A stretch of DNA of 64,000 nucleotides, taken from assembly GCA_005787585.1 (NCBI GenBank), contig SYAL01000002.1, positions 1-64,000 on the forward strand, given 5' to 3'. Under the pieces are notes generated by a model. That model was not told where the DNA came from. It saw only the letters and a list, made by a program, of their open reading frames with translations, and did no database searches. Source of the DNA: Bacteroidota bacterium (GTDB lineage: Bacteria > Bacteroidota > Bacteroidia > B-17B0 > Aurantibacillaceae). Positions 1 to 64,000 of this stretch are shown piece after piece. Position numbers and translations under genes: made by a program. The stretch's first letter is position 1, and every line of letters starts with the position of its first letter.

Positions 1-1356
1 AGCAAATGGAATATGAATAACGACCAAAAAAGCTAGAAGTAAAACAATAAAAGTAACTGGAATAACCACAATATTGCAAATAAAAAACCAAATCGGAAAT
101 TGTTTAAAAGCTAATAAAGTTAACGGTAGAGTGCTTATTGTAGCTGAAAATGAGGAGATAATACTTTGCCATATATTTTTTAAAATAATTGAATTTGGTT
201 GCCACCAATTACTAAAAATTGACTGATAATATAAAATGCCTAATAATGCAAAATAACTTAATAAAAAGCCAATATCCATTATAAAATAAGGGTTATAACT
301 AAGTAAAATAAATGCTGAAAATAAAAGTATATTAACTTGATTACGATAATCGCTTCTGAAATAAATTTTACCAATACCTAATAAATTAAACATAATAACT
401 GCTCTCAATACTGGTGCTGAAAAACCAGTTATTAATGCAAAAAGCCATAAAAAAAATGTAATCCAAAAAAACTTTATTAGTTTATACTTTTTTTTTCGAT
501 CTACTAAATCAAATAGAAAACCTAATACTAAAAAAATTAATCCTGTATGTAAACCTGATACAGACAATACATGTAAAGTACCTGAATGTGAAAATGCCTC
601 CATAATAGATTTATCTATCTCATCATCATATCCAGTAAGTAATGCAGCACAAATAGAATATGAATTTTTGTTTAATAAACTATGTTCTAAAGAATTCAAA
701 ATATATAATTTACATCTTAATCCTAATTGCCAAATAAATGAATTAGAATTAGGAATTAATAAATATTCATAATTTGATGAATCTAAAAAAGCAGTATGAT
801 AAACCTGTTTATAATTAAGATATTGCTTATAATTATATTCAAATGGATTTTTAGGCTCTGATACAGGCATTAACTTAACTTTAATGGCTAATGTCGAACC
901 AGCTTTTAATTGTTTATTTTTAAGTGATTTTTTTAAATAAACTATTAAATCTCCCTTAGCATTATTATATTCTCGATTTTTTTTAACAGCTAATACTGTT
1001 AAATTGCATTTAATAGTTTTATCTTTTTGAATGGGTAAATCATTAACTGCTGCAATAAATTGAATAATAGAATCTGATTCTAACAAATTACCATAATACA
1101 TTTGGTTTTCGCTAGTTGTTTGAATATGAACTAAATTATTACCAAAAAAAATAAAAAAAATATCAATAATAAATAACAATAAAAACTTTGAAACTAAACT
1201 AGATTTAATGAAAATTTTAACTGTAAACAAAATAACTACAATCAAAATAAACCATTTAAAATCAATACATGGTGTATTTAAATGTATAGCCACTAAAACA
1301 CCAACTACAAATGGAATTAAAATTCTAAAAAATGGAATTGTTTTAAATACAAACAT
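1..1356 (-). CDS. comEC: ComEC/Rec2 family DNA-uptake channel, 5' part only
   Basis: The frame is open from the ATG at 1356 to the window edge, giving 452 N-terminal residues; the C-terminus lies outside. Family role: inner-membrane channel that passes single-stranded DNA into the cytoplasm during natural transformation. Two N-terminal hydrophobic segments (about 10-30 and 33-72) are followed by a soluble DUF4131-like region (about 75-230, with NPFEYNYKQY near 170-179). The Competence domain follows, with HVLSVSGLHTG at 262-272, SAPVLRAVIMF at 313-323 and NPYFIMDIGFLLSY near 355-368, in a series of membrane helices. The order and motifs match Bacteroidota ComEC. Whether the C-terminal metallo-beta-lactamase-like domain is present cannot be seen. 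A TAACTTTA box ends 6 nt before the ATG. Confidence 0.93.
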   Translation of the reverse strand, partial: MFVFKTIPFFRILIPFVVGVLVAIHLNTPCIDFKWFILIVVILFTVKIFIKSSLVSKFLLLFIIDIFFIFFGNNLVHIQTTSENQMYYGNLLESDSIIQFIAAVNDLPIQKDKTIKCNLTVLAVKKNREYNNAKGDLIVYLKKSLKNKQLKAGSTLAIKVKLMPVSEPKNPFEYNYKQYLNYKQVYHTAFLDSSNYEYLLIPNSNSFIWQLGLRCKLYILNSLEHSLLNKNSYSICAALLTGYDDEIDKSIMEAFSHSGTLHVLSVSGLHTGLIFLVLGFLFDLVDRKKKYKLIKFFWITFFLWLFALITGFSAPVLRAVIMFNLLGIGKIYFRSDYRNQVNILLFSAFILLSYNPYFIMDIGFLLSYFALLGILYYQSIFSNWWQPNSIILKNIWQSIISSFSATISTLPLTLLAFKQFPIWFFICNIVVIPVTFIVLLLAFLVVIHIPFA

Positions 1357-1362
1357 TCTAAT

Positions 1363-1370
1363 TAAAGTTA
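1363..1370 (-). promoter_or_regulatory. Candidate -7 box for comEC (TAACTTTA)
   Basis: Read on the minus strand, TAACTTTA lies 6 nt before the comEC ATG. It differs from the Bacteroidota consensus TAnnTTTG only in the last base. It directly follows the T-run of the upstream terminator, so the terminator hairpin occupies the region where a -33 element would sit. No TTG is seen at 17-23 nt. Confidence 0.45.
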
Positions 1371-1371
1371 T

Positions 1372-1404
1372 AAAAAAATCCCGTTTAGAAAAGCTAAACG
1401 GGAT
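1372..1404 (-). terminator. Rho-independent terminator of the M43 protease operon
   Basis: A perfect 11-bp stem (1378-1388 with 1394-1404, loop 5 nt) is followed on the minus strand by seven T residues (A-run 1372-1378). It sits 21 nt after the stop of the protease gene and before comEC, separating the two minus-strand units. Confidence 0.9.
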
Positions 1405-1424
1405 TCTGATAAAAAAAATTTAAT

Positions 1425-3587
1425 TTAATTTATAACTAATTTTTTATGCATTTTTATTCCATTTATAGAAAGATTAATAAAATAAAGCCCTTTGGTCAGT
1501 TTATTATCCTTATTTATCGTAATAATTTGTTCACCAGAAAAAAGATTGTTATTTATTTCGGGAAGCATATTTTTACCTAAAACATCAACAACATTAACCT
1601 TTACTGATTTTGATTCGCTTAAATTAAATTTTAAATATGATTCCGAATTACTTGGATTTGGAGATAATGTTAAATTTAAACTTTTAGTCAATTGATTAAT
1701 TCCTACATCCTGACCACCAAAACTGGCAGCATCAATAAAAAAGTTATTTCTTACCCCTGCAGATCCTTGTTGAAAATTAAATCGAACAAGTAAACTTTGA
1801 GAATTAATATAATTTGGCCAAAATGGATGTTCAGAAATATTATAGGTTTTCCATTCAGATGATATAGATGGAAAAAATGGATTAGGATTTAGACCACCCG
1901 AACCAGCTGCTAATTGTGAAGAAGATAAAGTTGTCAAATTCGACCATGTTCCTCCACAATCAGTTGAAACTTGTATTTTTAATACATCATTATTAGTATT
2001 AGAACCTCGAGCGTATGAATATGAAAACTTCAAAGAATCAGTTTGATTATTCAAAACATTAATCATAGGCATTTGTAAAATATCCACCTCATTTACAACT
2101 GCCTGTTGACCATTAATATAATAGCAACTTACACCATCAAAGGCTGCTGAATTTGTTTGTTCCCATGTTGTTGAGGCTGCTGAAGAGTTTACAATTAACC
2201 AATCTTGAGGTAAGCCTTCATCTTCAAAACTCTCAAAATAAGATCCATTAATAGCTGCCATTCCATTTAATACAGTTACTGTTTTTACCTTTGTTGTTGA
2301 TCCCTGGGCATTAGCAACAGTTAAAGAAACATTAGTTACTCCTACATTAGAAAATGAAATACTAGTGATAGAATTATTAGGTGAAATAACAGTTGCAGAA
2401 TTATTTACAGCCCATTGGTATGATGAAATTATGCCATTGAAAGAAAAATCTTTCATAGTTAAAGAACCACCCGAGCATACTGTATAAGAATTATTGATTG
2501 ATAAAAAATCGGCAGTAGGTTTACAAGGTACATTTCCATTTACATCCGTATTAATTAAATTTTGGGCTGACCACAAATTATTTCTACCACTAGTAGCAGA
2601 TGACAATGCAGCCTGCATTTTAATAGTTTGACCTTGCGTAAAATTTTTGGCACAACTTGAATAATCCATAATGTTTTCAACATTTTGATAATATGGGTTT
2701 TGATTGGAGGTACAAACTATGGCAGAATTTGTAGAACTTGCAGGACAACTGCTGAAGTTACCTTTTGTATCAGGGGTATCGCTTACCCCATCACCACCAC
2801 TTAAAGAACCACATATAACACCAGGATTATTAGTGTTTCCAAAAGTATGAGCTAAATTTAACCAGTGGCCAATTTCGTGACTTAACAATCTTATGTCAAT
2901 AAAATTATTTAAATAATCGTGTCTGTAAACAATTGCATCTGCACTAGCTCCGGTTCCCCAAGTTCCTGGTTTATACGTATAACCAATTATTACACCGCCA
3001 CCGGTAACAGTACTCTGAGGAACAATCTGATTTACAATAATTACATTTAAATATTTGGATGGGTTCCAAGTAATACCCGTATAATTAGATGTTAGTGCCT
3101 GATTCCAATCTGTTTTGGTTGAATATATATGATTTATACCTGTTGTACAATTACCAGAAGGATCTTTTTTTGCCAACATGAATTTTATATCCGAATTAAC
3201 ATAAAGTGCCTGAAAAGGAGGAAAAATAGATGAAAAATCTGAGCCTCCCGCAGAGAAATCTAGATTAATTTTATCGATAGCATTGATACAAACTGCATCA
3301 GAAATATTTTCTGAACCACCAATATGTAAAATATGAAAGACGACAGGAATTGTAAATTGAACAGCAGCAGATTTACTATTGCCTTTTGTTTCCATTAAAT
3401 CCTCATACTCTTTTTGCATTTTAATTTGTGTTTTTTCATAAGCTACTTTTGCTTCTGGATTTTTAGTAAAATAGTCTTCCATTGCAGCATAAGTGTTGCA
3501 GGGCTGAATTATTTTTTCTTGTGAAGTAATTAAACTTGGAATTAATAAACCTAAACTTAAAGCAAAATTTAATAATTGTATTTTCAT
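1425..3587 (-). CDS. Secreted M43 zinc metalloprotease with PKD-like domain and T9SS sorting tail
   Basis: 720 residues. A signal peptide covers about 1-22. The catalytic domain (about 75-345) carries the extended zinc motif HEIGHWLNLAH at 237-247, with the catalytic Glu at 238 and the third His ligand at 247. A Met-turn (NIMDYSSC, Met307) follows, the pattern of pappalysin/cytophagalysin-type (M43) proteases. A PKD-like fold covers about 355-440. A region resembling a jelly-roll/MAM-like domain follows (about 450-630), and the last ~80 residues (from LTLSPNPSNSE) are a type A T9SS C-terminal sorting domain. The product is therefore expected outside the cell or on its surface. Its ATG overlaps the stop of the upstream SPFH gene (ATGA), so the two are probably co-translated. 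The substrate is unknown. Confidence 0.92.
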   Translation of the reverse strand: MKIQLLNFALSLGLLIPSLITSQEKIIQPCNTYAAMEDYFTKNPEAKVAYEKTQIKMQKEYEDLMETKGNSKSAAVQFTIPVVFHILHIGGSENISDAVCINAIDKINLDFSAGGSDFSSIFPPFQALYVNSDIKFMLAKKDPSGNCTTGINHIYSTKTDWNQALTSNYTGITWNPSKYLNVIIVNQIVPQSTVTGGGVIIGYTYKPGTWGTGASADAIVYRHDYLNNFIDIRLLSHEIGHWLNLAHTFGNTNNPGVICGSLSGGDGVSDTPDTKGNFSSCPASSTNSAIVCTSNQNPYYQNVENIMDYSSCAKNFTQGQTIKMQAALSSATSGRNNLWSAQNLINTDVNGNVPCKPTADFLSINNSYTVCSGGSLTMKDFSFNGIISSYQWAVNNSATVISPNNSITSISFSNVGVTNVSLTVANAQGSTTKVKTVTVLNGMAAINGSYFESFEDEGLPQDWLIVNSSAASTTWEQTNSAAFDGVSCYYINGQQAVVNEVDILQMPMINVLNNQTDSLKFSYSYARGSNTNNDVLKIQVSTDCGGTWSNLTTLSSSQLAAGSGGLNPNPFFPSISSEWKTYNISEHPFWPNYINSQSLLVRFNFQQGSAGVRNNFFIDAASFGGQDVGINQLTKSLNLTLSPNPSNSESYLKFNLSESKSVKVNVVDVLGKNMLPEINNNLFSGEQIITINKDNKLTKGLYFINLSINGIKMHKKLVIN

Positions 3588-4510
3588 AATGTATTTTTTA
3601 TTTGATTTAATGCCATCATATCTTTCATGGTTTTTTGCATACCTTCAACACTACCATCCAAAAATATAACATTTCCTTTCCCTTCTTGAGCAAAATTTTT
3701 AACCGCTTCGGTCCACATACTAAATAAAATTAAAGAAGAATCTAATTGGGCTTCTTCCATTTCTTTAGCTGCACCTGCCATTCCTTTTGCAACTTCTTTT
3801 CTAAACAAAGCAATTCCCTCACCTTTTAATTGAGAAGCATCTTTTTCGGCTTGTGCTGAAATTTTAATAAAATTACCTTCGGCCTCTGCAGCTTTAGTTC
3901 TTGTTATTAATAGTGCCTGACCTTCATTTTCGGCAGCAGATTTTAAATTATTACTTGCAACTACTTTTGCCATAGATCTCATAACCTCTTCATCAAAAGT
4001 AATGTCATTTAACTGCAAGTCTATTAAGTGATAGCCCCAATTTTCAAGCACTTGATCCAGCTGATCTTTAACAGCATCTACAATGTCTCTTCTTAAAATT
4101 AAGACTTCTGATTGTTTTTTTGTAGCAACAAAAGCTCTAACTGAACCTTCAACCGAACGAACCAATGCTTGCATAAAATTACGTTCATCAATAAATTTAA
4201 AAGCAACATTTTTAATGGTTTCTTCGTCGCTGTTAATTACTGAATAGAGTAACATAGCAGTAAAATTAACATTAGCTTGATCAATTGTAACTGCCTGAAA
4301 GCCTAACTCTGAACTAAGATTTTGTACAGATATTTTTTTAAATACTTTTTCAATAAATGGTATTTTAAAATTTAAACCTGGTCGCAAAATACGGCTGAAC
4401 TTACCAAAAATTGTTGTAATGGTGATAGTTCCCTGCTGAACAGTTACAAAAGATAAAAAAATAGTTAAAACTAAAAAGCTTATTAAAATTAATATTTCTA
4501 TTGATAACAT
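3584..4510 (-). CDS. SPFH/Band 7 (stomatin-like) membrane protein
   Basis: 308 residues. A single N-terminal membrane anchor (about 5-25) is followed by a Band 7 domain (about 25-200, starting VQQGTITITTIFGKFSRIL) and an Ala/Glu-rich coiled coil (about 190-260) typical of stomatin/prohibitin-like oligomers. The family forms membrane scaffolds and often modulates membrane proteases. Here the stop codon overlaps the ATG of a secreted M43 metalloprotease, an operon partner different from the NfeD-type partners usual for bacterial slipins. A TATCTTTG box lies 20 nt upstream. A specific HflK/HflC or QmcA assignment is not supported. Confidence 0.87.
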   Translation of the reverse strand: MLSIEILILISFLVLTIFLSFVTVQQGTITITTIFGKFSRILRPGLNFKIPFIEKVFKKISVQNLSSELGFQAVTIDQANVNFTAMLLYSVINSDEETIKNVAFKFIDERNFMQALVRSVEGSVRAFVATKKQSEVLILRRDIVDAVKDQLDQVLENWGYHLIDLQLNDITFDEEVMRSMAKVVASNNLKSAAENEGQALLITRTKAAEAEGNFIKISAQAEKDASQLKGEGIALFRKEVAKGMAGAAKEMEEAQLDSSLILFSMWTEAVKNFAQEGKGNVIFLDGSVEGMQKTMKDMMALNQIKNTL

Positions 4511-4528
4511 TATAAGATATTATATTTG
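4501..4528 (+). promoter_or_regulatory. Promoter of the TPR gene (TTG-N17-TATATTTG)
   Basis: TTG at 4501-4503, a 17-nt spacer and TATATTTG at 4521-4528 match the Bacteroidota housekeeping promoter. The ATG is 23 nt downstream at 4552. The -7 box lies only 2 nt from the divergent minus-strand box at 4531-4538, and the -33 element lies inside the first codons of the SPFH gene. Confidence 0.65.
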
Positions 4529-4530
4529 TT

Positions 4531-4538
4531 CAAAGATA
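4531..4538 (-). promoter_or_regulatory. -7 box of the SPFH/M43 operon (TATCTTTG)
   Basis: On the minus strand TATCTTTG matches TAnnTTTG exactly and ends 20 nt before the SPFH ATG at 4510. No TTG is present at 17-23 nt upstream. It is divergent from, and almost touching, the plus-strand TATATTTG at 4521-4528. Confidence 0.55.
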
Positions 4539-4551
4539 ATAAATAAATTTA

Positions 4552-5658
4552 ATGTTTAAAATAAAAACAATCTTTAAAATTATTAAAAATAGATATGTAT
4601 ACATATTAATTTGTTTATTTTATTTTACGAAACAATACCCTCAAGTAATTCAATCTGACTCTATTCCTATACATGTAAAAGAATTCCGTAAAGCTTTAAC
4701 TTTTATTGATTCATCCAAATACGAACAGGCTTCAAAAATATTAAAAAAAATCATTAAAAAAAATCCTGATTTTTTTGAAGCAATAATTAAACAAGCTTTT
4801 ATTAAAATTGAATTAAAAGATTATGATGGAGCAGAGAAAGAATTAGAAAAAGCAACAAAAATAAAACCACTTTTCTATGAAACCGAAAAATTAAAAGGCA
4901 TAAATTATTATTTGAATAATAAATATAGTGAATGCAAAATTGCTTTTGATACTGCCCTTTACCTTGCTGTTGAGGATAAAATTGACGATCCTGAAATATA
5001 CTATTATAGAGCAAGATTGATGTTAATTGGTAAAAATTATATAAAAGCTTTAGAAGCATGTGAATCAGCAATAGACTTAAAGCCCATTTATGTAAACGTT
5101 ATGACATTGAAAGCTGAAATCAGATTTGAAATGAAAAATTATAATCATGTTATATTCGAAACAAGTGAAGCTATAAAAAATTCTAACGAAAAAAAAATAA
5201 ATTATCTAAACTATAAACTCAGAGCAAAAAGCAAATTCGAAATAAAAGATTTTCAAGGAGCTGTAAATGATTGGAATGTTTATATTGAAAATATCGGGGT
5301 TGATGAAGAAAATTTAATTTCAAGAGCAGCTGCAAAAATAAATATTAACGATTTTTCTGGAGCTATTAATGATTTAGATGCAGCTATTAATTTTAATTCT
5401 AAAAATCCAGTAAGCTATTGTTATCGGGGTGTTGCAAGAGGTGGGATAAAAAATTATTCTGCAGCACTGAAAGATTTAGATATTTCGATAAAATTAAAAT
5501 TTAATTACTCTTCGGCATATTTAAATAGGGCAGCAATAAGAATGGCTCTCAAAGATAAACAAGGCGCCTGCGATGATTTAGAAAAAGCTGATGGATTAGG
5601 AAATGAAATGGCTTTAAAATTAGTAGAAAAATATTGTAAAGATAAAATTAAACGTTAA
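4552..5658 (+). CDS. Tetratricopeptide-repeat protein, exported or membrane-anchored
   Basis: 368 residues. An uncleaved signal or signal peptide lies at about 12-32 (YVYILICLFYF core). The remainder is tandem TPR units with regular ~34-residue spacing and the small-residue/aromatic TPR pattern, for example ALTFIDSSKYEQASKILKK near 50-68 and AINDLDAAINFNSKNPVSYC near 278-297. TPR arrays are protein-interaction scaffolds and no enzyme domain is visible. A partner cannot be deduced: the upstream SPFH operon is divergent, and the downstream apaG gene is convergent and shares a TTAA at the stop codons (5655-5658). Confidence 0.85.
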   Translation: MFKIKTIFKIIKNRYVYILICLFYFTKQYPQVIQSDSIPIHVKEFRKALTFIDSSKYEQASKILKKIIKKNPDFFEAIIKQAFIKIELKDYDGAEKELEKATKIKPLFYETEKLKGINYYLNNKYSECKIAFDTALYLAVEDKIDDPEIYYYRARLMLIGKNYIKALEACESAIDLKPIYVNVMTLKAEIRFEMKNYNHVIFETSEAIKNSNEKKINYLNYKLRAKSKFEIKDFQGAVNDWNVYIENIGVDEENLISRAAAKININDFSGAINDLDAAINFNSKNPVSYCYRGVARGGIKNYSAALKDLDISIKLKFNYSSAYLNRAAIRMALKDKQGACDDLEKADGLGNEMALKLVEKYCKDKIKR

Positions 5659-6041
5659 TTCAATTTTGCTGGTACAATTAAGTCAAATTTTGGAATTTGA
5701 ACATCAAAAAGTTTATCAGTTAAAATATCTTTTAAGGTATAAAAACCTTTCATATATCCAATTTCGCTATTTAAATTACAGCCACTATTATATTTAAATT
5801 TACTCCCGGGCTTTATAGTTGGCATCTCACCTACTACTCCTTCCCCATCTACAGTGTGTTTTTCGCCATTACTATCAAATATATCCCAATGGCGTTTTAT
5901 TAATTGAACCGAATAATCTGAATGATTTAAAATGGTAACAAAATAGATAAAAAAATAATGATTTTTGCCCGGTACACTATGTTGGGCGTGAAAACGAGAT
6001 TCTACTGAGATTTCGATGTTATGAGTTGTTATTTTAACCAT
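5655..6041 (-). CDS. apaG: ApaG domain protein
   Basis: 128 residues, the usual length of bacterial ApaG. The beta-sandwich signature is clear: YFVTILNHSDYSVQLIKRHW near 33-52, then a region around GEGVVGEMPTIKPGSKFKYNSGC. The exact function is unsettled; the family was linked to Co2+/Mg2+ efflux phenotypes and to diadenosine tetraphosphate metabolism next to apaH, but apaH is not adjacent here. It lies 21 nt downstream of bshA on the same strand and is probably read from the bshA promoter. Its stop overlaps that of the convergent TPR gene. Confidence 0.93.
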   Translation of the reverse strand: MVKITTHNIEISVESRFHAQHSVPGKNHYFFIYFVTILNHSDYSVQLIKRHWDIFDSNGEKHTVDGEGVVGEMPTIKPGSKFKYNSGCNLNSEIGYMKGFYTLKDILTDKLFDVQIPKFDLIVPAKLN

Positions 6042-6062
6042 TTCAATATATTAAGCTAAAAC

Positions 6063-7190
6063 TTATTCTTTACTAATCATTTGCTTATATAACTTTTCGT
6101 ATTGTGGAAGTATTTTATGTATATCAAACTTTTTTGCCTGATCAAAAGCATTTTCTCTAAATTGATTTAACAAATTTTCATCGCTCAAAATTTTAATAGC
6201 ATATTTTGCCATTTCGTCTACATTACCCAAATCACTTAAAAATCCTGTTTTACCGTGTATATTTACTTCAGGCAAACCACCTCCATTAGTACTTATAACA
6301 GGAACTTTCATAGCCATTGCTTCTAAGGCCGATAAGCCGAAGCTTTCTGTTTCAGAGGGTAATAAAAATAAATCTGATACACTTAAAATTTCTTTTGGAT
6401 CAGCTATTTTACCTAAAAAAACTACATCGTGAGTTATATTAAGCTTACGACAAAGTAACTCGATTGAGGGTTTTTCAGGCCCGTCACCAACTAAAATTAA
6501 TTTTGACGAGAATTTATTTTTTATTAAGTTGAATATATGAATTAGATCTTTTACACGTTTTACTTTTCTAAAATTACTAATGTGTACTAATAGTTTTTCG
6601 CCATTTGGTGCATATTTTCTTTTTATAGACTCGTCGCGAAGCAAATTATATTCTTTGATATTAATAAAATTAGGAATTACTGTAATTTGATTATCTATTT
6701 TAAATGTTTTTAAAGTATCTTTTTTTAAACTTTGAGATACTGAGGTAATTGCATTACTATGATTTAAAGAAAAACGAATAACTGGTTCAAAGGCAGGATC
6801 TTTTCCTACTAAAGTAATATCTGTTCCATGCAAGGTAGTAACATAAGGTAATTTAATTTTTTTAGACTTTAAAATTTGCTGCGCCATATAAGCTACCGAA
6901 GCATGAGGTATTGCATAATGAACATGTAAAACATCTAATTGTTCATATATAGCCACATCTACAATTTTACTAGCCAATACACTTTCATAAGGTTGATAGT
7001 CAAAAAGTGGATAATCGTTAACGTTAAACTCATGATAAAATAAATTTTCGCTAAACAAATTTAAACGAAAAGGCTGGCTATATGACATAAAATGAACTTT
7101 ATGTCCTTTATTTGCTAAAGCTATACCTAACTCTGTTGCAACTACTCCACTTCCACCATAAGTTGGGAAGCAAACCATACCAATATTCAT
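6063..7190 (-). CDS. bshA: N-acetyl-alpha-D-glucosaminyl L-malate synthase
   Basis: First step of bacillithiol synthesis: transfers GlcNAc from UDP-GlcNAc to L-malate. 375 residues, a GT-B fold GT4 glycosyltransferase. The N-terminal loop YGGSGVVATELG (11-22) and HGTD (121-124) are characteristic of BshA. The nucleotide-sugar domain carries the E-x7-E motif (Glu282 and Glu290 within ETESFGLSALE). Bacillithiol replaces glutathione as the main thiol in Firmicutes and many Bacteroidota. bshB and bshC are not in this window. The start is fixed by a TAATTTTG box ending 4 nt before the ATG, implying a leaderless mRNA. Confidence 0.95.
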   Translation of the reverse strand: MNIGMVCFPTYGGSGVVATELGIALANKGHKVHFMSYSQPFRLNLFSENLFYHEFNVNDYPLFDYQPYESVLASKIVDVAIYEQLDVLHVHYAIPHASVAYMAQQILKSKKIKLPYVTTLHGTDITLVGKDPAFEPVIRFSLNHSNAITSVSQSLKKDTLKTFKIDNQITVIPNFINIKEYNLLRDESIKRKYAPNGEKLLVHISNFRKVKRVKDLIHIFNLIKNKFSSKLILVGDGPEKPSIELLCRKLNITHDVVFLGKIADPKEILSVSDLFLLPSETESFGLSALEAMAMKVPVISTNGGGLPEVNIHGKTGFLSDLGNVDEMAKYAIKILSDENLLNQFRENAFDQAKKFDIHKILPQYEKLYKQMISKE

Positions 7191-7194
7191 AAAT

Positions 7195-7202
7195 CAAAAT
7201 TA
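7195..7202 (-). promoter_or_regulatory. -7 box of bshA (TAATTTTG), 4 nt before the ATG
   Basis: An exact TAnnTTTG match on the minus strand, followed by ATTT and the bshA ATG. Transcription from this box would begin at or within a few bases of the start codon. Confidence 0.55.
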
Positions 7203-7260
7203 CAAATAAAAAAACAAGAATAATGTTAAGTTAAACCTAAAAAATCTAAAATTTGATGGT

Positions 7261-7268
7261 TATCTTTG
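7261..7268 (+). promoter_or_regulatory. -7 box of queE (TATCTTTG)
   Basis: An exact TAnnTTTG match ending 6 nt before the TTG codon at 7275. It supports initiation at or just after this point and makes any start further upstream impossible. It is divergent from the bshA box about 60 bp away. Confidence 0.6.
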
Positions 7269-7274
7269 TAATAA

Positions 7275-7928
7275 TTGAGCTATAAATTACATAGTATTAA
7301 TACAAAAGATAAAGTGTTATTAGACAATGGCACTTTGTTACCTTTAATGGAGGAGTTTTATACCATTCAAGGTGAAGGATTTAATACTGGTAAAGCTGCA
7401 TATTTTATAAGAATTGGCGGTTGTGATATTGGCTGTCATTGGTGCGATGTTAAAGAAAGTTGGGATGCTAATTTACATCCTCTTACCTCAATAAACCAAA
7501 TTATTAATAATATTTTGTATCACAAAGCAACAAGTGTTGTTGTTACTGGAGGTGAGCCCTTAATTTATAATTTAGAATTACTTTGTAAACAATTAAAAGA
7601 AAATTTAATTAAAACATTTATCGAAACATCTGGTGCGTATCAATTAAGTGGGGATTGGGATTGGATTTGTTTATCACCCAAAAAAAATATGATACCCTTA
7701 CCTGAAATTTATTTAAAAGCAAATGAATTAAAAGTGATAATTTTTAATTTACATGATTTTATTTGGGCAGAAGAGCAATCAAAGAAAGTAAATTCGAACT
7801 GTTATTTTTATCTTCAACCTGAATGGAGTAAGCAAAAAGAATTAATTCCATTAATAATTGATTATGTAAAAAAAAATCCAAAATGGATGATTAGTTTACA
7901 AACTCATAAATACATGAATATACCTTAA
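7275..7928 (+). CDS. queE: 7-carboxy-7-deazaguanine synthase (radical SAM)
   Basis: Converts 6-carboxytetrahydropterin to 7-carboxy-7-deazaguanine in queuosine/preQ0 synthesis. 217 residues. The CxxxCxxC cluster-binding motif is C50-C54-C57 inside RIGGCDIGCHWCDVK. The substrate-site region LMEEFYTIQGEGF (24-36) and the glycine-rich VVVTGGEP match QueE. No other queuosine genes are nearby. The start is a TTG codon that keeps an N-terminal stretch found in Bacteroidota relatives; the only nearby ATG (7347, residue 25) would cut into conserved sequence just before MEEFYTIQGEG. The adjacent TATCTTTG box implies a leaderless or nearly leaderless mRNA. Confidence 0.93.
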   Translation: MSYKLHSINTKDKVLLDNGTLLPLMEEFYTIQGEGFNTGKAAYFIRIGGCDIGCHWCDVKESWDANLHPLTSINQIINNILYHKATSVVVTGGEPLIYNLELLCKQLKENLIKTFIETSGAYQLSGDWDWICLSPKKNMIPLPEIYLKANELKVIIFNLHDFIWAEEQSKKVNSNCYFYLQPEWSKQKELIPLIIDYVKKNPKWMISLQTHKYMNIP

Positions 7929-7969
7929 TTAATTTAGTTTTTTTAATTTAATCTATTCTAATTAAATAA

Positions 7970-9247
7970 TCATTTAATTTTTAAATATGTTGAAATTGCA
8001 TCAAAATAACTTTTAGCAACCAAAAAAACTCGAGAATTTGTTTTTAATCCGAATATTTCTTTATCAGATTTCATCAATTCAGTTATTTCAAATTCGTTAT
8101 CTTGATATAAACTCTCGCCGTAAACTAATGGAGAATTAACGGTTCGGCACAAGAGTAAATTACGAGAAAAAACACCAGGTAAATTAGTTGTTAAACATTT
8201 ATCTTTTAAATACAAAGCACTATTTTTATCTGCAATTTGAATTTTTAAATTTTTATGAAAATTCATAACAGTTAAACCTGCTAGAGTTTCTGATTTAAAT
8301 AATTGATTTGTGCAAAGTAAACGTAAAAAATTTATTTTATTTTCAATCTTATCAAAATTATCAGCAACAAAAGCACCTCCTATAAAAGCCATAGTATAAT
8401 TATTTTTTGATGGCTTTAACCATAAATCGTTTTTTTCGTCAACATTGTAATGAATTATTATACTTAAATGTGGTTTAAATTCATTAATAACTTGTGAACG
8501 ATGTAATAATTCAAAATCACGAAAAAAATCATAAAAAAAATCATGCTCATCACAGTTTTTTAATTTAAAATAATGATCGTTACTAATTAAATTTTCGTTT
8601 TTTAAACTATCAATAATTCTCAATTTATTAGTTTTTATCCAATCTGTATAGTTACAATTAAATGATGTGAAATTTTTTTGATTTCTTGTTAAAAATACTG
8701 AAGCACCTTTTTGTTCAAGCATTTTTTTTAATATAAATGCAGTATTAAAGTTTAATTCGCTTTCAAATATCTTAACCGAATCATTAATATTAAGACTATC
8801 TTTTATAAAATAAATATACTTAAATTCAATTTTTGCATCTTTTAAATTTGCACCAAAATGTCCGGGGTCTATAGCGATTCTGAATCCCTTTAATGGTAAA
8901 GAATTATTAATAGTGATGTTTTTTTGAATATTTAAATTAATATGTAAACTGTCGCATTCACGATTTGAAAATTTTTGAATTCCTTTTTTTAAAAAAAAAT
9001 TTTTTTGAAATACGTCATTAGTGTTTTCAAGTACCGATGCTATGTAATATAATTCATGCTTATAAATAGCAAATTCTTTGGAACCATTTTTATCTAATAA
9101 ATAAATAGCATCCTCATCAAACTTGACTAAATCATTAAGGCTTGCATTAAAATTCAAATACCTATCAAATTTGAGCTTACATAGTTGAATAGTCTGAGAA
9201 AACGAAATTTTAAATACTAAACATAATAAAACTAATAGATGTTTCAT
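7970..9247 (-). CDS. Divergent N-acetylmuramoyl-L-alanine amidase (Amidase_3), exported
   Basis: 425 residues with a signal peptide at about 1-17. The Amidase_3 domain begins near 121. Zinc ligands appear as His130 (AIDPGH), probable Glu164 (ESELNFNTA) and His266 (SIIIHYN); a conserved-looking Glu in VYGESLYQDN near the C-terminus fits the catalytic position. These enzymes cleave the amide bond between MurNAc and the stem peptide in the periplasm. The region between the second and third ligands (about 185-260) is much longer than in AmiA/AmiC and may form a regulatory or substrate-selecting insertion. About 100 N-terminal residues have no recognised domain. Convergent with queE. A TATTTTTG box ends 7 nt before the ATG. 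Confidence 0.8.
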   Translation of the reverse strand: MKHLLVLLCLVFKISFSQTIQLCKLKFDRYLNFNASLNDLVKFDEDAIYLLDKNGSKEFAIYKHELYYIASVLENTNDVFQKNFFLKKGIQKFSNRECDSLHINLNIQKNITINNSLPLKGFRIAIDPGHFGANLKDAKIEFKYIYFIKDSLNINDSVKIFESELNFNTAFILKKMLEQKGASVFLTRNQKNFTSFNCNYTDWIKTNKLRIIDSLKNENLISNDHYFKLKNCDEHDFFYDFFRDFELLHRSQVINEFKPHLSIIIHYNVDEKNDLWLKPSKNNYTMAFIGGAFVADNFDKIENKINFLRLLCTNQLFKSETLAGLTVMNFHKNLKIQIADKNSALYLKDKCLTTNLPGVFSRNLLLCRTVNSPLVYGESLYQDNEFEITELMKSDKEIFGLKTNSRVFLVAKSYFDAISTYLKIK

Positions 9248-9254
9248 ACCATAT

Positions 9255-9262
9255 CAAAAATA
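9255..9262 (-). promoter_or_regulatory. -7 box of the amidase gene (TATTTTTG)
   Basis: An exact TAnnTTTG match on the minus strand ending 7 nt before the ATG at 9247. No TTG lies at 17-23 nt upstream. Confidence 0.5.
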
Positions 9263-9314
9263 GAATAATGTATTGAAAATATTATGTAATTTCAAAATGA
9301 TTATTAAATTAAAA

Positions 9315-9725
9315 ATGTTAACTGATAAAACCATAGAATTCGTCAAAAAAAATGAGTTAATTTATTACACATCAAGGGCGGGCGGAAAAGGTGGTCAAAA
9401 TGTTAATAAAGTTGAATCTAAAGTTGAATTAGAATTTAATGTTGTTAAATCAGAAGCCTTGAATTTAAATCAAAAAAATATTATACTTAAAAAATATGCT
9501 CGTATACAAAATCAATCTATAATAAAACTTAGTTCAAGTAAATACAGAACTCAGTTACAAAATAAAAAAGAAGTGCAGCTAAAACTTATTTTACTTTTAA
9601 ATAAACTATTAAAACCAACTAAAAAACGCATAGTTACTTTGCCAAGTAAAATAAGTAAAATAAATACTTTAAATGCAAAAAAACATAATAGTTTAATTAA
9701 ACAATTGCGTAAAAAAATAATATAA
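9315..9725 (+). CDS. arfB: Alternative ribosome-rescue factor / peptidyl-tRNA hydrolase ArfB
   Basis: 136 residues from the ATG at 9315. RF-1 type domain with the catalytic GGQ at 26-28 (SRAGGKGGQNVNKVESKV) and a Lys/Arg-rich C-terminal tail (KKHNSLIKQLRKKII), which in ArfB enters the empty mRNA channel of stalled ribosomes. It lacks the stop-codon-recognition domains of true release factors. An ATG at 9297 would add six residues; I prefer 9315 because known ArfB proteins have only about 20 residues before the GGQ loop. No clear TAnnTTTG promoter is visible. Confidence 0.92.
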   Translation: MLTDKTIEFVKKNELIYYTSRAGGKGGQNVNKVESKVELEFNVVKSEALNLNQKNIILKKYARIQNQSIIKLSSSKYRTQLQNKKEVQLKLILLLNKLLKPTKKRIVTLPSKISKINTLNAKKHNSLIKQLRKKII

Positions 9726-9811
9726 ATTTTAAATTAAATAAACTACAATAATAAATAAATAACGTCGTTTAATCTTTAAAATCAATTTTTCGTCTTAAAT
9801 TTATAAATTAA

Positions 9812-10888
9812 ATGATACGTAATTTTTCGGCACTGCTATTTTTAATTTGCTTTTTTAGTGTTAAATCACAAACTCGTAAATACAGCAACGAGTTTTTAAA
9901 TATTGGTGTAGGTGCCCGAGCTCTGGGTATGGGTAATTCGAATATTGTATCTTCCCAAGGTGCTTATGCAGGTTATTGGAATCCTGCAAATTTATTAAAA
10001 CAAAAAACATATATCGAAGTTGCTTTAATGCATGCAGAATACTTTGCTGGTATTGCCAAATACGATTTTATAGGAATTTCTAAAAAAATAGATAGTAATA
10101 GTATAGTTGCTTTATCTATTTTAAGATTTGGAGTTGATAATATACCTAATACTTTAGATTTAGTTGATGCCAATGGCAACATAGATTATAATCGAATAAG
10201 TACTTTTAACGCCATAGATTTTGCAGCATTATTTAGTTATTCAAGGCATTTGAACCTTATTAAAGGTTTAACTCTTGGCGGAAATTTTAAAATTATTAGA
10301 CGTAAAATTGGCGAATTTGGAGGCGCTTGGGGCTTGGGTATTGATATAGCCGCTAATTATAATTATAAAAAATGGCAATTGGCGGCAACGGCCAGAGATG
10401 TAACTGGTACTTTTAATGTATGGAATTTTAATTTAAGTCAAAAACAAATTGAAACCTTTACACAAACAGGAAATCAAATACCCAATCAATCCATCGAAAT
10501 AACTACTCCTAAATTAATTATTGGGGCCGCCCGAACTCAACTTTTATGGAAAAATAAAATCTCGATTTTGGAAGAAATAAATTTAATAAACAGCTTTGAT
10601 GGTCAGCGTAATAGTGTTTTAAGTTCGAATATTTGGAGCTTAGAACCTAATTTTGGCTTAGAAATTGGATACTTAGATTTTATTTTTTTGAGAGCTGGTA
10701 TTAGCAATATTCAAAAACAATTAAACGATCGTGCAACCTTATATATTACAACAGCTCAACCTAATTTTGGCCTTGGGTTTAAATATAAAATTTTTAATTT
10801 AGATTATGCCATTAGCAATATTGGTGATCAATCAACTGGTTTTTATTCTAATATATTTTCTCTTAAAATAGATATAAATAGAAAATAA
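9812..10888 (+). CDS. porV2: PorV2-like outer-membrane beta-barrel protein (T9SS-associated family)
   Basis: 358 residues. A signal peptide covers about 1-19. The mature N-terminus, YSNEFLNIGVGARALGMGN (24-42), is the signature of the PorV/PorQ (UPF0164) family within the FadL-like barrel superfamily, followed by YAGYWNPANL. The rest alternates polar and aromatic residues as in outer-membrane strands and ends with a short strand (FSLKIDINRK). PorV proper shuttles T9SS cargo from the translocon to the attachment complex; PorV2 is a paralogue of unproven role. Two T9SS cargo proteins are encoded in this window. It is not adjacent to other T9SS genes. Confidence 0.82.
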   Translation: MIRNFSALLFLICFFSVKSQTRKYSNEFLNIGVGARALGMGNSNIVSSQGAYAGYWNPANLLKQKTYIEVALMHAEYFAGIAKYDFIGISKKIDSNSIVALSILRFGVDNIPNTLDLVDANGNIDYNRISTFNAIDFAALFSYSRHLNLIKGLTLGGNFKIIRRKIGEFGGAWGLGIDIAANYNYKKWQLAATARDVTGTFNVWNFNLSQKQIETFTQTGNQIPNQSIEITTPKLIIGAARTQLLWKNKISILEEINLINSFDGQRNSVLSSNIWSLEPNFGLEIGYLDFIFLRAGISNIQKQLNDRATLYITTAQPNFGLGFKYKIFNLDYAISNIGDQSTGFYSNIFSLKIDINRK

Positions 10889-10902
10889 TTAGTCATTTAT
10901 TT

Positions 10903-10937
10903 TTGAAACATTTTTTATTTCTTCTTCAATGTTTCAA
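10903..10937. terminator. Inverted repeat, possible bidirectional terminator after porV2
   Basis: A perfect 10-bp inverted repeat (10903-10912 and 10928-10937) with a 15-nt loop, 14 nt after the porV2 stop. It is followed on the plus strand by a T-rich but interrupted tract. It also spans the end of the minus-strand coding remnant at 10915-10992, so it may be that lost gene's own terminator. Confidence 0.45.
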
Positions 10938-10992
10938 TTTCATTCTTTAAATTTTCTATCTGTTGATGTTGTTCTTTTTTAGTAAATAATAA
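10915..10992 (-). pseudogene. C-terminal remnant of a coiled-coil gene
   Basis: A 25-codon open stretch without any start codon, bounded by TAG upstream (10995-10993) and ending in TAA (10917-10915). The translation contains EQHQQIENLKNEIETLKKK, a heptad coiled coil. In Bacteroidota such tails often close surface-protein or endosialidase-chaperone genes (family knowledge; not proven here). An inverted repeat follows the stop. I read it as the residue of a deleted gene. Confidence 0.45.
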
Positions 10993-11061
10993 CTAGATAT
11001 ATATTAAATAAAGATTTTTAATATGTCTATTTTTACTAATATAATCTAAAATTTTATTAAT

Positions 11062-11095
11062 AAAAAAACCCTTCATGAAAAATCAAGAAGGGTTT
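11062..11095 (-). terminator. Terminator of the ribosomal superoperon
   Basis: On the minus strand a 9-bp stem (AAACCCTTC 11066-11074 with GAAGGGTTT 11087-11095) with a 12-nt loop is followed by a run of seven T residues (A-run 11062-11068). It lies 20 nt after the rplQ stop. Confidence 0.92.
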
Positions 11096-11115
11096 AGATA
11101 AATTATTTAAAACAA

Positions 11116-11598
11116 TTATTCTGTTTCTTTAGCTTCTTCAATAGAAGAATTATCTATTTTTGTTGATTTAGAACCTCTGCTTCTACGAGTTGTTTTCTTA
11201 GTTGTTTTATCATTAGATTTTTTATTGTTACTATAAATCTCGTTAAAGTCAACTAATTCAATCATAGCCATTTCTGCTGCATCACCTTGTCGATTTCCAG
11301 TTTTAATTATTCGGGTGTATCCACCATTACGTTCTGCAACTTTTACTGCAACATCTTTAAATAATGTACTCACAACATCTTTGTTTTTTAAATAACTAAA
11401 TGCAGTTCTGCGGCTATGAGTTGTATCATCTTTACTTTTGGTAATAATTGGTTCAACATAAACGCGTAGGGCTTTTGCTTTAGCAAGAGTAGTAAAAATT
11501 CGTTTATTTTCAATTAAGGCACAAGCTAAGTTCATTAACAAAGCATGACGATGTGCGGTTTTTCTACCTAAATTATTTATTTTATCTCCGTGTCTCAT
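11116..11598 (-). CDS. rplQ: 50S ribosomal protein L17
   Basis: Binds 23S rRNA near the peptide exit side of the large subunit. 160 residues against 127 in E. coli. The core (about 1-118, beginning [20 protein letters not shown]) is canonical. The extra ~40 residues form a Lys/Ser/Thr tail that ends acidic ([10 protein letters not shown]), a pattern common in Bacteroidota L17. It is the last gene of the superoperon, 76 nt after rpoA, and is followed by a strong terminator. Confidence 0.97.
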
Positions 11599-11674
11599 TT
11601 TTTTTTGATTTAAGTTTCAATGTTCAATAAAATAAGATAAGACCTTAAATATTGTCTGAAAAAACTTATATTTA

Positions 11675-12667
11675 TTAATCTTTATCTAATTTATATTTTG
11701 CCACGTTCATTCCAAATTGTAAAGTTTTGGCTTGAACTAAATCTTCTAATTCGGTTAATGATTTTTTACCAAAATTTCTAAATTTCAACAAATCATTTTT
11801 ATTAAACGACACTAATTCTCCAAGGGTTTCAACGTCAGCAGCTTTCAGGCAATTTAAAGCACGAACAGATAAGTCCATGTCTACTAACTTGGTTTTTAAT
11901 AATTGACGCATGTGAAGGCTTGATTCATCAAATTCTTCATCATTACGTTTTTCTTCAGTATCTAAAGTGATTTTTTCATCAGAAAATAACATAAAATGAT
12001 AGATAAGAATCTTGGCAGCTTCTTTTAATGCATCTTTGGGATGAATTGATCCATCGGTAATGATATCAAAAATTAAACGTTCGTAGTCGGTTTTTTGCTC
12101 AACACGATAGTTTTCGATATTATATTTTACATTTTTGATAGGCGTATAAATAGAATCGATAAAAATAGTTCCAATTGGTGCGCTATTAGTTTTATTTTCT
12201 TCTGCAGGAACGTAACCACGTCCACGTTCTACGGTTAATTCCATTTTTAAACGAACAGAAGAATCACAATTAAAAATAACTAAATCAGGATTTAAAATTT
12301 GAAAACCATTCACGTATTTCGCAATATCGCCAGCAGTAAATTTATCTGCACCTGAAAAGTGGACCGTAATTTTTTCGCTATCGTGATTATCTAATTGTTT
12401 TTTAAAACGAACTTGTTTTAAATTTAAAACTATTTCAGTAACATCTTCAACAACTCCTTTGATGGTAGAAAACTCATGATCAACACCTTCAATTCTTAAA
12501 CTGGTAATTGCATAACCTTCGAGAGATGATAGCAGAATACGACGGAGGGAGTTTCCAATAGTGATACCAAATCCTGGTTCGAGGGGTCTAAACTCAAACT
12601 GTCCAGTAGTTTCATTTGAGTTAATCATGATAACCTTATCAGGTTTTACGAAATTTAAAATTGCCAT
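11675..12667 (-). CDS. rpoA: DNA-directed RNA polymerase alpha subunit
   Basis: 330 residues, matching E. coli (329). The N-terminal dimerisation domain covers about 1-230 ([20 protein letters not shown] and [16 protein letters not shown] near 20-52). A charged flexible linker ([12 protein letters not shown]) follows, then a C-terminal domain (about 255-320) with its helix-hairpin-helix ([17 protein letters not shown]) for contacts with DNA and activators. It lies in the alpha operon between rpsD and rplQ. Confidence 0.98.
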
Positions 12668-12697
12668 ATTTTTTTTCTTATAAAAATTTTTAATTAA

Positions 12698-13303
12698 TTA
12701 TTTAGAGTACAATTCAACTATTAATTGTTCTTTTATGTTTTCTGGTATCTGAGAACGCTCGGGGCGAGAAAGAAATTTACCGCTTAAGGATGATTTATCA
12801 AAATCTAACCAAGCATGTTTATTTACCGCTCCTGAAACTGCGTTTGAAACAATTTCTAACGATTTAGATTTTTCACGCACAGCAATAACATCTCCTGGTT
12901 TTAGTGTAAAAGATGCAATATTTACAACCAAACCGTTAACTGTAATGTGTGCATGAGATACTAATTGACGAGCGCCTCTTCGAGAAGGAGCGATTCCAAG
13001 ACGATATACAACATTATCTAAACGGCTTTCGATTAATTGCAATAACACTTCGCCTGTTATACCATGAGAGCGAGCTGCTTTATCAAAAGTTTTTGCAAAC
13101 TGTTTTTCTAAAATACCATAGGTATATTTAGCTTTTTGTTTTTCCATTAACTGAATAGCGTATTCAGATTGTTTTGCACGTTTTTTTGTGTTTCCGTGTT
13201 GCCCAGGAGGATAGTTCTTTTTTTCTAACGCTTTATCAGGACCAAATATTGGTTCTCTGAATTTACGAGCGATTTTTGATTTTGGACCTGTGTACCTTGC
13301 CAT
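12698..13303 (-). CDS. rpsD: 30S ribosomal protein S4
   Basis: 16S rRNA primary binder and assembly initiator. 201 residues. The S4-type RNA-binding domain covers about 90-155 ([20 protein letters not shown]). The N-terminal domain contains no cysteines, so this is the zinc-free form. In E. coli S4 represses the alpha operon. Here the 96-nt gap in front of rpsD holds two hairpins (13336-13382), a candidate place for such control. Confidence 0.97.
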
Positions 13304-13335
13304 TTTAAATAATCATTTTTTTTAGTTATTATTTA

Positions 13336-13382
13336 AGTTGAAAACCCTATAGATGATCAACTCCAAATCTCGATATCCGAGA
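13336..13382 (-). promoter_or_regulatory. Two-hairpin leader between rpsK and rpsD
   Basis: In the rpsK-rpsD gap the minus-strand RNA can form a 5-bp hairpin (13368-13372 with 13378-13382, loop 5) and then a 6-bp hairpin (13336-13341 with 13357-13362, loop 15). The first carries several G-C pairs, unusual in such AT-rich spacers. There is no T-run, so this is not a terminator. A role in S4 feedback is inference from E. coli and B. subtilis, where S4 binds its own operon mRNA. Confidence 0.4.
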
Positions 13383-13399
13383 CCGGCTTTTTTTATTTA

Positions 13400-13810
13400 T
13401 TATACTCTACGACGTTTAGGTGGACGACAACCATTATGTGGCATTGGCGTAATATCCATAATTTCAGAAACTTCAATTCCAGAAGTTGCGATTGTTCTGA
13501 TTGCACTTTCTCTTCCGCCACCTGGACCTTTAACGTAAACTTTAACTTTTCGTAAACCAGCATCAAAAGCAACCTTACTGCAATCTGCAGCAGCCATTTG
13601 AGCGGCATAAGGAGTGTTTTTTTTAGAACCTCTAAATCCCATTTTACCTGCACTACTCCAAGAAATTACTTGTCCGGAAATATTAGTTAATGAAATTATG
13701 ATATTGTTAAAAGTAGCATTAATGTGGGCTTCGCCATTTGCTTCTACCTTTACTGTGCGTTTGCGCTGAGTTATTTTAGCGTTGTTTGCAGCTGTGGGTT
13801 GTTTTGCCAT
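13400..13810 (-). CDS. rpsK: 30S ribosomal protein S11
   Basis: Part of the small-subunit platform, contacting the mRNA exit site. 136 residues. Conserved core [21 protein letters not shown] (near 30-50) and the invariant C-terminus [13 protein letters not shown]. It sits 26 nt downstream of rpsM, with a wider gap before rpsD. Confidence 0.98.
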
Positions 13811-13836
13811 TTGTATTGTAACTTAATTTTTAATTA

Positions 13837-14214
13837 TTATTTAGCAGCCATTTTTTTATTGGCAATTGTTTTACGTTTACCCTTACGAGTACGAGCATTA
13901 GTTTTAGAACGTTGACCACGAACAGGTAAACTGTTTCTGTGGCGAATTCCTCTATAACTATTAATATCGGTTAAACGTTTAATGTTTAATTGAACTTCAG
14001 ATCGGAGCGCACCTTCAATTTTAAAACTATTGTTAATCAAATTACGAATTGCATTTTGCTCATCATCTGACCACTCGTTTACTTTTTTGTCATGGTGAAT
14101 TCCAGCTTCACTCAAAATTTTAGCAGCTCTACTGCTTCCAATTCCGTAAATATAGGTTAAACCTACTACGCCTCTTTTGTTTTTGGGTAAATCTATACCA
14201 GCTATACGTGCCAT
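13837..14214 (-). CDS. rpsM: 30S ribosomal protein S13
   Basis: Head protein of the small subunit, contacting P-site tRNA and forming the B1 bridges. 125 residues. Helix-two-turn-helix region with [14 protein letters not shown] (22-35) and the basic tail [20 protein letters not shown]. It follows the short rpmJ gene after a 44-nt gap. Confidence 0.98.
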
Positions 14215-14258
14215 TTTTTATTAAATAAAATTTTTAAAAATATTTTCAAAGATGAATT

Positions 14259-14375
14259 TTATTTCTGTCTTTGTTTAAACTTTGGGTTTTTTTTATTGAT
14301 TACGTACAATTTTCCTTTGCGTCGCACAATTTTGCAATCGACACTTCTTTTTTTAATGGATGCTCTAACTTTCAT
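14259..14375 (-). CDS. rpmJ: 50S ribosomal protein L36, zinc-free form
   Basis: A 38-residue gene between infA and rpsM. It starts [20 protein letters not shown] and ends NPKFKQRQK, the unmistakable L36 pattern. Of the four zinc ligands of classical L36 (Cys11, Cys14, Cys27, His33), only Cys14 remains; the others are Ser11, Asn27 and Phe33. It therefore cannot hold zinc in the usual way and belongs to the C-minus class. It lies 11 nt after infA. Confidence 0.95.
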
Positions 14376-14386
14376 TTTTGTAATTT

Positions 14387-14605
14387 TTATTTGTATCTAA
14401 AAGTAATCCTAGCCTTTGATAAATCGTATGGACTCATTTCTAATTTCACTTTATCTCCTGGTAAAATTTTGATGTAGTGCATTCGCATTTTACCAGAAAT
14501 ATGCGCGGTAACAATATGTCCATTTTCTAACTCTGCTCTGAACATTGCGTTACTTAATGCTTCAATAATTGTTCCATCTATTTCAATATTTGATTGTTTG
14601 GCCAT
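14387..14605 (-). CDS. infA: Translation initiation factor IF-1
   Basis: Binds the ribosomal A site during initiation with IF-2 and IF-3. 72 residues, the standard length, a single OB fold with [20 protein letters not shown] and [19 protein letters not shown]. It follows secY by 7 nt, the conserved gene order of this operon in Bacteroidota. Confidence 0.98.
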
Positions 14606-14612
14606 TTTAAAA

Positions 14613-15944
14613 TTAACCCTGTTGAACCATCATTGAATTAGCACCCCTACCCTTTATTCTTCCTGTTTTCATTAAACCATCATAGTGTCTATTTAATAAA
14701 TATGTTTCAACTTGTTGTAATGTATCAAGAACAACACCAACTAAAATCAATAAAGACGTTCCCCCATAAAAATCAGCAAAAGCACTATTTATTCCCAGTT
14801 TTTGTGCAAAAGCGGGCATAATGGCAACACCAGCTAAAAATATAGAACCAGGTAAAGTAATTCTACTCATCACTTGATCTATAAATTCAGCAGTTTTTTT
14901 ACCGGGCTTTATACCAGGGATAAAACCACCATTCCTTTTCATATCATCGGCTAATTGATTGGGATTAACCATGATTGCTGTATAAAAATAAGTAAATAAA
15001 ATAATCATAATCGCAAAAATTAAATTATACCAAAAGCCATATCTTTCAGAAAAAACACCACCCGAATTACCTGAAAAACCTGATATTGCAGAAGGAATAA
15101 ACATAATTGCTTGAGCGAAAATGATTGGCATAACACCAGCAGCATTTACTTTTAAAGGGATATATTGACGAACTCCACCATATTGTTTGTTGCCAACTAT
15201 TTTTTTAGCAAATTGTACCGGTATTCTTCGAGTACCCTGAACCAATAAAATAGAAAAAACAATAACTAATAATAGAATAACAATTTCTATTAAAAAAATA
15301 ATCAAGCCACCATTACCAGCGGTTCTGGACTTTATTTCGGATAAAAAAGCAAAAGGTAAACGAGAAATAATACCAATCATAATAATTAGTGAAATGCCAT
15401 TACCTAAACCTTTATCAGTAATACGTTCGCCTAGCCACATTACAAACATGGTACCAGTTATTAATATAAAAATAGATTGAACCCACCAAAATGAACTTAA
15501 ATCTGTAAATGCCTGAGGAGCAGATGATTTAATTGAAGCTATATAACCTGGTGCTTGAACTGCAGTTACAGCAATTGTTAAAAAACGAGTATATTGATTT
15601 ATTTTTTTCCGACCACTTTCTCCTTCTCTTTGCATTTTTTGAAAATAAGGTACAGCCATACCAAGTAATTGAATAATAATAGATGCTGTAATGTATGGCA
15701 TTATGCCTAAACCGAAGATAGAAGCTCGTAAAAAAGCTCCACCAGCAAACATATTTATTAATCCTACAATACCACCGCTGTCGTTAGAATTGTTAGCAGA
15801 ATTTAAAGCATCAATATTAACACCCGGAAGAACCACATATGACCCTAAGCGATAAATCAAAACTAAGCCTAGAGTGACTATGATTCTTTGTCTTAGTTCC
15901 TCAATGGTCCAAATATTTCGAAGTGTGTCAATAAAACGCTTCAT
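14613..15944 (-). CDS. secY: Preprotein translocase subunit SecY
   Basis: Channel-forming subunit of the Sec translocon in the inner membrane. 443 residues with ten hydrophobic helices. Recognisable are the plug/TM2 region ([20 protein letters not shown] near 66-85) and the cytoplasmic loops that bind SecA and the ribosome ([20 protein letters not shown]). It lies between rplO (3-nt gap) and infA, the usual position. Confidence 0.98.
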
Positions 15945-15947
15945 ATA

Positions 15948-16397
15948 TTAGTTTATCTTAGTTATTGTTCCACCTTTTTCTTCAACAGCTTTTTTAGCTG
16001 AAGCTGTAAAGGCGTGTATTTTAATATCTACTTTTGATTTTAATTCGCCACGACCCATAATTTTTACTAAATCGTCTTTGTGAGCTAAACCATTTTCGAT
16101 TAAAACATCAAAATTAATTTCGGTTATTTTAGTAGAATCTAATAATTGCTGAATGCTATCTAAATTAATACCATGATGATTAACTCTATTAATATTTTTA
16201 AAGCCAAATTTAGGAACACGACGTTGCAGGGGCATTTGACCACCTTCAAAACCTACTTTTTTAGAGTGACCAGAACGCGATTGAGCTCCTTTATGACCTC
16301 GAGTAGCAGTACCACCGCCACCAGAACCTTGTCCACGACCACGTCGATAATTTGTTTTTACAGATCCTTTTTTAGGTTTTAATTCACTTAAATTCAT
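15948..16397 (-). CDS. rplO: 50S ribosomal protein L15
   Basis: Late-assembly protein of the large subunit. 149 residues. The Gly/Arg-rich N-terminal extension (RRGRGQGSGGGGTATRGHKG, 19-38) threads into 23S rRNA, and a globular domain follows. The only 3-nt gap to secY suggests tight translational linkage. Confidence 0.98.
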   Translation of the reverse strand: MNLSELKPKKGSVKTNYRRGRGQGSGGGGTATRGHKGAQSRSGHSKKVGFEGGQMPLQRRVPKFGFKNINRVNHHGINLDSIQQLLDSTKITEINFDVLIENGLAHKDDLVKIMGRGELKSKVDIKIHAFTASAKKAVEEKGGTITKIN

Positions 16398-16408
16398 TTT
16401 GTGTTCTA

Positions 16409-16588
16409 TTAAATATTTTCAACTTTTAAAACATGTTTTACCCTGTTAATCATACCCTCTATTGCTGGATTAACCTCTTTTTGCACCGCACTATGAGTTT
16501 TTCCCAAACCTAAAGCAATTAAAGTTGCTTTTTGAGATGGACTGCGTTTGGCGGTACTTTTAATTAATGTTAATTTTACTTTTCCCAT
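16409..16588 (-). CDS. rpmD: 50S ribosomal protein L30
   Basis: 59 residues from the ATG at 16588 (MGKVKLTLIKSTAKRSPSQK), the usual L30 length. Ferredoxin-like fold with ALGLGKTHSAVQKE. A second in-frame ATG at 16606 would add six residues and overlap the rpsE stop by 8 nt (ATGGATAA), which would favour translational coupling. I prefer the shorter form by family length but cannot exclude the longer one. Confidence 0.92.
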   Translation of the reverse strand: MGKVKLTLIKSTAKRSPSQKATLIALGLGKTHSAVQKEVNPAIEGMINRVKHVLKVENI

Positions 16589-16598
16589 TGTTTCAATT

Positions 16599-17117
16599 TT
16601 ATCCATTAAACACTCTTGATAATTTAATTCCACGTTGTTGAGCAACAGTAATAGGATCACGCATCTTTATTAAGGCATCAAGAGTAGCTTTTACTAAATT
16701 ATGAGGATTACTGGAACCTTTTGATTTTGCTAATACATCAGTAATACCGACACTTTCTAAAACTGCACGCATAGCACCACCTGCAATAACACCTGTTCCA
16801 TGAGCAGCAGGCTTTAAAAAAACACGGGCTCCTCCAAATTTACCTTCTTGAGCATGAGGAACAGTTCCATTTAATACTGGCACTTTAACCAAACTCTTTT
16901 TAGCATCTTCGATACCTTTTGTAATGGCATCAGTTACCTCATTTGCTTTACCTAAGCCTTGACCAATAACACCTTTTTCGTTTCCAACCACAACAATAGC
17001 AGAAAAACTGAAATGGCGACCGCCCTTTGTTACTTTGGTTACACGTTGAATAGCAACTAATTTATCTTTTAACTCTATTTCGCTTGATTTAACGCGTTTT
17101 ACTACTTCTTTTGACAT
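16599..17117 (-). CDS. rpsE: 30S ribosomal protein S5
   Basis: Small-subunit protein at the mRNA entry, affecting decoding accuracy. 172 residues. Double-stranded-RNA-binding-like N-terminal domain ([20 protein letters not shown] near 25-44) and the C-terminal domain with [20 protein letters not shown]. It lies between rplR and rpmD. Confidence 0.98.
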
Positions 17118-17128
17118 CTATTAGTATT

Positions 17129-17485
17129 TTAGAATTTTAAACCCCCTTCGCGAGCACCTTCGGCTAACGATTTTACACGACCATGATATAAAAACCCATT
17201 ACGATCGAAAACCACTTTTGTGATTCCGTTTGCAACTGCTTTTTCGGCTAGTAATTTACCAACCAGTTTTGCTTTTTCGATTTTATTGACTTTACTCGAA
17301 AGGATAGACTTATCAGCAGAACAAACAGCTAATAAAGTTTTTCCACCTTTATCGTCTATTAATTGAGCATATATTTCAGCATTACTACGGTATACACTTA
17401 AGCGAGGTGATTGCGATGTTCCATTAATGGATTTACGCAATTTAAATTTAATTTTTGTTCTTCTATCTTGTTTACTTACTGCCAT
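17129..17485 (-). CDS. rplR: 50S ribosomal protein L18
   Basis: 5S rRNA-binding protein of the central protuberance, acting with L5. 118 residues. [20 protein letters not shown] (27-46) and the C-terminal [20 protein letters not shown] are family-typical. The N-terminus is short and basic. Confidence 0.98.
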
Positions 17486-17524
17486 CTTTTTAATTTTTTT
17501 AAAGATGATTAATACTTTATTGAA

Positions 17525-18079
17525 TTATTTTTTTGAGGCCGATTTACCAGCTTTTCTTCTTAGTTGTTCGCCAACAAACTTAATACCTTTACCTTTGTAT
17601 GGCTCTGGTTTACGAAGGCTTCTTATTTTAGCAGCAACCATACCAATCAGTTGCTTATCTGCACTTTCCATTACTATTTTAGGATTTTGTCCTTTTTCAG
17701 CAGTGGTAGATACTTTAATTTCTTTTGGCAATTCAAAAGAAATGTTGTGTGAATATCCTAAAGATAATTCTAACATTTGTCCTCTATTTGAAGCACGATA
17801 ACCAACACCAACTAATTCTTGCTCTATTTTAAAACCCTCGCTAACCCCTTTTATCATATTAGCAATTAATGAACGGTATAAACCATGAAGTGATCTATGA
17901 CGTTTTTGATCAGTTGGGCGAGTTAGTAATATTTGGTTTTCGTGAACAGAAACGTTAATATCTAAATCTACTTTTTGAGTTAATTCTCCTTTTGAACCTT
18001 TAACAGTTACTAAACCGTTATTAATCTTTACCTCAACTCCTTTTGGTAATGCTATGGGGGATTTTCCTATACGTGACAT
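17525..18079 (-). CDS. rplF: 50S ribosomal protein L6
   Basis: Large-subunit protein near the factor-binding site. 184 residues, two tandem L6 folds. MSRIGKSPIALPKGVEV opens the protein, and the rRNA-binding C-terminal signature is RKPEPYKGKGIKFVGE. A GGAGG-like sequence (AGGAGGAAA) ends just before the start, one of the few Shine-Dalgarno-like motifs in the operon. Confidence 0.98.
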   Translation of the reverse strand: MSRIGKSPIALPKGVEVKINNGLVTVKGSKGELTQKVDLDINVSVHENQILLTRPTDQKRHRSLHGLYRSLIANMIKGVSEGFKIEQELVGVGYRASNRGQMLELSLGYSHNISFELPKEIKVSTTAEKGQNPKIVMESADKQLIGMVAAKIRSLRKPEPYKGKGIKFVGEQLRRKAGKSASKK

Positions 18080-18100
18080 GCTAATTTTCCTCCTATTAAA

Positions 18101-18499
18101 TTATGAAATATAACATAAAACTTCGCCCCCAACATTTAATTTCTTAGCTTCTTTGTCAGTAATAACTCCTTTAGAAGTAGAAATAATTGCAATACCTAAG
18201 CCATTTAATACTCGAGGCATTTTAACTACCCCAGAATATTTACGTAAACCTGGACTAGAAATACGCTCTAATGAACGGATGGCAGGTATTTTTGTTAATG
18301 GATGATACTTTAAGGCTATCTTTATTGAACCTTGCTTATTTTCGGTTTCTTCAAACTTGTAGTTTAAAATATAACCTTTTTCGAAAAGAATCTTTGTAAT
18401 TTCTTTTTTTAGATTGGAAGCCGGAACTTCAACAACGCGATGGTTTGCTTTTATCGCGTTTCTTACACGGGTTAAGTAATCTGATACTGTATCTGTCAT
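18101..18499 (-). CDS. rpsH: 30S ribosomal protein S8
   Basis: Primary 16S rRNA binder of the platform and, in E. coli, repressor of the spc operon. 132 residues ending ISTSKGVITDKEAKKLNVGG and EVLCYIS. It is preceded by an unusually long 114-nt gap that contains a consensus promoter (18574-18603) and an AT-rich inverted repeat. S8 and the downstream genes may therefore be transcribed partly independently of the genes upstream. Confidence 0.98.
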   Translation of the reverse strand: MTDTVSDYLTRVRNAIKANHRVVEVPASNLKKEITKILFEKGYILNYKFEETENKQGSIKIALKYHPLTKIPAIRSLERISSPGLRKYSGVVKMPRVLNGLGIAIISTSKGVITDKEAKKLNVGGEVLCYIS

Positions 18500-18573
18500 T
18501 TTTTAAGTTTATATGTTATTCCGAATTAACAGAATAATTATATTAAACAATTATTTATTTATTTTTGAGGTCG

Positions 18574-18603
18574 CAAATATACAAATATTTGCAATACCTA
18601 CAA
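18574..18603 (-). promoter_or_regulatory. Internal promoter of the ribosomal operon, before rpsH
   Basis: On the minus strand TTG (18603-18601), a 19-nt spacer and TATATTTG (18581-18574) give an exact Bacteroidota promoter, identical in spacing to the rpsL promoter. The -7 box is inside a perfect inverted repeat, GCAAATAT-ACAA-ATATTTGC (18573-18592). Transcription would start near 18568, leaving a leader of about 70 nt. That leader contains a 7-bp AT hairpin (AATAATT with AATTATT). Confidence 0.7.
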
Positions 18604-18613
18604 CATTTATTTT

Positions 18614-18883
18614 CTACCAACTTGCTTTAGTTAAGCCAGGTATTAATCCAAAGAGAACCATTTCTCGGAATGTTACACGACTTACACCAAATGTACGCAT
18701 ATATCCGCGAGGACGACCCGTCAAATTACAACGATTACGAACGCGAATTTTTGATGAGTTACGCGGTAATTTTTGTAATCCTACTGAATCGTTCGCTTTT
18801 TTAAGCTCTTCTCGCTTAGCTGCATACTTTTCAACTAATCTTTTACGTTTGACCTCGCGGGCCTTCATTGATTCTTTTGCCAT
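18614..18883 (-). CDS. rpsN: 30S ribosomal protein S14, zinc-free form
   Basis: Head protein of the small subunit. 89 residues, the longer C-minus class without the CxxC pairs; a single Cys remains in [16 protein letters not shown] (about 49-64). It follows rplE by only 2 nt and is the last gene before the internal promoter gap. Confidence 0.97.
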
Positions 18884-18885
18884 TT

Positions 18886-19452
18886 TTATGATTGTTTCTT
18901 TTTGAACGGAATTCCAAATTCAGTTAATAATGCATGAGCTTCTTTATCTGTTGGAGCTGTTGTTACAAAAGTAATATCCATTCCAGCAATTTTACTCACT
19001 TTATCAATATCAATTTCAGGGAAAATAATTTGTTCTGTTACTCCTAAAGTATAGTTTCCTCTACCATCAAATCCTTTATCATTTACACCTTTAAAATCTC
19101 GAATACGTGGAAGTGCTGATGCAATTAAACGATCTAAAAACTCGTACATTTTATCACCACGAAGAGTAACTCGAGCACCAATTGCAACACCTTTTCGTAG
19201 TTTAAAATTAGAAATATCTTTTGTAGAATAAGTCGCCACAGCTTTTTGACCAGAAATTGTAGTCATTTCTTTTATTGCTGATTCTATTAATTTCTTATCA
19301 GAAACAGCATCTCCTATACCTTGGTTGATACAAATTTTTTGCAATTTTGGAACTTGCATTGATGAAGTGTATAAAAATTGTTTTTGTAAAGTCGAAACGA
19401 TTTCGTTAAGATATTTACCTTTTAAACGAGGTTGATAAGTTGTTTTTGCCAT
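18886..19452 (-). CDS. rplE: 50S ribosomal protein L5
   Basis: 5S rRNA-binding protein of the central protuberance. 188 residues with [16 protein letters not shown] (39-54), [16 protein letters not shown] and the end [12 protein letters not shown]. Its ATG shares one base with the rplX stop (19452), so translation is probably coupled. Confidence 0.98.
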
Positions 19453-19769
19453 TATTTAATTGATTCCTTGGTTTTTGAAGAGATGCGCTCAATTTTTTGA
19501 GTTGTCTCATTTAATTTACGACCTATGCGAACAGTTTTGCCACCTTCTAAAAACATTAAGTTTGAAATGTGGATTGAGCCTTCTTTTTTTACAATACCAC
19601 CATTGGTATTTTTGGCATTTGGTTTTTCACTTTTACTAACCATATTTACACCCTCAACAATAGCACGCAATTTTTTTGGATCTATTGTAACGATTTTACC
19701 TTGCTTACCTTTTGATTCGCCAGAAATTACTTTAACGGTGTCGCCTTTTTTTAATTTTATCTTAGACAT
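19452..19769 (-). CDS. rplX: 50S ribosomal protein L24
   Basis: Assembly initiator that binds the 5' domain of 23S rRNA. 105 residues. The KOW motif is at the N-terminus ([20 protein letters not shown], 7-26), with [20 protein letters not shown] following. It lies between rplN and rplE. Confidence 0.98.
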
Positions 19770-19788
19770 GTTTATTATCTTTTTGTAT

Positions 19789-20157
19789 TTAAAGCACTTC
19801 TGGTGCTAATGAAATTATTTTCATAAATTGTTTATCGCGTAATTCGCGAGCTACTGGTCCAAAAATACGAGTACCTCGAATTTCATCAGTTGTATTTAAT
19901 AAAACTACAGCGTTATCATCAAAACGAATGTAAGAACCATCTGGTCTGCTTATTTCTTTTCTTGTTCTTACAATTACAGCTTTACTTACTGTACCTTTTT
20001 TTGCATTACCACTTGGCATTGCATGCTTGATAGTAACTACTACTTTATCACCAATGGAGGCATAACGCTTTTTTGTTCCACCCAATACACGAATAACAAG
20101 TACTTCTTTAGCACCACTATTATCAGCTACGGTTAATCTGGATTCGTTTTGTATCAT
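19789..20157 (-). CDS. rplN: 50S ribosomal protein L14
   Basis: Large-subunit interface protein that also contacts silencing factor RsfS. 122 residues, the standard length. [20 protein letters not shown] and the C-terminal [19 protein letters not shown] are canonical. Confidence 0.98.
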
Positions 20158-20188
20158 TTTAAATTTTTATTATCGATTAACTCTCATT

Positions 20189-20449
20189 TTATTTAACTTT
20201 TTCAACAACTTCAACTAAACGCCAATTTTTTGTTTTACTTAAAGGGCGAGTTTCAGCAATTTTTACGGTATCTCCAATACTGCATTCGTTTTTCTCATCG
20301 TGAGCAACGAAGGTGCTTGTTTTTTTAAGAAATTTACCATATTTAGGGTGTTTTACTTTACGCATAACAGAAACAACAATGCTTTTATCCATCTTGTTAC
20401 TTTTAACAACACCAACTTTTTCTTTTCTTAAGTTTCTTTCAATTTCCAT
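20189..20449 (-). CDS. rpsQ: 30S ribosomal protein S17
   Basis: Primary 16S rRNA binder, OB fold. 86 residues with [20 protein letters not shown] (8-27) and [20 protein letters not shown]. It is 13 nt downstream of rpmC. Confidence 0.98.
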
Positions 20450-20462
20450 AAATTTCTATCAA

Positions 20463-20663
20463 TTATTTATTTGAAGTATTTTTACGTTTTGTAACCTCTG
20501 TTAACAAGCGTGCTATATTTCTGCGATTAAAGCGAATTTTAGAAGGATTTTCAACAGGAGAAATAGCATGGTTTAAAGTGATTTTATTTAAAGCAGCCTT
20601 TTCATCTTTTACCTTTTCAATAAGATCTTGATCGGGTAAATTTACTATATCTTTATTTTTCAT
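20463..20663 (-). CDS. rpmC: 50S ribosomal protein L29
   Basis: Protein at the peptide exit, part of the docking site for trigger factor and SRP. 66 residues, two helices. IRFNRRNIARLLTEVTKRKN near the C-terminus is characteristic. It is separated from rplP by an unusually wide 104-nt gap. Confidence 0.96.
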   Translation of the reverse strand: MKNKDIVNLPDQDLIEKVKDEKAALNKITLNHAISPVENPSKIRFNRRNIARLLTEVTKRKNTSNK

Positions 20664-20682
20664 TTTAAGTTTGTTTTAATTG

Positions 20683-20700
20683 TGTTCTTTTGTTAGAACA
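20683..20700 (-). promoter_or_regulatory. Hairpin in the 104-nt rplP-rpmC gap
   Basis: A 6-bp stem, TGTTCT (20683-20688) with AGAACA (20695-20700), and a 6-nt loop. It lies 19 nt before the rpmC ATG in one of the widest gaps of the S10 section. No T-run follows. No TAnnTTTG box with correct spacing is seen (the closest, TTACTTTG, lacks the TA). Function unknown; RNA processing or attenuation is possible. Confidence 0.35.
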
Positions 20701-20767
20701 TTTTTTATCAATATTTAATCAAAGTAACGGTTTAATTAAAATTAATAATATTTTTATTTTCAATTAG

Positions 20768-21199
20768 TTACTGAACGGTCGACTCAACATAATCTCTGCG
20801 AACTATGAATTTAGTAACAATTGGTAATTTTTGAGCTGCTAATCGAAGTGCCTCTCTAGCAACAGCTAATGGCACGCCTTCAGCTTCGAACAAAATACGA
20901 CCTCGTTTTACTGGAGCCATCCAATATTCAGGAGCGCCTTTTCCTTTACCCATACGAACCTCAGCAGGTTTTGAAGTTACAGGGCGATCCGGAAAAACAC
21001 GAATCCAAACCTGACCTTCTCGTTTCATAAAACGTGTAATAGCAATACGAGCAGCCTCAATTTGACGACCAGTCATTCTACACTCATCCATTGCTTTAAT
21101 TCCAAATGAACCAAATGCTAACTCATGGCCACGCTTCGCATCGCCTTTCATTTTCATTTTTTGTGATTTTCTATATTTTGATCTTTTTGGTTGTAACAT
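20768..21199 (-). CDS. rplP: 50S ribosomal protein L16
   Basis: Helps form the A-site tRNA pocket in the large subunit. 143 residues with [19 protein letters not shown] at the start and [20 protein letters not shown] (79-98). The region around Arg81 (GQVWIRVF) matches the loop hydroxylated by YcfD in E. coli; hydroxylation here is not shown. Confidence 0.98.
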
Positions 21200-21226
21200 G
21201 AATTAAATTTTTATCTGATACTAATT

Positions 21227-21976
21227 TTATTTATCTTCTCTTTTAAGTCTTTTTTTTCCACTAAACTTTGGACGATCATTGTCTCTTCTTTCGCCACCTG
21301 AACTGACACCTTTTTCTTTGGATAAGCCTGAGTTAGGGGATAAATCTCTCTTACCAAAAACTTCTCCGCGACAAATCCATACCTTAATTCCGATACGACC
21401 ATAAGACGTATGTGCTTCAGCTACAGCGTAATCAATATCTGCACGTAAAGTATGCAAGGGTGTTCTTCCTTCTTTATAGCCTTCAGAACGTGCCATTTCT
21501 GCACCCCCTAAACGACCCGATACTTTGATTTTAATTCCTTCAGCACCTAATCTCATAGTAGAAGCCATTGACATTTTTGCTGCGCGACGGAAAGAAATAC
21601 GTCCTTCAACTTGTCGTGCAATACTATCAGCAACTAAACGAGCATCTAATTCAGGTCTTTTAATTTCAAATATATTAATTTGAATCTCTTTTTTAGTTAG
21701 TTTTTTTAGTTCTTCTTTTAATTTATCTACTTCTTTACCACCTTTACCGATAATGATACCAGGACGGGCAGTATTAATAGTTACTGTAACTAATTTTAGC
21801 GTTCTTTCTATTACAATCTTTGAAATGCTCCCTTTAGGAAGACGAGCTTTAACATAATTTCTGATTGTATCATCTTCCATTAATTTGTCTCCGAAGTCTT
21901 TACCACCAAACCAGTTAGAATCCCATCCTTTAATGATTCCTAACCTAATACCAATTGGATTTACTTTTTGTCCCAT
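21227..21976 (-). CDS. rpsC: 30S ribosomal protein S3
   Basis: Lines the mRNA entry tunnel with S4 and S5. 249 residues. KH type II domain with GIIIGKGG at 73-80; the C-terminal domain includes RGRIS-type basic segments and [20 protein letters not shown]. The last ~35 residues are a charged tail ([20 protein letters not shown]), typical of Bacteroidota S3. Confidence 0.98.
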
Positions 21977-21982
21977 TTCTTA

Positions 21983-22378
21983 TTAAATATTTTTTGTGTC
22001 TAAAATTAAAGTTACATGATTTGTACGTTTTCTTATACGGTAGCCGCGACCTTGAGGGGCAGTTCGTAAGCGCTTAACCATCAGGGCACTATCAACCATC
22101 ACTTCTTTAACAAACAATGTACCTTCCTCGGCACGTTGTTGACTTTTTTGTTCGTAATTGGCGATAGCAGATTTTAATAATTTTTCTAACCTTCCAGATG
22201 CTTCTCTAGTGTTAAACTTTAACACATTTAAAGCAGTATATGCATCCATACCTCTAACTAAATCTGCAACTTGTCGCATTTTGCGAGGAGAGGTGGGGCA
22301 ATTATTTAATTTTGCAAAATAAGAACTTTTATTCTCTTCTTTACGTTTTTCGGCAACTAGTCTTTTTCTTTTTCCCAT
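21983..22378 (-). CDS. rplV: 50S ribosomal protein L22
   Basis: Its extended loop lines the peptide exit tunnel. 131 residues with [20 protein letters not shown] (26-45) and the loop [20 protein letters not shown] (about 99-118). The loop looks wild type, with no macrolide-resistance type deletion. It is 6 nt upstream of rpsC. Confidence 0.98.
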
Positions 22379-22387
22379 GGTTTCTAA

Positions 22388-22657
22388 TTATTTTTTATTA
22401 TGACCAGCGTGACCTTTAAATACTCGAGTTGGTGAAAACTCTCCTAGTTTGTGACCAACCATGTTCTCGGTTATATAAACCGGGATAAATTTGGCTCCAT
22501 TATGCACAGCAAATGTATGCCCTACAAATTCTGGTGGAATTGTTGAACGACGAGCCCAAGTCTTAATTACAGATTTTTTTCCGCTTTGATTCATCTTTTC
22601 AACCTTTCCTTCAAGGTTGAAATCGATAAAAGGCCCTTTTTTTAATGATCTTGACAT
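22388..22657 (-). CDS. rpsS: 30S ribosomal protein S19
   Basis: Head protein that binds 16S rRNA with S13. 89 residues: [20 protein letters not shown], then [20 protein letters not shown] and [19 protein letters not shown]. It is preceded by a 57-nt gap with a hairpin. Confidence 0.98.
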
Positions 22658-22670
22658 TTTTCTTTTTTTT

Positions 22671-22700
22671 TGGTTTTGAAATTTCGGTAAACCGAAACCA
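22671..22700 (-). promoter_or_regulatory. Hairpin between rplB and rpsS
   Basis: A 6-bp stem TTTCGG-TAAA-CCGAAA (22682-22697). Its flanks, TGGTTT (22671-22676) and AAACCA (22695-22700), can form an alternative 6-bp stem that excludes the first. No T-run follows on the minus strand, so it is not a simple terminator. The GC-bearing stem stands out in an AT-rich spacer. Confidence 0.4.
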
Positions 22701-22714
22701 TTAAACGTTATTTA

Positions 22715-23542
22715 TTATTTTTTTCTTCTTTCAATAATATGTTTATTTGATGCTTTTGCTTTGTAACGTGTTTTAAATCCTTTAGATGGTAAACCTTTAC
22801 GAGAGCGGGGTTGTCCACCTGATGCACGGCCTTCTCCACCACCCATAGGATGGTCAACAGGATTCATAGCAACTGGTCTAGTACGAGGTCGAACACCTAA
22901 CCAACGAGAGCGACCTGCTTTACCATAAACTTCTTGATTATGATCAGGATTTGATACCGCACCAATGGTAGCCTTACAAGTAATTAAAATCATACGAACT
23001 TCTCCAGATGGCATGCGTAAAATTGCATACTTTCCATCGCGAGCAGTTAATTGAGCGTATCCACCTGCACTTCGAGCTAAAACAGCACCTTGCCCAGGTC
23101 GTAATTCGATGTTATGAATAATAGTTCCTAGAGGGATTTCAGATAAAAATAATGTGTTTCCTATTTCTGGAGCAGCACCTTTACCTGACATGATTTTTTG
23201 ATCAACTTTAATTCCTTGAGGTGCAATAATATAACGTTTTTCTCCATCTTTGTAAAAAATTAAGGCAATACGAGCCGAACGATTTGGATCATATTCCACA
23301 GTTTTTACAGTTGCTTCAATTCCATCTTTATCGCGTTTAAAATCTATTGAACGAATAACTTTTTTATGACCGCCACCAATGTAACGCATTGTCATTTTAC
23401 CTGAATTATTTCGTCCGCCTGATGAGTAATTTGTTTTAACAATTAAACTTTTTTCTGGTTCAGAGGCAGTAATTTCGGCAAACTCAGAAGTTAAGGCGTA
23501 TCTTAAACTTGGAGTGAGTGGTCTATATTTTTTTAATCCCAT
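22715..23542 (-). CDS. rplB: 50S ribosomal protein L2
   Basis: Core 23S rRNA protein near the peptidyl-transferase centre. 275 residues with the conserved loop [18 protein letters not shown] (about 220-237), whose His is invariant, and the basic tail [20 protein letters not shown]. Confidence 0.98.
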
Positions 23543-23563
23543 TTTAAATTCGTTTTACAAAAA

Positions 23564-23854
23564 TTATATACTAGCATAAAAATCAATTACTTCGCCTGTT
23601 TTGAGGGTTACAATTGCTTTTTTGTTTCGATTTACTCTGCCAACAGCAACACCACGAGTCGTGTTTCTTGTTTTTACTTTTCCAACATATTGTTGAGTAT
23701 TAACCGAATCTACTTTAACTCCATACATAGCTTCTATGGCTCCTTTTATTTCTAATTTATTGGCTCTCTTATCTACTACAAAACCATAACAATTAAGCTT
23801 TTCGGCTTGAGATGTCATTTTTTCTGTAATGATTGGCTTTATTAAAATATCCAT
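23564..23854 (-). CDS. rplW: 50S ribosomal protein L23
   Basis: Exit-tunnel protein, docking site for trigger factor. 96 residues beginning MDILIKPIITEKMTSQAEK; the middle ANKLEIKGAIEAMYGVKVDS is family-typical. Its ATG lies 1 nt after the rplD stop. Confidence 0.98.
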   Translation of the reverse strand: MDILIKPIITEKMTSQAEKLNCYGFVVDKRANKLEIKGAIEAMYGVKVDSVNTQQYVGKVKTRNTTRGVAVGRVNRNKKAIVTLKTGEVIDFYASI

Positions 23855-23855
23855 T

Positions 23856-24485
23856 TTACTTATTTAAGATTGTTTCAAGAACTTTTACTGAACTTTCTGC
23901 TAAAATTAAAGTCTCTGCATTTAAAATATCATAAGTATTTAAATCAGATGCCTTTACAACTTTAACACCCTGAATATTTCGGGAAGACAAATATACATTC
24001 TTATTTGAATCACCTAATACTAGAAGAGTTTTTTTATCACTAAGATTTAAATTTTTCATTAAATCAATGTAATTTTTAGTTTTTGGAGCTTCAAAATTGA
24101 AGTCCTCTAAAACTGTGATTGCATTATCTTTTGCTTTATAAGTTAAAGCTGAAATACGAGCCAAAGCCTTTACTTTTTTATTCAATTTAAAAGAATAATC
24201 GCGAGGTCGGGGACCAAAAGCACGACCTCCACCGATAAATAATGGAGATTTCATTGAACCAGCACGAGCTCCACCGGTTCCTTTTTGTTTTTTTAATTTT
24301 TTTGTGGTTCTCGAAATTTCTGCACGTTCTTTTGATTTATGTGTTCCTTGACGTTGATTAGCTAAAAATTGCTTTATATCAAGATAAATACAATGATCAT
24401 TTGGCTCTACTGAAAAAATCGAATCTAATAAATCCGCTTTTTTAGTTGTTTTTTTTCCACTTATATTTAATATCTCTAATTGCAT
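23856..24485 (-). CDS. rplD: 50S ribosomal protein L4
   Basis: Exit-tunnel protein; in E. coli it is also the repressor of the S10 operon. 209 residues. The extended loop [20 protein letters not shown] (59-78) and [20 protein letters not shown] are canonical. Only 2 nt separate it from rplC. Confidence 0.98.
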
Positions 24486-24487
24486 AA

Positions 24488-25111
24488 TTACTTTTCTATT
24501 AAGACGTAAGACCCTTTTGCACCTGGCACTGAACCTTTTATAAGGATCAGATTTTTTTCAGGCATAATTTTAACTATAACTAAGTTTTGAACTTTCTTTC
24601 GATCACCACCCATTCTACCACCCATTCGATGCCCTGGCATAACTCGAGAAGGATCTGAAGATGCGCCTAATGAACCAGGTGCTCTTTCGCGATCATGTTG
24701 ACCATGAGATTTGTTGGCATGCCCTACTCCACTGAATCCGTATCGTTTAACAACTCCTTGAAAGCCCTTACCTTTACTCGTTCCAATAATATCTACAAAT
24801 TCTCCTTCTGCAAATAAATCTACAGTGAGGACTTCACCCAAGTTTTTACTTTCCTCAAAATTACGGAATTCAACAATTTTGCGTTTTGGTGTTGTTTTAG
24901 CAATTGCAAAATGACCTTTCATTGCCCCAGTTGTATTTTTTTCCTTTTTTTCATCATAGGACAATTGAATAGATGTGTAACCGTCTTTTTCATTGGTTTT
25001 TACTTGCGTCACTACGCAAGGACCTGCTTCTATAATTGTGCATGGTAAATATTTACCATTGGCATCGAAGAAACTCGTCATTCCTACTTTTTTACCAATT
25101 AAACCTGACAT
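24488..25111 (-). CDS. rplC: 50S ribosomal protein L3
   Basis: Initiates 50S assembly and reaches the peptidyl-transferase centre. 207 residues: [20 protein letters not shown], then [20 protein letters not shown] and the loop [20 protein letters not shown]. Confidence 0.98.
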
Positions 25112-25171
25112 TTTAATTTTATTTTAATTATTACTCTTTATATTTAATTTTAATCTAATTATTACTGAAAG

Positions 25172-25477
25172 CTATACTTTAATTTCAACTTCAACACCGC
25201 TTGGTAATTCTAACTTCATTAAGGCATCAACTGTTTTAGAGGATGAGCTATAAATATCTAACAAACGCTTATAGGCACACAATTGAAACTGATCACGTGC
25301 TTTTTTATTAACGTGCGGAGATTTTAATACTGTAAAAATTCTTTTATTGGTGGGTAAAGGAATAGGTCCATTTACAACTGCACCTGAAGCTTTTACAGTT
25401 TTAACAATTTTTTCAGCTGACTTGTCAACTAAATTAAAATCGTATGATTTTAATTTTATTCTAATTCTTTGGCTCAT
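25172..25477 (-). CDS. rpsJ: 30S ribosomal protein S10 (NusE)
   Basis: 30S head protein and transcription antitermination partner of NusB and NusG. 101 residues. [20 protein letters not shown] (4-23) and [20 protein letters not shown] (38-57) are canonical. It follows fusA by 31 nt without an obvious promoter, so the str and S10 sections appear to form one transcription unit. Confidence 0.98.
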
Positions 25478-25508
25478 ATTAAAAGAACGTATTTATTTGG
25501 TTTATTTT

Positions 25509-27623
25509 TTAAACTTTTTCTGTTTTTCCTTTTGCTTTTGAAATTACGTCGGCAGCAATATTGAGTGGTGCTTCGTTATAATGACTAAATTCCATAGTTG
25601 AAGTGGCGCGACCTGAAGTTAAAGTTCGTAACTGAGTTACATAACCAAACATTTCAGATAGAGGAACTTTTGCTTTAATAACTTGAGCATTTCCCTTAGA
25701 ATCCATTCCTTCAATTTGGCCACGGCGACGGTTTAAATCGCCTACAACATCCCCCATATTTTGTTCAGGCGTTAAAACCTCAACTTTCATGATAGGCTCT
25801 AATAAAACAGGTTTACATTTGGGTAATGCTTCGCGGTATGCACTACGAGCACAAATCTCAAAAGATAAAGCATCTGAGTCGACAGCGTGATAAGAACCAT
25901 CAGTAAGTATAACTTTTAATCCTACAAGAGGATATCCGGCTAATACACCATTTGATAATGAGTTTTTGAATCCTTTTTCAACTGCAGGAATAAATTCACG
26001 TGGAATATTACCACCAGTAATTTCGTTAACAAATTGTAATCCTCCGGTTTTTGATGTATCAAAATCTGCATCAACTGGACCCAAAATAATTTTCATATCG
26101 GCAAATTTTCCACGACCACCTGATTGTTTTTTGTATACTTCACGATGGTTAATGGTACCTGAAATAGCTTCTTTGTAAGCAACTTGAGGGGCGCCTTGGT
26201 TTACCTCTACTTTAAATTCTCTTTTTAAACGATCTACAATAATTTCTAAGTGAAGTTCGCCCATTCCAGAAATAATTGTTTGCCCCGAATCTTCGTCTGT
26301 TTTTACACGAAAGGTTGGATCTTCTTCAGCTAATTTATTTAAGCCTACTCCCAGTCGATCTAAATCTCCTTGTGTTTTAGGCTCAATAGCTATTGCAATT
26401 ACGGGCTCTGGAAAATTCATTGCTTCTAATACAATTGGATTTTTTTCATCACATAGAGTGTCTCCGGTGCGAATATCTTTAAATCCTACAACTGCACCAA
26501 TATCTCCGGCCTCAAGAAACTCAACTGGATTTTGTTTGTTGGCATGCATTTGAAAAATACGAGAAATACGTTCTTTATTACCAGAACGGGTATTAAACAC
26601 ATAAGAACCTGCATCTAAACGACCAGAATAAGCGCGAATAAAACACAAACGACCTACAAAAGGATCGGTTGCTATTTTAAAAGCCAAAGCTGTAAAAGGT
26701 TCGGTAACATCAGGCTTACGAGTAACTTCTTTTTCTGTATCAGGATTAACTCCTGTAATATGATTTTTGTCTAAAGGAGATGGCATAAGCTCCATCACTA
26801 AATCTAACATTGTTTGAACACCTTTATTTTTAAAAGCGCTTCCACAAACCATCGGAACTATTTTATTTGCAACACAGGCTTTACGCAATGCGTCAAGCAC
26901 TTCTCTTTCAGTAATTGTATCGGGCGCATCAAAAAACTTTTGCATGATGTTATCATCAAAATCTGATACTGCCTCTAACATTTTTTCTCTCCACACCGCT
27001 GCCTCCTCTATCATATCAGCTGGAATTGGAACTTCTTTGAAAGTCATTCCTTTATCATCATCATTCCAAACGATACCACGGAAATTTATTAAATCTACAA
27101 CTCCAATAAAATTTTCTTCTGAACCAATTGGTAACTGGAGAGGGACTGCATTACCGCCTAAAATATCGCGAGTTTGCTTAACCACTTTAAGAAAATCAGC
27201 CCCCTGACGGTCCATTTTATTCACGAAACCGATACGAGTAACATTATAATTATCAGCTAAACGCCAATTTGTTTCAGATTGAGGTTCAACACCATCAACA
27301 GCAGAAAATAAGAATACTAAACCATCTAATACACGTAATGAACGATTAACTTCAACAGTAAAATCAACGTGACCAGGGGTATCAATAATATTTATTTTAT
27401 AGTTATTATTACGATATTTCCAAAAACAAGTAGTTGCTGCTGAGGTTATGGTGATACCACGTTCTTGTTCTTGTGCCATCCAATCCATAGTAGCCGCACC
27501 ATCGTGTACCTCTCCAATTTTATGGTTAACACCAGTATAATATAAAATTCTTTCAGTACAAGTAGTTTTACCTGCATCAATGTGGGCAGCAATTCCAATA
27601 TTTCTTGTGTAACGTAAGTCCAT
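25509..27623 (-). CDS. fusA: Elongation factor G
   Basis: GTPase that drives translocation. 704 residues. P-loop AHIDAGKTT at 13-21, switch [10 protein letters not shown] and NKMDRQGA are intact, followed by domains II-V. It belongs to the canonical EF-G length class and no tuf gene follows, as is usual in this operon in Bacteroidota. Confidence 0.98.
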
Positions 27624-27631
27624 TTGGTTAG

Positions 27632-28099
27632 TTAAAATCTAAAATGTGAAAATGCTTTATTGGCTTCTGCCATTTTGTGAATGTCTTCTTTCTTTTTAAA
27701 AGAAGCGCCTTCTTCTTTGGAAGCCGCAACAATTTCTCCAGCTAATTTTTGAGCCATTGATTTTTCGTTACGTTTTCGAGAATAAGAAATTAACCATTTC
27801 ATTGCCATAGAAATCTTACGATCGGGGCGAATTTCAGATGGAATTTGAAATGTTGAACCACCAACACGACGAGAACGAACCTCTACTTGAGGTGTTACAT
27901 TAGTTAAAGCTTTTTTCCATACTTCTAAACCATCTTCGTTTGTACGTTTCGCAACGATGGCAATGGCATCATGAAAAATAGATGATGCAGTATTTTTTTT
28001 ACCATCGTACATCAAATTATTTAAAAAACGTGTTACCATGGTATCGTTATAAATCGGATCAGGTAACAACACTCTTTTTTTTGCTCTTGCTTTTCTCAT
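27632..28099 (-). CDS. rpsG: 30S ribosomal protein S7
   Basis: Head assembly initiator contacting E-site tRNA and mRNA. 155 residues. [20 protein letters not shown] at the start; [20 protein letters not shown] (72-91) and the C-terminal [11 protein letters not shown] match. In E. coli S7 represses the str operon. Confidence 0.98.
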
Positions 28100-28119
28100 T
28101 TTATAAAATCTTAATAGAA

Positions 28120-28521
28120 TTATTTTTTCTTAGCTGGAGCTGCAGCTCCTGATTTAGGACGTTTAGTGCCATACTTAGATCGTTGTTGTTTTCGCCCTTC
28201 AACGCCACCTGTATCAAGGCTTCCACGAACGATATGATACCGCACGCCAGGTAGATCTTTAACACGACCTCCACGAACCAAAACAATTGAATGTTCTTGA
28301 AGATTGTGTCCTTCACCAGGAATATAGGCGATGATTTCCTGCTTGTTTGTTAAACGAACCTTAGCAACTTTGCGCATAGCAGAGTTAGGTTTTTTTGGTG
28401 TAGTTGTGTAAACTTTTGTACACACACCGCGGCGCTGAGGACAAGAGTCTAGAGCGGCTGACTTACTTTTATTGGTCGGTTTAGTTCGACCTTTTCTCAC
28501 TAACTGCTGTATTGTGGGCAT
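28120..28521 (-). CDS. rpsL: 30S ribosomal protein S12
   Basis: Decoding-centre protein. 133 residues. The loops [13 protein letters not shown] (40-52) and [14 protein letters not shown] (83-96) carry Lys43 and Lys88, the residues most often changed in streptomycin-resistant mutants; both are wild type here. A short Ala/Pro/Lys tail extends the C-terminus. It is the first gene of the superoperon, with a consensus promoter about 63 nt upstream. Confidence 0.98.
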
Positions 28522-28583
28522 TTAATATCCTTTGTTTTACTTGATGTTATTGGTTTTCAGCTTATTTCCTTTTTAAAGGATGG

Positions 28584-28613
28584 CAAAGATAATAAAATAA
28601 TTTTAACTTACAA
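28584..28613 (-). promoter_or_regulatory. Promoter of the ribosomal superoperon (TTG-N19-TATCTTTG)
   Basis: On the minus strand TTG (28613-28611), a 19-nt spacer and TATCTTTG (28591-28584) match the Bacteroidota sigma-ABfr-type consensus exactly. Transcription should start near 28578, leaving a leader of about 57 nt to rpsL. Confidence 0.8.
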
Positions 28614-28788
28614 TCATTTTTGTTGAATTATTTTAATTTTTAATTTTAATAGCTTATAAAATTAAAACGAATCAAAATAAATTGAAAATTATAAGTCTTT
28701 TTTTTTGACTCGAGTATTAACAAAAGAGTAAAAAACTAATAAAAAAACAATCTGTTTATAAACATTTTAAAGAAAAAATATTGAATTT

Positions 28789-28974
28789 TTAACTTTTTAA
28801 AATCTCAATACATTTAACTAATTTTGAGGGTATTACATCTAAATTTTTACTAAAATTTAGAATATTTTTCAAAGAAATTTGAGAAGGTTCAAAAAAATAG
28901 TCTTTAAAAACACATGATGTTTTTTTGTTTTTTGTATTCGAAAAATCAATTAAGTTGGTAGATATTTTAATCAT
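28789..28974 (-). CDS. Small hypothetical protein, 61 residues
   Basis: ATG at 28974. The C-terminal half (ISLKNILNFSKNLDVIPSKL, about 34-53) recalls a family of very short Bacteroidota proteins ending in a similar NYSKSL-plus-basic pattern; this is from memory and needs a search. No TAnnTTTG box is visible in front. There is no signal peptide or membrane segment. It could be a real small gene or chance; its isolated position in a 723-bp gap and ordinary amino-acid composition favour real by a small margin. Confidence 0.4.
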   Translation of the reverse strand: MIKISTNLIDFSNTKNKKTSCVFKDYFFEPSQISLKNILNFSKNLDVIPSKLVKCIEILKS

Positions 28975-29111
28975 AGGCGATTTGATTTGAATAAATGGTT
29001 TAAAATTAATAACGCTATAAATTCTATTTTATTGCGTGGCTGAATTATGCGTTAAAAGTTTTTTTACAATATTTAAAATATAATTTTTATAAAAATATTC
29101 TAAAAACCAAA

Positions 29112-29140
29112 AACCCGCTTTCCTTTTAAAGAAGCGGGTT
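29112..29140 (-). terminator. Terminator after rpsA
   Basis: A perfect 9-bp stem AACCCGCTT (29112-29120) with AAGCGGGTT (29132-29140), followed on the minus strand by T-rich sequence (TTTGGTTTTT). It lies 105 nt after the rpsA stop, behind the paired element at 29145-29210. Confidence 0.85.
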
Positions 29141-29144
29141 ATGG

Positions 29145-29217
29145 CTCTCAAAAACTAAAAACCTGACGAGGTTATTAGTTGCCCTTTAAACGAACTCGTC
29201 GTTTTGGGAGTTTTTTT
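29145..29217. ncRNA. Structured element between rpsA and its terminator
   Basis: An outer stem (29145-29155 with 29201-29210, ten pairs including one G-U and a single bulge) stacks directly on an inner stem GACGAG (29165-29170) with CTCGTC (29195-29200). Two local hairpins are possible instead: AACCT-GACG-AGGTT (29160-29173) and AAACGA-ACTCG-TCGTTT (29188-29204). They use the same bases, so the folds are mutually exclusive. On the plus strand seven T residues follow (29211-29217), making a plus-strand terminator. On the minus strand it is the rpsA 3' UTR. No known RNA family is recognised. Confidence 0.4.
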
Positions 29218-29244
29218 ATAAAAATAATACTAATATAAAAGTTA

Positions 29245-31038
29245 TTATTTTTTACTGTCTAATTTATTTTTTAAGTCAGATAAAACAGAAATATCTCCTA
29301 AGGTAGTTTTTTCTTGATTATCTTTTACTTTTTTAACTGCTTTTTTACTTTCATCAAAATCAGCTTTTTTATTGGCTCTTTCTGTCTTTCTCAATTCTTC
29401 TTTTACCTCTTCGTGAATACGAGCATGAGAAACAATAATACGCTTAGAATCCTTACTAAATTCAATTACTTTAAAATCTAAAGACTCTTCAATTTTTGCA
29501 GAAGTGCCATCAATTTTATTTAAGTGTCGAGACGGGCAAAACCCTTCAACGCCATAAGGTAAACCAATAGTTGCACCTTTATCATTTAAAGTAGTAAGAG
29601 TACCTTTATGGATAGAATCTATATTAAAAATAGTTTCAAAAATATCCCATGGATTTTCTTCCATTTGCTTATGACCAAGACTTAGACGTCTATTTTCACC
29701 ATCTATTTCTAAAACTACCACATCAATTTTATCACCTACTTTACAAAATTCACTTGGGTGCTTAATTTTCTTACTCCAAGATAAATCAGATATATGAACT
29801 AGACCATCGACACCTTCCTCTAATTCAACAAATACACCAAAATTGGTAAAGTTTCTAACTATACCTGAGTGCTTGGATGTTTTTGAGTATTTTTCTATGA
29901 TCATGTTCCATGGATCAGGGGTTAATTGTTTCATACCTAAACTCATTTTACGCTCTTCGCGATCTAATGTTAGAACCAGTGATTCAATTTCTTGTCCAAT
30001 TTTAACAAATTCTTGGGCACTTCTTAAGTGTTGACTCCAACTCATTTCACTTACATGAACTAAGCCTTCAACTCCTGCAGCAATTTCAATAAATGCACCA
30101 TAATCGTTTATCACAACTACTTTACCTTTAATTCTATCCCCTACTTTTATTTCAGAACTTAATGCCTCCCAAGGGTGGGGAGTTAATTGTTTTAAGCCTA
30201 AAGCAATTCGTTTCTTTTCATTATCAAACTCAATAATAACGACTTGAATTTTATCATCTAATTTTACTATTTCTTCCGGATGATTAATTCGACCCCATGA
30301 TAAATCGGTAATATGAATTAATCCATCAACACCGCCTAAATCAATGAATACACCATATGAAGTGATATTTTTAACAGTACCCTCTAAAACTTGACCTTTT
30401 TCTAATTTGGAAATAATATCGCGTTTTTGGCTTTCTAATTCAGCTTCGATTAAAGCTTTATGAGATACAACAACGTTTTTAAATTCGTTATTAATTTTAA
30501 CCACTTTAAATTCCATGGTTTTATTAACATAAACGTCGTAATCACGTATTGGCTTAACATCTATTTGGGAACCCGGAAGAAATGCTTCTATTCCAAATAC
30601 ATCTACAATTAATCCACCTTTAGTGCGACATTTAACAAGACCTTTAATGATTTCGTTATTATTTAATGCATCATTAACACGATCCCAGCTTTTACCTGCA
30701 CGAGCTTTTTTATGGGATAAGACTAATTGACCCTGAAGGTTTTCAGATTGGTCAATAAACACCTCGATTTTATCACCAATTTTTAAATCAGGATTATAAC
30801 GAAACTCCGAAAGAGCAACAACCCCATCAGATTTATAACCAATATTTACAACCACTTCGCGGTTATTCTTAGCTACAATGACTCCCTCAATAATTTGAAG
30901 GTCCGATATAGTACTTAATTTTTGACTGTACAATTCATCTAACTTTTCTTTTTCTTCAGTGGTATAATTATCTTGTTTTTTTCCGATTGAATTCCAATCG
31001 AAATCCGGGATTCCGGTTAATTGGGCGTTTTCTGCCAT
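29245..31038 (-). CDS. rpsA: 30S ribosomal protein S1
   Basis: mRNA-binding protein that helps unfold and recruit mRNA. 597 residues with six S1 OB-fold repeats; repeats 3-6 are the most regular (for example NITSYGVFIDLGGVDGLIHI and NFTNFGVFVELEEGVDGLVH). The N-terminus is acidic and the C-terminus is Lys-rich. The Bacteroidota ribosome is known to sequester the 16S anti-Shine-Dalgarno tail, and S1-type binding is thought to matter more there (established for Flavobacterium; not visible here). A TATATTTG box lies about 95 nt upstream. Confidence 0.97.
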   Translation of the reverse strand: MAENAQLTGIPDFDWNSIGKKQDNYTTEEKEKLDELYSQKLSTISDLQIIEGVIVAKNNREVVVNIGYKSDGVVALSEFRYNPDLKIGDKIEVFIDQSENLQGQLVLSHKKARAGKSWDRVNDALNNNEIIKGLVKCRTKGGLIVDVFGIEAFLPGSQIDVKPIRDYDVYVNKTMEFKVVKINNEFKNVVVSHKALIEAELESQKRDIISKLEKGQVLEGTVKNITSYGVFIDLGGVDGLIHITDLSWGRINHPEEIVKLDDKIQVVIIEFDNEKKRIALGLKQLTPHPWEALSSEIKVGDRIKGKVVVINDYGAFIEIAAGVEGLVHVSEMSWSQHLRSAQEFVKIGQEIESLVLTLDREERKMSLGMKQLTPDPWNMIIEKYSKTSKHSGIVRNFTNFGVFVELEEGVDGLVHISDLSWSKKIKHPSEFCKVGDKIDVVVLEIDGENRRLSLGHKQMEENPWDIFETIFNIDSIHKGTLTTLNDKGATIGLPYGVEGFCPSRHLNKIDGTSAKIEESLDFKVIEFSKDSKRIIVSHARIHEEVKEELRKTERANKKADFDESKKAVKKVKDNQEKTTLGDISVLSDLKNKLDSKK

Positions 31039-31543
31039 TTAATGATTCTAATTGTATCAAATCTTTAAGGCTAGATTTGAGAGGTTAAACACATTTATAA
31101 ATTTTTCATTTTTGCCTAAATAAAAATGGGATGCAAATATAACCAGAAAAAACTATAGATTAAAAAAAATAATATTTTTTAAATAACTAAAGATAAAGCT
31201 GTTATGTTTTTTAACATAAATCATTCTTTCATTTTTGATAGCTGTAATTTTTTTTAAAATTACTTTTTCGTTCTGAACTCTGCAAAATTATTTAAGAGAT
31301 TTTTATATGTAATTCTTATTACTGATAATGACTGTATGGATTTTAAAAATTAATTTACTTGTTTTGTTTTTAAATTTTAAGTTTTAATCTATGATATTAA
31401 AATTTTTATTTTTACGAATATTATTTTGTTGATTTGAGTATATAAATAATTATAAAATTATTTATTTCATTTTTGTAGCTTAAATAAATCTGATACCTTT
31501 AAATCAATTATTAAAAAAATTGATAAATATTTGCTTTTTTTAA
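31039..31543. other. Intergenic region between rpsA and yitT, 505 bp
   Basis: Divergent spacer. It holds the rpsA -7 box (31134-31141) and a short perfect inverted repeat TTATGTT-TTTT-AACATAA (31202-31219). Upstream of 31544 only imperfect promoter-like sequences are seen (TACCTTTA near 31492). No coding remnant or tRNA is recognised in the other ~350 bp. Confidence 0.75.
31134..31141 (-). promoter_or_regulatory. -7 box of rpsA (TATATTTG)
   Basis: An exact TAnnTTTG match on the minus strand. A TTA rather than TTG lies at the 19-nt position (31163-31161). The predicted leader is about 90 nt, much longer than for most genes in the window. Confidence 0.5.
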
Positions 31544-32515
31544 ATGACTAAACTAATAGATTATTTTACAAAATATAAAAGTTCACATTCTCAAATAAAA
31601 GAAATTAAGAGTAATCGTGAGAAAGCAAAAGCATTCTTAGAATTTAAACTTATTTTTAAACGAGAAACAATTAATGTATTTTTAATTTTAATTGGTATAA
31701 GTTCGGCATCTTTTGGGTTAAAAAGTTTTTTACTACCAAATAATTTTATTGATGGGGGTATAACAGGTATATCATTATTATTATCTAAGTTATGCGCTAT
31801 AAATTTACCTATTTTAATTGTCATTCTTAATATACCTTTTATTTTAATTGGGTATAGGCAAATAGGAAAAAACTTTGTATTTAAAACATCGTTTGGCATA
31901 ATAGCGTTAGCTCTTTGCTTATTAATTTTTGATTTTCCAATTTTAACAGCCGACAAATTATTAGTTTCGGTTTTTGGAGGTTTTTTTATGGGTGTTGGGA
32001 TTGGGCTTGCAATGAGAGGTGGTGGCGTAATAGATGGGACCGAAATAATGGCAATATCTTTAAGCAAAAAAACTGGCTTAACAATTGGTGATATTATTTT
32101 ATTATTTAATGTAGTTATTTTTTCATTTGCCGCTTGGTTACTTTCTCTTGAAACGGCCTTATATTCAATTTTAGCTTATCTTTGCGCCTCGAGAACCGTT
32201 GATTTTATTATTGAAGGGATTGAAGAATACACTGGAGTAACGATTATTTCGGCTAAAAACGAAAAAATCAGATTGATGATTACAGAAAATTTAGGGAGAG
32301 GCGTTACTATTTATAAAGGCTCGAGAGGTTATGGTAAAACCGGAAATAAAAAAGACGATATTGATATTTTATATTCAGTAATTACAAGATTAGAAGTCGC
32401 AAAATTAAATGCCGAAATCGAAAAAATTGATCCTTCTGCCTTTGTAATTATGAATAGCATTAAAGATACTAAAGGAGGAATGATAAAAAAGCGAATTCAG
32501 CATTTAAAAAAGTGA
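31544..32515 (+). CDS. YitT family membrane protein with C-terminal DUF2179 domain
   Basis: 323 residues. About 45 soluble N-terminal residues, five or six hydrophobic helices (about 45-235, including FLLPNNFIDGGITGISLLLS and the glycine-rich GGFFMGVGIGLAMRGGGVID), then a cytoplasmic DUF2179 domain (about 240-310, with GRGVTIYKGSRGYG). The transport substrate of this family is not established. It lies 9 nt upstream of the MMPL exporter and is probably co-transcribed with it. Confidence 0.9.
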   Translation: MTKLIDYFTKYKSSHSQIKEIKSNREKAKAFLEFKLIFKRETINVFLILIGISSASFGLKSFLLPNNFIDGGITGISLLLSKLCAINLPILIVILNIPFILIGYRQIGKNFVFKTSFGIIALALCLLIFDFPILTADKLLVSVFGGFFMGVGIGLAMRGGGVIDGTEIMAISLSKKTGLTIGDIILLFNVVIFSFAAWLLSLETALYSILAYLCASRTVDFIIEGIEEYTGVTIISAKNEKIRLMITENLGRGVTIYKGSRGYGKTGNKKDDIDILYSVITRLEVAKLNAEIEKIDPSAFVIMNSIKDTKGGMIKKRIQHLKK

Positions 32516-32524
32516 TATGTCATT

Positions 32525-34867
32525 ATGTGGAAAAAATTCTCTAACATACTATTAAAAAACAAATTATCTTTCACATTTATTATCATTTTTCTTACACTAT
32601 TTATGGGCTTTAAAGCCTATAAAATGGAATTATCATATCAATTCTTGAAAATTTTACCAGATACAGACACTGCATTTATCGCATACCAAAATTTTAAAAA
32701 TCAATTTGGGGAAGACGGAAATGTAATGGTAATGGGATTTGCTGATAAAAATCTTTTTGAATATAAGAAATTTAAAGATTGGGCAGAGGTAAATACTAAA
32801 ATAAAAAATATTTCGGGTATTAAAGGCATTATGTCTTTAACTAACTTATTTACATTTAAGAAAAACGATAGTTTACAAACTTTTAGTTTAATTCCTGTAA
32901 TTCAAAATCAAATAAGTTCACAAAATGAATTAGATAGCTTAAAGCGTGAAATATTAAACTTACCTTTTTATGAAGGAATTATTTACAATAGAGAAACTGG
33001 AGCAAATTTAATCGCAATTACATTTAACAAAAATTCACTCGATTCAAAACAGCGATTAAATATTGTAAAGGAGGTAAAAGATATTGGGGACGCCTATGGT
33101 ATAAGGAATAAAATAGAGATGCATTATTCGGGTATGCCCTATATTCGAACACAATTAATGAAAAAAGTATCGCACGAAATGATATTATTTTTGTCACTAG
33201 CTATTTTAGTGACTTCAATTATTTTGTGGTTGTTTTTTAGATCATTTACTATCGTATGTTATTCATTAATAGTAGTTGTTATAGGGGTAATTTGGTCAAT
33301 TGGTATAATGGAATTATTGGATTATAAAATAACTTTATTATCGGGTTTAATTCCTCCACTGATAATGGTAATAGGTTTACCAAATTGTATCTTTCTTATT
33401 AACAAGTATCAAAGTGAATTTATGATACATGGCAATAAAATTAAAGCCATTTTGAATAGTATCGAAACCATTGGTATTACTTTATTTTTAGCAAATATAA
33501 CTACAGCTATTGGTTTTGGTGTTTTGTATTTTACAAAAAGTTCTATGCTTGTTGAATTTGGAACAGTAGCTGCAATAAGTGTTTTAACTACCTATTTAAT
33601 TACTTTAATTTTAATTCCAATTATTTTATTTTACTTACCAACTCCAAAAACAAAGCATACAAAACATCAAGAAGGAAAAAGAATAAATAAAATATTAGAA
33701 ATAATTGATTTAATAGTTCAAAAACGTAGAAAAACTATTTATATTCTTACATTAATAATCACTTTAATTTCATTTTGGGGGTTAAGTAAAATTGATTTGA
33801 ATGGTTTTGTAGTAGACGATCTTCCTTCTAAAGATCCAATTAATTCTGATTTACATTTTTTTGAAAAAAACTTTAGAGGAGTATTGCCTTTTGAAATAGC
33901 CATAGATACAAAAATACGCAATGGATTGTATTTAGATAATGCAAAAGCTCTTTACAAGATAAAATTATTACAAAAAATATTTTCTGAAGATTCAATTTTT
34001 TCAAAACCAATTTCGGCTATTGAATTTATTAAATTTACGTACCAAACTTATAAAGGTGGAGATTCAAAATTTTTTAAGTTTCCAGGAATAACTGATTTGA
34101 AAACTTTGTCAGAATACCAAAATTCATTTAAGGGAAAGAGTAATCAAATTCAATCTTTTATTGACACAAACAAACAAATTACAAGAATTAGCTATCAAAT
34201 ATCTGATATTGGATCGAAACAAATGAAAAAAGTATTGGCAAAAATAAAACCTAAAATTGATTCAATTTTTGATCCTAAAGATTATAAAGTAGTTTTAACA
34301 GGACATAGTTTAGTGTTTTTAAAAAGTAACGATTACCTTCTTAGAAATTTATTAGAAAGTTTAATGATTGAAATAATTTTAATTGCTATTGTTGGGATTG
34401 CTCTATTTAGATCGGTAAGAATTATTTTACTATCAAAATTACCATGCTTAATTCCATTAATTATAACAGCTGGTATTATGGGTTTTTTTGATATCAGATT
34501 TAAACCTACAACTATTTTGATTTTTAGTATTGCTTTTGGCATATCATCAGACGGAACGATTTATTTTTTATCAAAATATCGACAAGAATTAAAAAAACAT
34601 GCGAAATCAGCAGCAAAAGCAATTTCTGAAACAATAAAAGGAACAGGTTTAAGTATGATTTATACATCCATTATTTTATTTTGTGGATTTTCTATATTCT
34701 CTGCCTCTACTTTTGGTGGTACAATTGCACTTGGTGTATTAATATCGTTAACACTTTTAATTTCATTATTCACTAATTTAATTTTACTTCCTGCAATATT
34801 ATTATCTATTAGTAATCGTAAAATTAAAAAAGAATTTATCGAACCACCTTTAATTGAAATCGACTAA
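32525..34867 (+). CDS. MMPL/RND superfamily exporter
   Basis: 780 residues arranged as two repeats. A first membrane helix (about 15-33) is followed by a periplasmic loop (about 35-215) and five helices (about 218-375); a seventh helix (about 402-424) is followed by a second loop and five helices (about 612-770). Motifs such as LPNCIFLINKYQSE and AFGISSDGTIYFLSKYRQEL match the TM4-TM5 regions of the MMPL/hydrophobe exporters, which use the proton gradient to move lipids or other hydrophobic molecules. No membrane-fusion or outer-membrane partner is adjacent, which points to a lipid or hopanoid-type exporter rather than a tripartite drug pump. The substrate is unknown. Confidence 0.88.
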   Translation: MWKKFSNILLKNKLSFTFIIIFLTLFMGFKAYKMELSYQFLKILPDTDTAFIAYQNFKNQFGEDGNVMVMGFADKNLFEYKKFKDWAEVNTKIKNISGIKGIMSLTNLFTFKKNDSLQTFSLIPVIQNQISSQNELDSLKREILNLPFYEGIIYNRETGANLIAITFNKNSLDSKQRLNIVKEVKDIGDAYGIRNKIEMHYSGMPYIRTQLMKKVSHEMILFLSLAILVTSIILWLFFRSFTIVCYSLIVVVIGVIWSIGIMELLDYKITLLSGLIPPLIMVIGLPNCIFLINKYQSEFMIHGNKIKAILNSIETIGITLFLANITTAIGFGVLYFTKSSMLVEFGTVAAISVLTTYLITLILIPIILFYLPTPKTKHTKHQEGKRINKILEIIDLIVQKRRKTIYILTLIITLISFWGLSKIDLNGFVVDDLPSKDPINSDLHFFEKNFRGVLPFEIAIDTKIRNGLYLDNAKALYKIKLLQKIFSEDSIFSKPISAIEFIKFTYQTYKGGDSKFFKFPGITDLKTLSEYQNSFKGKSNQIQSFIDTNKQITRISYQISDIGSKQMKKVLAKIKPKIDSIFDPKDYKVVLTGHSLVFLKSNDYLLRNLLESLMIEIILIAIVGIALFRSVRIILLSKLPCLIPLIITAGIMGFFDIRFKPTTILIFSIAFGISSDGTIYFLSKYRQELKKHAKSAAKAISETIKGTGLSMIYTSIILFCGFSIFSASTFGGTIALGVLISLTLLISLFTNLILLPAILLSISNRKIKKEFIEPPLIEID

Positions 34868-34921
34868 TAAGAATGAATATATATTTTTTTTAATTTTACA
34901 ACTATTTTTAAAACGTATAAT

Positions 34922-36952
34922 ATGAACCTTAAAATAATCTCTGTTTTTACTCTTCTAATTTTATTAAATTCTTGCAAACAAGAAAAAAACGAGGATATGG
35001 GCAAACACCCCTATTTTGATACAACTGGAATGGATCAATCAACAAAACCAGGAGATAATTTTTTCAATTTCGCTAATGGCGGTTGGCTTAAATCCTCTAA
35101 AATTCCAGATGATCAAAGTGGTTGGGGAAGTTTTTATACATTATATCAAGAAAATTTAGACAAACTAAAAACTATATTAGAAGAAAGCTCAACCAATAAA
35201 TCTGAAAAAGGAAGTATTGAACAAAAAGTAGGTGATTATTATGCTAGCGGCATGGATACGCTTACTATTGAAAAAATTGGCGCCGAGCCACTAAAACCAA
35301 TGCTAAATAAAATTGATGCAATTACTGATTATAAATCTTTTATAAATTTAATTACAGAATCATTTTCTAAAGGAGAGGGTTATTTAATTGGATTTTATGT
35401 GAGTGCCGACGAAAAAAATAGCGCTATGAATATTGGTTGTCTTTATCAAACAGGAACATCGCTTCCTGAAAAAGATTATTATACTCGAGAAGATAGTTCA
35501 AGTAAAATCTGTAGAAAAGCCTTATTAACTTATGCCGAAAAATTGTTTACTCTAGTCGGAATGAAAAAAGAAAATGCAGTTGAACAATCTAATAATTTAT
35601 TATTATTAGAAACAGAAATTGCTAAATCTCATCGAGGTGCAGTTGCATTGAGAGATCCGCAGTCAAATTATAATAAAATGAGTGTGAAACAACTCGAAAA
35701 TTTATCTCCTAATTTGAACTGGTCTAATTTTTTTAAAGAATTAAAAATTAAACCAGATAGTTTAGTTATTGGGCAGCCAGAATATTATAAATCATTAAGT
35801 GAATTGATTAGTTCAAAACCTATAAATCAGTGGAAAACAAAACTAAAATTTGATTATCTATCCTCAAACGCTTCTTTATTAAGCAAGGAATTTCAAAATG
35901 CAAATTTTGAATTTGAAAAAATATTTAGTGGTCAAAAAACTAAAAGTAAACGTTGGAAAAAAATGGTTAAAGTTGTTGATAATGGCTTAGGTGATTTATT
36001 AGGCCAATTGTACGTTAAAAAACATTTTAACGACACTGCTAAGAAAAAAATAGATGAATTGGTAAACAATTTGCAAAAAGCATTTAATCTTCGCATTCAA
36101 AACTTAGATTGGATGAGTGATGTTACAAAATTAAATGCCACAAAAAAATTAAATAGCTTTTTAAAAAAGATTGGATATCCATCCGTCTGGAAAAACTTTG
36201 ATGACGTAATAATCAATCGAAATGATTTTTTTGGAAATTCAAAAGCTGTTAGTTTACATGAACAGAATGTTATGCTAGCTAAAATAGGAAAACCGGTAGA
36301 CAGAATGGAATGGGGAATGACTGCTCCAACAGTAAATGCATACTATAATCCAACTAACAATGAAATTGTATTTCCTGCAGGAATTTTACAATTTCCTTTT
36401 TTTGACGCCAATGCCGACGATGCCATTAATTATGGCGGAATAGGAATGGTGATTGGCCATGAAATGACACATGGTTTTGATGATCAAGGATGCCAATACG
36501 ACGAAAAAGGAAATATGAAAAACTGGTGGACAAAAGAAGATAACGAAAAATTTAAATCTAAAACTGGAGGCGTTGTTTCACAATATAATAAATTTACTGT
36601 TCTTAATTCCCTTCATGTAAATGGAGAGTTAACATTAGGAGAAAATCTTGCAGATATTGGGGGGTTAGCAATTGCCTTTGATGCCTTTAAAATGACAGCT
36701 CAAAGTAGGGATACAACTAAAATTGATGGATTCACTCCAAATCAAAGATTCTTTTTAGGATATGCTCAAGTTTGGCGAATGAAAAATAGGGATGAAACAT
36801 TAAGAACAAGAATAAATACAGATCCTCATTCTCCTGAAATGTACAGAGTTAACGGCCCTGCATATAATTTTACTCCGTTTTACGAGGCCTTTAATATTAA
36901 AGAAGATGCTAAACAATATATTAAACCAGAAAATAGAGCAAAAATTTGGTGA
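34922..36952 (+). CDS. M13 (neprilysin/PepO) family metallopeptidase, lipoprotein
   Basis: 676 residues. The signal peptide ends with a lipobox (LLNSC, Cys18), so the mature enzyme is lipid-anchored. Catalytic signatures: HEMTH at 513-517 (zinc His513 and His517, catalytic Glu514), GENLADIGG with zinc Glu574 and Asp578, and the substrate-binding NAYYNPTNNE about 50 residues before HEXXH. The C-terminus (RVNGPAYNFTPFYEAF and PENRAKIW) is complete. These enzymes cut short peptides. Monocistronic, with AT-rich flanks. Confidence 0.95.
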   Translation: MNLKIISVFTLLILLNSCKQEKNEDMGKHPYFDTTGMDQSTKPGDNFFNFANGGWLKSSKIPDDQSGWGSFYTLYQENLDKLKTILEESSTNKSEKGSIEQKVGDYYASGMDTLTIEKIGAEPLKPMLNKIDAITDYKSFINLITESFSKGEGYLIGFYVSADEKNSAMNIGCLYQTGTSLPEKDYYTREDSSSKICRKALLTYAEKLFTLVGMKKENAVEQSNNLLLLETEIAKSHRGAVALRDPQSNYNKMSVKQLENLSPNLNWSNFFKELKIKPDSLVIGQPEYYKSLSELISSKPINQWKTKLKFDYLSSNASLLSKEFQNANFEFEKIFSGQKTKSKRWKKMVKVVDNGLGDLLGQLYVKKHFNDTAKKKIDELVNNLQKAFNLRIQNLDWMSDVTKLNATKKLNSFLKKIGYPSVWKNFDDVIINRNDFFGNSKAVSLHEQNVMLAKIGKPVDRMEWGMTAPTVNAYYNPTNNEIVFPAGILQFPFFDANADDAINYGGIGMVIGHEMTHGFDDQGCQYDEKGNMKNWWTKEDNEKFKSKTGGVVSQYNKFTVLNSLHVNGELTLGENLADIGGLAIAFDAFKMTAQSRDTTKIDGFTPNQRFFLGYAQVWRMKNRDETLRTRINTDPHSPEMYRVNGPAYNFTPFYEAFNIKEDAKQYIKPENRAKIW

Positions 36953-37012
36953 TTAATTATTAAATTAATGATCCTTCTATCAGAGATGAAATTGTAATTT
37001 TTATATTTATAT

Positions 37013-37450
37013 TTATCTTTTCATTAGCATTTCACCTACTTTTCTATCAATAATTAGAGAAAAATCAGTATCTTTTAATTCTGATAATTTAATCCATCTT
37101 AAAGATTGAGCGCCTTCTTTATTTTCGTAATTGTGTGGGCTGTTGCTAACCTTAAAATCCATTTTTTCATTTGGACAAACTACATAATATATACTAATTA
37201 TTTGACTATTAGTATCAAAAGAGGAAGTAACATAAAAATCGGTTGTATAAAAATGTTCTATTACTTCAATAGATAAATTTAATTCCTCCCTAAACTCTCT
37301 TATTAAACAATCTTTAGGTCCTTCTCCAAATTCCAAGCCACCACCAGGAAATTTAGTGATTTTGTTTTTTTTTATATATTCGTCTGAAACTAATAACTGG
37401 CCATTATTTATTAATATACCATATACACGAATATTAAAGCGATTAATCAC
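37013..37450 (-). CDS. Nudix hydrolase, GTG start
   Basis: About 145 residues. The Nudix box is complete (GGGLEFGEGPKDCLIREFRE, continuing to ELN), giving the Mg2+-binding REFREEL helix. It hydrolyses a nucleoside diphosphate linked to another moiety; the substrate is not predictable. There is no in-frame ATG at the 5' end. A TTG at 37456 is itself the last three bases of a TAATTTTG promoter box, so it is probably not translated. The GTG at 37450, 3 nt after the box, is the likely start on a leaderless mRNA. Confidence 0.85.
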   Translation of the reverse strand: MINRFNIRVYGILINNGQLLVSDEYIKKNKITKFPGGGLEFGEGPKDCLIREFREELNLSIEVIEHFYTTDFYVTSSFDTNSQIISIYYVVCPNEKMDFKVSNSPHNYENKEGAQSLRWIKLSELKDTDFSLIIDRKVGEMLMKR

Positions 37451-37453
37451 TCT

Positions 37454-37461
37454 CAAAATTA
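37454..37461 (-). promoter_or_regulatory. -7 box of the Nudix gene (TAATTTTG)
   Basis: An exact TAnnTTTG match on the minus strand, 3 nt before the GTG start at 37450. It includes the TTG that would otherwise be read as the start. Confidence 0.5.
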
Positions 37462-37523
37462 ATCAATAAATAAGTGCAAAAAATAAAAAACAAACTATTA
37501 TTTATTAATTAATATTTGAATTA

Positions 37524-37946
37524 CTACTTAACATTATCAAAACTAATAAGGGCGAGTTCATAACTTTGTAAACCAAAACCTGTTATAGAGCCTTTTGTAT
37601 ATTTAGTTAAAAAGGAATGTTGCCTAAAATCTTCGCGAGTAAACACGTTACTTATATGTACCTCAACCACTGGAGTATTAATGGCAGCAATAGCATCGGC
37701 TATGGCTATAGAGGTATGAGAATAAGCACCTGCATTTATAATAATTCCATGATTGGAAAACCCAATCTCTTGAATTTTATTAATTAATTCGCCTTCTACA
37801 TTACTTTGAAAATATTCTATTTGAAACTGTGGAAATTTTGATTTTAAATAGATTAAATAATCATGCATAGAAGTGTTACCATAAATATCTGGTTCTCTCT
37901 TACCTAATAAATTTAAATTTGGACCATTAATAATAGCTATCTTCAT
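37524..37946 (-). CDS. aroQ: 3-dehydroquinate dehydratase, type II
   Basis: Third step of the shikimate pathway (3-dehydroquinate to 3-dehydroshikimate). 140 residues, the normal length of the dodecameric type II enzyme. Conserved PNLNLLGKREPDIYG (9-23) with the active-site Arg and Tyr, INAGAYSHTSIAIADAI with the catalytic Asn/His region, and VEVHISNVFTREDFR. Divergent from xerD. A TACTTTTG box lies 33 nt upstream. Confidence 0.97.
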   Translation of the reverse strand: MKIAIINGPNLNLLGKREPDIYGNTSMHDYLIYLKSKFPQFQIEYFQSNVEGELINKIQEIGFSNHGIIINAGAYSHTSIAIADAIAAINTPVVEVHISNVFTREDFRQHSFLTKYTKGSITGFGLQSYELALISFDNVK

Positions 37947-37979
37947 TGTATAAATTTAAACATAAAAACTTAAAAAAAA

Positions 37980-37987
37980 CAAAAGTA
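37980..37987 (-). promoter_or_regulatory. -7 box of aroQ (TACTTTTG)
   Basis: An exact TAnnTTTG match on the minus strand, directly abutting the xerD ATG at 37989 on the other strand. The aroQ leader would be about 27-30 nt. Confidence 0.45.
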
Positions 37988-37988
37988 A

Positions 37989-38897
37989 ATGAGACAATGG
38001 GCAGGATATTACACAAGATTTAAACAATATTTACAATTGGAAAGATCTTTATCCATTAATTCTATTGAAGCTTATGCAGACGATTTAAAGAAACTAGAAA
38101 ATTATTCAGAGCTTTTTAACGAACATCAAACACCAGATAAATTTTCTTACAAACAACTTCAACAATTTATTGAATGGTTTGCCAAAATTGGATTTTCCTC
38201 TGCTTCTCAAGCAAGGGTGATATCGGGTATAAAAACATTTTATAAATTTTTAATACTTGAAAATGATATTCAACAAAATCCTGCTGAACTTTTAGAAACT
38301 CCGAAACTAACACGTAAAATACCAAAGTTTTTAAATGTTGAAGAAATTGATCAACTATTAAGTTTAATTGATAGAAGTACTAATGAAGGTGAAAGAAATA
38401 TATGTATGCTTGAAACGCTATACAGTTGTGGATTAAGAGTAAGCGAGTTGGTTAATTTAAAAATAACTGATTTACATCTCAACAGCGATTACATAAAAAT
38501 AACCGGAAAAGGAAATAAAGAAAGATTAGTACCAATTGGCAAAATCGCTAAAAAACTTATTTTAAATTATCTTTCAACTATAAGAGTTAAAATTCCTGTA
38601 AAAAAAGAATTTGTAGACATTTTATTTTTGAATAGGCGAGGTAGAAAACTATCCAGAGTGATGGTATTTTACATCATTAAAGATTTGGCCGAAAAAGCAG
38701 GAATTAAAAAAACATTAAGTCCTCATTCTTTCCGACATTCTTTTGCTACTCACTTAGTAGAAGGAGGGGCAGACTTAAGAGCGGTTCAAGAAATGTTAGG
38801 TCACGAAAGCATCACTACTACTGAAATATATACACACTTAGACAGACAGTTTTTAAGAGATAATATATTAAGCTATCATCCTCGAAACAAAAAATAA
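37989..38897 (+). CDS. xerD: Site-specific tyrosine recombinase XerD-like
   Basis: Resolves chromosome dimers at dif together with its XerC partner. 302 residues. The N-terminal SAM-like domain covers about 5-95. In the catalytic domain (about 110-295) the full set is present: Arg150, Lys174, His246, Arg249, His272 and nucleophile Tyr281 (HSFRHSFATHL and GHESITTTEIYTH). No integrase-type neighbours or attachment sites are seen, consistent with a housekeeping Xer. XerC versus XerD cannot be decided with certainty from the sequence alone. Confidence 0.93.
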   Translation: MRQWAGYYTRFKQYLQLERSLSINSIEAYADDLKKLENYSELFNEHQTPDKFSYKQLQQFIEWFAKIGFSSASQARVISGIKTFYKFLILENDIQQNPAELLETPKLTRKIPKFLNVEEIDQLLSLIDRSTNEGERNICMLETLYSCGLRVSELVNLKITDLHLNSDYIKITGKGNKERLVPIGKIAKKLILNYLSTIRVKIPVKKEFVDILFLNRRGRKLSRVMVFYIIKDLAEKAGIKKTLSPHSFRHSFATHLVEGGADLRAVQEMLGHESITTTEIYTHLDRQFLRDNILSYHPRNKK

Positions 38898-38898
38898 T

Positions 38899-38906
38899 TA
38901 TCTTTG
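38899..38906 (+). promoter_or_regulatory. -7 box of ispH (TATCTTTG)
   Basis: An exact TAnnTTTG match beginning 2 nt after the xerD stop and ending 10 nt before the ispH ATG. No TTG lies at the -33 position, which falls inside xerD. Confidence 0.5.
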
Positions 38907-38916
38907 TATAAAATAA

Positions 38917-40146
38917 ATGAAATCATTTAACGTACCTGATTTTTATAGAAGTCCAATTATCTCGAAAGTTAAGCAGTTTCGTAAATTGCAAGATCCTCGT
39001 AAAAAAGATAATAGCCCAACTATATTAAATTATGGGCCAATTCATTATTATATTGCAAGGCATTTTGGATTTTGTTATGGTGTTGAAAATGCTATAGAAA
39101 TTGCTTTTAAAGCATTGGATGAAAACCCAGGACGACGAATTTATTTACTGAGTGAAATGATTCATAATCCCCTAGTAAATAAAGATTTAATAGAAAGAGG
39201 TGTTCAGTTTTTACAAGATACTTATGGCAATCAGCTTATTCCTTTTGAAAGTATAACTTCGGAGGACATTGTTATGATTCCGGCATTTGGTGCTCCATTA
39301 GAACTGTTAGAATTATTAAATAATAAACAAATAAAAACTGAATCATACAATACAACTTGCCCGTTTGTAGAACGTGTTTGGAAAAAATCAGAACAAGTAG
39401 GAAAATCAAAATATAGTATTATTATTCATGGAAAATACAATCACGAAGAAACACGCTCTACTTTCTCAAGAAGTATAAAAGATAGTGAGGCAGTTGTAAT
39501 AATTAGAGATATGGCTGAAGCAAAAAATTTAGCGAATTATATACTAGGTAAAAAAACACAGCAAGAATTTGATCTCGAATTTAAAAATAAAATAAGTGCT
39601 GGATTTGATATATCTAAACATCTATCTAAACTAGCAGTAATAAATCAAACAACAATGTTGGCTACTGAAACTTCTGAAATTGCTGCCTTCTATAAAGAAA
39701 TACTAATTCAAAAATATGGTGTCGATCAAATTAAGTCACATTTCGCTGACACAAATGATACACTTTGTTATGCTACAAACGAAAATCAAGATGCAACTTA
39801 TGGACTATTAGAAATTGATGCAGATATAGCTATTGTAGTTGGTGGTTACAATAGCAGTAATACCTCACATATTGTTGAGTTGTGTGAAAAAAAATTTAAA
39901 ACCTTTTTTATTTCATCTGCTAACGAAATAAAAAATAAAAATACCATTCTGCATTTTGACTACCATAATAAAAAACTAGTTAAAAGCTCAGATTTCTTAC
40001 CTGACAAACTACCTATAAAAATAATTGTGACAAGCGGTGCTTCATGCCCTGACTCTATGATAGAAGAAGTTATTACACGAATAAATACTTTTTTTGTAGG
40101 TGTATTACCATTTAACGAAGTTTTAAGCCAGATAGAACCAAAATAG
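38917..40146 (+). CDS. ispH: 4-hydroxy-3-methylbut-2-enyl diphosphate reductase
   Basis: Last step of the MEP isoprenoid pathway, making IPP and DMAPP. 409 residues, the long form found in Bacteroidota and cyanobacteria rather than the ~310-residue E. coli type; the first ~40 residues are an extension. The cluster ligands are Cys53 (HFGFCYGVENA), Cys148 (NTTCPFVERVW) and Cys377 (TSGASCPDSM). The substrate motif INQTTMLATET is present. xerD lies 19 nt upstream. Confidence 0.96.
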   Translation: MKSFNVPDFYRSPIISKVKQFRKLQDPRKKDNSPTILNYGPIHYYIARHFGFCYGVENAIEIAFKALDENPGRRIYLLSEMIHNPLVNKDLIERGVQFLQDTYGNQLIPFESITSEDIVMIPAFGAPLELLELLNNKQIKTESYNTTCPFVERVWKKSEQVGKSKYSIIIHGKYNHEETRSTFSRSIKDSEAVVIIRDMAEAKNLANYILGKKTQQEFDLEFKNKISAGFDISKHLSKLAVINQTTMLATETSEIAAFYKEILIQKYGVDQIKSHFADTNDTLCYATNENQDATYGLLEIDADIAIVVGGYNSSNTSHIVELCEKKFKTFFISSANEIKNKNTILHFDYHNKKLVKSSDFLPDKLPIKIIVTSGASCPDSMIEEVITRINTFFVGVLPFNEVLSQIEPK

Positions 40147-40185
40147 ATTTTCTTTTAAAGAATTCATTAATTTATAATTGACAAT

Positions 40186-40989
40186 ATGTACGTTAACCTA
40201 AATAAGCCATTAATATTTATTGATATAGAATCGACTGGATTAAATATTGGATTAGATAGAATTGTAGAAATTTCTTTACTTAAACTAAACCCAGACAACA
40301 CAACTGAAATTAGGACAGACCGAATAAATCCTGAAATGCCCATACCAAATTTCGTTTCAAAAATTCATGGTATTTATTCTAAAGATATTGCTGAAGCATC
40401 AACGTTTAAACAATTAGCTCCAGAATTACTAAGATTTATTGACAATGGAGATTTTGCTGGTTTTAATTCAAACAAATTTGATATTCCGATGCTAGCAGAA
40501 GAATTTTTACGTGTCGGGGTTGATTTTGATTTAGAAGGAAGAAAATTAATTGATGTGCAAAATATATTTCACTTTATGGAGCCTCGTAATTTAAGCGCTG
40601 CCTATAAATTTTATTGCAATAAAAATATTGAAAATGCTCATAGTGCCGAAGCTGACGTAACAGCAACTTTTGAAGTATTTAAAGCTCAATTAAAATACTA
40701 TGAAGGAATAAAAAAAATAGATGAGAATGGAAAAGAATTCGAACCCATTGTTAATAATATTTCTAAAATAGCAGAATTAAATAATAAATCTAAAAATGCT
40801 GATTTAGCGGGCAGAATTATTTATAATAAAGATGGCCATGAAGTTTTTTCATTTGGAAAACATAAAGATAAATTAGTTGAAGATGTCTTAAAAAAAGAGC
40901 CTTCATATTATAGCTGGATAATGAATGGTGACTTTCCGCTATATACAAAAAAAATAATCACAAAAATTAGATTACGAACGAAACAATAA
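40186..40989 (+). CDS. 3'-5' exonuclease, DEDDh type with ExoX-like C-terminal domain
   Basis: 267 residues. The DnaQ-like domain (about 8-175) has Asp13 and Glu15 (FIDIESTGLN), an Asp in FNSNKFDIPML and the His/Asp pair in HSAEADVTATF. A C-terminal module (about 215-265, FSFGKHKDKLVEDVLKKEPS and YYSWIMNGDFP) matches the ExoX-like/DUF3820 type. It degrades single-stranded DNA ends in repair or proofreading; it is not the polymerase III epsilon subunit by context. It ends 6 nt before the convergent murQ. Confidence 0.9.
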   Translation: MYVNLNKPLIFIDIESTGLNIGLDRIVEISLLKLNPDNTTEIRTDRINPEMPIPNFVSKIHGIYSKDIAEASTFKQLAPELLRFIDNGDFAGFNSNKFDIPMLAEEFLRVGVDFDLEGRKLIDVQNIFHFMEPRNLSAAYKFYCNKNIENAHSAEADVTATFEVFKAQLKYYEGIKKIDENGKEFEPIVNNISKIAELNNKSKNADLAGRIIYNKDGHEVFSFGKHKDKLVEDVLKKEPSYYSWIMNGDFPLYTKKIITKIRLRTKQ

Positions 40990-40995
40990 TTGACA

Positions 40996-41802
40996 TTATT
41001 TTTTATATGAGTCAGTTGCTTTTCTGACACTACCAAACTGTATTAATAAAGCTTTTGCTTGATCATAATTTTCAATTCCAGTATTCTTCATTAACATTTT
41101 TGTGCCTCTATCTAATAATTTATTATTACTTAATTGCATATCTATCATTCTATTCCCTTTTATCCGTCCTAATTTTATCATCACCGATGTAGAAATCATG
41201 TTGAGCACTAATTTTTGAGCAGTTCCACTTTTCATTCGGGTTGAGCCAGTAACAAATTCAGGCCCTACTACAAGTTCGATAGGAAATTTAGAAATATTAG
41301 AAATATCGCTATTTTTATTACAAGATATACTTCCAGTTAATATATTAAATTTATTACAAGCATTTATAGCTCCGATTACATAGGGTGTAGAGCCTGATGC
41401 GGCAATACCAATAACAAAATCACGATCATTAATATCATATTCTTTTAAATCTAACCAACCTTGATTTAAATCATCTTCAGCAAATTCAACTGATTTTCTA
41501 ATAGCAGAATCTCCTCCTGCAATTAATCCAATAACTAAACCTTCAGGTATTCCATAAGTTGGCGGGCATTCGCTAGCATCCAAAATACCCAAACGACCGC
41601 TTGTACCAGCGCCTATATAAAATAAACGCCCACCATTTTTTAATTTATCTACTATAGCATTAATTAGTGCTTCTAATTGAGGGATAGATTTTTCGACTAC
41701 CGAGGATATAGTATTATCTTCTTTATTAATGTTTGATAATAATTCTAAAACAGACATTTGTTCTAAATTAGAATAATAAGATTCGGCCTCGGTCGTTTTC
41801 AT
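40996..41802 (-). CDS. murQ: N-acetylmuramic acid 6-phosphate etherase
   Basis: Cleaves the D-lactyl ether of MurNAc-6-phosphate to give GlcNAc-6-phosphate, in cell-wall recycling. 268 residues. SIS domain with FYIGAGTSGRLGILDASECP (61-80), where Glu78 (in SECPPT) is the likely catalytic residue, and GSTRMKSGTAQKLVLNM. Slightly shorter than E. coli MurQ (298); the C-terminal UBA-like helical part is reduced. A TAATTTTA box ends 7 nt before the ATG, and the terminator of the next minus-strand gene lies just upstream. Confidence 0.95.
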   Translation of the reverse strand: MKTTEAESYYSNLEQMSVLELLSNINKEDNTISSVVEKSIPQLEALINAIVDKLKNGGRLFYIGAGTSGRLGILDASECPPTYGIPEGLVIGLIAGGDSAIRKSVEFAEDDLNQGWLDLKEYDINDRDFVIGIAASGSTPYVIGAINACNKFNILTGSISCNKNSDISNISKFPIELVVGPEFVTGSTRMKSGTAQKLVLNMISTSVMIKLGRIKGNRMIDMQLSNNKLLDRGTKMLMKNTGIENYDQAKALLIQFGSVRKATDSYKK

Positions 41803-41809
41803 ATTTTGG

Positions 41810-41817
41810 TAAAATTA
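41810..41817 (-). promoter_or_regulatory. Candidate -7 box of murQ (TAATTTTA)
   Basis: Differs from TAnnTTTG only in the last base. It ends 7 nt before the ATG and lies between the upstream terminator and the gene. Confidence 0.4.
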
Positions 41818-41822
41818 CATTC

Positions 41823-41853
41823 AAAAAAAAAGCTGCCCACAATTGAGCAGCTT
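41823..41853 (-). terminator. Terminator of the large T9SS protein gene
   Basis: On the minus strand a 7-bp stem AAGCTGC (41830-41836) with GCAGCTT (41847-41853) and a 10-nt loop is followed by a long T-run (A-run 41823-41831). It lies 19 nt after the stop at 41873. Confidence 0.92.
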
Positions 41854-41872
41854 ATTTATTAAGAAAATAATG

Positions 41873-44800
41873 TTATTTAGTAACAATTAATTTCGCTACA
41901 CGTTTGAGGCCAGATGAACCATTAATATTTACAATATAGATACCTGCAGTTAATTCGTTTGTATCAAACATATAATTAATCTGTGTTGTATTTAATTTTC
42001 CTAAATTATCAGATTTAACAACACGACCATTAATATCTATAATATTTATAAAAGCAGTTTCGTCGTAAGACCCATTGAACTTAACATAAACAATACCATT
42101 AGATGGGTTTGGAAATAAACTCATGTTATTTTCAATTTTAGACTTTTCAAGTTCCATTTCAGAAACAGTAAATGGTTTAAAGAATTTATTATTAAACCAT
42201 ACACCTCGACCATTTGTTGCCACATATATTTGTCCTGAATTATAACAATCCCATTGATTTAACACTTGCTGTTTGATATCAAAAATTTGAACATTTGGTA
42301 ATTGATTATTATTTGCTTTTTCCCATACTGGTGATGGTTGGGTTATATCATTGGTATAAAAAATACCATTATCGGTACCAATAAACATTTTTCGGTTATC
42401 ATCTTTTTCAAGTAAAGAACAATATGTAACAACGCTTGCTGTTGATAAACCTGTTCCGTTTTTTGAAACGAAATTAATATTTGAAAAATTGGATTTTCTA
42501 ATGTCTTTTGAACTGTAACTTACTATTGTTCCAGTAGGATCAGCAAATGTTATAGCCATTAAAGAATCATCTTTTGTAATGCTAATACTTGTTATTGGTT
42601 TAGTAAAACTACCTAAAAGAGTCGTTCTGTATGGAGAAAGTCTGTTTGTGTCACTTGTGTTTGTAAAAGGATATTTAAAAATATCGGTACTTAGCTTACC
42701 AGAATAACTAGTTGGTGATAAATCCATGATCGAGTTAATATTTGAAACTCGATAGAGTTTATAATCATCGGTAGCATAATATAATTCTGAACCGCCTTTG
42801 CTCCATTCAATCAAAGTGGGTTTACCAGGAATTGCAATTGTAGAAAAAGTAGAATTTCCTTGAGCATCACTTGTTAAACAACCAGACTGACTAACTCTAA
42901 CAAAATTTAATGGGTCATTTAAATTTAATGGGGCTTTTGAAACAACTATGGCATTTGAATTAGCAGCATTAGTTGTAATACCAGTCATATTTAGTCCAAT
43001 AGCAATTCTTGCAGACAATATAGTTGGAATTTTAACTATGGGGTTTTTTATACTAAATGGAACTTTTGAACTTCCTACAACACTAGAAGTATTAACTGGT
43101 TTAATAAACGTGGCAGAAGTATTTGATGCCAATAATGTATTTGAGCTAATACCCTGAGCAGTAAATGAATTTACACCGTTATAAGATACCGTAAATATTG
43201 GTGAGGACTGTGAAATGTTACCTGGATTTAAAACGTAAGTGCTTGTTGCAACTGTAATTGTAGTTTCTACAGCAGCAAGAGTACCGGACCCAGTTTGAGT
43301 TATTGTATAAGTAGTTAAAACTGTTGGTGTAACTATAAATACAGAAGTTGTTTGAGTTATATTACCTGGCATTAAATTATAGGTGGGATTAATAATAGCA
43401 GTATTTGTTATAGCTGAAATTGAATAATTAATTATTGGAGCTGAAAAATTATAATTACCTGTCGGAATAATAGTATAAGATCCGATGCCAATTGGTGTAA
43501 TTGTAAAAACAGGATTCGATTGAGAAATTGCACCAGGATTTAAAACATAAGTTGGATTTGAAACAGCAGAATTTGTTATAGCTGAAACAGAATAAGATTG
43601 TCTAGAGCCTTGGAGATCCCATTTTAAGGGAACTGTTAGTTTACTTGAATATTTAAGAACTTTAGTTGAGATACTATTGTCAGTTATTTTAATTGAATCC
43701 CCAACATTATACCTATAAAATATGGTTGCAAATACTCTATAATAAGCAGCTGGATCGGAAACAACAACGTTTGAACCTGTGCTTCCCACTGGGTAAGATG
43801 AGGTTGTTTTGGAAGCAAACGGGGGCGAATTAAATGTTATACTTATATTATCAGACAATGTTACCGCATTTAATGTAACACCAGCAGCACTCATAGGACC
43901 AGTAGTTGATGTAATAGCAGGAACAACTATTGAACCCGATGGGACTGAATTTGATATTTTTATACAAATATCTTTCTTGTCTGAGGTATTAAAGACTGTT
44001 GGGCAATTTGCAAATGAAGCAATTGGAAGAACTACTGTACCGGTTCTTATTACTAAACTATCAATAATAGCATATTTACTTGGCCTAACTGCTGAAAATG
44101 CAAAAGATGTTTGTGTTGTTAAGGTAGATAATCCTATCATAGAAGCTTGAAGTCGAAGTGAATCGTTATAAAAAACTAACGAATCAGGTGTTTTTTTGAG
44201 TTGACCATAATTTTCCCAAAATTTGAATGGGGATCCAGCTAAAGTATATGTGGAATTTGAAAACCCCGAACTAGATGGTGCAATAACTGACAATGCCCCA
44301 GAAAATACATTAACATCAACAATATTTGGATCAGATGATTTTATGTTCGAACTTCTATAAATACCTCCGTTACTATTAGAGAATAAAGCTACTCCAGGTA
44401 ATATTTTAGAGAAATCAGAATTATAAACATCTCCTCCCAAATAATTTGTTTCTTGAGTTGCTAACGGGTAATTACCGCTAAAATATGTTAAGCCATTTCC
44501 ACCTGTGCCACCTATAAAACCAGAAAATGGGGTTACAGTAGAACCATTCGCAGTGGCATTTGTATTTGATGCCAATGGAAATGTTTCAATACTTACAGAA
44601 TTAAATTGACCTGTGATAAGCCCTTTGTAAAATGGCTGAAAAGTAGGGGGAAGAAATGATTGTTGTGAGGAACCCTCCATATCAATAGACCGATAAATAC
44701 CGGCATCAGTAACAATATAAAATTTAGAAGGTGTACCTGTCACGATTTTGATATCATGAATATTTTGACGTAGGTAAAAAGGTGTATTAATTGCAAAAGG

Positions 44801-45901
44801 ATTACCAATTTGAGACCATGTGCCTATCGGTGAATTATCCGAACCAATTGTCATATTTCTGGTAAACGAATATAATTTATATCCTCCAAAAAATAATTTA
44901 TTAGAATTAGTATGGCTAACTAATAATACTTGAGAAAAATCTCCGCTAGCTACTGTTGAGCCATTAGATAAAGGATCTAATTGAGAAGACCCCTGCAAAA
45001 TAAGGCCCCAAGTTAATCCAGAGTTATATGATACAAATAAACCTTGTAATGAAGCAGAATTTCCGATTGGATAGTTGTATTTTTTAGAACAAGATGCATA
45101 AATAACATTATTATTTGATGGAGCAATTGCTAATTCAATACGGCCATAATTTGAGTCGGAAAGTACAGAAGAGATTGGTGTAATATCAGAAAAATTAGTT
45201 AAAGAATTATCAGACGATTTGTATATTTTAGAAGATATGTTAGTAAATGGTGCTGTACCTTTTTCACTTCCAATAGAACAATATAAAATGCCTGCATTAT
45301 CAAATTTTACATCTATGCCGTAAGTAAGATTTACTGTTGCAGTTATCCCAGCGGCAGGAGTAAAACTAGAACCACTATTTGTAGAAATTAATATCCCTTT
45401 ATTTGTTGCTAATACAATAATTGCTGAATTGCTTGGATGACAAGCTATTCGATTAATTACAGAACCAACTATAGAGCTATCTTGAACTTTGGTTAAAGAA
45501 AATGAACCTGCTGAACCTAATAGTTTATATAAACCTGTCCCTTTTTGGGCTTTTGCAATTTTATCGGGTCTTAAAAATCCCTCACCTGTAGCTACGTATA
45601 TTAATCCATCTGATGCCTGAGAGATATAACTAATATTTCTTATAGTACCTTGATCATTTAAAGGCTCCCAGTTTGATCCGGCATCAATAGTTCTGAATAA
45701 TCCACTTGAAGCGCTACCTAAATAAATGGTTTTACCAGTCACATCCAGCTTATCAATAATAATATTACGAGCTCTACCAGCTGAATAAATTGGGCCAGCA
45801 GGACTCCAATCAAAATTTTGAGCATTAACAAAACTGATTAAACCAGTTAAAACAATTAATACAATTACTTTTACTGTTTTTTTTGAAATAGATATTATCA
45901 T
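41873..45901 (-). CDS. Very large T9SS-sorted secreted protein with BNR/sortilin-like repeats
   Basis: 1342 residues from the ATG at 45901; an upstream in-frame TTG (45934) would add an implausible extension before the signal peptide. The signal peptide is about 1-28 (ending FVNAQ). The N-terminal half (about 35-480) has repeated beta-propeller/BNR-like units such as GKTIYLGSASSGLFRTIDAG and TNKGILISTNSGSSF, resembling sortilin-type propellers. A Ser/Thr-rich middle holds a threefold repeat (about 770-920). The propeller-like character returns (WSKGGSELYYATDDYKLYRV), and the last ~75 residues (MSLFPNPSNGIVYVKFNGSY onward) are a T9SS sorting domain. It is exported and anchored or released at the surface. 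A role in adhesion or polymer binding is only inference. Confidence 0.85.
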   Translation of the reverse strand: MIISISKKTVKVIVLIVLTGLISFVNAQNFDWSPAGPIYSAGRARNIIIDKLDVTGKTIYLGSASSGLFRTIDAGSNWEPLNDQGTIRNISYISQASDGLIYVATGEGFLRPDKIAKAQKGTGLYKLLGSAGSFSLTKVQDSSIVGSVINRIACHPSNSAIIVLATNKGILISTNSGSSFTPAAGITATVNLTYGIDVKFDNAGILYCSIGSEKGTAPFTNISSKIYKSSDNSLTNFSDITPISSVLSDSNYGRIELAIAPSNNNVIYASCSKKYNYPIGNSASLQGLFVSYNSGLTWGLILQGSSQLDPLSNGSTVASGDFSQVLLVSHTNSNKLFFGGYKLYSFTRNMTIGSDNSPIGTWSQIGNPFAINTPFYLRQNIHDIKIVTGTPSKFYIVTDAGIYRSIDMEGSSQQSFLPPTFQPFYKGLITGQFNSVSIETFPLASNTNATANGSTVTPFSGFIGGTGGNGLTYFSGNYPLATQETNYLGGDVYNSDFSKILPGVALFSNSNGGIYRSSNIKSSDPNIVDVNVFSGALSVIAPSSSGFSNSTYTLAGSPFKFWENYGQLKKTPDSLVFYNDSLRLQASMIGLSTLTTQTSFAFSAVRPSKYAIIDSLVIRTGTVVLPIASFANCPTVFNTSDKKDICIKISNSVPSGSIVVPAITSTTGPMSAAGVTLNAVTLSDNISITFNSPPFASKTTSSYPVGSTGSNVVVSDPAAYYRVFATIFYRYNVGDSIKITDNSISTKVLKYSSKLTVPLKWDLQGSRQSYSVSAITNSAVSNPTYVLNPGAISQSNPVFTITPIGIGSYTIIPTGNYNFSAPIINYSISAITNTAIINPTYNLMPGNITQTTSVFIVTPTVLTTYTITQTGSGTLAAVETTITVATSTYVLNPGNISQSSPIFTVSYNGVNSFTAQGISSNTLLASNTSATFIKPVNTSSVVGSSKVPFSIKNPIVKIPTILSARIAIGLNMTGITTNAANSNAIVVSKAPLNLNDPLNFVRVSQSGCLTSDAQGNSTFSTIAIPGKPTLIEWSKGGSELYYATDDYKLYRVSNINSIMDLSPTSYSGKLSTDIFKYPFTNTSDTNRLSPYRTTLLGSFTKPITSISITKDDSLMAITFADPTGTIVSYSSKDIRKSNFSNINFVSKNGTGLSTASVVTYCSLLEKDDNRKMFIGTDNGIFYTNDITQPSPVWEKANNNQLPNVQIFDIKQQVLNQWDCYNSGQIYVATNGRGVWFNNKFFKPFTVSEMELEKSKIENNMSLFPNPSNGIVYVKFNGSYDETAFINIIDINGRVVKSDNLGKLNTTQINYMFDTNELTAGIYIVNINGSSGLKRVAKLIVTK
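43151..43598 (-). repeat. Threefold internal repeat in the large secreted protein
   Basis: Three imperfect copies, two of about 47 residues and a shorter third, each with the core YxLxPGxIxQxxxxFxVTPxxxxxYTI (first at about 43458-43598, second 43289-43432, third 43151-43255). The first two share the lead-in SxSAITNxAxxNPTY. Such tandem beta-rich units can expand or contract by recombination. Confidence 0.75.
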
Positions 45902-46077
45902 GCCAAATTGGTATTTAATTATAAATTTAAACAAATTTGTTTAATTTAATTCAAAAATCAAAATCTAATTATAATAAATTTGATAAATAATTTATTAAAA
46001 ATTAAACAAGAATTTATTTTAAAATAAAAAAACTCGTCTTTAATATAAACGATCAGTATAAAAAAATTAAGTTAAAA

Positions 46078-46497
46078 TTAAAACCGCTCTAGTTGAGAAA
46101 AAAAGAAATTTGATTCTATTTTTGCGTTTTCGTCACTATCACTTCCGTGAACAGCATTAGCTGCGATTGATTTAGCGAATAATTTTCTGATAGTTCCTTC
46201 ATCTGCTTTACTTGGATCGGTAGCTCCAATAAGTTGTCTATAATCTAATACAGCATTTTCTTTCGACAGAATTGCAGCAACTATTGGGCCGCTGCTCATA
46301 TATTCAATTAATTCGCCGTAAAAAGGTCTATCTTTGTGAACTTCATAAAACTGACCTGCTTGTTTTTTTGTTAAACAAACGTATTTCATGGCTAAGATTT
46401 TAAAACCTGCTTTGTTAATCATCGCTAAAATAGGACCAATGCAATTTGCTTCAACAGCATCTGGTTTAATCATTGTAAAAGATATATTACCTGTCAT
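46078..46497 (-). CDS. ndk: Nucleoside diphosphate kinase
   Basis: Transfers the gamma phosphate from ATP to other nucleoside diphosphates. 139 residues. The catalytic His117 lies in [26 protein letters not shown] (11-24) and [18 protein letters not shown] complete the family pattern. It stands alone between a 176-bp and a 183-bp spacer. The downstream side shows only a weak hairpin (TCGT/ACGA near 46034-46052). Confidence 0.97.
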
Positions 46498-46680
46498 TTT
46501 TTAAAATTTGGAGTCTAAAAGTACTAAAAAATCTAGTTTTATGCAATTAAAATAGAAAAGTCGTGCTTCGAATTCATCTTTTTAATAAGTTGTTTCCGGA
46601 AATTTTACATTTAAATTTAATAGTTTTGATGGCTTTTGGATTGTAAAATATAAATTTAGCAAAAAATATTTATTAAAAAA

Positions 46681-47601
46681 ATGAGCAAAACTTCTTTTGA
46701 ACTTACGATACTAGGATCATCTTCGGCTAGCCCAACCTCTTTGAAAAGTTCAAGTGCTCAATTACTGAATATAGCTGAACGTTATTTTTTAATAGATTGT
46801 GGCGAGGGCACTCAGATTCAATTACGCAGATTTAAAGCTAAATTTCAATCAATAGATCACATTTTTATTTCACATTTACATGGTGATCATTTTTTTGGAT
46901 TGCCAGGCTTATTGAGCAGTATGAATCTTTTAGGAAGAAAACAAACTTTAACTATTTATGGTCCAGAAAACTTAAAAAGCATTATTGAAGCAATTAATAA
47001 AGTTTCTGAAACAAGACTTAATTTTTCTATTAATTGGATTGTTACAAAAAACAAGGGTTTGAACTTGCTGTTTGAAGACAAAAAAATAGAAGTTTATTCA
47101 TTTCCATTAAAACACAGAATTTTTTGTACTGGATTTTTGTTTAAAGAAAAGCCTTTACCCAGAAAAATAGACAAATATTTACTAGAAAAATTAAATATTT
47201 CAGTAGCAGATATTTTATTATTAAAAAATGGTTTAAATATAACTAATCAAGAAGGTCAAACCATTCAAAATAAAGATGTTACCATTGATCCAAATCCTCA
47301 AAGATCTTATGCTTATTGCAGTGACACAATCTATAATCCAAAATTAAAAGATTTTATATTTGACGTAGATTTATTATACCATGAAAGCACGTTTTTAGAG
47401 GAACATGCCTATAGAGCAAGAAAAACCTATCACTCAACTGCCAAACAAGCTGCAGAAATCGCTAAAAAAGTGAGTGCAAAACAATTGTTATTAGGTCATT
47501 TTTCTGCAAGATATAACAACTTAGATACTTTTTTGAATGAAGCTGAACCTATATTTAAAAATTGTATTTTGGCAATAGATGGTAAAAAAATAAAAATTTA
47601 A
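46681..47601 (+). CDS. rnz: Ribonuclease Z
   Basis: Endonuclease that trims the 3' ends of tRNA precursors. 306 residues. The metallo-beta-lactamase motif HLHGDH is at 65-70 (IFISHLHGDHFFGLPGLLSS); later ligands occur in YAYCSDTIYNP and LLLGHFSARY, and YHESTFLEEHAYRA is RNase Z specific. It lies 34 nt upstream of the LuxR-type regulator on the same strand. Confidence 0.96.
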   Translation: MSKTSFELTILGSSSASPTSLKSSSAQLLNIAERYFLIDCGEGTQIQLRRFKAKFQSIDHIFISHLHGDHFFGLPGLLSSMNLLGRKQTLTIYGPENLKSIIEAINKVSETRLNFSINWIVTKNKGLNLLFEDKKIEVYSFPLKHRIFCTGFLFKEKPLPRKIDKYLLEKLNISVADILLLKNGLNITNQEGQTIQNKDVTIDPNPQRSYAYCSDTIYNPKLKDFIFDVDLLYHESTFLEEHAYRARKTYHSTAKQAAEIAKKVSAKQLLLGHFSARYNNLDTFLNEAEPIFKNCILAIDGKKIKI

Positions 47602-47623
47602 TTAAACATTGTAATTTGTTAAT

Positions 47624-47631
47624 TATCTTTG
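47624..47631 (+). promoter_or_regulatory. -7 box of the LuxR-type regulator (TATCTTTG)
   Basis: An exact TAnnTTTG match followed by only CATA before the ATG at 47636, predicting a leaderless mRNA. It is separated from the rnz stop by 22 nt. Confidence 0.55.
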
Positions 47632-47635
47632 CATA

Positions 47636-48304
47636 ATGATTAAAGTTTTAATAGCTGATAAAAATTTTCTTTCCAGAGTTGGACTAGAACTTTTAGTTGG
47701 AGAATTAAAAGGATTTGATTTGGCTCCATCGGTTTGCGGCGAAAAAGAAGCTTTAATAAATCAGCTTCAAATTTCAAAACCAAATTTATTAATTGCTGAT
47801 TTTATTTCTTTAGGTATTAGTATTAGTGAATTAAAATCTATTTGTAAAAAATATACTAAAACTAAATTTTTAATTATCACCGAATGGCTTTCCAAAAAAG
47901 AATCTATTGAAGTTTTAGAAAGTGGAATTATAAGTTTTTTATTAAAAGAATGCGATAAAATTGAAATTTTAGAAGCTATTAATTCTACTATTAAAGGTGA
48001 TAAATTTATTTGTGGTAAAATTGTACGATTTTTATCTGCTTCATCAGAAATAAAAAGTTCAAATTCTTTTATAAAATCACTTTCCTGTGATGGATTTCAA
48101 GTAACAAATCGTGAAATTGATATAATTCAAGGTATTGCAGAGGGATTTTCAAATAAATTAATTGCAGTAAAACTAAATTTAAGTACACATACTGTAAATA
48201 CTCACCGAAAAAATATTATGTCTAAATTAGGTGTAAAAAACACAGCGGGGGTTGTAATGTTTGCTATTAAAAATAAACTTCTAGAAACAAATTTTGATTT
48301 TTAA
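47636..48304 (+). CDS. LuxR/NarL-type response regulator with degenerate receiver
   Basis: 222 residues. The receiver-like domain (1-120) keeps the phospho-acceptor position Asp55 (LLIADFISL), Thr82 and Lys104, but the acidic pair that binds Mg2+ is reduced to Asp8-Lys9, so phosphorylation is doubtful. The LuxR helix-turn-helix (about 155-215) includes TNREIDIIQGIAEGFSNKLI and STHTVNTHRKNIMSKLGVKN. No histidine kinase is adjacent. The stop shares a TTAA with the convergent gldG. Targets are unknown. Confidence 0.87.
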   Translation: MIKVLIADKNFLSRVGLELLVGELKGFDLAPSVCGEKEALINQLQISKPNLLIADFISLGISISELKSICKKYTKTKFLIITEWLSKKESIEVLESGIISFLLKECDKIEILEAINSTIKGDKFICGKIVRFLSASSEIKSSNSFIKSLSCDGFQVTNREIDIIQGIAEGFSNKLIAVKLNLSTHTVNTHRKNIMSKLGVKNTAGVVMFAIKNKLLETNFDF

Positions 48305-50037
48305 AAATCTTTTTTTTCTATAAAAGCATACTTTCTTTTTCGTAAATAAAATTGAATTGTTGCAAAACAAATTATTAATAGAAAAGGTAGCAAGACATTA
48401 ATTACTTGCCACTTTATTCGGTGTAAATTAATTTTCTTTTTATCTAATAATCTCAATTTTACTTCACGAGAGCGTAATTGAAGCATTCCTTCATCATCTA
48501 ATAAATAATTAACACAATTAACCAAAAAAGTTTGATTGGCAAATGTTTGCTTTGTATATTTATCATATCCAAGAGGAAATAATTCTCCGGTACTTTTTTG
48601 AAAATCATTTCGAGCAACATCACCGTCAGCTACAACAATCATTTTGGTTAATTTACCTTTATCAATATATTTAAAATTAGAGTCGTTAAGAATTATTGAC
48701 GGTAAGCGATACTCGACAAAACTACTAAAACATCCTTCTAATAAACAAGCAACAGGCTGATAAGAATTGATAAATTGAGACTCTTTAATTTGCATTTGAA
48801 CCATCCCCAAATAAATTCTGACTGGAGCCGGAATTGTTTTTGAATATCTAGATGACTTTAACAATATCGTTTTTTTTATTCCTTTAGCAGAGGCAATAGT
48901 ATCAAGTGTGCTTAAAAAATCAAACTTAATCAAATCTAAATTTTTAACTATAGGATGATTATTATCAGGAAGAATAAGCGGATTATAAAGCCAGGGAAAC
49001 ATTTTAATATTAGCCTCACCTTTTTTAAATCCAATATTGATTGGAATACTGGCACATTGAAGATCTTGAACCATCACTGGATTTAATCTTATACCATATT
49101 TAAAGAGCATATCTTCTAAATTTAAATCACGATTAATGCCTATGGTAAATCCCTTGTAACGTAATGAATCTAAATTTGTAGAAAGAGGGTCGATTAACCA
49201 CAAAACTTTGCCACCTCGCATAATAAATTGATCAATTACAAATTTTTCTTTATCCGTAAAAGCTGAATCTGGCTGAGAAATCACAATGGCATCACTTCCT
49301 TTTAGAGCAGTTAATTCATAACCCTTTGCTATTTTGGTTTGATTAACCAAATAATATTCTGATAAGGCTTTCATAAATTGATATTGATGCACTGTATCAA
49401 TTTCATTATGACCTTGTATAAAAGTTACTTGTTGTTTTTTGTTGCGCTGTAATTTCCGAATGGCATTGGTTAAACTATATTCTAACTCTTGAACACTATT
49501 ATTAATAGATTCTTCGGGCGATATTCCAACTTGTCTTTTAAAAATTTGCCAAACAGTTTCTTTACCCTTATAACTTAAAATAGCTCCTGGCCAGATAACA
49601 GACTCTGTTGTTTTTTCTTTTCCCTTATCAACAATTTGTTCTGGTATAATTCCTTTATCATACAATTGTTTTTCTAAATTTAAACTCTCCTCTTTAGTTA
49701 AATCATTTCCTGGAAAAATAAAATCATATTGAATTTGATTATCTGAGTATGCTCTAAATTCGTCTAAAATTTCTTTTGCTTCATTTCTTAATCTTGTGAA
49801 ACTCGGGTTAAAATCTCCCTGTAAATAAACCTTTAAATAAATTTCATCGTCTATATTTTTTAGTAATTTTTTAGTAGATTCTGCAAGAGTATATCTTTTT
49901 TCAGTTGTTAAATCAATGCGAGTAAAATAAAAAGAAGCTATAAAATTAAATAAAATAATTATCGCTATCATCACTAAAAAAGAAGATAAATCTCTGCGTT
50001 TGTTAATCGATTTTATTTGCTCATTATTATTTACCAT
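48301..50037 (-). CDS. gldG: Gliding-motility ABC transporter component GldG
   Basis: 578 residues. N-terminal membrane helix (about 19-38), large periplasmic ABC_transp_aux/GldG domain (about 40-545, starting FTRIDLTTEKRYTLAESTKK, with FIQGHNEIDTVHQYQFMKAL and GGKVLWLIDPLSTNLDSLRY) and a C-terminal membrane helix (about 550-568). With GldF and the ATPase GldA it forms a transporter required for gliding in Flavobacterium johnsoniae. gldA is not in this window. It overlaps gldF by 7 nt. Confidence 0.94.
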   Translation of the reverse strand: MVNNNEQIKSINKRRDLSSFLVMIAIIILFNFIASFYFTRIDLTTEKRYTLAESTKKLLKNIDDEIYLKVYLQGDFNPSFTRLRNEAKEILDEFRAYSDNQIQYDFIFPGNDLTKEESLNLEKQLYDKGIIPEQIVDKGKEKTTESVIWPGAILSYKGKETVWQIFKRQVGISPEESINNSVQELEYSLTNAIRKLQRNKKQQVTFIQGHNEIDTVHQYQFMKALSEYYLVNQTKIAKGYELTALKGSDAIVISQPDSAFTDKEKFVIDQFIMRGGKVLWLIDPLSTNLDSLRYKGFTIGINRDLNLEDMLFKYGIRLNPVMVQDLQCASIPINIGFKKGEANIKMFPWLYNPLILPDNNHPIVKNLDLIKFDFLSTLDTIASAKGIKKTILLKSSRYSKTIPAPVRIYLGMVQMQIKESQFINSYQPVACLLEGCFSSFVEYRLPSIILNDSNFKYIDKGKLTKMIVVADGDVARNDFQKSTGELFPLGYDKYTKQTFANQTFLVNCVNYLLDDEGMLQLRSREVKLRLLDKKKINLHRIKWQVINVLLPFLLIICFATIQFYLRKRKYAFIEKKDF

Positions 50038-50771
50038 TTTCTTCTTTGTAAGATTAATTTGGTAAACAAAATAAAAAAAACAATGACACTTATAAAATAA
50101 ATAGCATCTCGTGAATCAATTACTCCCCTACTCATACTTACATAGTGAGAATTTAGCCCTAAACTTTTTAATAAAGCATCATATTTTCCGAAAACATTAC
50201 TTTGAGCTATAAAATCAAACCCGATATAACAAAAAAAGCAAAGTAACAATGCAATTATAAAAGCTATAACTTGATTATCGGCAATAGAAGATGAAAAAAC
50301 ACCAATGGCAACAAAAGCTGCTCCCAAAAAAAATAAACCGATGTATGAGCCCCACATGCCACCAGTATCAATATTGCCTTTGGGTAAACCTAAAACATGA
50401 ACACTATAGTAATAAATAATTGTAGGTAATAATGAAAATAATAATAAGGTAAATCCAGCAAAATATTTTGCCAATATTATTTGTAAATCAGTTAAAGGGC
50501 GAGTTAAAAGGAGTTCGAAAGTTCCTGTTTTTATTTCTTCGGAAAAAGATCTCATTGTAATTGCAGGAATTAAGAATAAGTATACCCATGGAGCAATTAA
50601 AAATAAAGAATCAATATTTGCAAAGCCATTATCTAAAATATTAGAACCACCACTTTCGGATGGAATAATCCACATAAAAATACCGATTAACGAAATAAAA
50701 ACACCGATGGCAATATAGCCAATTAGTGAACTTAAAAAGCTTCTAATTTCTTTTAAAAAAAGAGTAAACAT
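50031..50771 (-). CDS. gldF: Gliding-motility ABC transporter permease GldF
   Basis: 246 residues, ABC-2 type permease with six hydrophobic helices. MFTLFLKEIRSFLSSLIGYI at the start and RSFSEEIKTGTFELLLTRPL (69-88) are characteristic. It precedes and overlaps gldG. A TAATTTTA box ends 6 nt before the ATG. Confidence 0.94.
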   Translation of the reverse strand: MFTLFLKEIRSFLSSLIGYIAIGVFISLIGIFMWIIPSESGGSNILDNGFANIDSLFLIAPWVYLFLIPAITMRSFSEEIKTGTFELLLTRPLTDLQIILAKYFAGFTLLLFSLLPTIIYYYSVHVLGLPKGNIDTGGMWGSYIGLFFLGAAFVAIGVFSSSIADNQVIAFIIALLLCFFCYIGFDFIAQSNVFGKYDALLKSLGLNSHYVSMSRGVIDSRDAIYFISVIVFFILFTKLILQRRKW

Positions 50772-50777
50772 TTAAAG

Positions 50778-50785
50778 TAAAATTA
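50778..50785 (-). promoter_or_regulatory. Candidate -7 box of gldF-gldG (TAATTTTA)
   Basis: One mismatch to TAnnTTTG, ending 6 nt before the gldF ATG on the minus strand. The arrangement resembles that of murQ (TAATTTTAC followed by the ATG). Confidence 0.4.
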
Positions 50786-50939
50786 CATTTTTATCTATAT
50801 TATTAAAAAAAATTATTCAAACAATTTATCTTCGTTAAAAATTTTATCTTATTTAATATAATAGGTGCGAATCTATTCGTAATTTTAAACTTTATTCAAC
50901 AAAAATTGTAAATCAATTAACCATCTGCTACAAATTACT

Positions 50940-51431
50940 ATGAACAAAAAATGGTTTTTTCCAATATTACTCTTAATTGTTTTATTAATTTCTTTTTTTA
51001 TTTACAACAAATATCATGTTGCACCTCACATAAAATTTAATAATTTAAATTTAGTTGATTCAAATAACCAACCTAAAAATTTAGAATTATACAAAGGAAA
51101 AAAACTCTTGATTTGTTTTAGTGCTTCATGGTGCCCAAATTGTATTGAAGAATTGGATGTACTAAAATCAATTAAAACTAAAGAATTAGCTGATGTTGAA
51201 GTAATTGTAATAAGCGACGAATCGATAACTAAAATAAATGAATTTAAATTAAAAAGAGACTTACCTTTTACTTTTTTAAAAATGAATACTACTTTTTCAT
51301 CAATAGGAATCAACTCTATCCCAACTTCTTACATTATCAATAAAAAATTTGAAGTGATGCATGAAAGTACTGGTTATTTAAATTGGAAAAACCCCTCTAC
51401 CTGCCAACACCTCAAAAAATTGATGGAATAA
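50940..51431 (+). CDS. Thioredoxin-like (TlpA/ResA type) membrane-anchored protein
   Basis: 163 residues. An uncleaved signal anchor (about 5-22) is followed by a periplasmic thioredoxin fold with the redox motif CPNC (ASWCPNCIEEL, about 62-72) and the cis-Pro region INSIPTSYIIN. It probably reduces or isomerises disulfides outside the inner membrane. It lies divergently from gldF-gldG and 49 nt before uvrA. Confidence 0.88.
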   Translation: MNKKWFFPILLLIVLLISFFIYNKYHVAPHIKFNNLNLVDSNNQPKNLELYKGKKLLICFSASWCPNCIEELDVLKSIKTKELADVEVIVISDESITKINEFKLKRDLPFTFLKMNTTFSSIGINSIPTSYIINKKFEVMHESTGYLNWKNPSTCQHLKKLME

Positions 51432-51480
51432 CTAACAAGAATTTAAATTATATTCCATAAAATATAGCTCCTATAAATTA

Positions 51481-54309
51481 ATGACTAAAAATAAAGATAT
51501 TTTAAATTTAAGCCCTAAAGAATATATTATTATAAAAGGAGCAAGGCAACATAATTTAAAAAATATAGATGTTGCAATACCACGAAATAAACTTATTGTT
51601 ATAACTGGTCTTTCGGGATCCGGGAAATCATCTTTAGCTTTTGATACATTATATGCAGAGGGCCAGAGACGATATGTAGAAAGTTTATCAGCTTATGCAA
51701 GACAATTTTTGGGTCGTTTAGAAAAACCACAAGTAGATTATATAAAAGGTATTTCGCCTGCAATTGCTATTGAACAAAAAGTTATTTCACGTAATCCAAG
51801 AAGCACGGTTGGAACTATAACTGAAATTTACGACTATTTTAAATTATTATTTTCAAGAATAGGCATAACCTATAGTCCTGTTTCAGGCAAAGCTGTAAAA
51901 CGTCAAAATATTGGTGATGTAGTTAATTTCATTTTAAAACTTAAGCCAAAAACAAAGTTTTTAATTTTATCTCAAGTTCATAAAAAAAAGGATCGGACTA
52001 TTCAAAAGCAATTTGAATTACTTTCTCAACAAGGATTTTCAAAAGGAATTATTAATAATCAGATTCAAAAAATTAATGAATTTGATTTTAATACTTTAAA
52101 AAAAGACAGCAACTGTTATTTATTAATTGATCGATTAATGAATCAACCTAACGATGAGGATTTTATATCTCGCTCTGCAGATAGCGTTCAAACTGCTTTT
52201 TATGAGGGTGCTGGTGAATGTTTAATATGGATTGAAGAAGAAAATAGTGATTATAAAAAATATAGCTTTAGTAATTTATTCGAATTAGATGGTATCAGTT
52301 TTGAAGAACCTAGTGTAAACTTTTTTGCATTTAACAACCCTATTGGTGCCTGTAAAACCTGCGAAGGCTTTGGAAGTATTATTGGCATCAATCCAGAATT
52401 GGTAATACCAAATAAAAGTTTATCAGTTTTTGAAAATGCAATTGTATGTTGGAATGGAGAAGTAATGAGTGCATATAAAAATCAATTGATACAAAATGCA
52501 CATAAATTTAAATTCCCAATTCATAAACCAATTTACGAATTATCAGATACTGATTATGAGTTATTATGGAAAGGAAACGAATATTTTGATGGATTAAATA
52601 TGTTTTTTAAAAGAATTGAAAAAGAGACTTATAAAATTCAATACAGAGTAATGCTGGCTAGATATAGAGGAAAAACAACTTGTTTTGATTGTAAAGGAAC
52701 GCGGCTAAGAAAAGATGCAAACTATGTAAAAATTAAAGGTAAATCAATTGACGATTTATTGCTTACACCTGTAATAAACTTATTACCATTTTTTAAATTT
52801 ATAAAATTAAATGAGCATGATGCCACAATTGCTAAACGTTTATTAGTTGAAATTACAAACAGATTAGAATATCTGATTGATGTTGGATTAGGTTATTTAA
52901 CATTAAATCGTGTTGCTAATACCCTAAGTGGTGGTGAAAGTCAGAGGATTAATTTAGCAACTCAATTAGGGAGTACTTTAGTAGGTAGTTTATATATTTT
53001 AGATGAACCCAGTATTGGTTTACACCCTAGAGATACCGAAAAATTAATAAAAGTACTTCGATCGCTTCAAAAACTAGGAAATACAGTTATTATTGTAGAG
53101 CATGATGAGGATATTATGCGAGAGGCAGATGAATTAATTGATATTGGACCTGAAGCTGGGACAAAAGGTGGTCATTTAGTTTTTCAAGGAACTCACAAAG
53201 AATTATTAAAGAACAAAAATGGATATACTTCTAATTATCTAAATCATTTGATTAGCATTGAGGTTCCAAAAGTTAGACGTAAATGGAAAGAATATATTGA
53301 AATAAGAAATTTAACTGAAAATAATCTTAAAAATATAACTGTAAAATTTCCAATTAATGTATTAACATGTGTTACCGGGGTGAGTGGATCTGGAAAATCA
53401 ACCCTAATAAAAAAAGGTTTAATACCTTATTTACGAAAATATTTAGATGGCTATTTTGATACCGTAAATTTCGATCATTTGATTGGTGGAAGTTTAAAAC
53501 AGATAAAACAATTAGAGTTTGTTGATCAAAACCCAATTGGTAAGTCTTCAAGAAGTAATCCAGTAACCTATATAAAAGCTTTTGACGAAATTCGAAATTT
53601 ATTTGCAGATCAAGGCCTTTCAAAAACACGAAATTATAAACCTGGTTTTTTTAGTTTTAATGTAGAAGGGGGGCGTTGTGAAATTTGTCTGGGTGAGGGT
53701 CAAACTACAATAGAAATGCAATTTATGGCAGATATTAAATTGCCATGCGAATCTTGCAAAACAAAAAGATATAAATCAGAAACACTCGAAGTTTTATATA
53801 AAAATAAATCAATCTCAGATATATTAGATCTAACTGTAGATGATGCTATTTTATTCTTTAATCAAGATATAGATGATAGAAACGTTAACAAAATTATAGA
53901 AAAATTAAACGCACTTCAAGCAGTTGGATTAGGCTATATTCAGTTAGGACAAAATAGCAGCACCTTAAGCGGTGGAGAAGCGCAGAGAATTAAATTAGCT
54001 AGTTTTTTAATTTCTATTAACAATACCTCTCCTACTCTATTTATATTTGATGAGCCAACAACCGGGCTTCATTTCCACGATATTTCAAAATTGCTAAAAT
54101 CATTTGATGCACTTATTAAAAAAGGACACTCAATTGTTGTAATTGAACATAATTTAGAAGTTATTAAATGTGCTGATTGGATTATCGAAATCGGACCTGA
54201 AGGTGGAGTAAATGGTGGGAATATAGAATTTGAAGGCACCCCAGAAAACTTAGTTAATTCAAAAAAAGGATATACTGGAATTTATTTAAAAGAAAAATTA
54301 AAATCATGA
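51481..54309 (+). CDS. uvrA: Excinuclease ABC subunit A
   Basis: Damage-recognition ATPase of nucleotide excision repair. 942 residues. Two ABC modules: Walker A at 43-50 (GLSGSGKS) and 633-640 (GVSGSGKS), signatures [12 protein letters not shown] and [12 protein letters not shown]. The C-terminal zinc finger ([11 protein letters not shown] ... [10 protein letters not shown]) keeps all four Cys. In the first module only the second Cys pair is present ([10 protein letters not shown]); the CPxCG pair of E. coli UvrA is replaced by a Cys-free segment ([20 protein letters not shown]). I believe this is usual for one Bacteroidota UvrA class but cannot check. Its stop overlaps the next ATG. Confidence 0.95.
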
Positions 54310-54752
54310 GTTCGATATATAATTTTATTACCTCTCATGATTTTTTAAAAAAAATAGTGGGCATACTTGCCATATTTGGATTAGTTTATATTATTTATTT
54401 TTTATTTGTTAGAAAAGCTTCATTTGATGATAACTTAAAAAAAATTGCTTTAGAATTAAATAAAACTTGCCCTAAAATGATTGATAAAGATACTAGACTT
54501 GATAATGCTCTGGCAATAAAAGGAAATATTTTTCAATATAACTATACTCTTTTAAATATTCTTAAAGATTCGATGGATATTGATCTATTCAAGGCTAGTA
54601 TTGAGCCATCTATTATAAATAATGTTATTACAAACTCGGATTTAGAAACTTTTAGAAAAAATAAAATAACTTTAATATATAATTTTAAAGATGAAAAAAA
54701 TAATCACATTACAAGAATTATAGTGAATCCAAAAAAATACAAAATTAATTAG
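54306..54752 (+). CDS. Conserved hypothetical membrane-anchored protein coupled to uvrA
   Basis: 148 residues. One membrane helix (about 16-33) followed by a soluble domain containing CPKMIDKDTRLDNALAIKG and FQYNYTLLNILKDSMDID. I recall this domain as a widespread unnamed family with one N-terminal helix, but no function is known to me. The ATG overlaps the uvrA stop (ATGA), so it is expressed with uvrA. A direct role in repair is not implied by this alone. Confidence 0.8.
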   Translation: MSSIYNFITSHDFLKKIVGILAIFGLVYIIYFLFVRKASFDDNLKKIALELNKTCPKMIDKDTRLDNALAIKGNIFQYNYTLLNILKDSMDIDLFKASIEPSIINNVITNSDLETFRKNKITLIYNFKDEKNNHITRIIVNPKKYKIN

Positions 54753-54804
54753 AGATGATTTTATTTTATTTAACTTTAATTTTCATTTTTTAATCTCATT
54801 AATT

Positions 54805-55566
54805 ATGTTTCATTTTTTACTTCGCACAATACCTCGACCTATTCTTATTCAATTTAGTTTGTGGTTTAGTAAAATTGCCCCAATTATTTATTATGGTCAT
54901 TCATTCGAAGATCCAATTACAGGCAAAACTTATCGTAAATTTTTACCTTACGGATATGGCGGTCGTGCAAAACGAAAAAATGTTCTTTGTCCCGGAAGTT
55001 TATCATTAGAAAGACACAGATTATTATGGCTTTATTTAAAGCAAAAAACAGATTTTTTTACTAAGCAATATAAAATGTTTCATATTGCCCCAGAACAATG
55101 TTTTTATAGATTATTTAAATCACAATCAAACCTAATATATACCACTGGAGATTATAATAGCCCAATTGCAGAAATTAATTTTGACTTACATAAAGCACCA
55201 TTTGAAGACAATTGTTTTGATGTTATTTTTTGTAATCATGTATTAGAACATGTAGAAGATGCCAATCAATGTATGAAAGAGTTATATCGCATTATGAAAC
55301 CTGGAGGTTGGGGTATTTTTCAGGTTCCATTAGATAAAAGTAAAATAGAAACTTTTGAAGACAAGAGTATTGTAAGCGCTAAAGAACGAGAAATTAATTA
55401 TTGGCAAAAAGATCATCTTCGATTATTTGGCTTAGATTATAAAGATAAATTAGCTTCGGTAGGATTTAAAGTAACTGTTGATGATTTTGTTAACTCTCTT
55501 AGGCCAGAATTAATTGAGCGATATAGATTGCCTGTAGGTGAAATGATTTATTTGTGTAAAAAATAA
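54805..55566 (+). CDS. Class I SAM-dependent methyltransferase
   Basis: 253 residues. The Methyltransf_11-like core covers about 85-200, with HKAPFEDNCFDVIFCNHVLE (about 131-150), the post-I acidic region in TGDYNSPIAEINFDLH, and ELYRIMKPGGWGIFQVP. The N-terminal ~80 residues are basic, with Cys-containing CPGSLSLERHRLLWLYL typical of a Bacteroidota subgroup. The substrate is unknown. Convergent with the acyltransferase, separated by 1 nt. Confidence 0.88.
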   Translation: MFHFLLRTIPRPILIQFSLWFSKIAPIIYYGHSFEDPITGKTYRKFLPYGYGGRAKRKNVLCPGSLSLERHRLLWLYLKQKTDFFTKQYKMFHIAPEQCFYRLFKSQSNLIYTTGDYNSPIAEINFDLHKAPFEDNCFDVIFCNHVLEHVEDANQCMKELYRIMKPGGWGIFQVPLDKSKIETFEDKSIVSAKEREINYWQKDHLRLFGLDYKDKLASVGFKVTVDDFVNSLRPELIERYRLPVGEMIYLCKK

Positions 55567-55567
55567 A

Positions 55568-56428
55568 TTATTTTTTTTTTAATTGAATATACTCTTCAAA
55601 ACTGACACCCGACATAAATTCATTTGAGTAAATAAATTCATAAACTTTATCTGACCATTCTTTGTGAGATTTAGTTTCGTCAAGAATTTTATAACTAAAC
55701 GGTTTACTAAAATAAATTTTAATTATTTTTTTATTGGCTCTAAACATTTCTTTAGGTAACAAAATCATTTCAATATTTGCTTTTATCCCTAATCGTTTTC
55801 GCCATTTAGCAAAATTATAGAAAAATTTAGAATTTTCTCCTTCAATATATGTTGGTTGAATTAAACGTTTGTGATCAATTGCTTGTGTAATAAAAGTTTT
55901 TCTCCATTCTAAATCCCTGATCAACCCATTCTTTTTTCGAGAAACTAAACCAGCAGGAAAAATTAATACTGCGTTTTTCGATCGAAAAACTTGATCCATA
56001 ACACGTAATGATTTACCAGAAATAGAGCCGATTTTATTAACAGCTACAAAAATATCTCCGTAATTATTTATTTTTTTAAGTACATCGTTTACAAAAAATC
56101 TCACATCAGATCTAACTTCTCCAACTGCCTTTATAAGAGCCATTCCGTCTAAACCTCCCAGAGGATGATTAGAAACAACAGTTAATGGTCCTTCTTTAGG
56201 AATAAAATGTGAATTTAAAGTTTCAACTTTTGCTCCTATTTTTTCTAGCCCTTTAGAGTTAAACATCAAGCCTTCCAAACCATCAAGAGATGACATGGTT
56301 TTATTAATTTCATCTTCATGTAATATTTTTTTTAACCAATTAACGGCAAAAAAAGGAAGCCATTTGTATAATTTATAGACTTTTTCATTTAAAATCTTTT
56401 CAATATCAATCAACTTAGTACTATTCAT
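55568..56428 (-). CDS. Lysophospholipid/glycerol acyltransferase family protein
   Basis: 286 residues. The acyltransferase block I NHPLGGLDG (NHxxxxD, about 87-95) is followed by block II/III-like segments (FVAVNKIGSISGKS, VLIFPAGLVSRKKNG). It belongs to the PlsC-like superfamily, in the branch that includes hemolysin/ornithine-lipid type acyltransferases, and may make a membrane aminolipid or phospholipid; the exact substrate is not shown. A TATATTTG box ends 11 nt before the ATG. Confidence 0.85.
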   Translation of the reverse strand: MNSTKLIDIEKILNEKVYKLYKWLPFFAVNWLKKILHEDEINKTMSSLDGLEGLMFNSKGLEKIGAKVETLNSHFIPKEGPLTVVSNHPLGGLDGMALIKAVGEVRSDVRFFVNDVLKKINNYGDIFVAVNKIGSISGKSLRVMDQVFRSKNAVLIFPAGLVSRKKNGLIRDLEWRKTFITQAIDHKRLIQPTYIEGENSKFFYNFAKWRKRLGIKANIEMILLPKEMFRANKKIIKIYFSKPFSYKILDETKSHKEWSDKVYEFIYSNEFMSGVSFEEYIQLKKK

Positions 56429-56439
56429 ATTTAATTTAC

Positions 56440-56447
56440 CAAATATA
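56440..56447 (-). promoter_or_regulatory. -7 box of the acyltransferase gene (TATATTTG)
   Basis: An exact TAnnTTTG match on the minus strand ending 11 nt before the ATG at 56428. No -33 TTG at standard spacing. Confidence 0.45.
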
Positions 56448-56540
56448 AAGTAATTATTTCAAAAATTAAATTGAGTATTTGTTATGAAAAAGAGTATTTA
56501 TGATAAGATTAAATATTTTCCATTTTCAATTCTAATTTTT

Positions 56541-56717
56541 TTAAAAATCAAAATTTCTTTCTTTACAAAAATTAATTTCGAAAATTTCATAAGATAATGT
56601 TAAACAGGTTTCGGAATGAATAGAAAATTTAATTTTATTATCAAATTCAACTTTTTTAAATTGATCTAAAGCATCAGTCAAAATTTCAAGAATGTATAAA
56701 ATAATAAGTAAGAAACT
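56541..56717 (-). pseudogene. Open stretch without ATG, possible gene remnant
   Basis: 58 codons between an in-frame TAA (56720-56718) and the TAA at 56543-56541. The translation has protein-like composition (LTDALDQFKKVEFDNKIK, SIHSETCLTLSYEIFE) but no ATG or GTG; a TTG could give about 46 residues. I recognise no family. In such AT-rich DNA, where TAA is frequent, an open run this long is mildly unusual. Confidence 0.3.
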
Positions 56718-56745
56718 TTAAAGCCAATAACAAAAAAAAGTTACT

Positions 56746-56765
56746 AAAACCCATTTAATGGTTTT
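56746..56765 (-). terminator. Weak terminator after sppA
   Basis: A 6-bp stem AAAACC (56746-56751) with GGTTTT (56760-56765), loop 8 nt. On the minus strand an eight-T run follows after about 6 nt. The offset T-run lowers confidence. Confidence 0.4.
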
Positions 56766-56819
56766 AATTTTATTTTAAAGATAATTCATACAATTGTTTA
56801 ATTAATAAATTAAAATTCT

Positions 56820-58595
56820 CTATTTAATAAGAATTTCAAAAGGTAATCTTGCTTGAATTCCATTTAAATTTGAAACTTGCTGTAATTGTTTAAAATATAA
56901 ATATGACGGACCGAGTTGTTTTTTTACAATTCGTGTTTCTAATTCAGTTTCTTTTTGTCCTAAAATTTCGTCAAATTGATTTATTAGCTTAGGTAATTCG
57001 ATTAATTTATATTCTTGTAAATTAGCTTTTTTAGCAGCATAAGCAATAGCATCTTTCAAACCACCAATTTCATCAACTAAATTAATTTTAAGAGCGTCAA
57101 TACCTGACCACACTCTTCCCTGACCCAAACTATCAACATCACTCTGCTTCATTTTTCTACCCTCTGATACACGTCTTGTAAATGTATCATAAACCTTCTC
57201 AACTCCATTTTGAATATATCGATATTCAAAATCATTTACAGATCTTAATCCACTGGCTATATCACTATATTTATTGGTATTAACAGTATCAATAGTTATA
57301 CCAAGTTTATTTTCAAGCATTTTCTGTAAATTTGGAATAACACCAAACACTCCTATTGAACCAGTAATCGTATTAGGTTGAGCAAAAATTTTATCTGCAG
57401 CACAGCTAATATAGTACCCTCCACTTGCAGCTAAATCGCCCATACTTACAATCATAGGCTTTGATTTTTTAGATAAATAAACTTCGCGCCAAATTACATC
57501 GCTCGCTAATGCACTACCTCCAGGAGAATTAACCCTTAATACAATCGCCTTAACCTTGTCATCAAGTCTTGCTTCTTTAATGGCTCTTGCAATTCTATCA
57601 CTTCCAATTTCATTATCGTTTCCGTTACCACTCGAAATGCTTCCATTTGCATAAATGACAGCAATTTTAGTATTATTTATCTTAGAATTAAATACATTGT
57701 TTAGTTTATATTTTTCTAAAGTAATAAACTGTGTTTTTTCATTTTCTTTTATCCCTACTTTTTTCTTTAATTCAAGAAGTACTTCATCTTCGTATGCTAA
57801 AGCATCAATCATATTAATTAAAGCATCTTCTGGAAACTGAATTTGTAATCCGTTAGCCAATAAATTCAATTGTTTAACAGATATTTTACGATCTTTTGAT
57901 ATTTCAGTTAACATTGAATTCCAAATACTATTTAAAAAAATTTCAGATTGATATCGATTTGCCTGACTCATTTTATTTAATAAAAACGGTTCAACAGCAC
58001 TCTTAAATTTACCATGCCTAAAAACCTGAACATCTAAATCTAATTTATCAAAAGCATTCTTAAAAAACATCAGGTTCATACTTAATCCCTTCCAATCAAT
58101 ATTGCCTTGTGGATTTAAAATAATTTTATTAGAAACAGATGCCAAAAAATATTCTTTTTGACTATAATTTTCGGCATAAGAATAAATAAACTTTCCAGAT
58201 TTTTTAAAATCAGATAAAGCATTTCTTAATTCCTGAAGGCTTGCAAAACCTGCATCAATATTTTTAAAAACTAAATATATTCCTTTTATTTTAGTATCAT
58301 TTTTGGCGAAATTCAATTTTTCAACTAAAGAATTTAAACCCAATCCACCCTCTCCAGATAATGATGATAAAGTGCCAAAACCTTTAAAAATATTTTCTTT
58401 TTCTCTCTCAATTATTGTACCATTTAAAATAATTTTAAGTATCGTATTTGATTGTAAATCAATTTTATCGACACTACTTTCTAAAACAGAGTTAAAACTT
58501 GACTTAATTACGCCAATAATTATTAAAATAGCTAAAACTGTAGCAATTAATAAACCGATAATTGAACCGAAAAAAGCACCAAAAAATTGTTTCAT
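56820..58595 (-). CDS. sppA: Signal peptide peptidase SppA, long form
   Basis: Membrane serine protease that degrades cleaved signal peptides. 591 residues, the 67-kDa two-domain type. An N-terminal membrane helix (about 9-29) is followed by two tandem S49 domains. The catalytic dyad is Lys198 (GKFKSAVEPF) in the first domain and Ser391 (LAASGGYYISC) in the second, matching Lys209/Ser409 of E. coli SppA. Divergent from folK. Confidence 0.95.
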   Translation of the reverse strand: MKQFFGAFFGSIIGLLIATVLAILIIIGVIKSSFNSVLESSVDKIDLQSNTILKIILNGTIIEREKENIFKGFGTLSSLSGEGGLGLNSLVEKLNFAKNDTKIKGIYLVFKNIDAGFASLQELRNALSDFKKSGKFIYSYAENYSQKEYFLASVSNKIILNPQGNIDWKGLSMNLMFFKNAFDKLDLDVQVFRHGKFKSAVEPFLLNKMSQANRYQSEIFLNSIWNSMLTEISKDRKISVKQLNLLANGLQIQFPEDALINMIDALAYEDEVLLELKKKVGIKENEKTQFITLEKYKLNNVFNSKINNTKIAVIYANGSISSGNGNDNEIGSDRIARAIKEARLDDKVKAIVLRVNSPGGSALASDVIWREVYLSKKSKPMIVSMGDLAASGGYYISCAADKIFAQPNTITGSIGVFGVIPNLQKMLENKLGITIDTVNTNKYSDIASGLRSVNDFEYRYIQNGVEKVYDTFTRRVSEGRKMKQSDVDSLGQGRVWSGIDALKINLVDEIGGLKDAIAYAAKKANLQEYKLIELPKLINQFDEILGQKETELETRIVKKQLGPSYLYFKQLQQVSNLNGIQARLPFEILIK

Positions 58596-58603
58596 TATAT
58601 TTG
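58596..58603 (+). promoter_or_regulatory. -7 box of folK (TATATTTG)
   Basis: An exact TAnnTTTG match directly abutting the sppA ATG on the other strand. The leader to the folK ATG at 58654 would be about 45 nt. It faces away from the minus-strand box at 58613-58620. Confidence 0.45.
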
Positions 58604-58612
58604 TATTTTAAA

Positions 58613-58620
58613 CAAAATTA
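58613..58620 (-). promoter_or_regulatory. -7 box of sppA (TAATTTTG)
   Basis: An exact TAnnTTTG match on the minus strand, 17 nt before the sppA ATG. Only 9 bp separate it from the folK box on the other strand. Confidence 0.45.
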
Positions 58621-58653
58621 AACATATTAATGATTTTACATAAAAATGAAATT

Positions 58654-59142
58654 ATGAATGTTGCATTTTTATCTATTGGAGGTAATATGAACGATCGTCT
58701 TCAAAGCTTGAAACAATGCTTAAAATTAATTAAAATGAGCTGTGGATCTATTGAAAAAAAATCGAAAATATACGAATCATTGGCATGGGGAATTAACTCA
58801 GAAAACAAATACTTAAACCAAACCATCAAATTATTAAGCCCTCTTAAGCCAAAAGAACTTTTAATATCTATTCAATCAATAGAATTAAAAATGGGTAGAC
58901 AAAGAACAGAAAAACAATATTCCGATAGAATAATTGATATCGATATCATTGCATATAATAATCAAATTATAAATGAAATTGATTTGAAAGTGCCTCACCC
59001 TCGTTTGCATTTAAGAAAATTTGTACTCGTTCCATTAGGTGAAATAGCACCTAATTGGGAGCATCCAATTTCTAAATATAAAATCTCGAAATTAATGGAT
59101 TTATGTAAAGATGCATCTGAAATCTCAGTGTATATTGAGTAG
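58654..59142 (+). CDS. folK: 2-amino-4-hydroxy-6-hydroxymethyldihydropteridine pyrophosphokinase
   Basis: Pyrophosphorylates hydroxymethyldihydropterin in folate synthesis. 162 residues from the ATG at 58654 (MNVAFLSIGGNMNDRLQSL). IDIDIIAYNNQII contains the Mg2+-binding Asp pair, and VPHPRLHLRKFVLVPLGEIA is diagnostic. An ATG at 58630 would add eight residues without family support. Confidence 0.94.
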   Translation: MNVAFLSIGGNMNDRLQSLKQCLKLIKMSCGSIEKKSKIYESLAWGINSENKYLNQTIKLLSPLKPKELLISIQSIELKMGRQRTEKQYSDRIIDIDIIAYNNQIINEIDLKVPHPRLHLRKFVLVPLGEIAPNWEHPISKYKISKLMDLCKDASEISVYIE

Positions 59143-59198
59143 TTAAGCTTAAATAAAATATTTATGATTTTTAATCATAAAAAATATAAATCATAATT

Positions 59199-59228
59199 TT
59201 GTTCAATGTATGAAATAATTTAACTTTA
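59199..59228 (+). promoter_or_regulatory. Candidate promoter of gldC
   Basis: TTG (59199-59201), a 19-nt spacer and TAACTTTA (59221-59228) fit the consensus with one mismatch, ending 19 nt before the ATG. Alternatively TAATTTTG (59194-59201) is itself the -7 box, with a 46-nt leader. Confidence 0.45.
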
Positions 59229-59247
59229 AGCATAATTTACTTGATAT

Positions 59248-59571
59248 ATGAAAGAAACAGAAATAAATTTTAAGGTTACTGTCGACGAAAATAATTTACC
59301 AATCAATATTAAATGGGCTACTTCAGATTCGGGCGAAAATAGTGAATGTAAAAGTGTAATGATTTCCCTTTGGGACACAAAGGAAAATAATACCCTTCGA
59401 ATTGATTTGTGGACAAAAGACATGATGATAGATGAAATGAAAAAATTTTATCATCAAAACATAATAACCTTAACAGATACTTATTTAAGAGCAACTGGTG
59501 ACGAAATTACAAGTAAAAAAGTAAAACATTTTTTTTCAGAGGTTGGAAAAGATATTGGCGTATTACAATAA
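59248..59571 (+). CDS. gldC: Gliding motility protein GldC
   Basis: 107 residues. NTLRIDLWTKDMMIDEMKKF (about 50-69) and KSVMISLWDTKE are hallmarks of GldC. In Flavobacterium johnsoniae gldC usually follows gldB, and its loss weakens gliding; here gldB is not adjacent. No signal peptide. It ends 3 nt before the convergent DUF2490 gene. Confidence 0.93.
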   Translation: MKETEINFKVTVDENNLPINIKWATSDSGENSECKSVMISLWDTKENNTLRIDLWTKDMMIDEMKKFYHQNIITLTDTYLRATGDEITSKKVKHFFSEVGKDIGVLQ

Positions 59572-59574
59572 AAT

Positions 59575-60252
59575 TTAATCTTTGTTAAAAGTTAAATTAT
59601 TGAATATTACTATTTGAAATTGATTTCGACTGCTACTTTCGGTTGCCTGATTCATAATTCCACATTCAATTCTAAAATTTTTATTAATAACATAACCAAT
59701 TGCAGAAAAAAACCGATTTCGATCAAAATTTGATTTTTGGTAATTAATAAATACTTCATTATAAGTAGAAAGATAAATTGTTTTTTCAGACATACTTTTA
59801 TTGTTAATTGGAATATTTAAAGATAAAAAATATCGAAAACGTAACTTAAAATCCTCAGAAAATAATCTCTCTTCAACACGATAACGGTGTTGAATAAAAA
59901 TTTTTCCAAAATTCTGGCGAGTAATATATTGTTGATAAATTCTATTTTCTAAACTCCCAACTTTAGTTGCTGAATTTTGCAAATAATTTTCTGAATTTAT
60001 AAATGCATAGCCTAACAGTAAATTATTATTTTCATTAAGATTAAACCCAATACCTGTTCTTAATAAAAGCTGCTGAAGATCGCCCACAAAATTATAATTA
60101 CGATATTGAATTTCATTCCACCAATTACATTTATTGTTGATTTTATGGTTCCCAAAATAAATAAACCAATTGCCAATTTTGGTATTTTGACCAAAGAAAA
60201 AATACGATGAAAATAAAAATATAATTATTATAAAACTTGTTTTTAAATTCAT
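59575..60252 (-). CDS. DUF2490 family putative outer-membrane protein
   Basis: 225 residues with a signal peptide at about 1-21. Repeated amphipathic beta-strands such as FIQHRYRVEERLFSEDFKLR (about 119-138) and TIYLSTYNEVFIN are the DUF2490 pattern, predicted to form a small outer-membrane barrel. The function of the family is unknown. It lies 24 nt downstream of rsmD on the same strand. Confidence 0.85.
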   Translation of the reverse strand: MNLKTSFIIIIFLFSSYFFFGQNTKIGNWFIYFGNHKINNKCNWWNEIQYRNYNFVGDLQQLLLRTGIGFNLNENNNLLLGYAFINSENYLQNSATKVGSLENRIYQQYITRQNFGKIFIQHRYRVEERLFSEDFKLRFRYFLSLNIPINNKSMSEKTIYLSTYNEVFINYQKSNFDRNRFFSAIGYVINKNFRIECGIMNQATESSSRNQFQIVIFNNLTFNKD

Positions 60253-60276
60253 TTTAATTATTAGATTGAAAATAGA

Positions 60277-60825
60277 TTAATTTATTACCATACTAAGAGG
60301 TTTAAAAAAACTAAAATTCACATTACCATATTTTCGAAGTTGCTCAAAACCTTTTAAATTAATTAATTTTGTTTTGGGTCCATGTTCAATTATCAATAGT
60401 CCATTTTTAGATAGTAAATTACTTTGAAATACCAATTCGTGAATTTTTGATATATCAATTAAATCATAAGGAGGGTCGGCAAAAATAATGTCGAATTTTA
60501 GGCTACATTTTTTTAAAAAATCAAAAACATCTGTTTTTAAAATACTTATTTCTAAATTTAATTCTTTACTTATTGATCTTAAAAATTCAATACATTTAAA
60601 ATTTTTATCAACGCTAGTAATTGAGTTATTACCCCTTGAAGCAAACTCTAAAGAAATATGACCTGTTCCAGAAAATAAATCTAAAACCTGTAAATTATCA
60701 AAATCTATGCTGTTTGATAAAATATTAAATAAAGCTTCTTTTGCAAAATCGGTAGTTGGCCGAACAGGTAAATCTTTAGGCAACTTAATTAGCTTTCCTT
60801 TAAACCTACCACCTATAATTCGCAT
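60277..60825 (-). CDS. rsmD: 16S rRNA (guanine(966)-N2)-methyltransferase
   Basis: 182 residues. MRIIGGRFKGKLIKLP with RPTTDFAKEALFNIL (22-36), the SAM motif DLFSGTGHISLEFASRG (49-65) and the catalytic DPPY at 117-120 are characteristic. It modifies G966 of 16S rRNA during 30S assembly. Its 5' end overlaps the DUF3822 gene by 13 nt. Confidence 0.95.
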   Translation of the reverse strand: MRIIGGRFKGKLIKLPKDLPVRPTTDFAKEALFNILSNSIDFDNLQVLDLFSGTGHISLEFASRGNNSITSVDKNFKCIEFLRSISKELNLEISILKTDVFDFLKKCSLKFDIIFADPPYDLIDISKIHELVFQSNLLSKNGLLIIEHGPKTKLINLKGFEQLRKYGNVNFSFFKPLSMVIN

Positions 60826-61667
60826 AAATGTTGGTTTAAAACGGTAAAGTAGTAATGCTGTGGCAATTTAGAAATATCTTCCTTTAATTGAATATCTTTA
60901 TCTGCAATACAAAAATTAAGGTGTTTAATGTATTTTTTAATGTTATTTTTAAGTTCGTCGGTAACAGATAATTGAGATGCAACTATTAATTTGACCAATA
61001 AAGGATTGAGATTAAACTGTTCCATCGTAAACAAAAGATAATATAATATGTCTTCATCAGAATCAAAATTAAAAACATTATAAAATAAAAATTTATTTTT
61101 TTCTTTAATTCCAATTTCAATAAAACCATCTAGAATATTTAAGAATAAATCGCTGCCAATTAATGAGTGTTGACCAAACATTAAATTTATCAAAACAGCT
61201 CCAGAATGTCTGATAGAGGCATTTGGAAATGTTTTCTCAAGTAAACCTACTAAATCAATATTTGCAGTAAAATAAAATTTAAAATCAGCAAATTGATGAA
61301 TAAATGTTTGAATATTTTGAGAAGTTCCATTAGTAAAATTTAATAATAACTTTAATTCGCTATTTGAGGAAAATGACTCAGGCACAATAGTAAAATCTGA
61401 ATTTAAAATCGCAATATTTACCTTTTCAAACTTTTTTTGATTTAATAAATAAGACTCTATTAAATAAAGATAATGATTTGAAATAGAGGAAGTACTCCTT
61501 GAATTTTCAATTTCAATATGACCTAACTCAATAATTTGATTAAATTGTTGAGTTGAAATAGCAAATATAAAAGTATTTGAACTTATAAATAAAGACAAAA
61601 ATAAAGGAGACTCAACTTTAGAAATTATTGCGCAATGGTATTTAATTTTATGTTGTTCGCTAGTCAT
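60813..61667 (-). CDS. DUF3822 family protein, partner of rsmD
   Basis: 284 residues from the ATG at 61667. The sequence (FADFKFYFTANIDLVGLLEK, YYLLFTMEQFNLNPLLVKLI) matches the DUF3822 family, typical of Bacteroidota and frequently next to rsmD. The fold recalls an actin-like ATPase (family idea from memory, uncertain). An in-frame TTG at 61676 is part of the TAACTTTG promoter box and cannot be the start. The 13-nt overlap with rsmD suggests coupled expression. Confidence 0.85.
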   Translation of the reverse strand: MTSEQHKIKYHCAIISKVESPLFLSLFISSNTFIFAISTQQFNQIIELGHIEIENSRSTSSISNHYLYLIESYLLNQKKFEKVNIAILNSDFTIVPESFSSNSELKLLLNFTNGTSQNIQTFIHQFADFKFYFTANIDLVGLLEKTFPNASIRHSGAVLINLMFGQHSLIGSDLFLNILDGFIEIGIKEKNKFLFYNVFNFDSDEDILYYLLFTMEQFNLNPLLVKLIVASQLSVTDELKNNIKKYIKHLNFCIADKDIQLKEDISKLPQHYYFTVLNQHLCEL

Positions 61668-61673
61668 AATATA

Positions 61674-61681
61674 CAAAGTTA
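61674..61681 (-). promoter_or_regulatory. -7 box of the DUF3822-rsmD operon (TAACTTTG)
   Basis: An exact TAnnTTTG match on the minus strand, 6 nt before the ATG at 61667. It overlaps the upstream in-frame TTG and so decides the start codon. Confidence 0.55.
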
Positions 61682-61742
61682 AGATATAAATAAGAAACCT
61701 AATAAATAAACATATTTTTTTTAACGCGATTAAACCTTTTTA

Positions 61743-61750
61743 TATATTTG
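61743..61750 (+). promoter_or_regulatory. -7 box of the lipoprotein gene (TATATTTG)
   Basis: An exact TAnnTTTG match ending 19 nt before the ATG at 61770. No TTG at the -33 position. Confidence 0.45.
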
Positions 61751-61769
61751 TGTTTAAATATTAAATATT

Positions 61770-62708
61770 ATGAATATAAGAATCGTTTCAAAATTGTTCA
61801 CTTTTTTGATGCTAATTAGTTTAATTACATTTATTAGTTGTAAGAAAAACGAAAAAGAAGTAATTGAAGAGGACTCTGAACAGTCTACCTTAGAAGACAA
61901 TAATTTAGCTGAAATTAGTGTTAATGATATTGAATCAATAGGAAGTCAATTAACTGAAAACAGTTCTCTGACAACTTTTAAAACAAATGGCATAAATATT
62001 TTACCAATAGCACCATGCGCAACAGTTACTGGAATTGGAACAAAAACAATCACAGTCGATTTTGGTTCGCCAGATTCGCTTGGTTGTATTGGATTAGATG
62101 GTAGAACTCGAAAAGGTAAATTAATATATATAAACAAAAGCCCAAATAATGTTTTACACTATCGAAATCCAGGATTTAACATTAGCGTTTATTCAGACAA
62201 CTACATTGTAGATGGAAATAAAATTAATATTATTAATAAAACAGTTACAAACACCACTCCCAATAGTTTGCCTAGTGTAACTGATCCAGGTATTAACTTA
62301 ACATGGTCTATTAGCGCAAATGTATCGATAACTAAAGCAAATAATGTAGGAACTTCATCATGGATATCCAATAGAACAAAAGAATTAATTAACACTAGCG
62401 ATCCTCTGTGCTATAAAGGGCAAACACTGGCAATAGATTGGAGTCTGGCTCAAATTAAAATTAATGGTAGTACGTCAGGTACAAATGCAAAAGGAGAAAG
62501 TTTTGTATCAACAGCAACAGAATTAATTAAAGATCATGCTTGCCATCCAGATCCATCTAGACCAAAACGCTCACCATTTATAAGCGGCACGGTTGCCTAT
62601 ACCCCTGGCATAAGAGCTACTAGATTAATTAATTTTGGTAATAAAACATGTGATTTTAGTGCAACATTAACACTAAAAGGACAAACTTACATGATTTCCC
62701 TAAAGTAA
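61770..62708 (+). CDS. Hypothetical surface or periplasmic lipoprotein
   Basis: 312 residues. The signal peptide ends at a lipobox (FISC, Cys24) followed by Lys-Lys and an acidic linker (EVIEEDSEQSTLEDNN, about 30-45). The body (about 75-312) is predicted beta-rich, with paired Cys residues and segments such as VDFGSPDSLGCIGLDGRTRK (94-113) seen in uncharacterised Bacteroidota lipoproteins. No catalytic motif is visible. Followed by a strong terminator, so monocistronic. Confidence 0.8.
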   Translation: MNIRIVSKLFTFLMLISLITFISCKKNEKEVIEEDSEQSTLEDNNLAEISVNDIESIGSQLTENSSLTTFKTNGINILPIAPCATVTGIGTKTITVDFGSPDSLGCIGLDGRTRKGKLIYINKSPNNVLHYRNPGFNISVYSDNYIVDGNKINIINKTVTNTTPNSLPSVTDPGINLTWSISANVSITKANNVGTSSWISNRTKELINTSDPLCYKGQTLAIDWSLAQIKINGSTSGTNAKGESFVSTATELIKDHACHPDPSRPKRSPFISGTVAYTPGIRATRLINFGNKTCDFSATLTLKGQTYMISLK

Positions 62709-62728
62709 ATCTATTTTTCATCATTTTT

Positions 62729-62756
62729 AAGCCACCCCCAAAGAGTGGCTTTTTTT
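62729..62756 (+). terminator. Terminator after the lipoprotein gene
   Basis: Stem AAGCCAC (62729-62735) with GTGGCTT (62745-62751), loop 9 nt, followed by a T-run to 62756. It lies 20 nt after the stop and just before the helicase promoter. Confidence 0.92.
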
Positions 62757-62761
62757 GTTTA

Positions 62762-62769
62762 TATATTTG
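62762..62769 (+). promoter_or_regulatory. -7 box of the helicase gene (TATATTTG)
   Basis: An exact TAnnTTTG match 7 nt before the ATG at 62777 and only 5 nt after the terminator T-run, so transcription must start within a few bases of the start codon. Confidence 0.55.
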
Positions 62770-62776
62770 ACTATTA

Positions 62777-64000
62777 ATGCAAAAAAATGACGAACAATAT
62801 GAATTTAAAAAACTTATTCCAATATTTTTACCATTTATCCCCAATTCTGATCAAAATTCAGCTATCGAAATTCTTTCTAACTTTATTTTTAGTAAAGAAA
62901 CGCGAAGTTTATTTATATTAAAAGGTTACGCTGGTACAGGAAAAACAAATCTTATTTCGGCTTTAACAAAAGCATTACCCAGTATTAAGTGGAGAAGTGT
63001 TTTATTAGCCCCTACAGGAAGAGCTGCAAAAGTATTAAGTAATTATTCTCAGAGACAAGCCCATACCATCCATAAAAAAATTTTCAGAAAAGAAATAAGT
63101 AATGATGGCATAATACGATTTTTATTATCTGAAAATTTACATAGTCAAACTTTATTTATTATAGATGAGGCTTCGATGATAGGAATTGATAAAGGAGATG
63201 GTAAATTATTTAATAGTTTATTAGAAAATTTATTTGAATACGTTTACAGTGGCAAAAATTGTAAATTAATACTTATAGGAGATACAGCGCAATTGCCCCC
63301 CGTAGGAAGTAGTGAAAGTCCAGCATTAAATGAAGTATACTTAAAATCAGCATTTTATATATCAATAAAATCTTTCGAGTTAAAAGAAGTAGCTCGACAG
63401 AAATTAGAAAGCGGAATATTATTGAATGCAACAAATTTGAGAAATATAATTTCAAAAAATAAATTTGAATTCCCTAAATTAATTTGTGGTCCAGATATTT
63501 TAACATTAATGGGTGAAGAATTAGAAGATACTTTAAACACGAGTCTTTCTGAATACGGAGAAGATAAAATGATTATTATAACTAGAAGTAATAAAAGAGC
63601 AAATTTATTTAATCAAAATTTTAGAAATAGAATAAAATTATACGAAGAAGATTTAAATACAGGTGATAAGTTAATGATAGTAAAAAATAATTATTATTGG
63701 CTACCAGAAAACAATGGTGAAGCTGGATTTATTGCTAATGGTGATATGGCAGAGATTACCAGAATTTTGAACAGAGAGAATATTTATGGCTTTAATTTTT
63801 GTGAGTGTATTATTCGTTTATGTGACTATCCAAATATGGCTGAACAACAAGTTAAATTAATTACTGATTCTTTATATACAGACAGTCCAGCGCTAAATCA
63901 AGAAGAACAAAAAAAGTTATATGATGCTGTATTAAATGATGTTCAAAACGAACCTATAAAGTCTAATCGAATATCTTATCTCAAAAAGAGTCCATATTAC
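62777..64000 (+). CDS. RecD2-like superfamily 1 DNA helicase, 5' part only
   Basis: 408 residues visible; the gene runs off the window. Walker A GYAGTGKT at 50-57, motif Ia APTGRAAKVL (78-87), Walker B FIIDEASM (127-134) and motif III GDTAQLPPVG identify the AAA_30/RecD-PIF1-like class. Without recB or recC nearby, it is likely a stand-alone 5'-3' helicase. The UvrD_C2-type C-terminal domain would lie beyond the edge. Confidence 0.92.
   Translation, partial: MQKNDEQYEFKKLIPIFLPFIPNSDQNSAIEILSNFIFSKETRSLFILKGYAGTGKTNLISALTKALPSIKWRSVLLAPTGRAAKVLSNYSQRQAHTIHKKIFRKEISNDGIIRFLLSENLHSQTLFIIDEASMIGIDKGDGKLFNSLLENLFEYVYSGKNCKLILIGDTAQLPPVGSSESPALNEVYLKSAFYISIKSFELKEVARQKLESGILLNATNLRNIISKNKFEFPKLICGPDILTLMGEELEDTLNTSLSEYGEDKMIIITRSNKRANLFNQNFRNRIKLYEEDLNTGDKLMIVKNNYYWLPENNGEAGFIANGDMAEITRILNRENIYGFNFCECIIRLCDYPNMAEQQVKLITDSLYTDSPALNQEEQKKLYDAVLNDVQNEPIKSNRISYLKKSPYY

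Follow-up and report, generated by a model that had tools for sequence, protein, structure and literature searches.

A conserved promoter and a conserved structured RNA leader precede rpsH in a group of uncultured Bacteroidota, forming a candidate control region for ribosomal protein S8

Does a gap between two genes of a long ribosomal protein cluster carry control signals of its own? In Escherichia coli, S8 is the repressor of the spc operon, and a 2024 review, in its accessible part, describes the regulation of this operon outside E. coli-like bacteria as unknown and states that phylogenetic studies have not advanced (PMC10931766). The question is raised here by the gap between rpsN and rpsH in a Bacteroidota genome (G000; 1.76 Mb, 73% complete), of which we analyzed a stretch of 64,000 nucleotides, hereafter the window.

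The window carries a large ribosomal protein cluster on its minus strand, in which NCBIfam models confirmed rpsL, rpsG, rplP, rplE, rpsN, rpsH, rplF, secY, and rpoA (nine of ten tested proteins; the remaining one, S1, lies outside). The genes that we take, from the usual gene order, to be rplR, rpsE, rpmD, rplO, infA, rpmJ, rpsM, rpsK, rpsD, and rplQ complete the part considered here. Read on the minus strand, the rpsN-rpsH gap (18500-18613, 114 nt) consists of a TTG, 19 nt, TATATTTG, CGACCTC, an A/T-rich stretch, and a hairpin, after which rpsH starts at 18499 (Table 1). The probable regulated gene is rpsH, the product of which contains an ISTSKG stretch including the S-T-S named in the accessible text of PMC4176348.

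Table 1. Positions of the features of the rpsN-rpsH gap and its surroundings (window coordinates, except in the last row)
Feature	Position	Strand	Basis or remark
rpsN (ribosomal protein S14), gene upstream of gap	18614-18883	-	NCBIfam NF006477
-33 element TTG	18601-18603	-	TTG 18-21 nt 5′ of box in 29/34 genus genomes
Palindrome GCAAATAT-N4-ATATTTGC overlapping -7 box	18573-18592	.	Degenerate dyad in relatives
-7 box TATATTTG (TAnnTTTG, Bacteroidota primary sigma factor)	18574-18581	-	Box in 34/34 genus genomes
Conserved structured RNA leader of rpsH	18507-18548	-	Covariance model R1 match 18503-18548, 65 bits
Outer helix, 5′ arm GUUU-A-AUAU	18540-18548	-	Fold and alignment
Internal loop AA	18538-18539	-	Opposite 18515; invariant, 71/71 distinct sequences
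Inner stem, 5′ arm	18530-18537	-	Fold and alignment
Apical loop	18524-18529	-	Length and sequence variable
Inner stem, 3′ arm	18516-18523	-	Fold and alignment
Outer helix, 3′ arm AUAUAAAC	18507-18514	-	Fold and alignment
rpsH (ribosomal protein S8)	18101-18499	-	NCBIfam NF001109
Downstream genes that the promoter could serve	11116-18079	-	rplF, secY, rpoA by NCBIfam; remainder from ORF order
Chitinophagaceae-type hairpin	L066:2946-2983, L074:2925-2964, L081:2932-2969, L084:2941-2978, L101:3066-3103, L217		

A structured RNA leader in front of rpsH

The original prediction had noted an AT hairpin just before rpsH and had connected it with S8. The hairpin is real, longer and more structured than first described, and ends 7 nt 5′ of the rpsH start codon; the S8 hint was thus correct as to the region of interest, where the hairpin proved to be a conserved RNA element tied to rpsH. 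Its inner stem and outer helix are separated by an internal loop in which the nucleotide opposite the AA is C in the window and C, A, or G in relatives, and its apical loop ranges in length from a few nucleotides to over 20. All 71 distinct sequences share UAUAAUU in the left strand and UAA-N-AUAU in the right strand, N being C in 56, A in 9, and G in 6. A 64-nt piece of the window folds with a minimum free energy of -8.8 kcal/mol (z -3.1); single-sequence z scores elsewhere were -3.5 for locus L027, and -1.61 and -0.59 for L052 and L046, the last two being unexceptional.

Covariation strongly supports this structure as a conserved RNA fold. When 42 leaders were scored against ((((.((((..((((((((.......)))))))).)))))))), 94.8% of the cells were paired and 8 of the 16 pairs showed double changes; the covariation score was 0.279, compared with 0.147±0.010 in shuffles (none of 500 as high) and at most 0.112 with one strand slid. 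Alignment A1 was chosen by a text pattern in which the flanks are partly fixed, so that the invariance of its flank columns is in part due to selection; long-loop sequences, mostly absent from it, were placed in A2. The 71 distinct sequences of A2, obtained by model search and fitted to the model structure, were 94.4% paired, with 81 double-change cells versus 20.8±9.9 in shuffles. The family set (A4), obtained and fitted in the same way and with a few of its 27 rows repeating contigs already in the model, gave 16 double-change cells in 25 distinct sequences versus 5.5±1.6; the four distal outer pairs are mostly missing from it. Exchanges extend to the outer helix, which diverged family members preserve with different pairs: it is changed to GUAU/AUAC in genus g26 (L243, L246, and L248) and to GCAU/AUGC in L232, a locus missed by the model that has further exchanges in the inner stem. 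Among 1133 cells, 986 are Watson-Crick pairs, 83 are G-T (G-U in RNA), and only 2 are A-C. The wobble pair is therefore tolerated on the rpsH strand and its mirror image is not, which shows that it is the RNA transcribed in the rpsH direction that forms the functional structure, rather than a DNA palindrome.

The leader is lineage-restricted and fixed to rpsH. Model R1 gave a single match in each of 49 among 395 class genomes (good genomes: 42 of 338), distributed over 13 of 196 genera and 9 families (f1, f4, f6, f7, f19, f21, f28, f38, and f44). Every one of these 49 matches (E up to 0.01; all loci inspected) lies directly before rpsH on the same strand. In a phylum-wide draw of genomes other than those of the class draw, R1 matched 1 of 395, the window genome itself, which marks the restriction to a lineage. 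Within the genus, the leader is present in 34 of 37 genomes, and the 3 without it are the 3 without a detectable rpsH; these figures come from a search that covered 60 relatives in addition to the window genome and that also returned three further matches with E of 0.05-0.99 away from rpsH. Among family members outside the genus, 29 of the 32 genomes with rpsH have the leader. The exceptions are L232, L234, and L239, and a diverged version is retained at L232.

A related-looking hairpin, UCC-AAU-stem-UA-GGAGG, precedes rpsH in Chitinophagaceae-type genomes, including Flavisolibacter, Parafilimonas, Segetibacter, Flaviaesturariibacter, and others, for which cultured strains exist; it pairs part of an AGGAGG Shine-Dalgarno-like sequence. 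The corresponding model R2, built from five sequences, matched 2 of 395 class-sample genomes, at L217 before rpsH and at L218, where no S8 gene was found in the stretch inspected. Five Chitinophaga-type genomes (L058, L069, L072, L079, and L086) share GAUUGGAUAUCGCAUUGU before rpsH, and when the rpsN-rpsH gaps of Chitinophaga and further Chitinophagaceae were folded, no shared structure emerged that was convincing.

The candidate ligand and known S8 sites

S8 is the probable ligand of the leader, a proposal made from position, because rpsH is the first gene behind the leader and S8 is the known repressor of the E. coli cluster. In this respect the leader is S8-like, and in its core sequence the likeness is only suggestive. 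The S8 site of the genus 16S rRNA, helix 21 (h21), reads UAUAAGUCAGUGG ... CCAUUGAUACUG (numbering and key residues as in the accessible text of PMC4176348). By eye, UAUAAU-stem-A-N-A-U of the leader has the base order of h21: equivalents of A595, A596, U598, A640, N641, A642, and U644 follow each other in order (UAUAAU / A-N-A-U versus UAUAAGU / AUACU), with the G597-C643 pair absent, and covariation favors another register. That register pairs U9 with A62, the A642 equivalent, which would bury this base.

A covariance model of h21 (R3) did not include the leader among its 7 matches (E up to 10) in window positions 11000-29000, nor an h21-like site at rplE, and returned 0 matches in 28 genus loci; being built from three similar genus 16S genes, R3 is a weak probe. 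An E. coli-like S8 site elsewhere in the cluster was sought with this same three-sequence probe and was not found. According to the accessible text of PMC4176348, S8 can bind an RNA that does not have the h21 consensus once the RNA has altered its pairing, and a missing h21 match is thus compatible with S8. The RNA described there is artificial, a SELEX aptamer against Bacillus S8, which binds without the consensus once the pairing has shifted.

The main competing explanation accepts the leader as a true cis-acting RNA and assigns it another ligand, namely a different ribosomal protein encoded downstream, or none, in which case the hairpin would tune translation, act in attenuation, or be processed by RNase. 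That R3 did not match the leader, that S8 was assigned from position only, and that the hairpin persists across the family despite variation in both promoter and distal helix are all in its favor. We nevertheless consider it somewhat unlikely, given that each of the R1 matches at E up to 0.01 precedes rpsH, that the gap sequence contains no U-run terminator after the leader, and that the internal loop is the same in all 71 sequences whereas the apical loop and the stem sequence vary, a pattern that points to specific recognition and not to mere structure.

Like the E. coli S8 operator, located at the start of rplE, the leader would place this gene cluster under autogenous control, here probably with S8 as repressor; each is a hairpin in RNA whose asymmetric internal loop lies close to a start codon. 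It is not, as tested, a member of that operator type: it stands before rpsH and not at the start of rplE, lacks G597-C643, and is not matched by the h21 model made from three similar sequences. Also comparable are the ribosomal leaders (r-leaders) for S4, L13, S15, and S16 described in Bacteroidia and Flavobacteria (Eckert and Weinberg 2020, PMC7247131). In the accessible text, these too are hairpins that precede ribosomal protein genes and are confined to particular lineages, and some lie within the large ribosomal protein cluster, such as the S4 leader before rpsD-rpoA-rplQ. Table 1 of the same study names no S8 leader and no leader located before rpsH. Rfam models gave no window match at the gathering score and, below it, only six matches with E of 2.5 or worse, and among the papers listed in a search of open-access literature (subscription papers and supplements being outside its scope) there was none on a leader before rpsH. 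With its covariation-supported conserved structure and its consistent place upstream of a ribosomal protein gene (49/49), the two r-leader properties that can be computed, the element is probably a new ribosomal leader.

A second gap in the same cluster, between rpsK and rpsD (13304-13399, minus strand, 96 nt), contains an inverted repeat GTTGA...TCAAC, and Rfam models gave no match there; in Bacteroidia, a published S4 leader precedes rpsD.

Promoter and dyad

The proposed TTG-N19-TATATTTG promoter was found in the gap at 18574-18603 of the minus strand, as was its resemblance to the rpsL promoter (28584-28613, minus strand), which has identical N19 spacing. The box, the -33 element, and the spacing fit the primary sigma promoters of Bacteroidota as given in the accessible texts of PMC7366714 and PMC9723704 (TTTG/TTG near -33, TAnnTTTG at -7). 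In the window alone, this pattern is at chance level, TTG-N19-TAnnTTTG occurring 3 times versus 2.61 expected by motif count. Given this chance frequency, and the ease with which shuffling produces palindromes (see below), a single sequence proves little and the argument rests on conservation.

In all 34 genus genomes with a detected rpsH, as in the window, the gap contains TAnnTTTG followed by C, and in 29 of them a TTG lies 18-21 nt upstream (N19 in the window); the exceptions are L007, L008, L011, L017, and L022. These counts derive from 37 genus genomes (G000-G036), of which G010, G012, and G032 were left out as being without an S8 match; loci L032, L034, L035, L038, and L039, with gap sequences identical to those of G-handle loci, are omitted, and L001 and L139 were dropped as duplicates of the window. 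A further genus member outside the 34 counted, G420 (L219), also has the promoter and the leader. The stretch 3′ of the box is GC-rich in the genus, mostly GCCCCCTC. In 400 kb of the relative G001, TTG-N18-21-TAnnTTTG occurs 12 times in the 39.95 kb upstream of ORFs (0.30/kb); the rate is 0.15/kb when this upstream DNA is read on its other strand and 0.04/kb in coding DNA. The alignment of the gap across relatives, named in the original prediction as a check, thus found the promoter kept throughout the genus, and a predicted internal promoter from which rpsH-rplQ could be transcribed separately, as had been suggested, is well supported by this conservation. With the box at -12 to -5, as in flavobacteria (accessible text of PMC9723704), the predicted transcription start lies near 18569 and the predicted leader transcript is ~70 nt long.

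Outside the genus, most inspected genomes have the leader without the promoter. Of 31 gaps from the rest of the family, 5 contain a TAnnTTTG box (L224, L235, L236, L237, and L241), whereas the leader is present in 29 of 32 genomes, making the leader the more widespread element; in the genus it lies downstream of the conserved promoter and elsewhere inside a predicted polycistronic mRNA. The box of L237 sits within an inverted repeat and may itself be due to chance. Many family loci outside the genus that are without the promoter, for example L225, L233, and L251, have a conserved GAGUAUUAAUG 5′ of the leader hairpin.

Two further observations concern the genus loci. An extra stretch of ~27-77 nt separates the rpsN stop from the -33 element in 16 of the 34 genomes (e.g., L006, L008, L011, L018, and L030) and is absent from the window; it folds at z ≤ -2 in 12 of the 16, with no U-run after it, and may mark the end of the upstream transcript. 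In L186 (G021:C1:9000-11200), the search found rpsH of G021 in two pieces, possibly owing to a sequencing or assembly error, with leader and promoter intact.

Compared with ordinary primary sigma promoters of Bacteroidota, the rpsH promoter differs in its location inside a ribosomal protein cluster, its GC-rich start region, and a conserved dyad, GGnAAAT-N8-ATTTGC. The rpsL promoter (TTG-N19-TATCTTTG) has no dyad, and its start region, CCATCC, is also C-rich. In the window, as had been noted, the -7 box is part of an exact palindrome, GCAAATAT-ACAA-ATATTTGC, a 20-mer that is unique in G000 and did not occur in 100 shuffles of the window. Shuffling the AT-rich gap, however, produced a perfect 8-bp inverted repeat with a spacer of up to 12 in 471 of 3000 trials; when only the 19-nt spacer was shuffled and the box kept constant, 464 of 20000 trials did so. 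As the main feature of the gap, the palindrome was set aside and retained as a weak alternative, perfect 8-bp inverted repeats being common in gap shuffles and the palindrome being reduced to a degenerate dyad in the genus, without a regulon.

A protein site in the dyad is perhaps indicated, on the strength of the sequence comparisons, and in its full form this would be an operator on which a dimeric DNA-binding protein, recognizing GGnAAAT-N8-ATTTGCC, represses or activates rpsH-rplQ transcription, an arrangement compatible with the leader. The dyad is conserved beyond what other promoters show: its mean match is 6.86 of 11 positions in 36 sequences versus 3.09 in 11 other promoters of G001, and AA at -9/-8 occurs in 34 and 33 of the 34 genus promoters versus 1 of the 11 others. 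Exchanging dyad halves between genomes lowers the match to 6.56±0.10, with 8 of 5000 permutations reaching 6.86, although the permutation ignores relatedness; and where the box has C before TTTG, two of three loci (L030 and L113) compensate with the matching left-half G. Against an operator, L114 does not compensate, the full 8+8 palindrome is almost restricted to the window species and G004, and neither the near-match search of G000 nor the pattern search of 38 genus genomes found a regulon. Up to 2 mismatches, G000 has 7 sites versus 3 for the reversed control, and GGNAAATN8ATTTGCC occurs in 18 of the 38 genomes, at the rpsH promoter in 15 of the 18 and exclusively there in 10. The palindrome as a repressor site, as originally suggested, thus gains weakly from the conservation of the dyad and loses by its degeneracy in most relatives and the missing regulon, and we regard an operator as unlikely.

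That the gap holds just an ordinary internal promoter, a chance palindrome, and a functionless AT-rich hairpin is highly improbable, since the frequencies of promoter pattern and inverted repeats that would allow it are outweighed by the conservation of the promoter in 34/34 genomes and, for the leader, contradicted by the RNA covariation and the linkage to rpsH.

A proposed two-part control region for rpsH

The explanation that we favor, with a probability of about 0.6, is a two-part control region, in which a promoter of the genus is combined with an r-leader through which S8 represses rpsH. It builds on the established RNA structure of the leader, its strand, its strict link to rpsH, and the conservation of the promoter, from which we infer S8 as ligand, translational repression, and the reach into the downstream genes. 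The first part, the primary sigma promoter with its GC-rich start region, would provide rpsH and the genes behind it with transcripts of their own. The second part, present in at least nine families, would be the r-leader hairpin immediately in front of the rpsH start codon, with an asymmetric internal loop (AUAAUU / AANAU) that does not vary; an internal loop that is invariant beside an apical loop of variable length suggests protein-type recognition. S8 in excess of free 16S rRNA would bind this loop and stabilize the hairpin, thereby keeping 30S subunits off the rpsH start codon and reducing S8 synthesis, and the genes behind rpsH might also be lowered, by coupling or mRNA decay.

A more elaborate version, which we offer tentatively and hold to be improbable as a whole, treats the S8-binding leader as a pairing switch and combines it with a dedicated promoter bearing an operator-like dyad, making rpsH-rplQ, with secY and rpoA, a separately controlled S8 unit. 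In the free RNA the A642 equivalent would be paired (U9-A62); S8 would shift the 3′ strand by two positions, creating an h21-like core minus one base pair and locking ribosome entry at rpsH. If true, this would put the spc cluster under S8 control in a phylum for which such control is not known, according to the accessible text of the review cited above (PMC10931766).

For the two-part control region itself, a leader that accompanies rpsH in nine or more families of Bacteroidota is a concrete, testable candidate for spc control. Its recognition loop is defined, and it offers a case in which to examine how S8 might recognize an RNA other than a simple copy of h21. The locus also shows how a long ribosomal protein cluster can be split into separately controlled parts.
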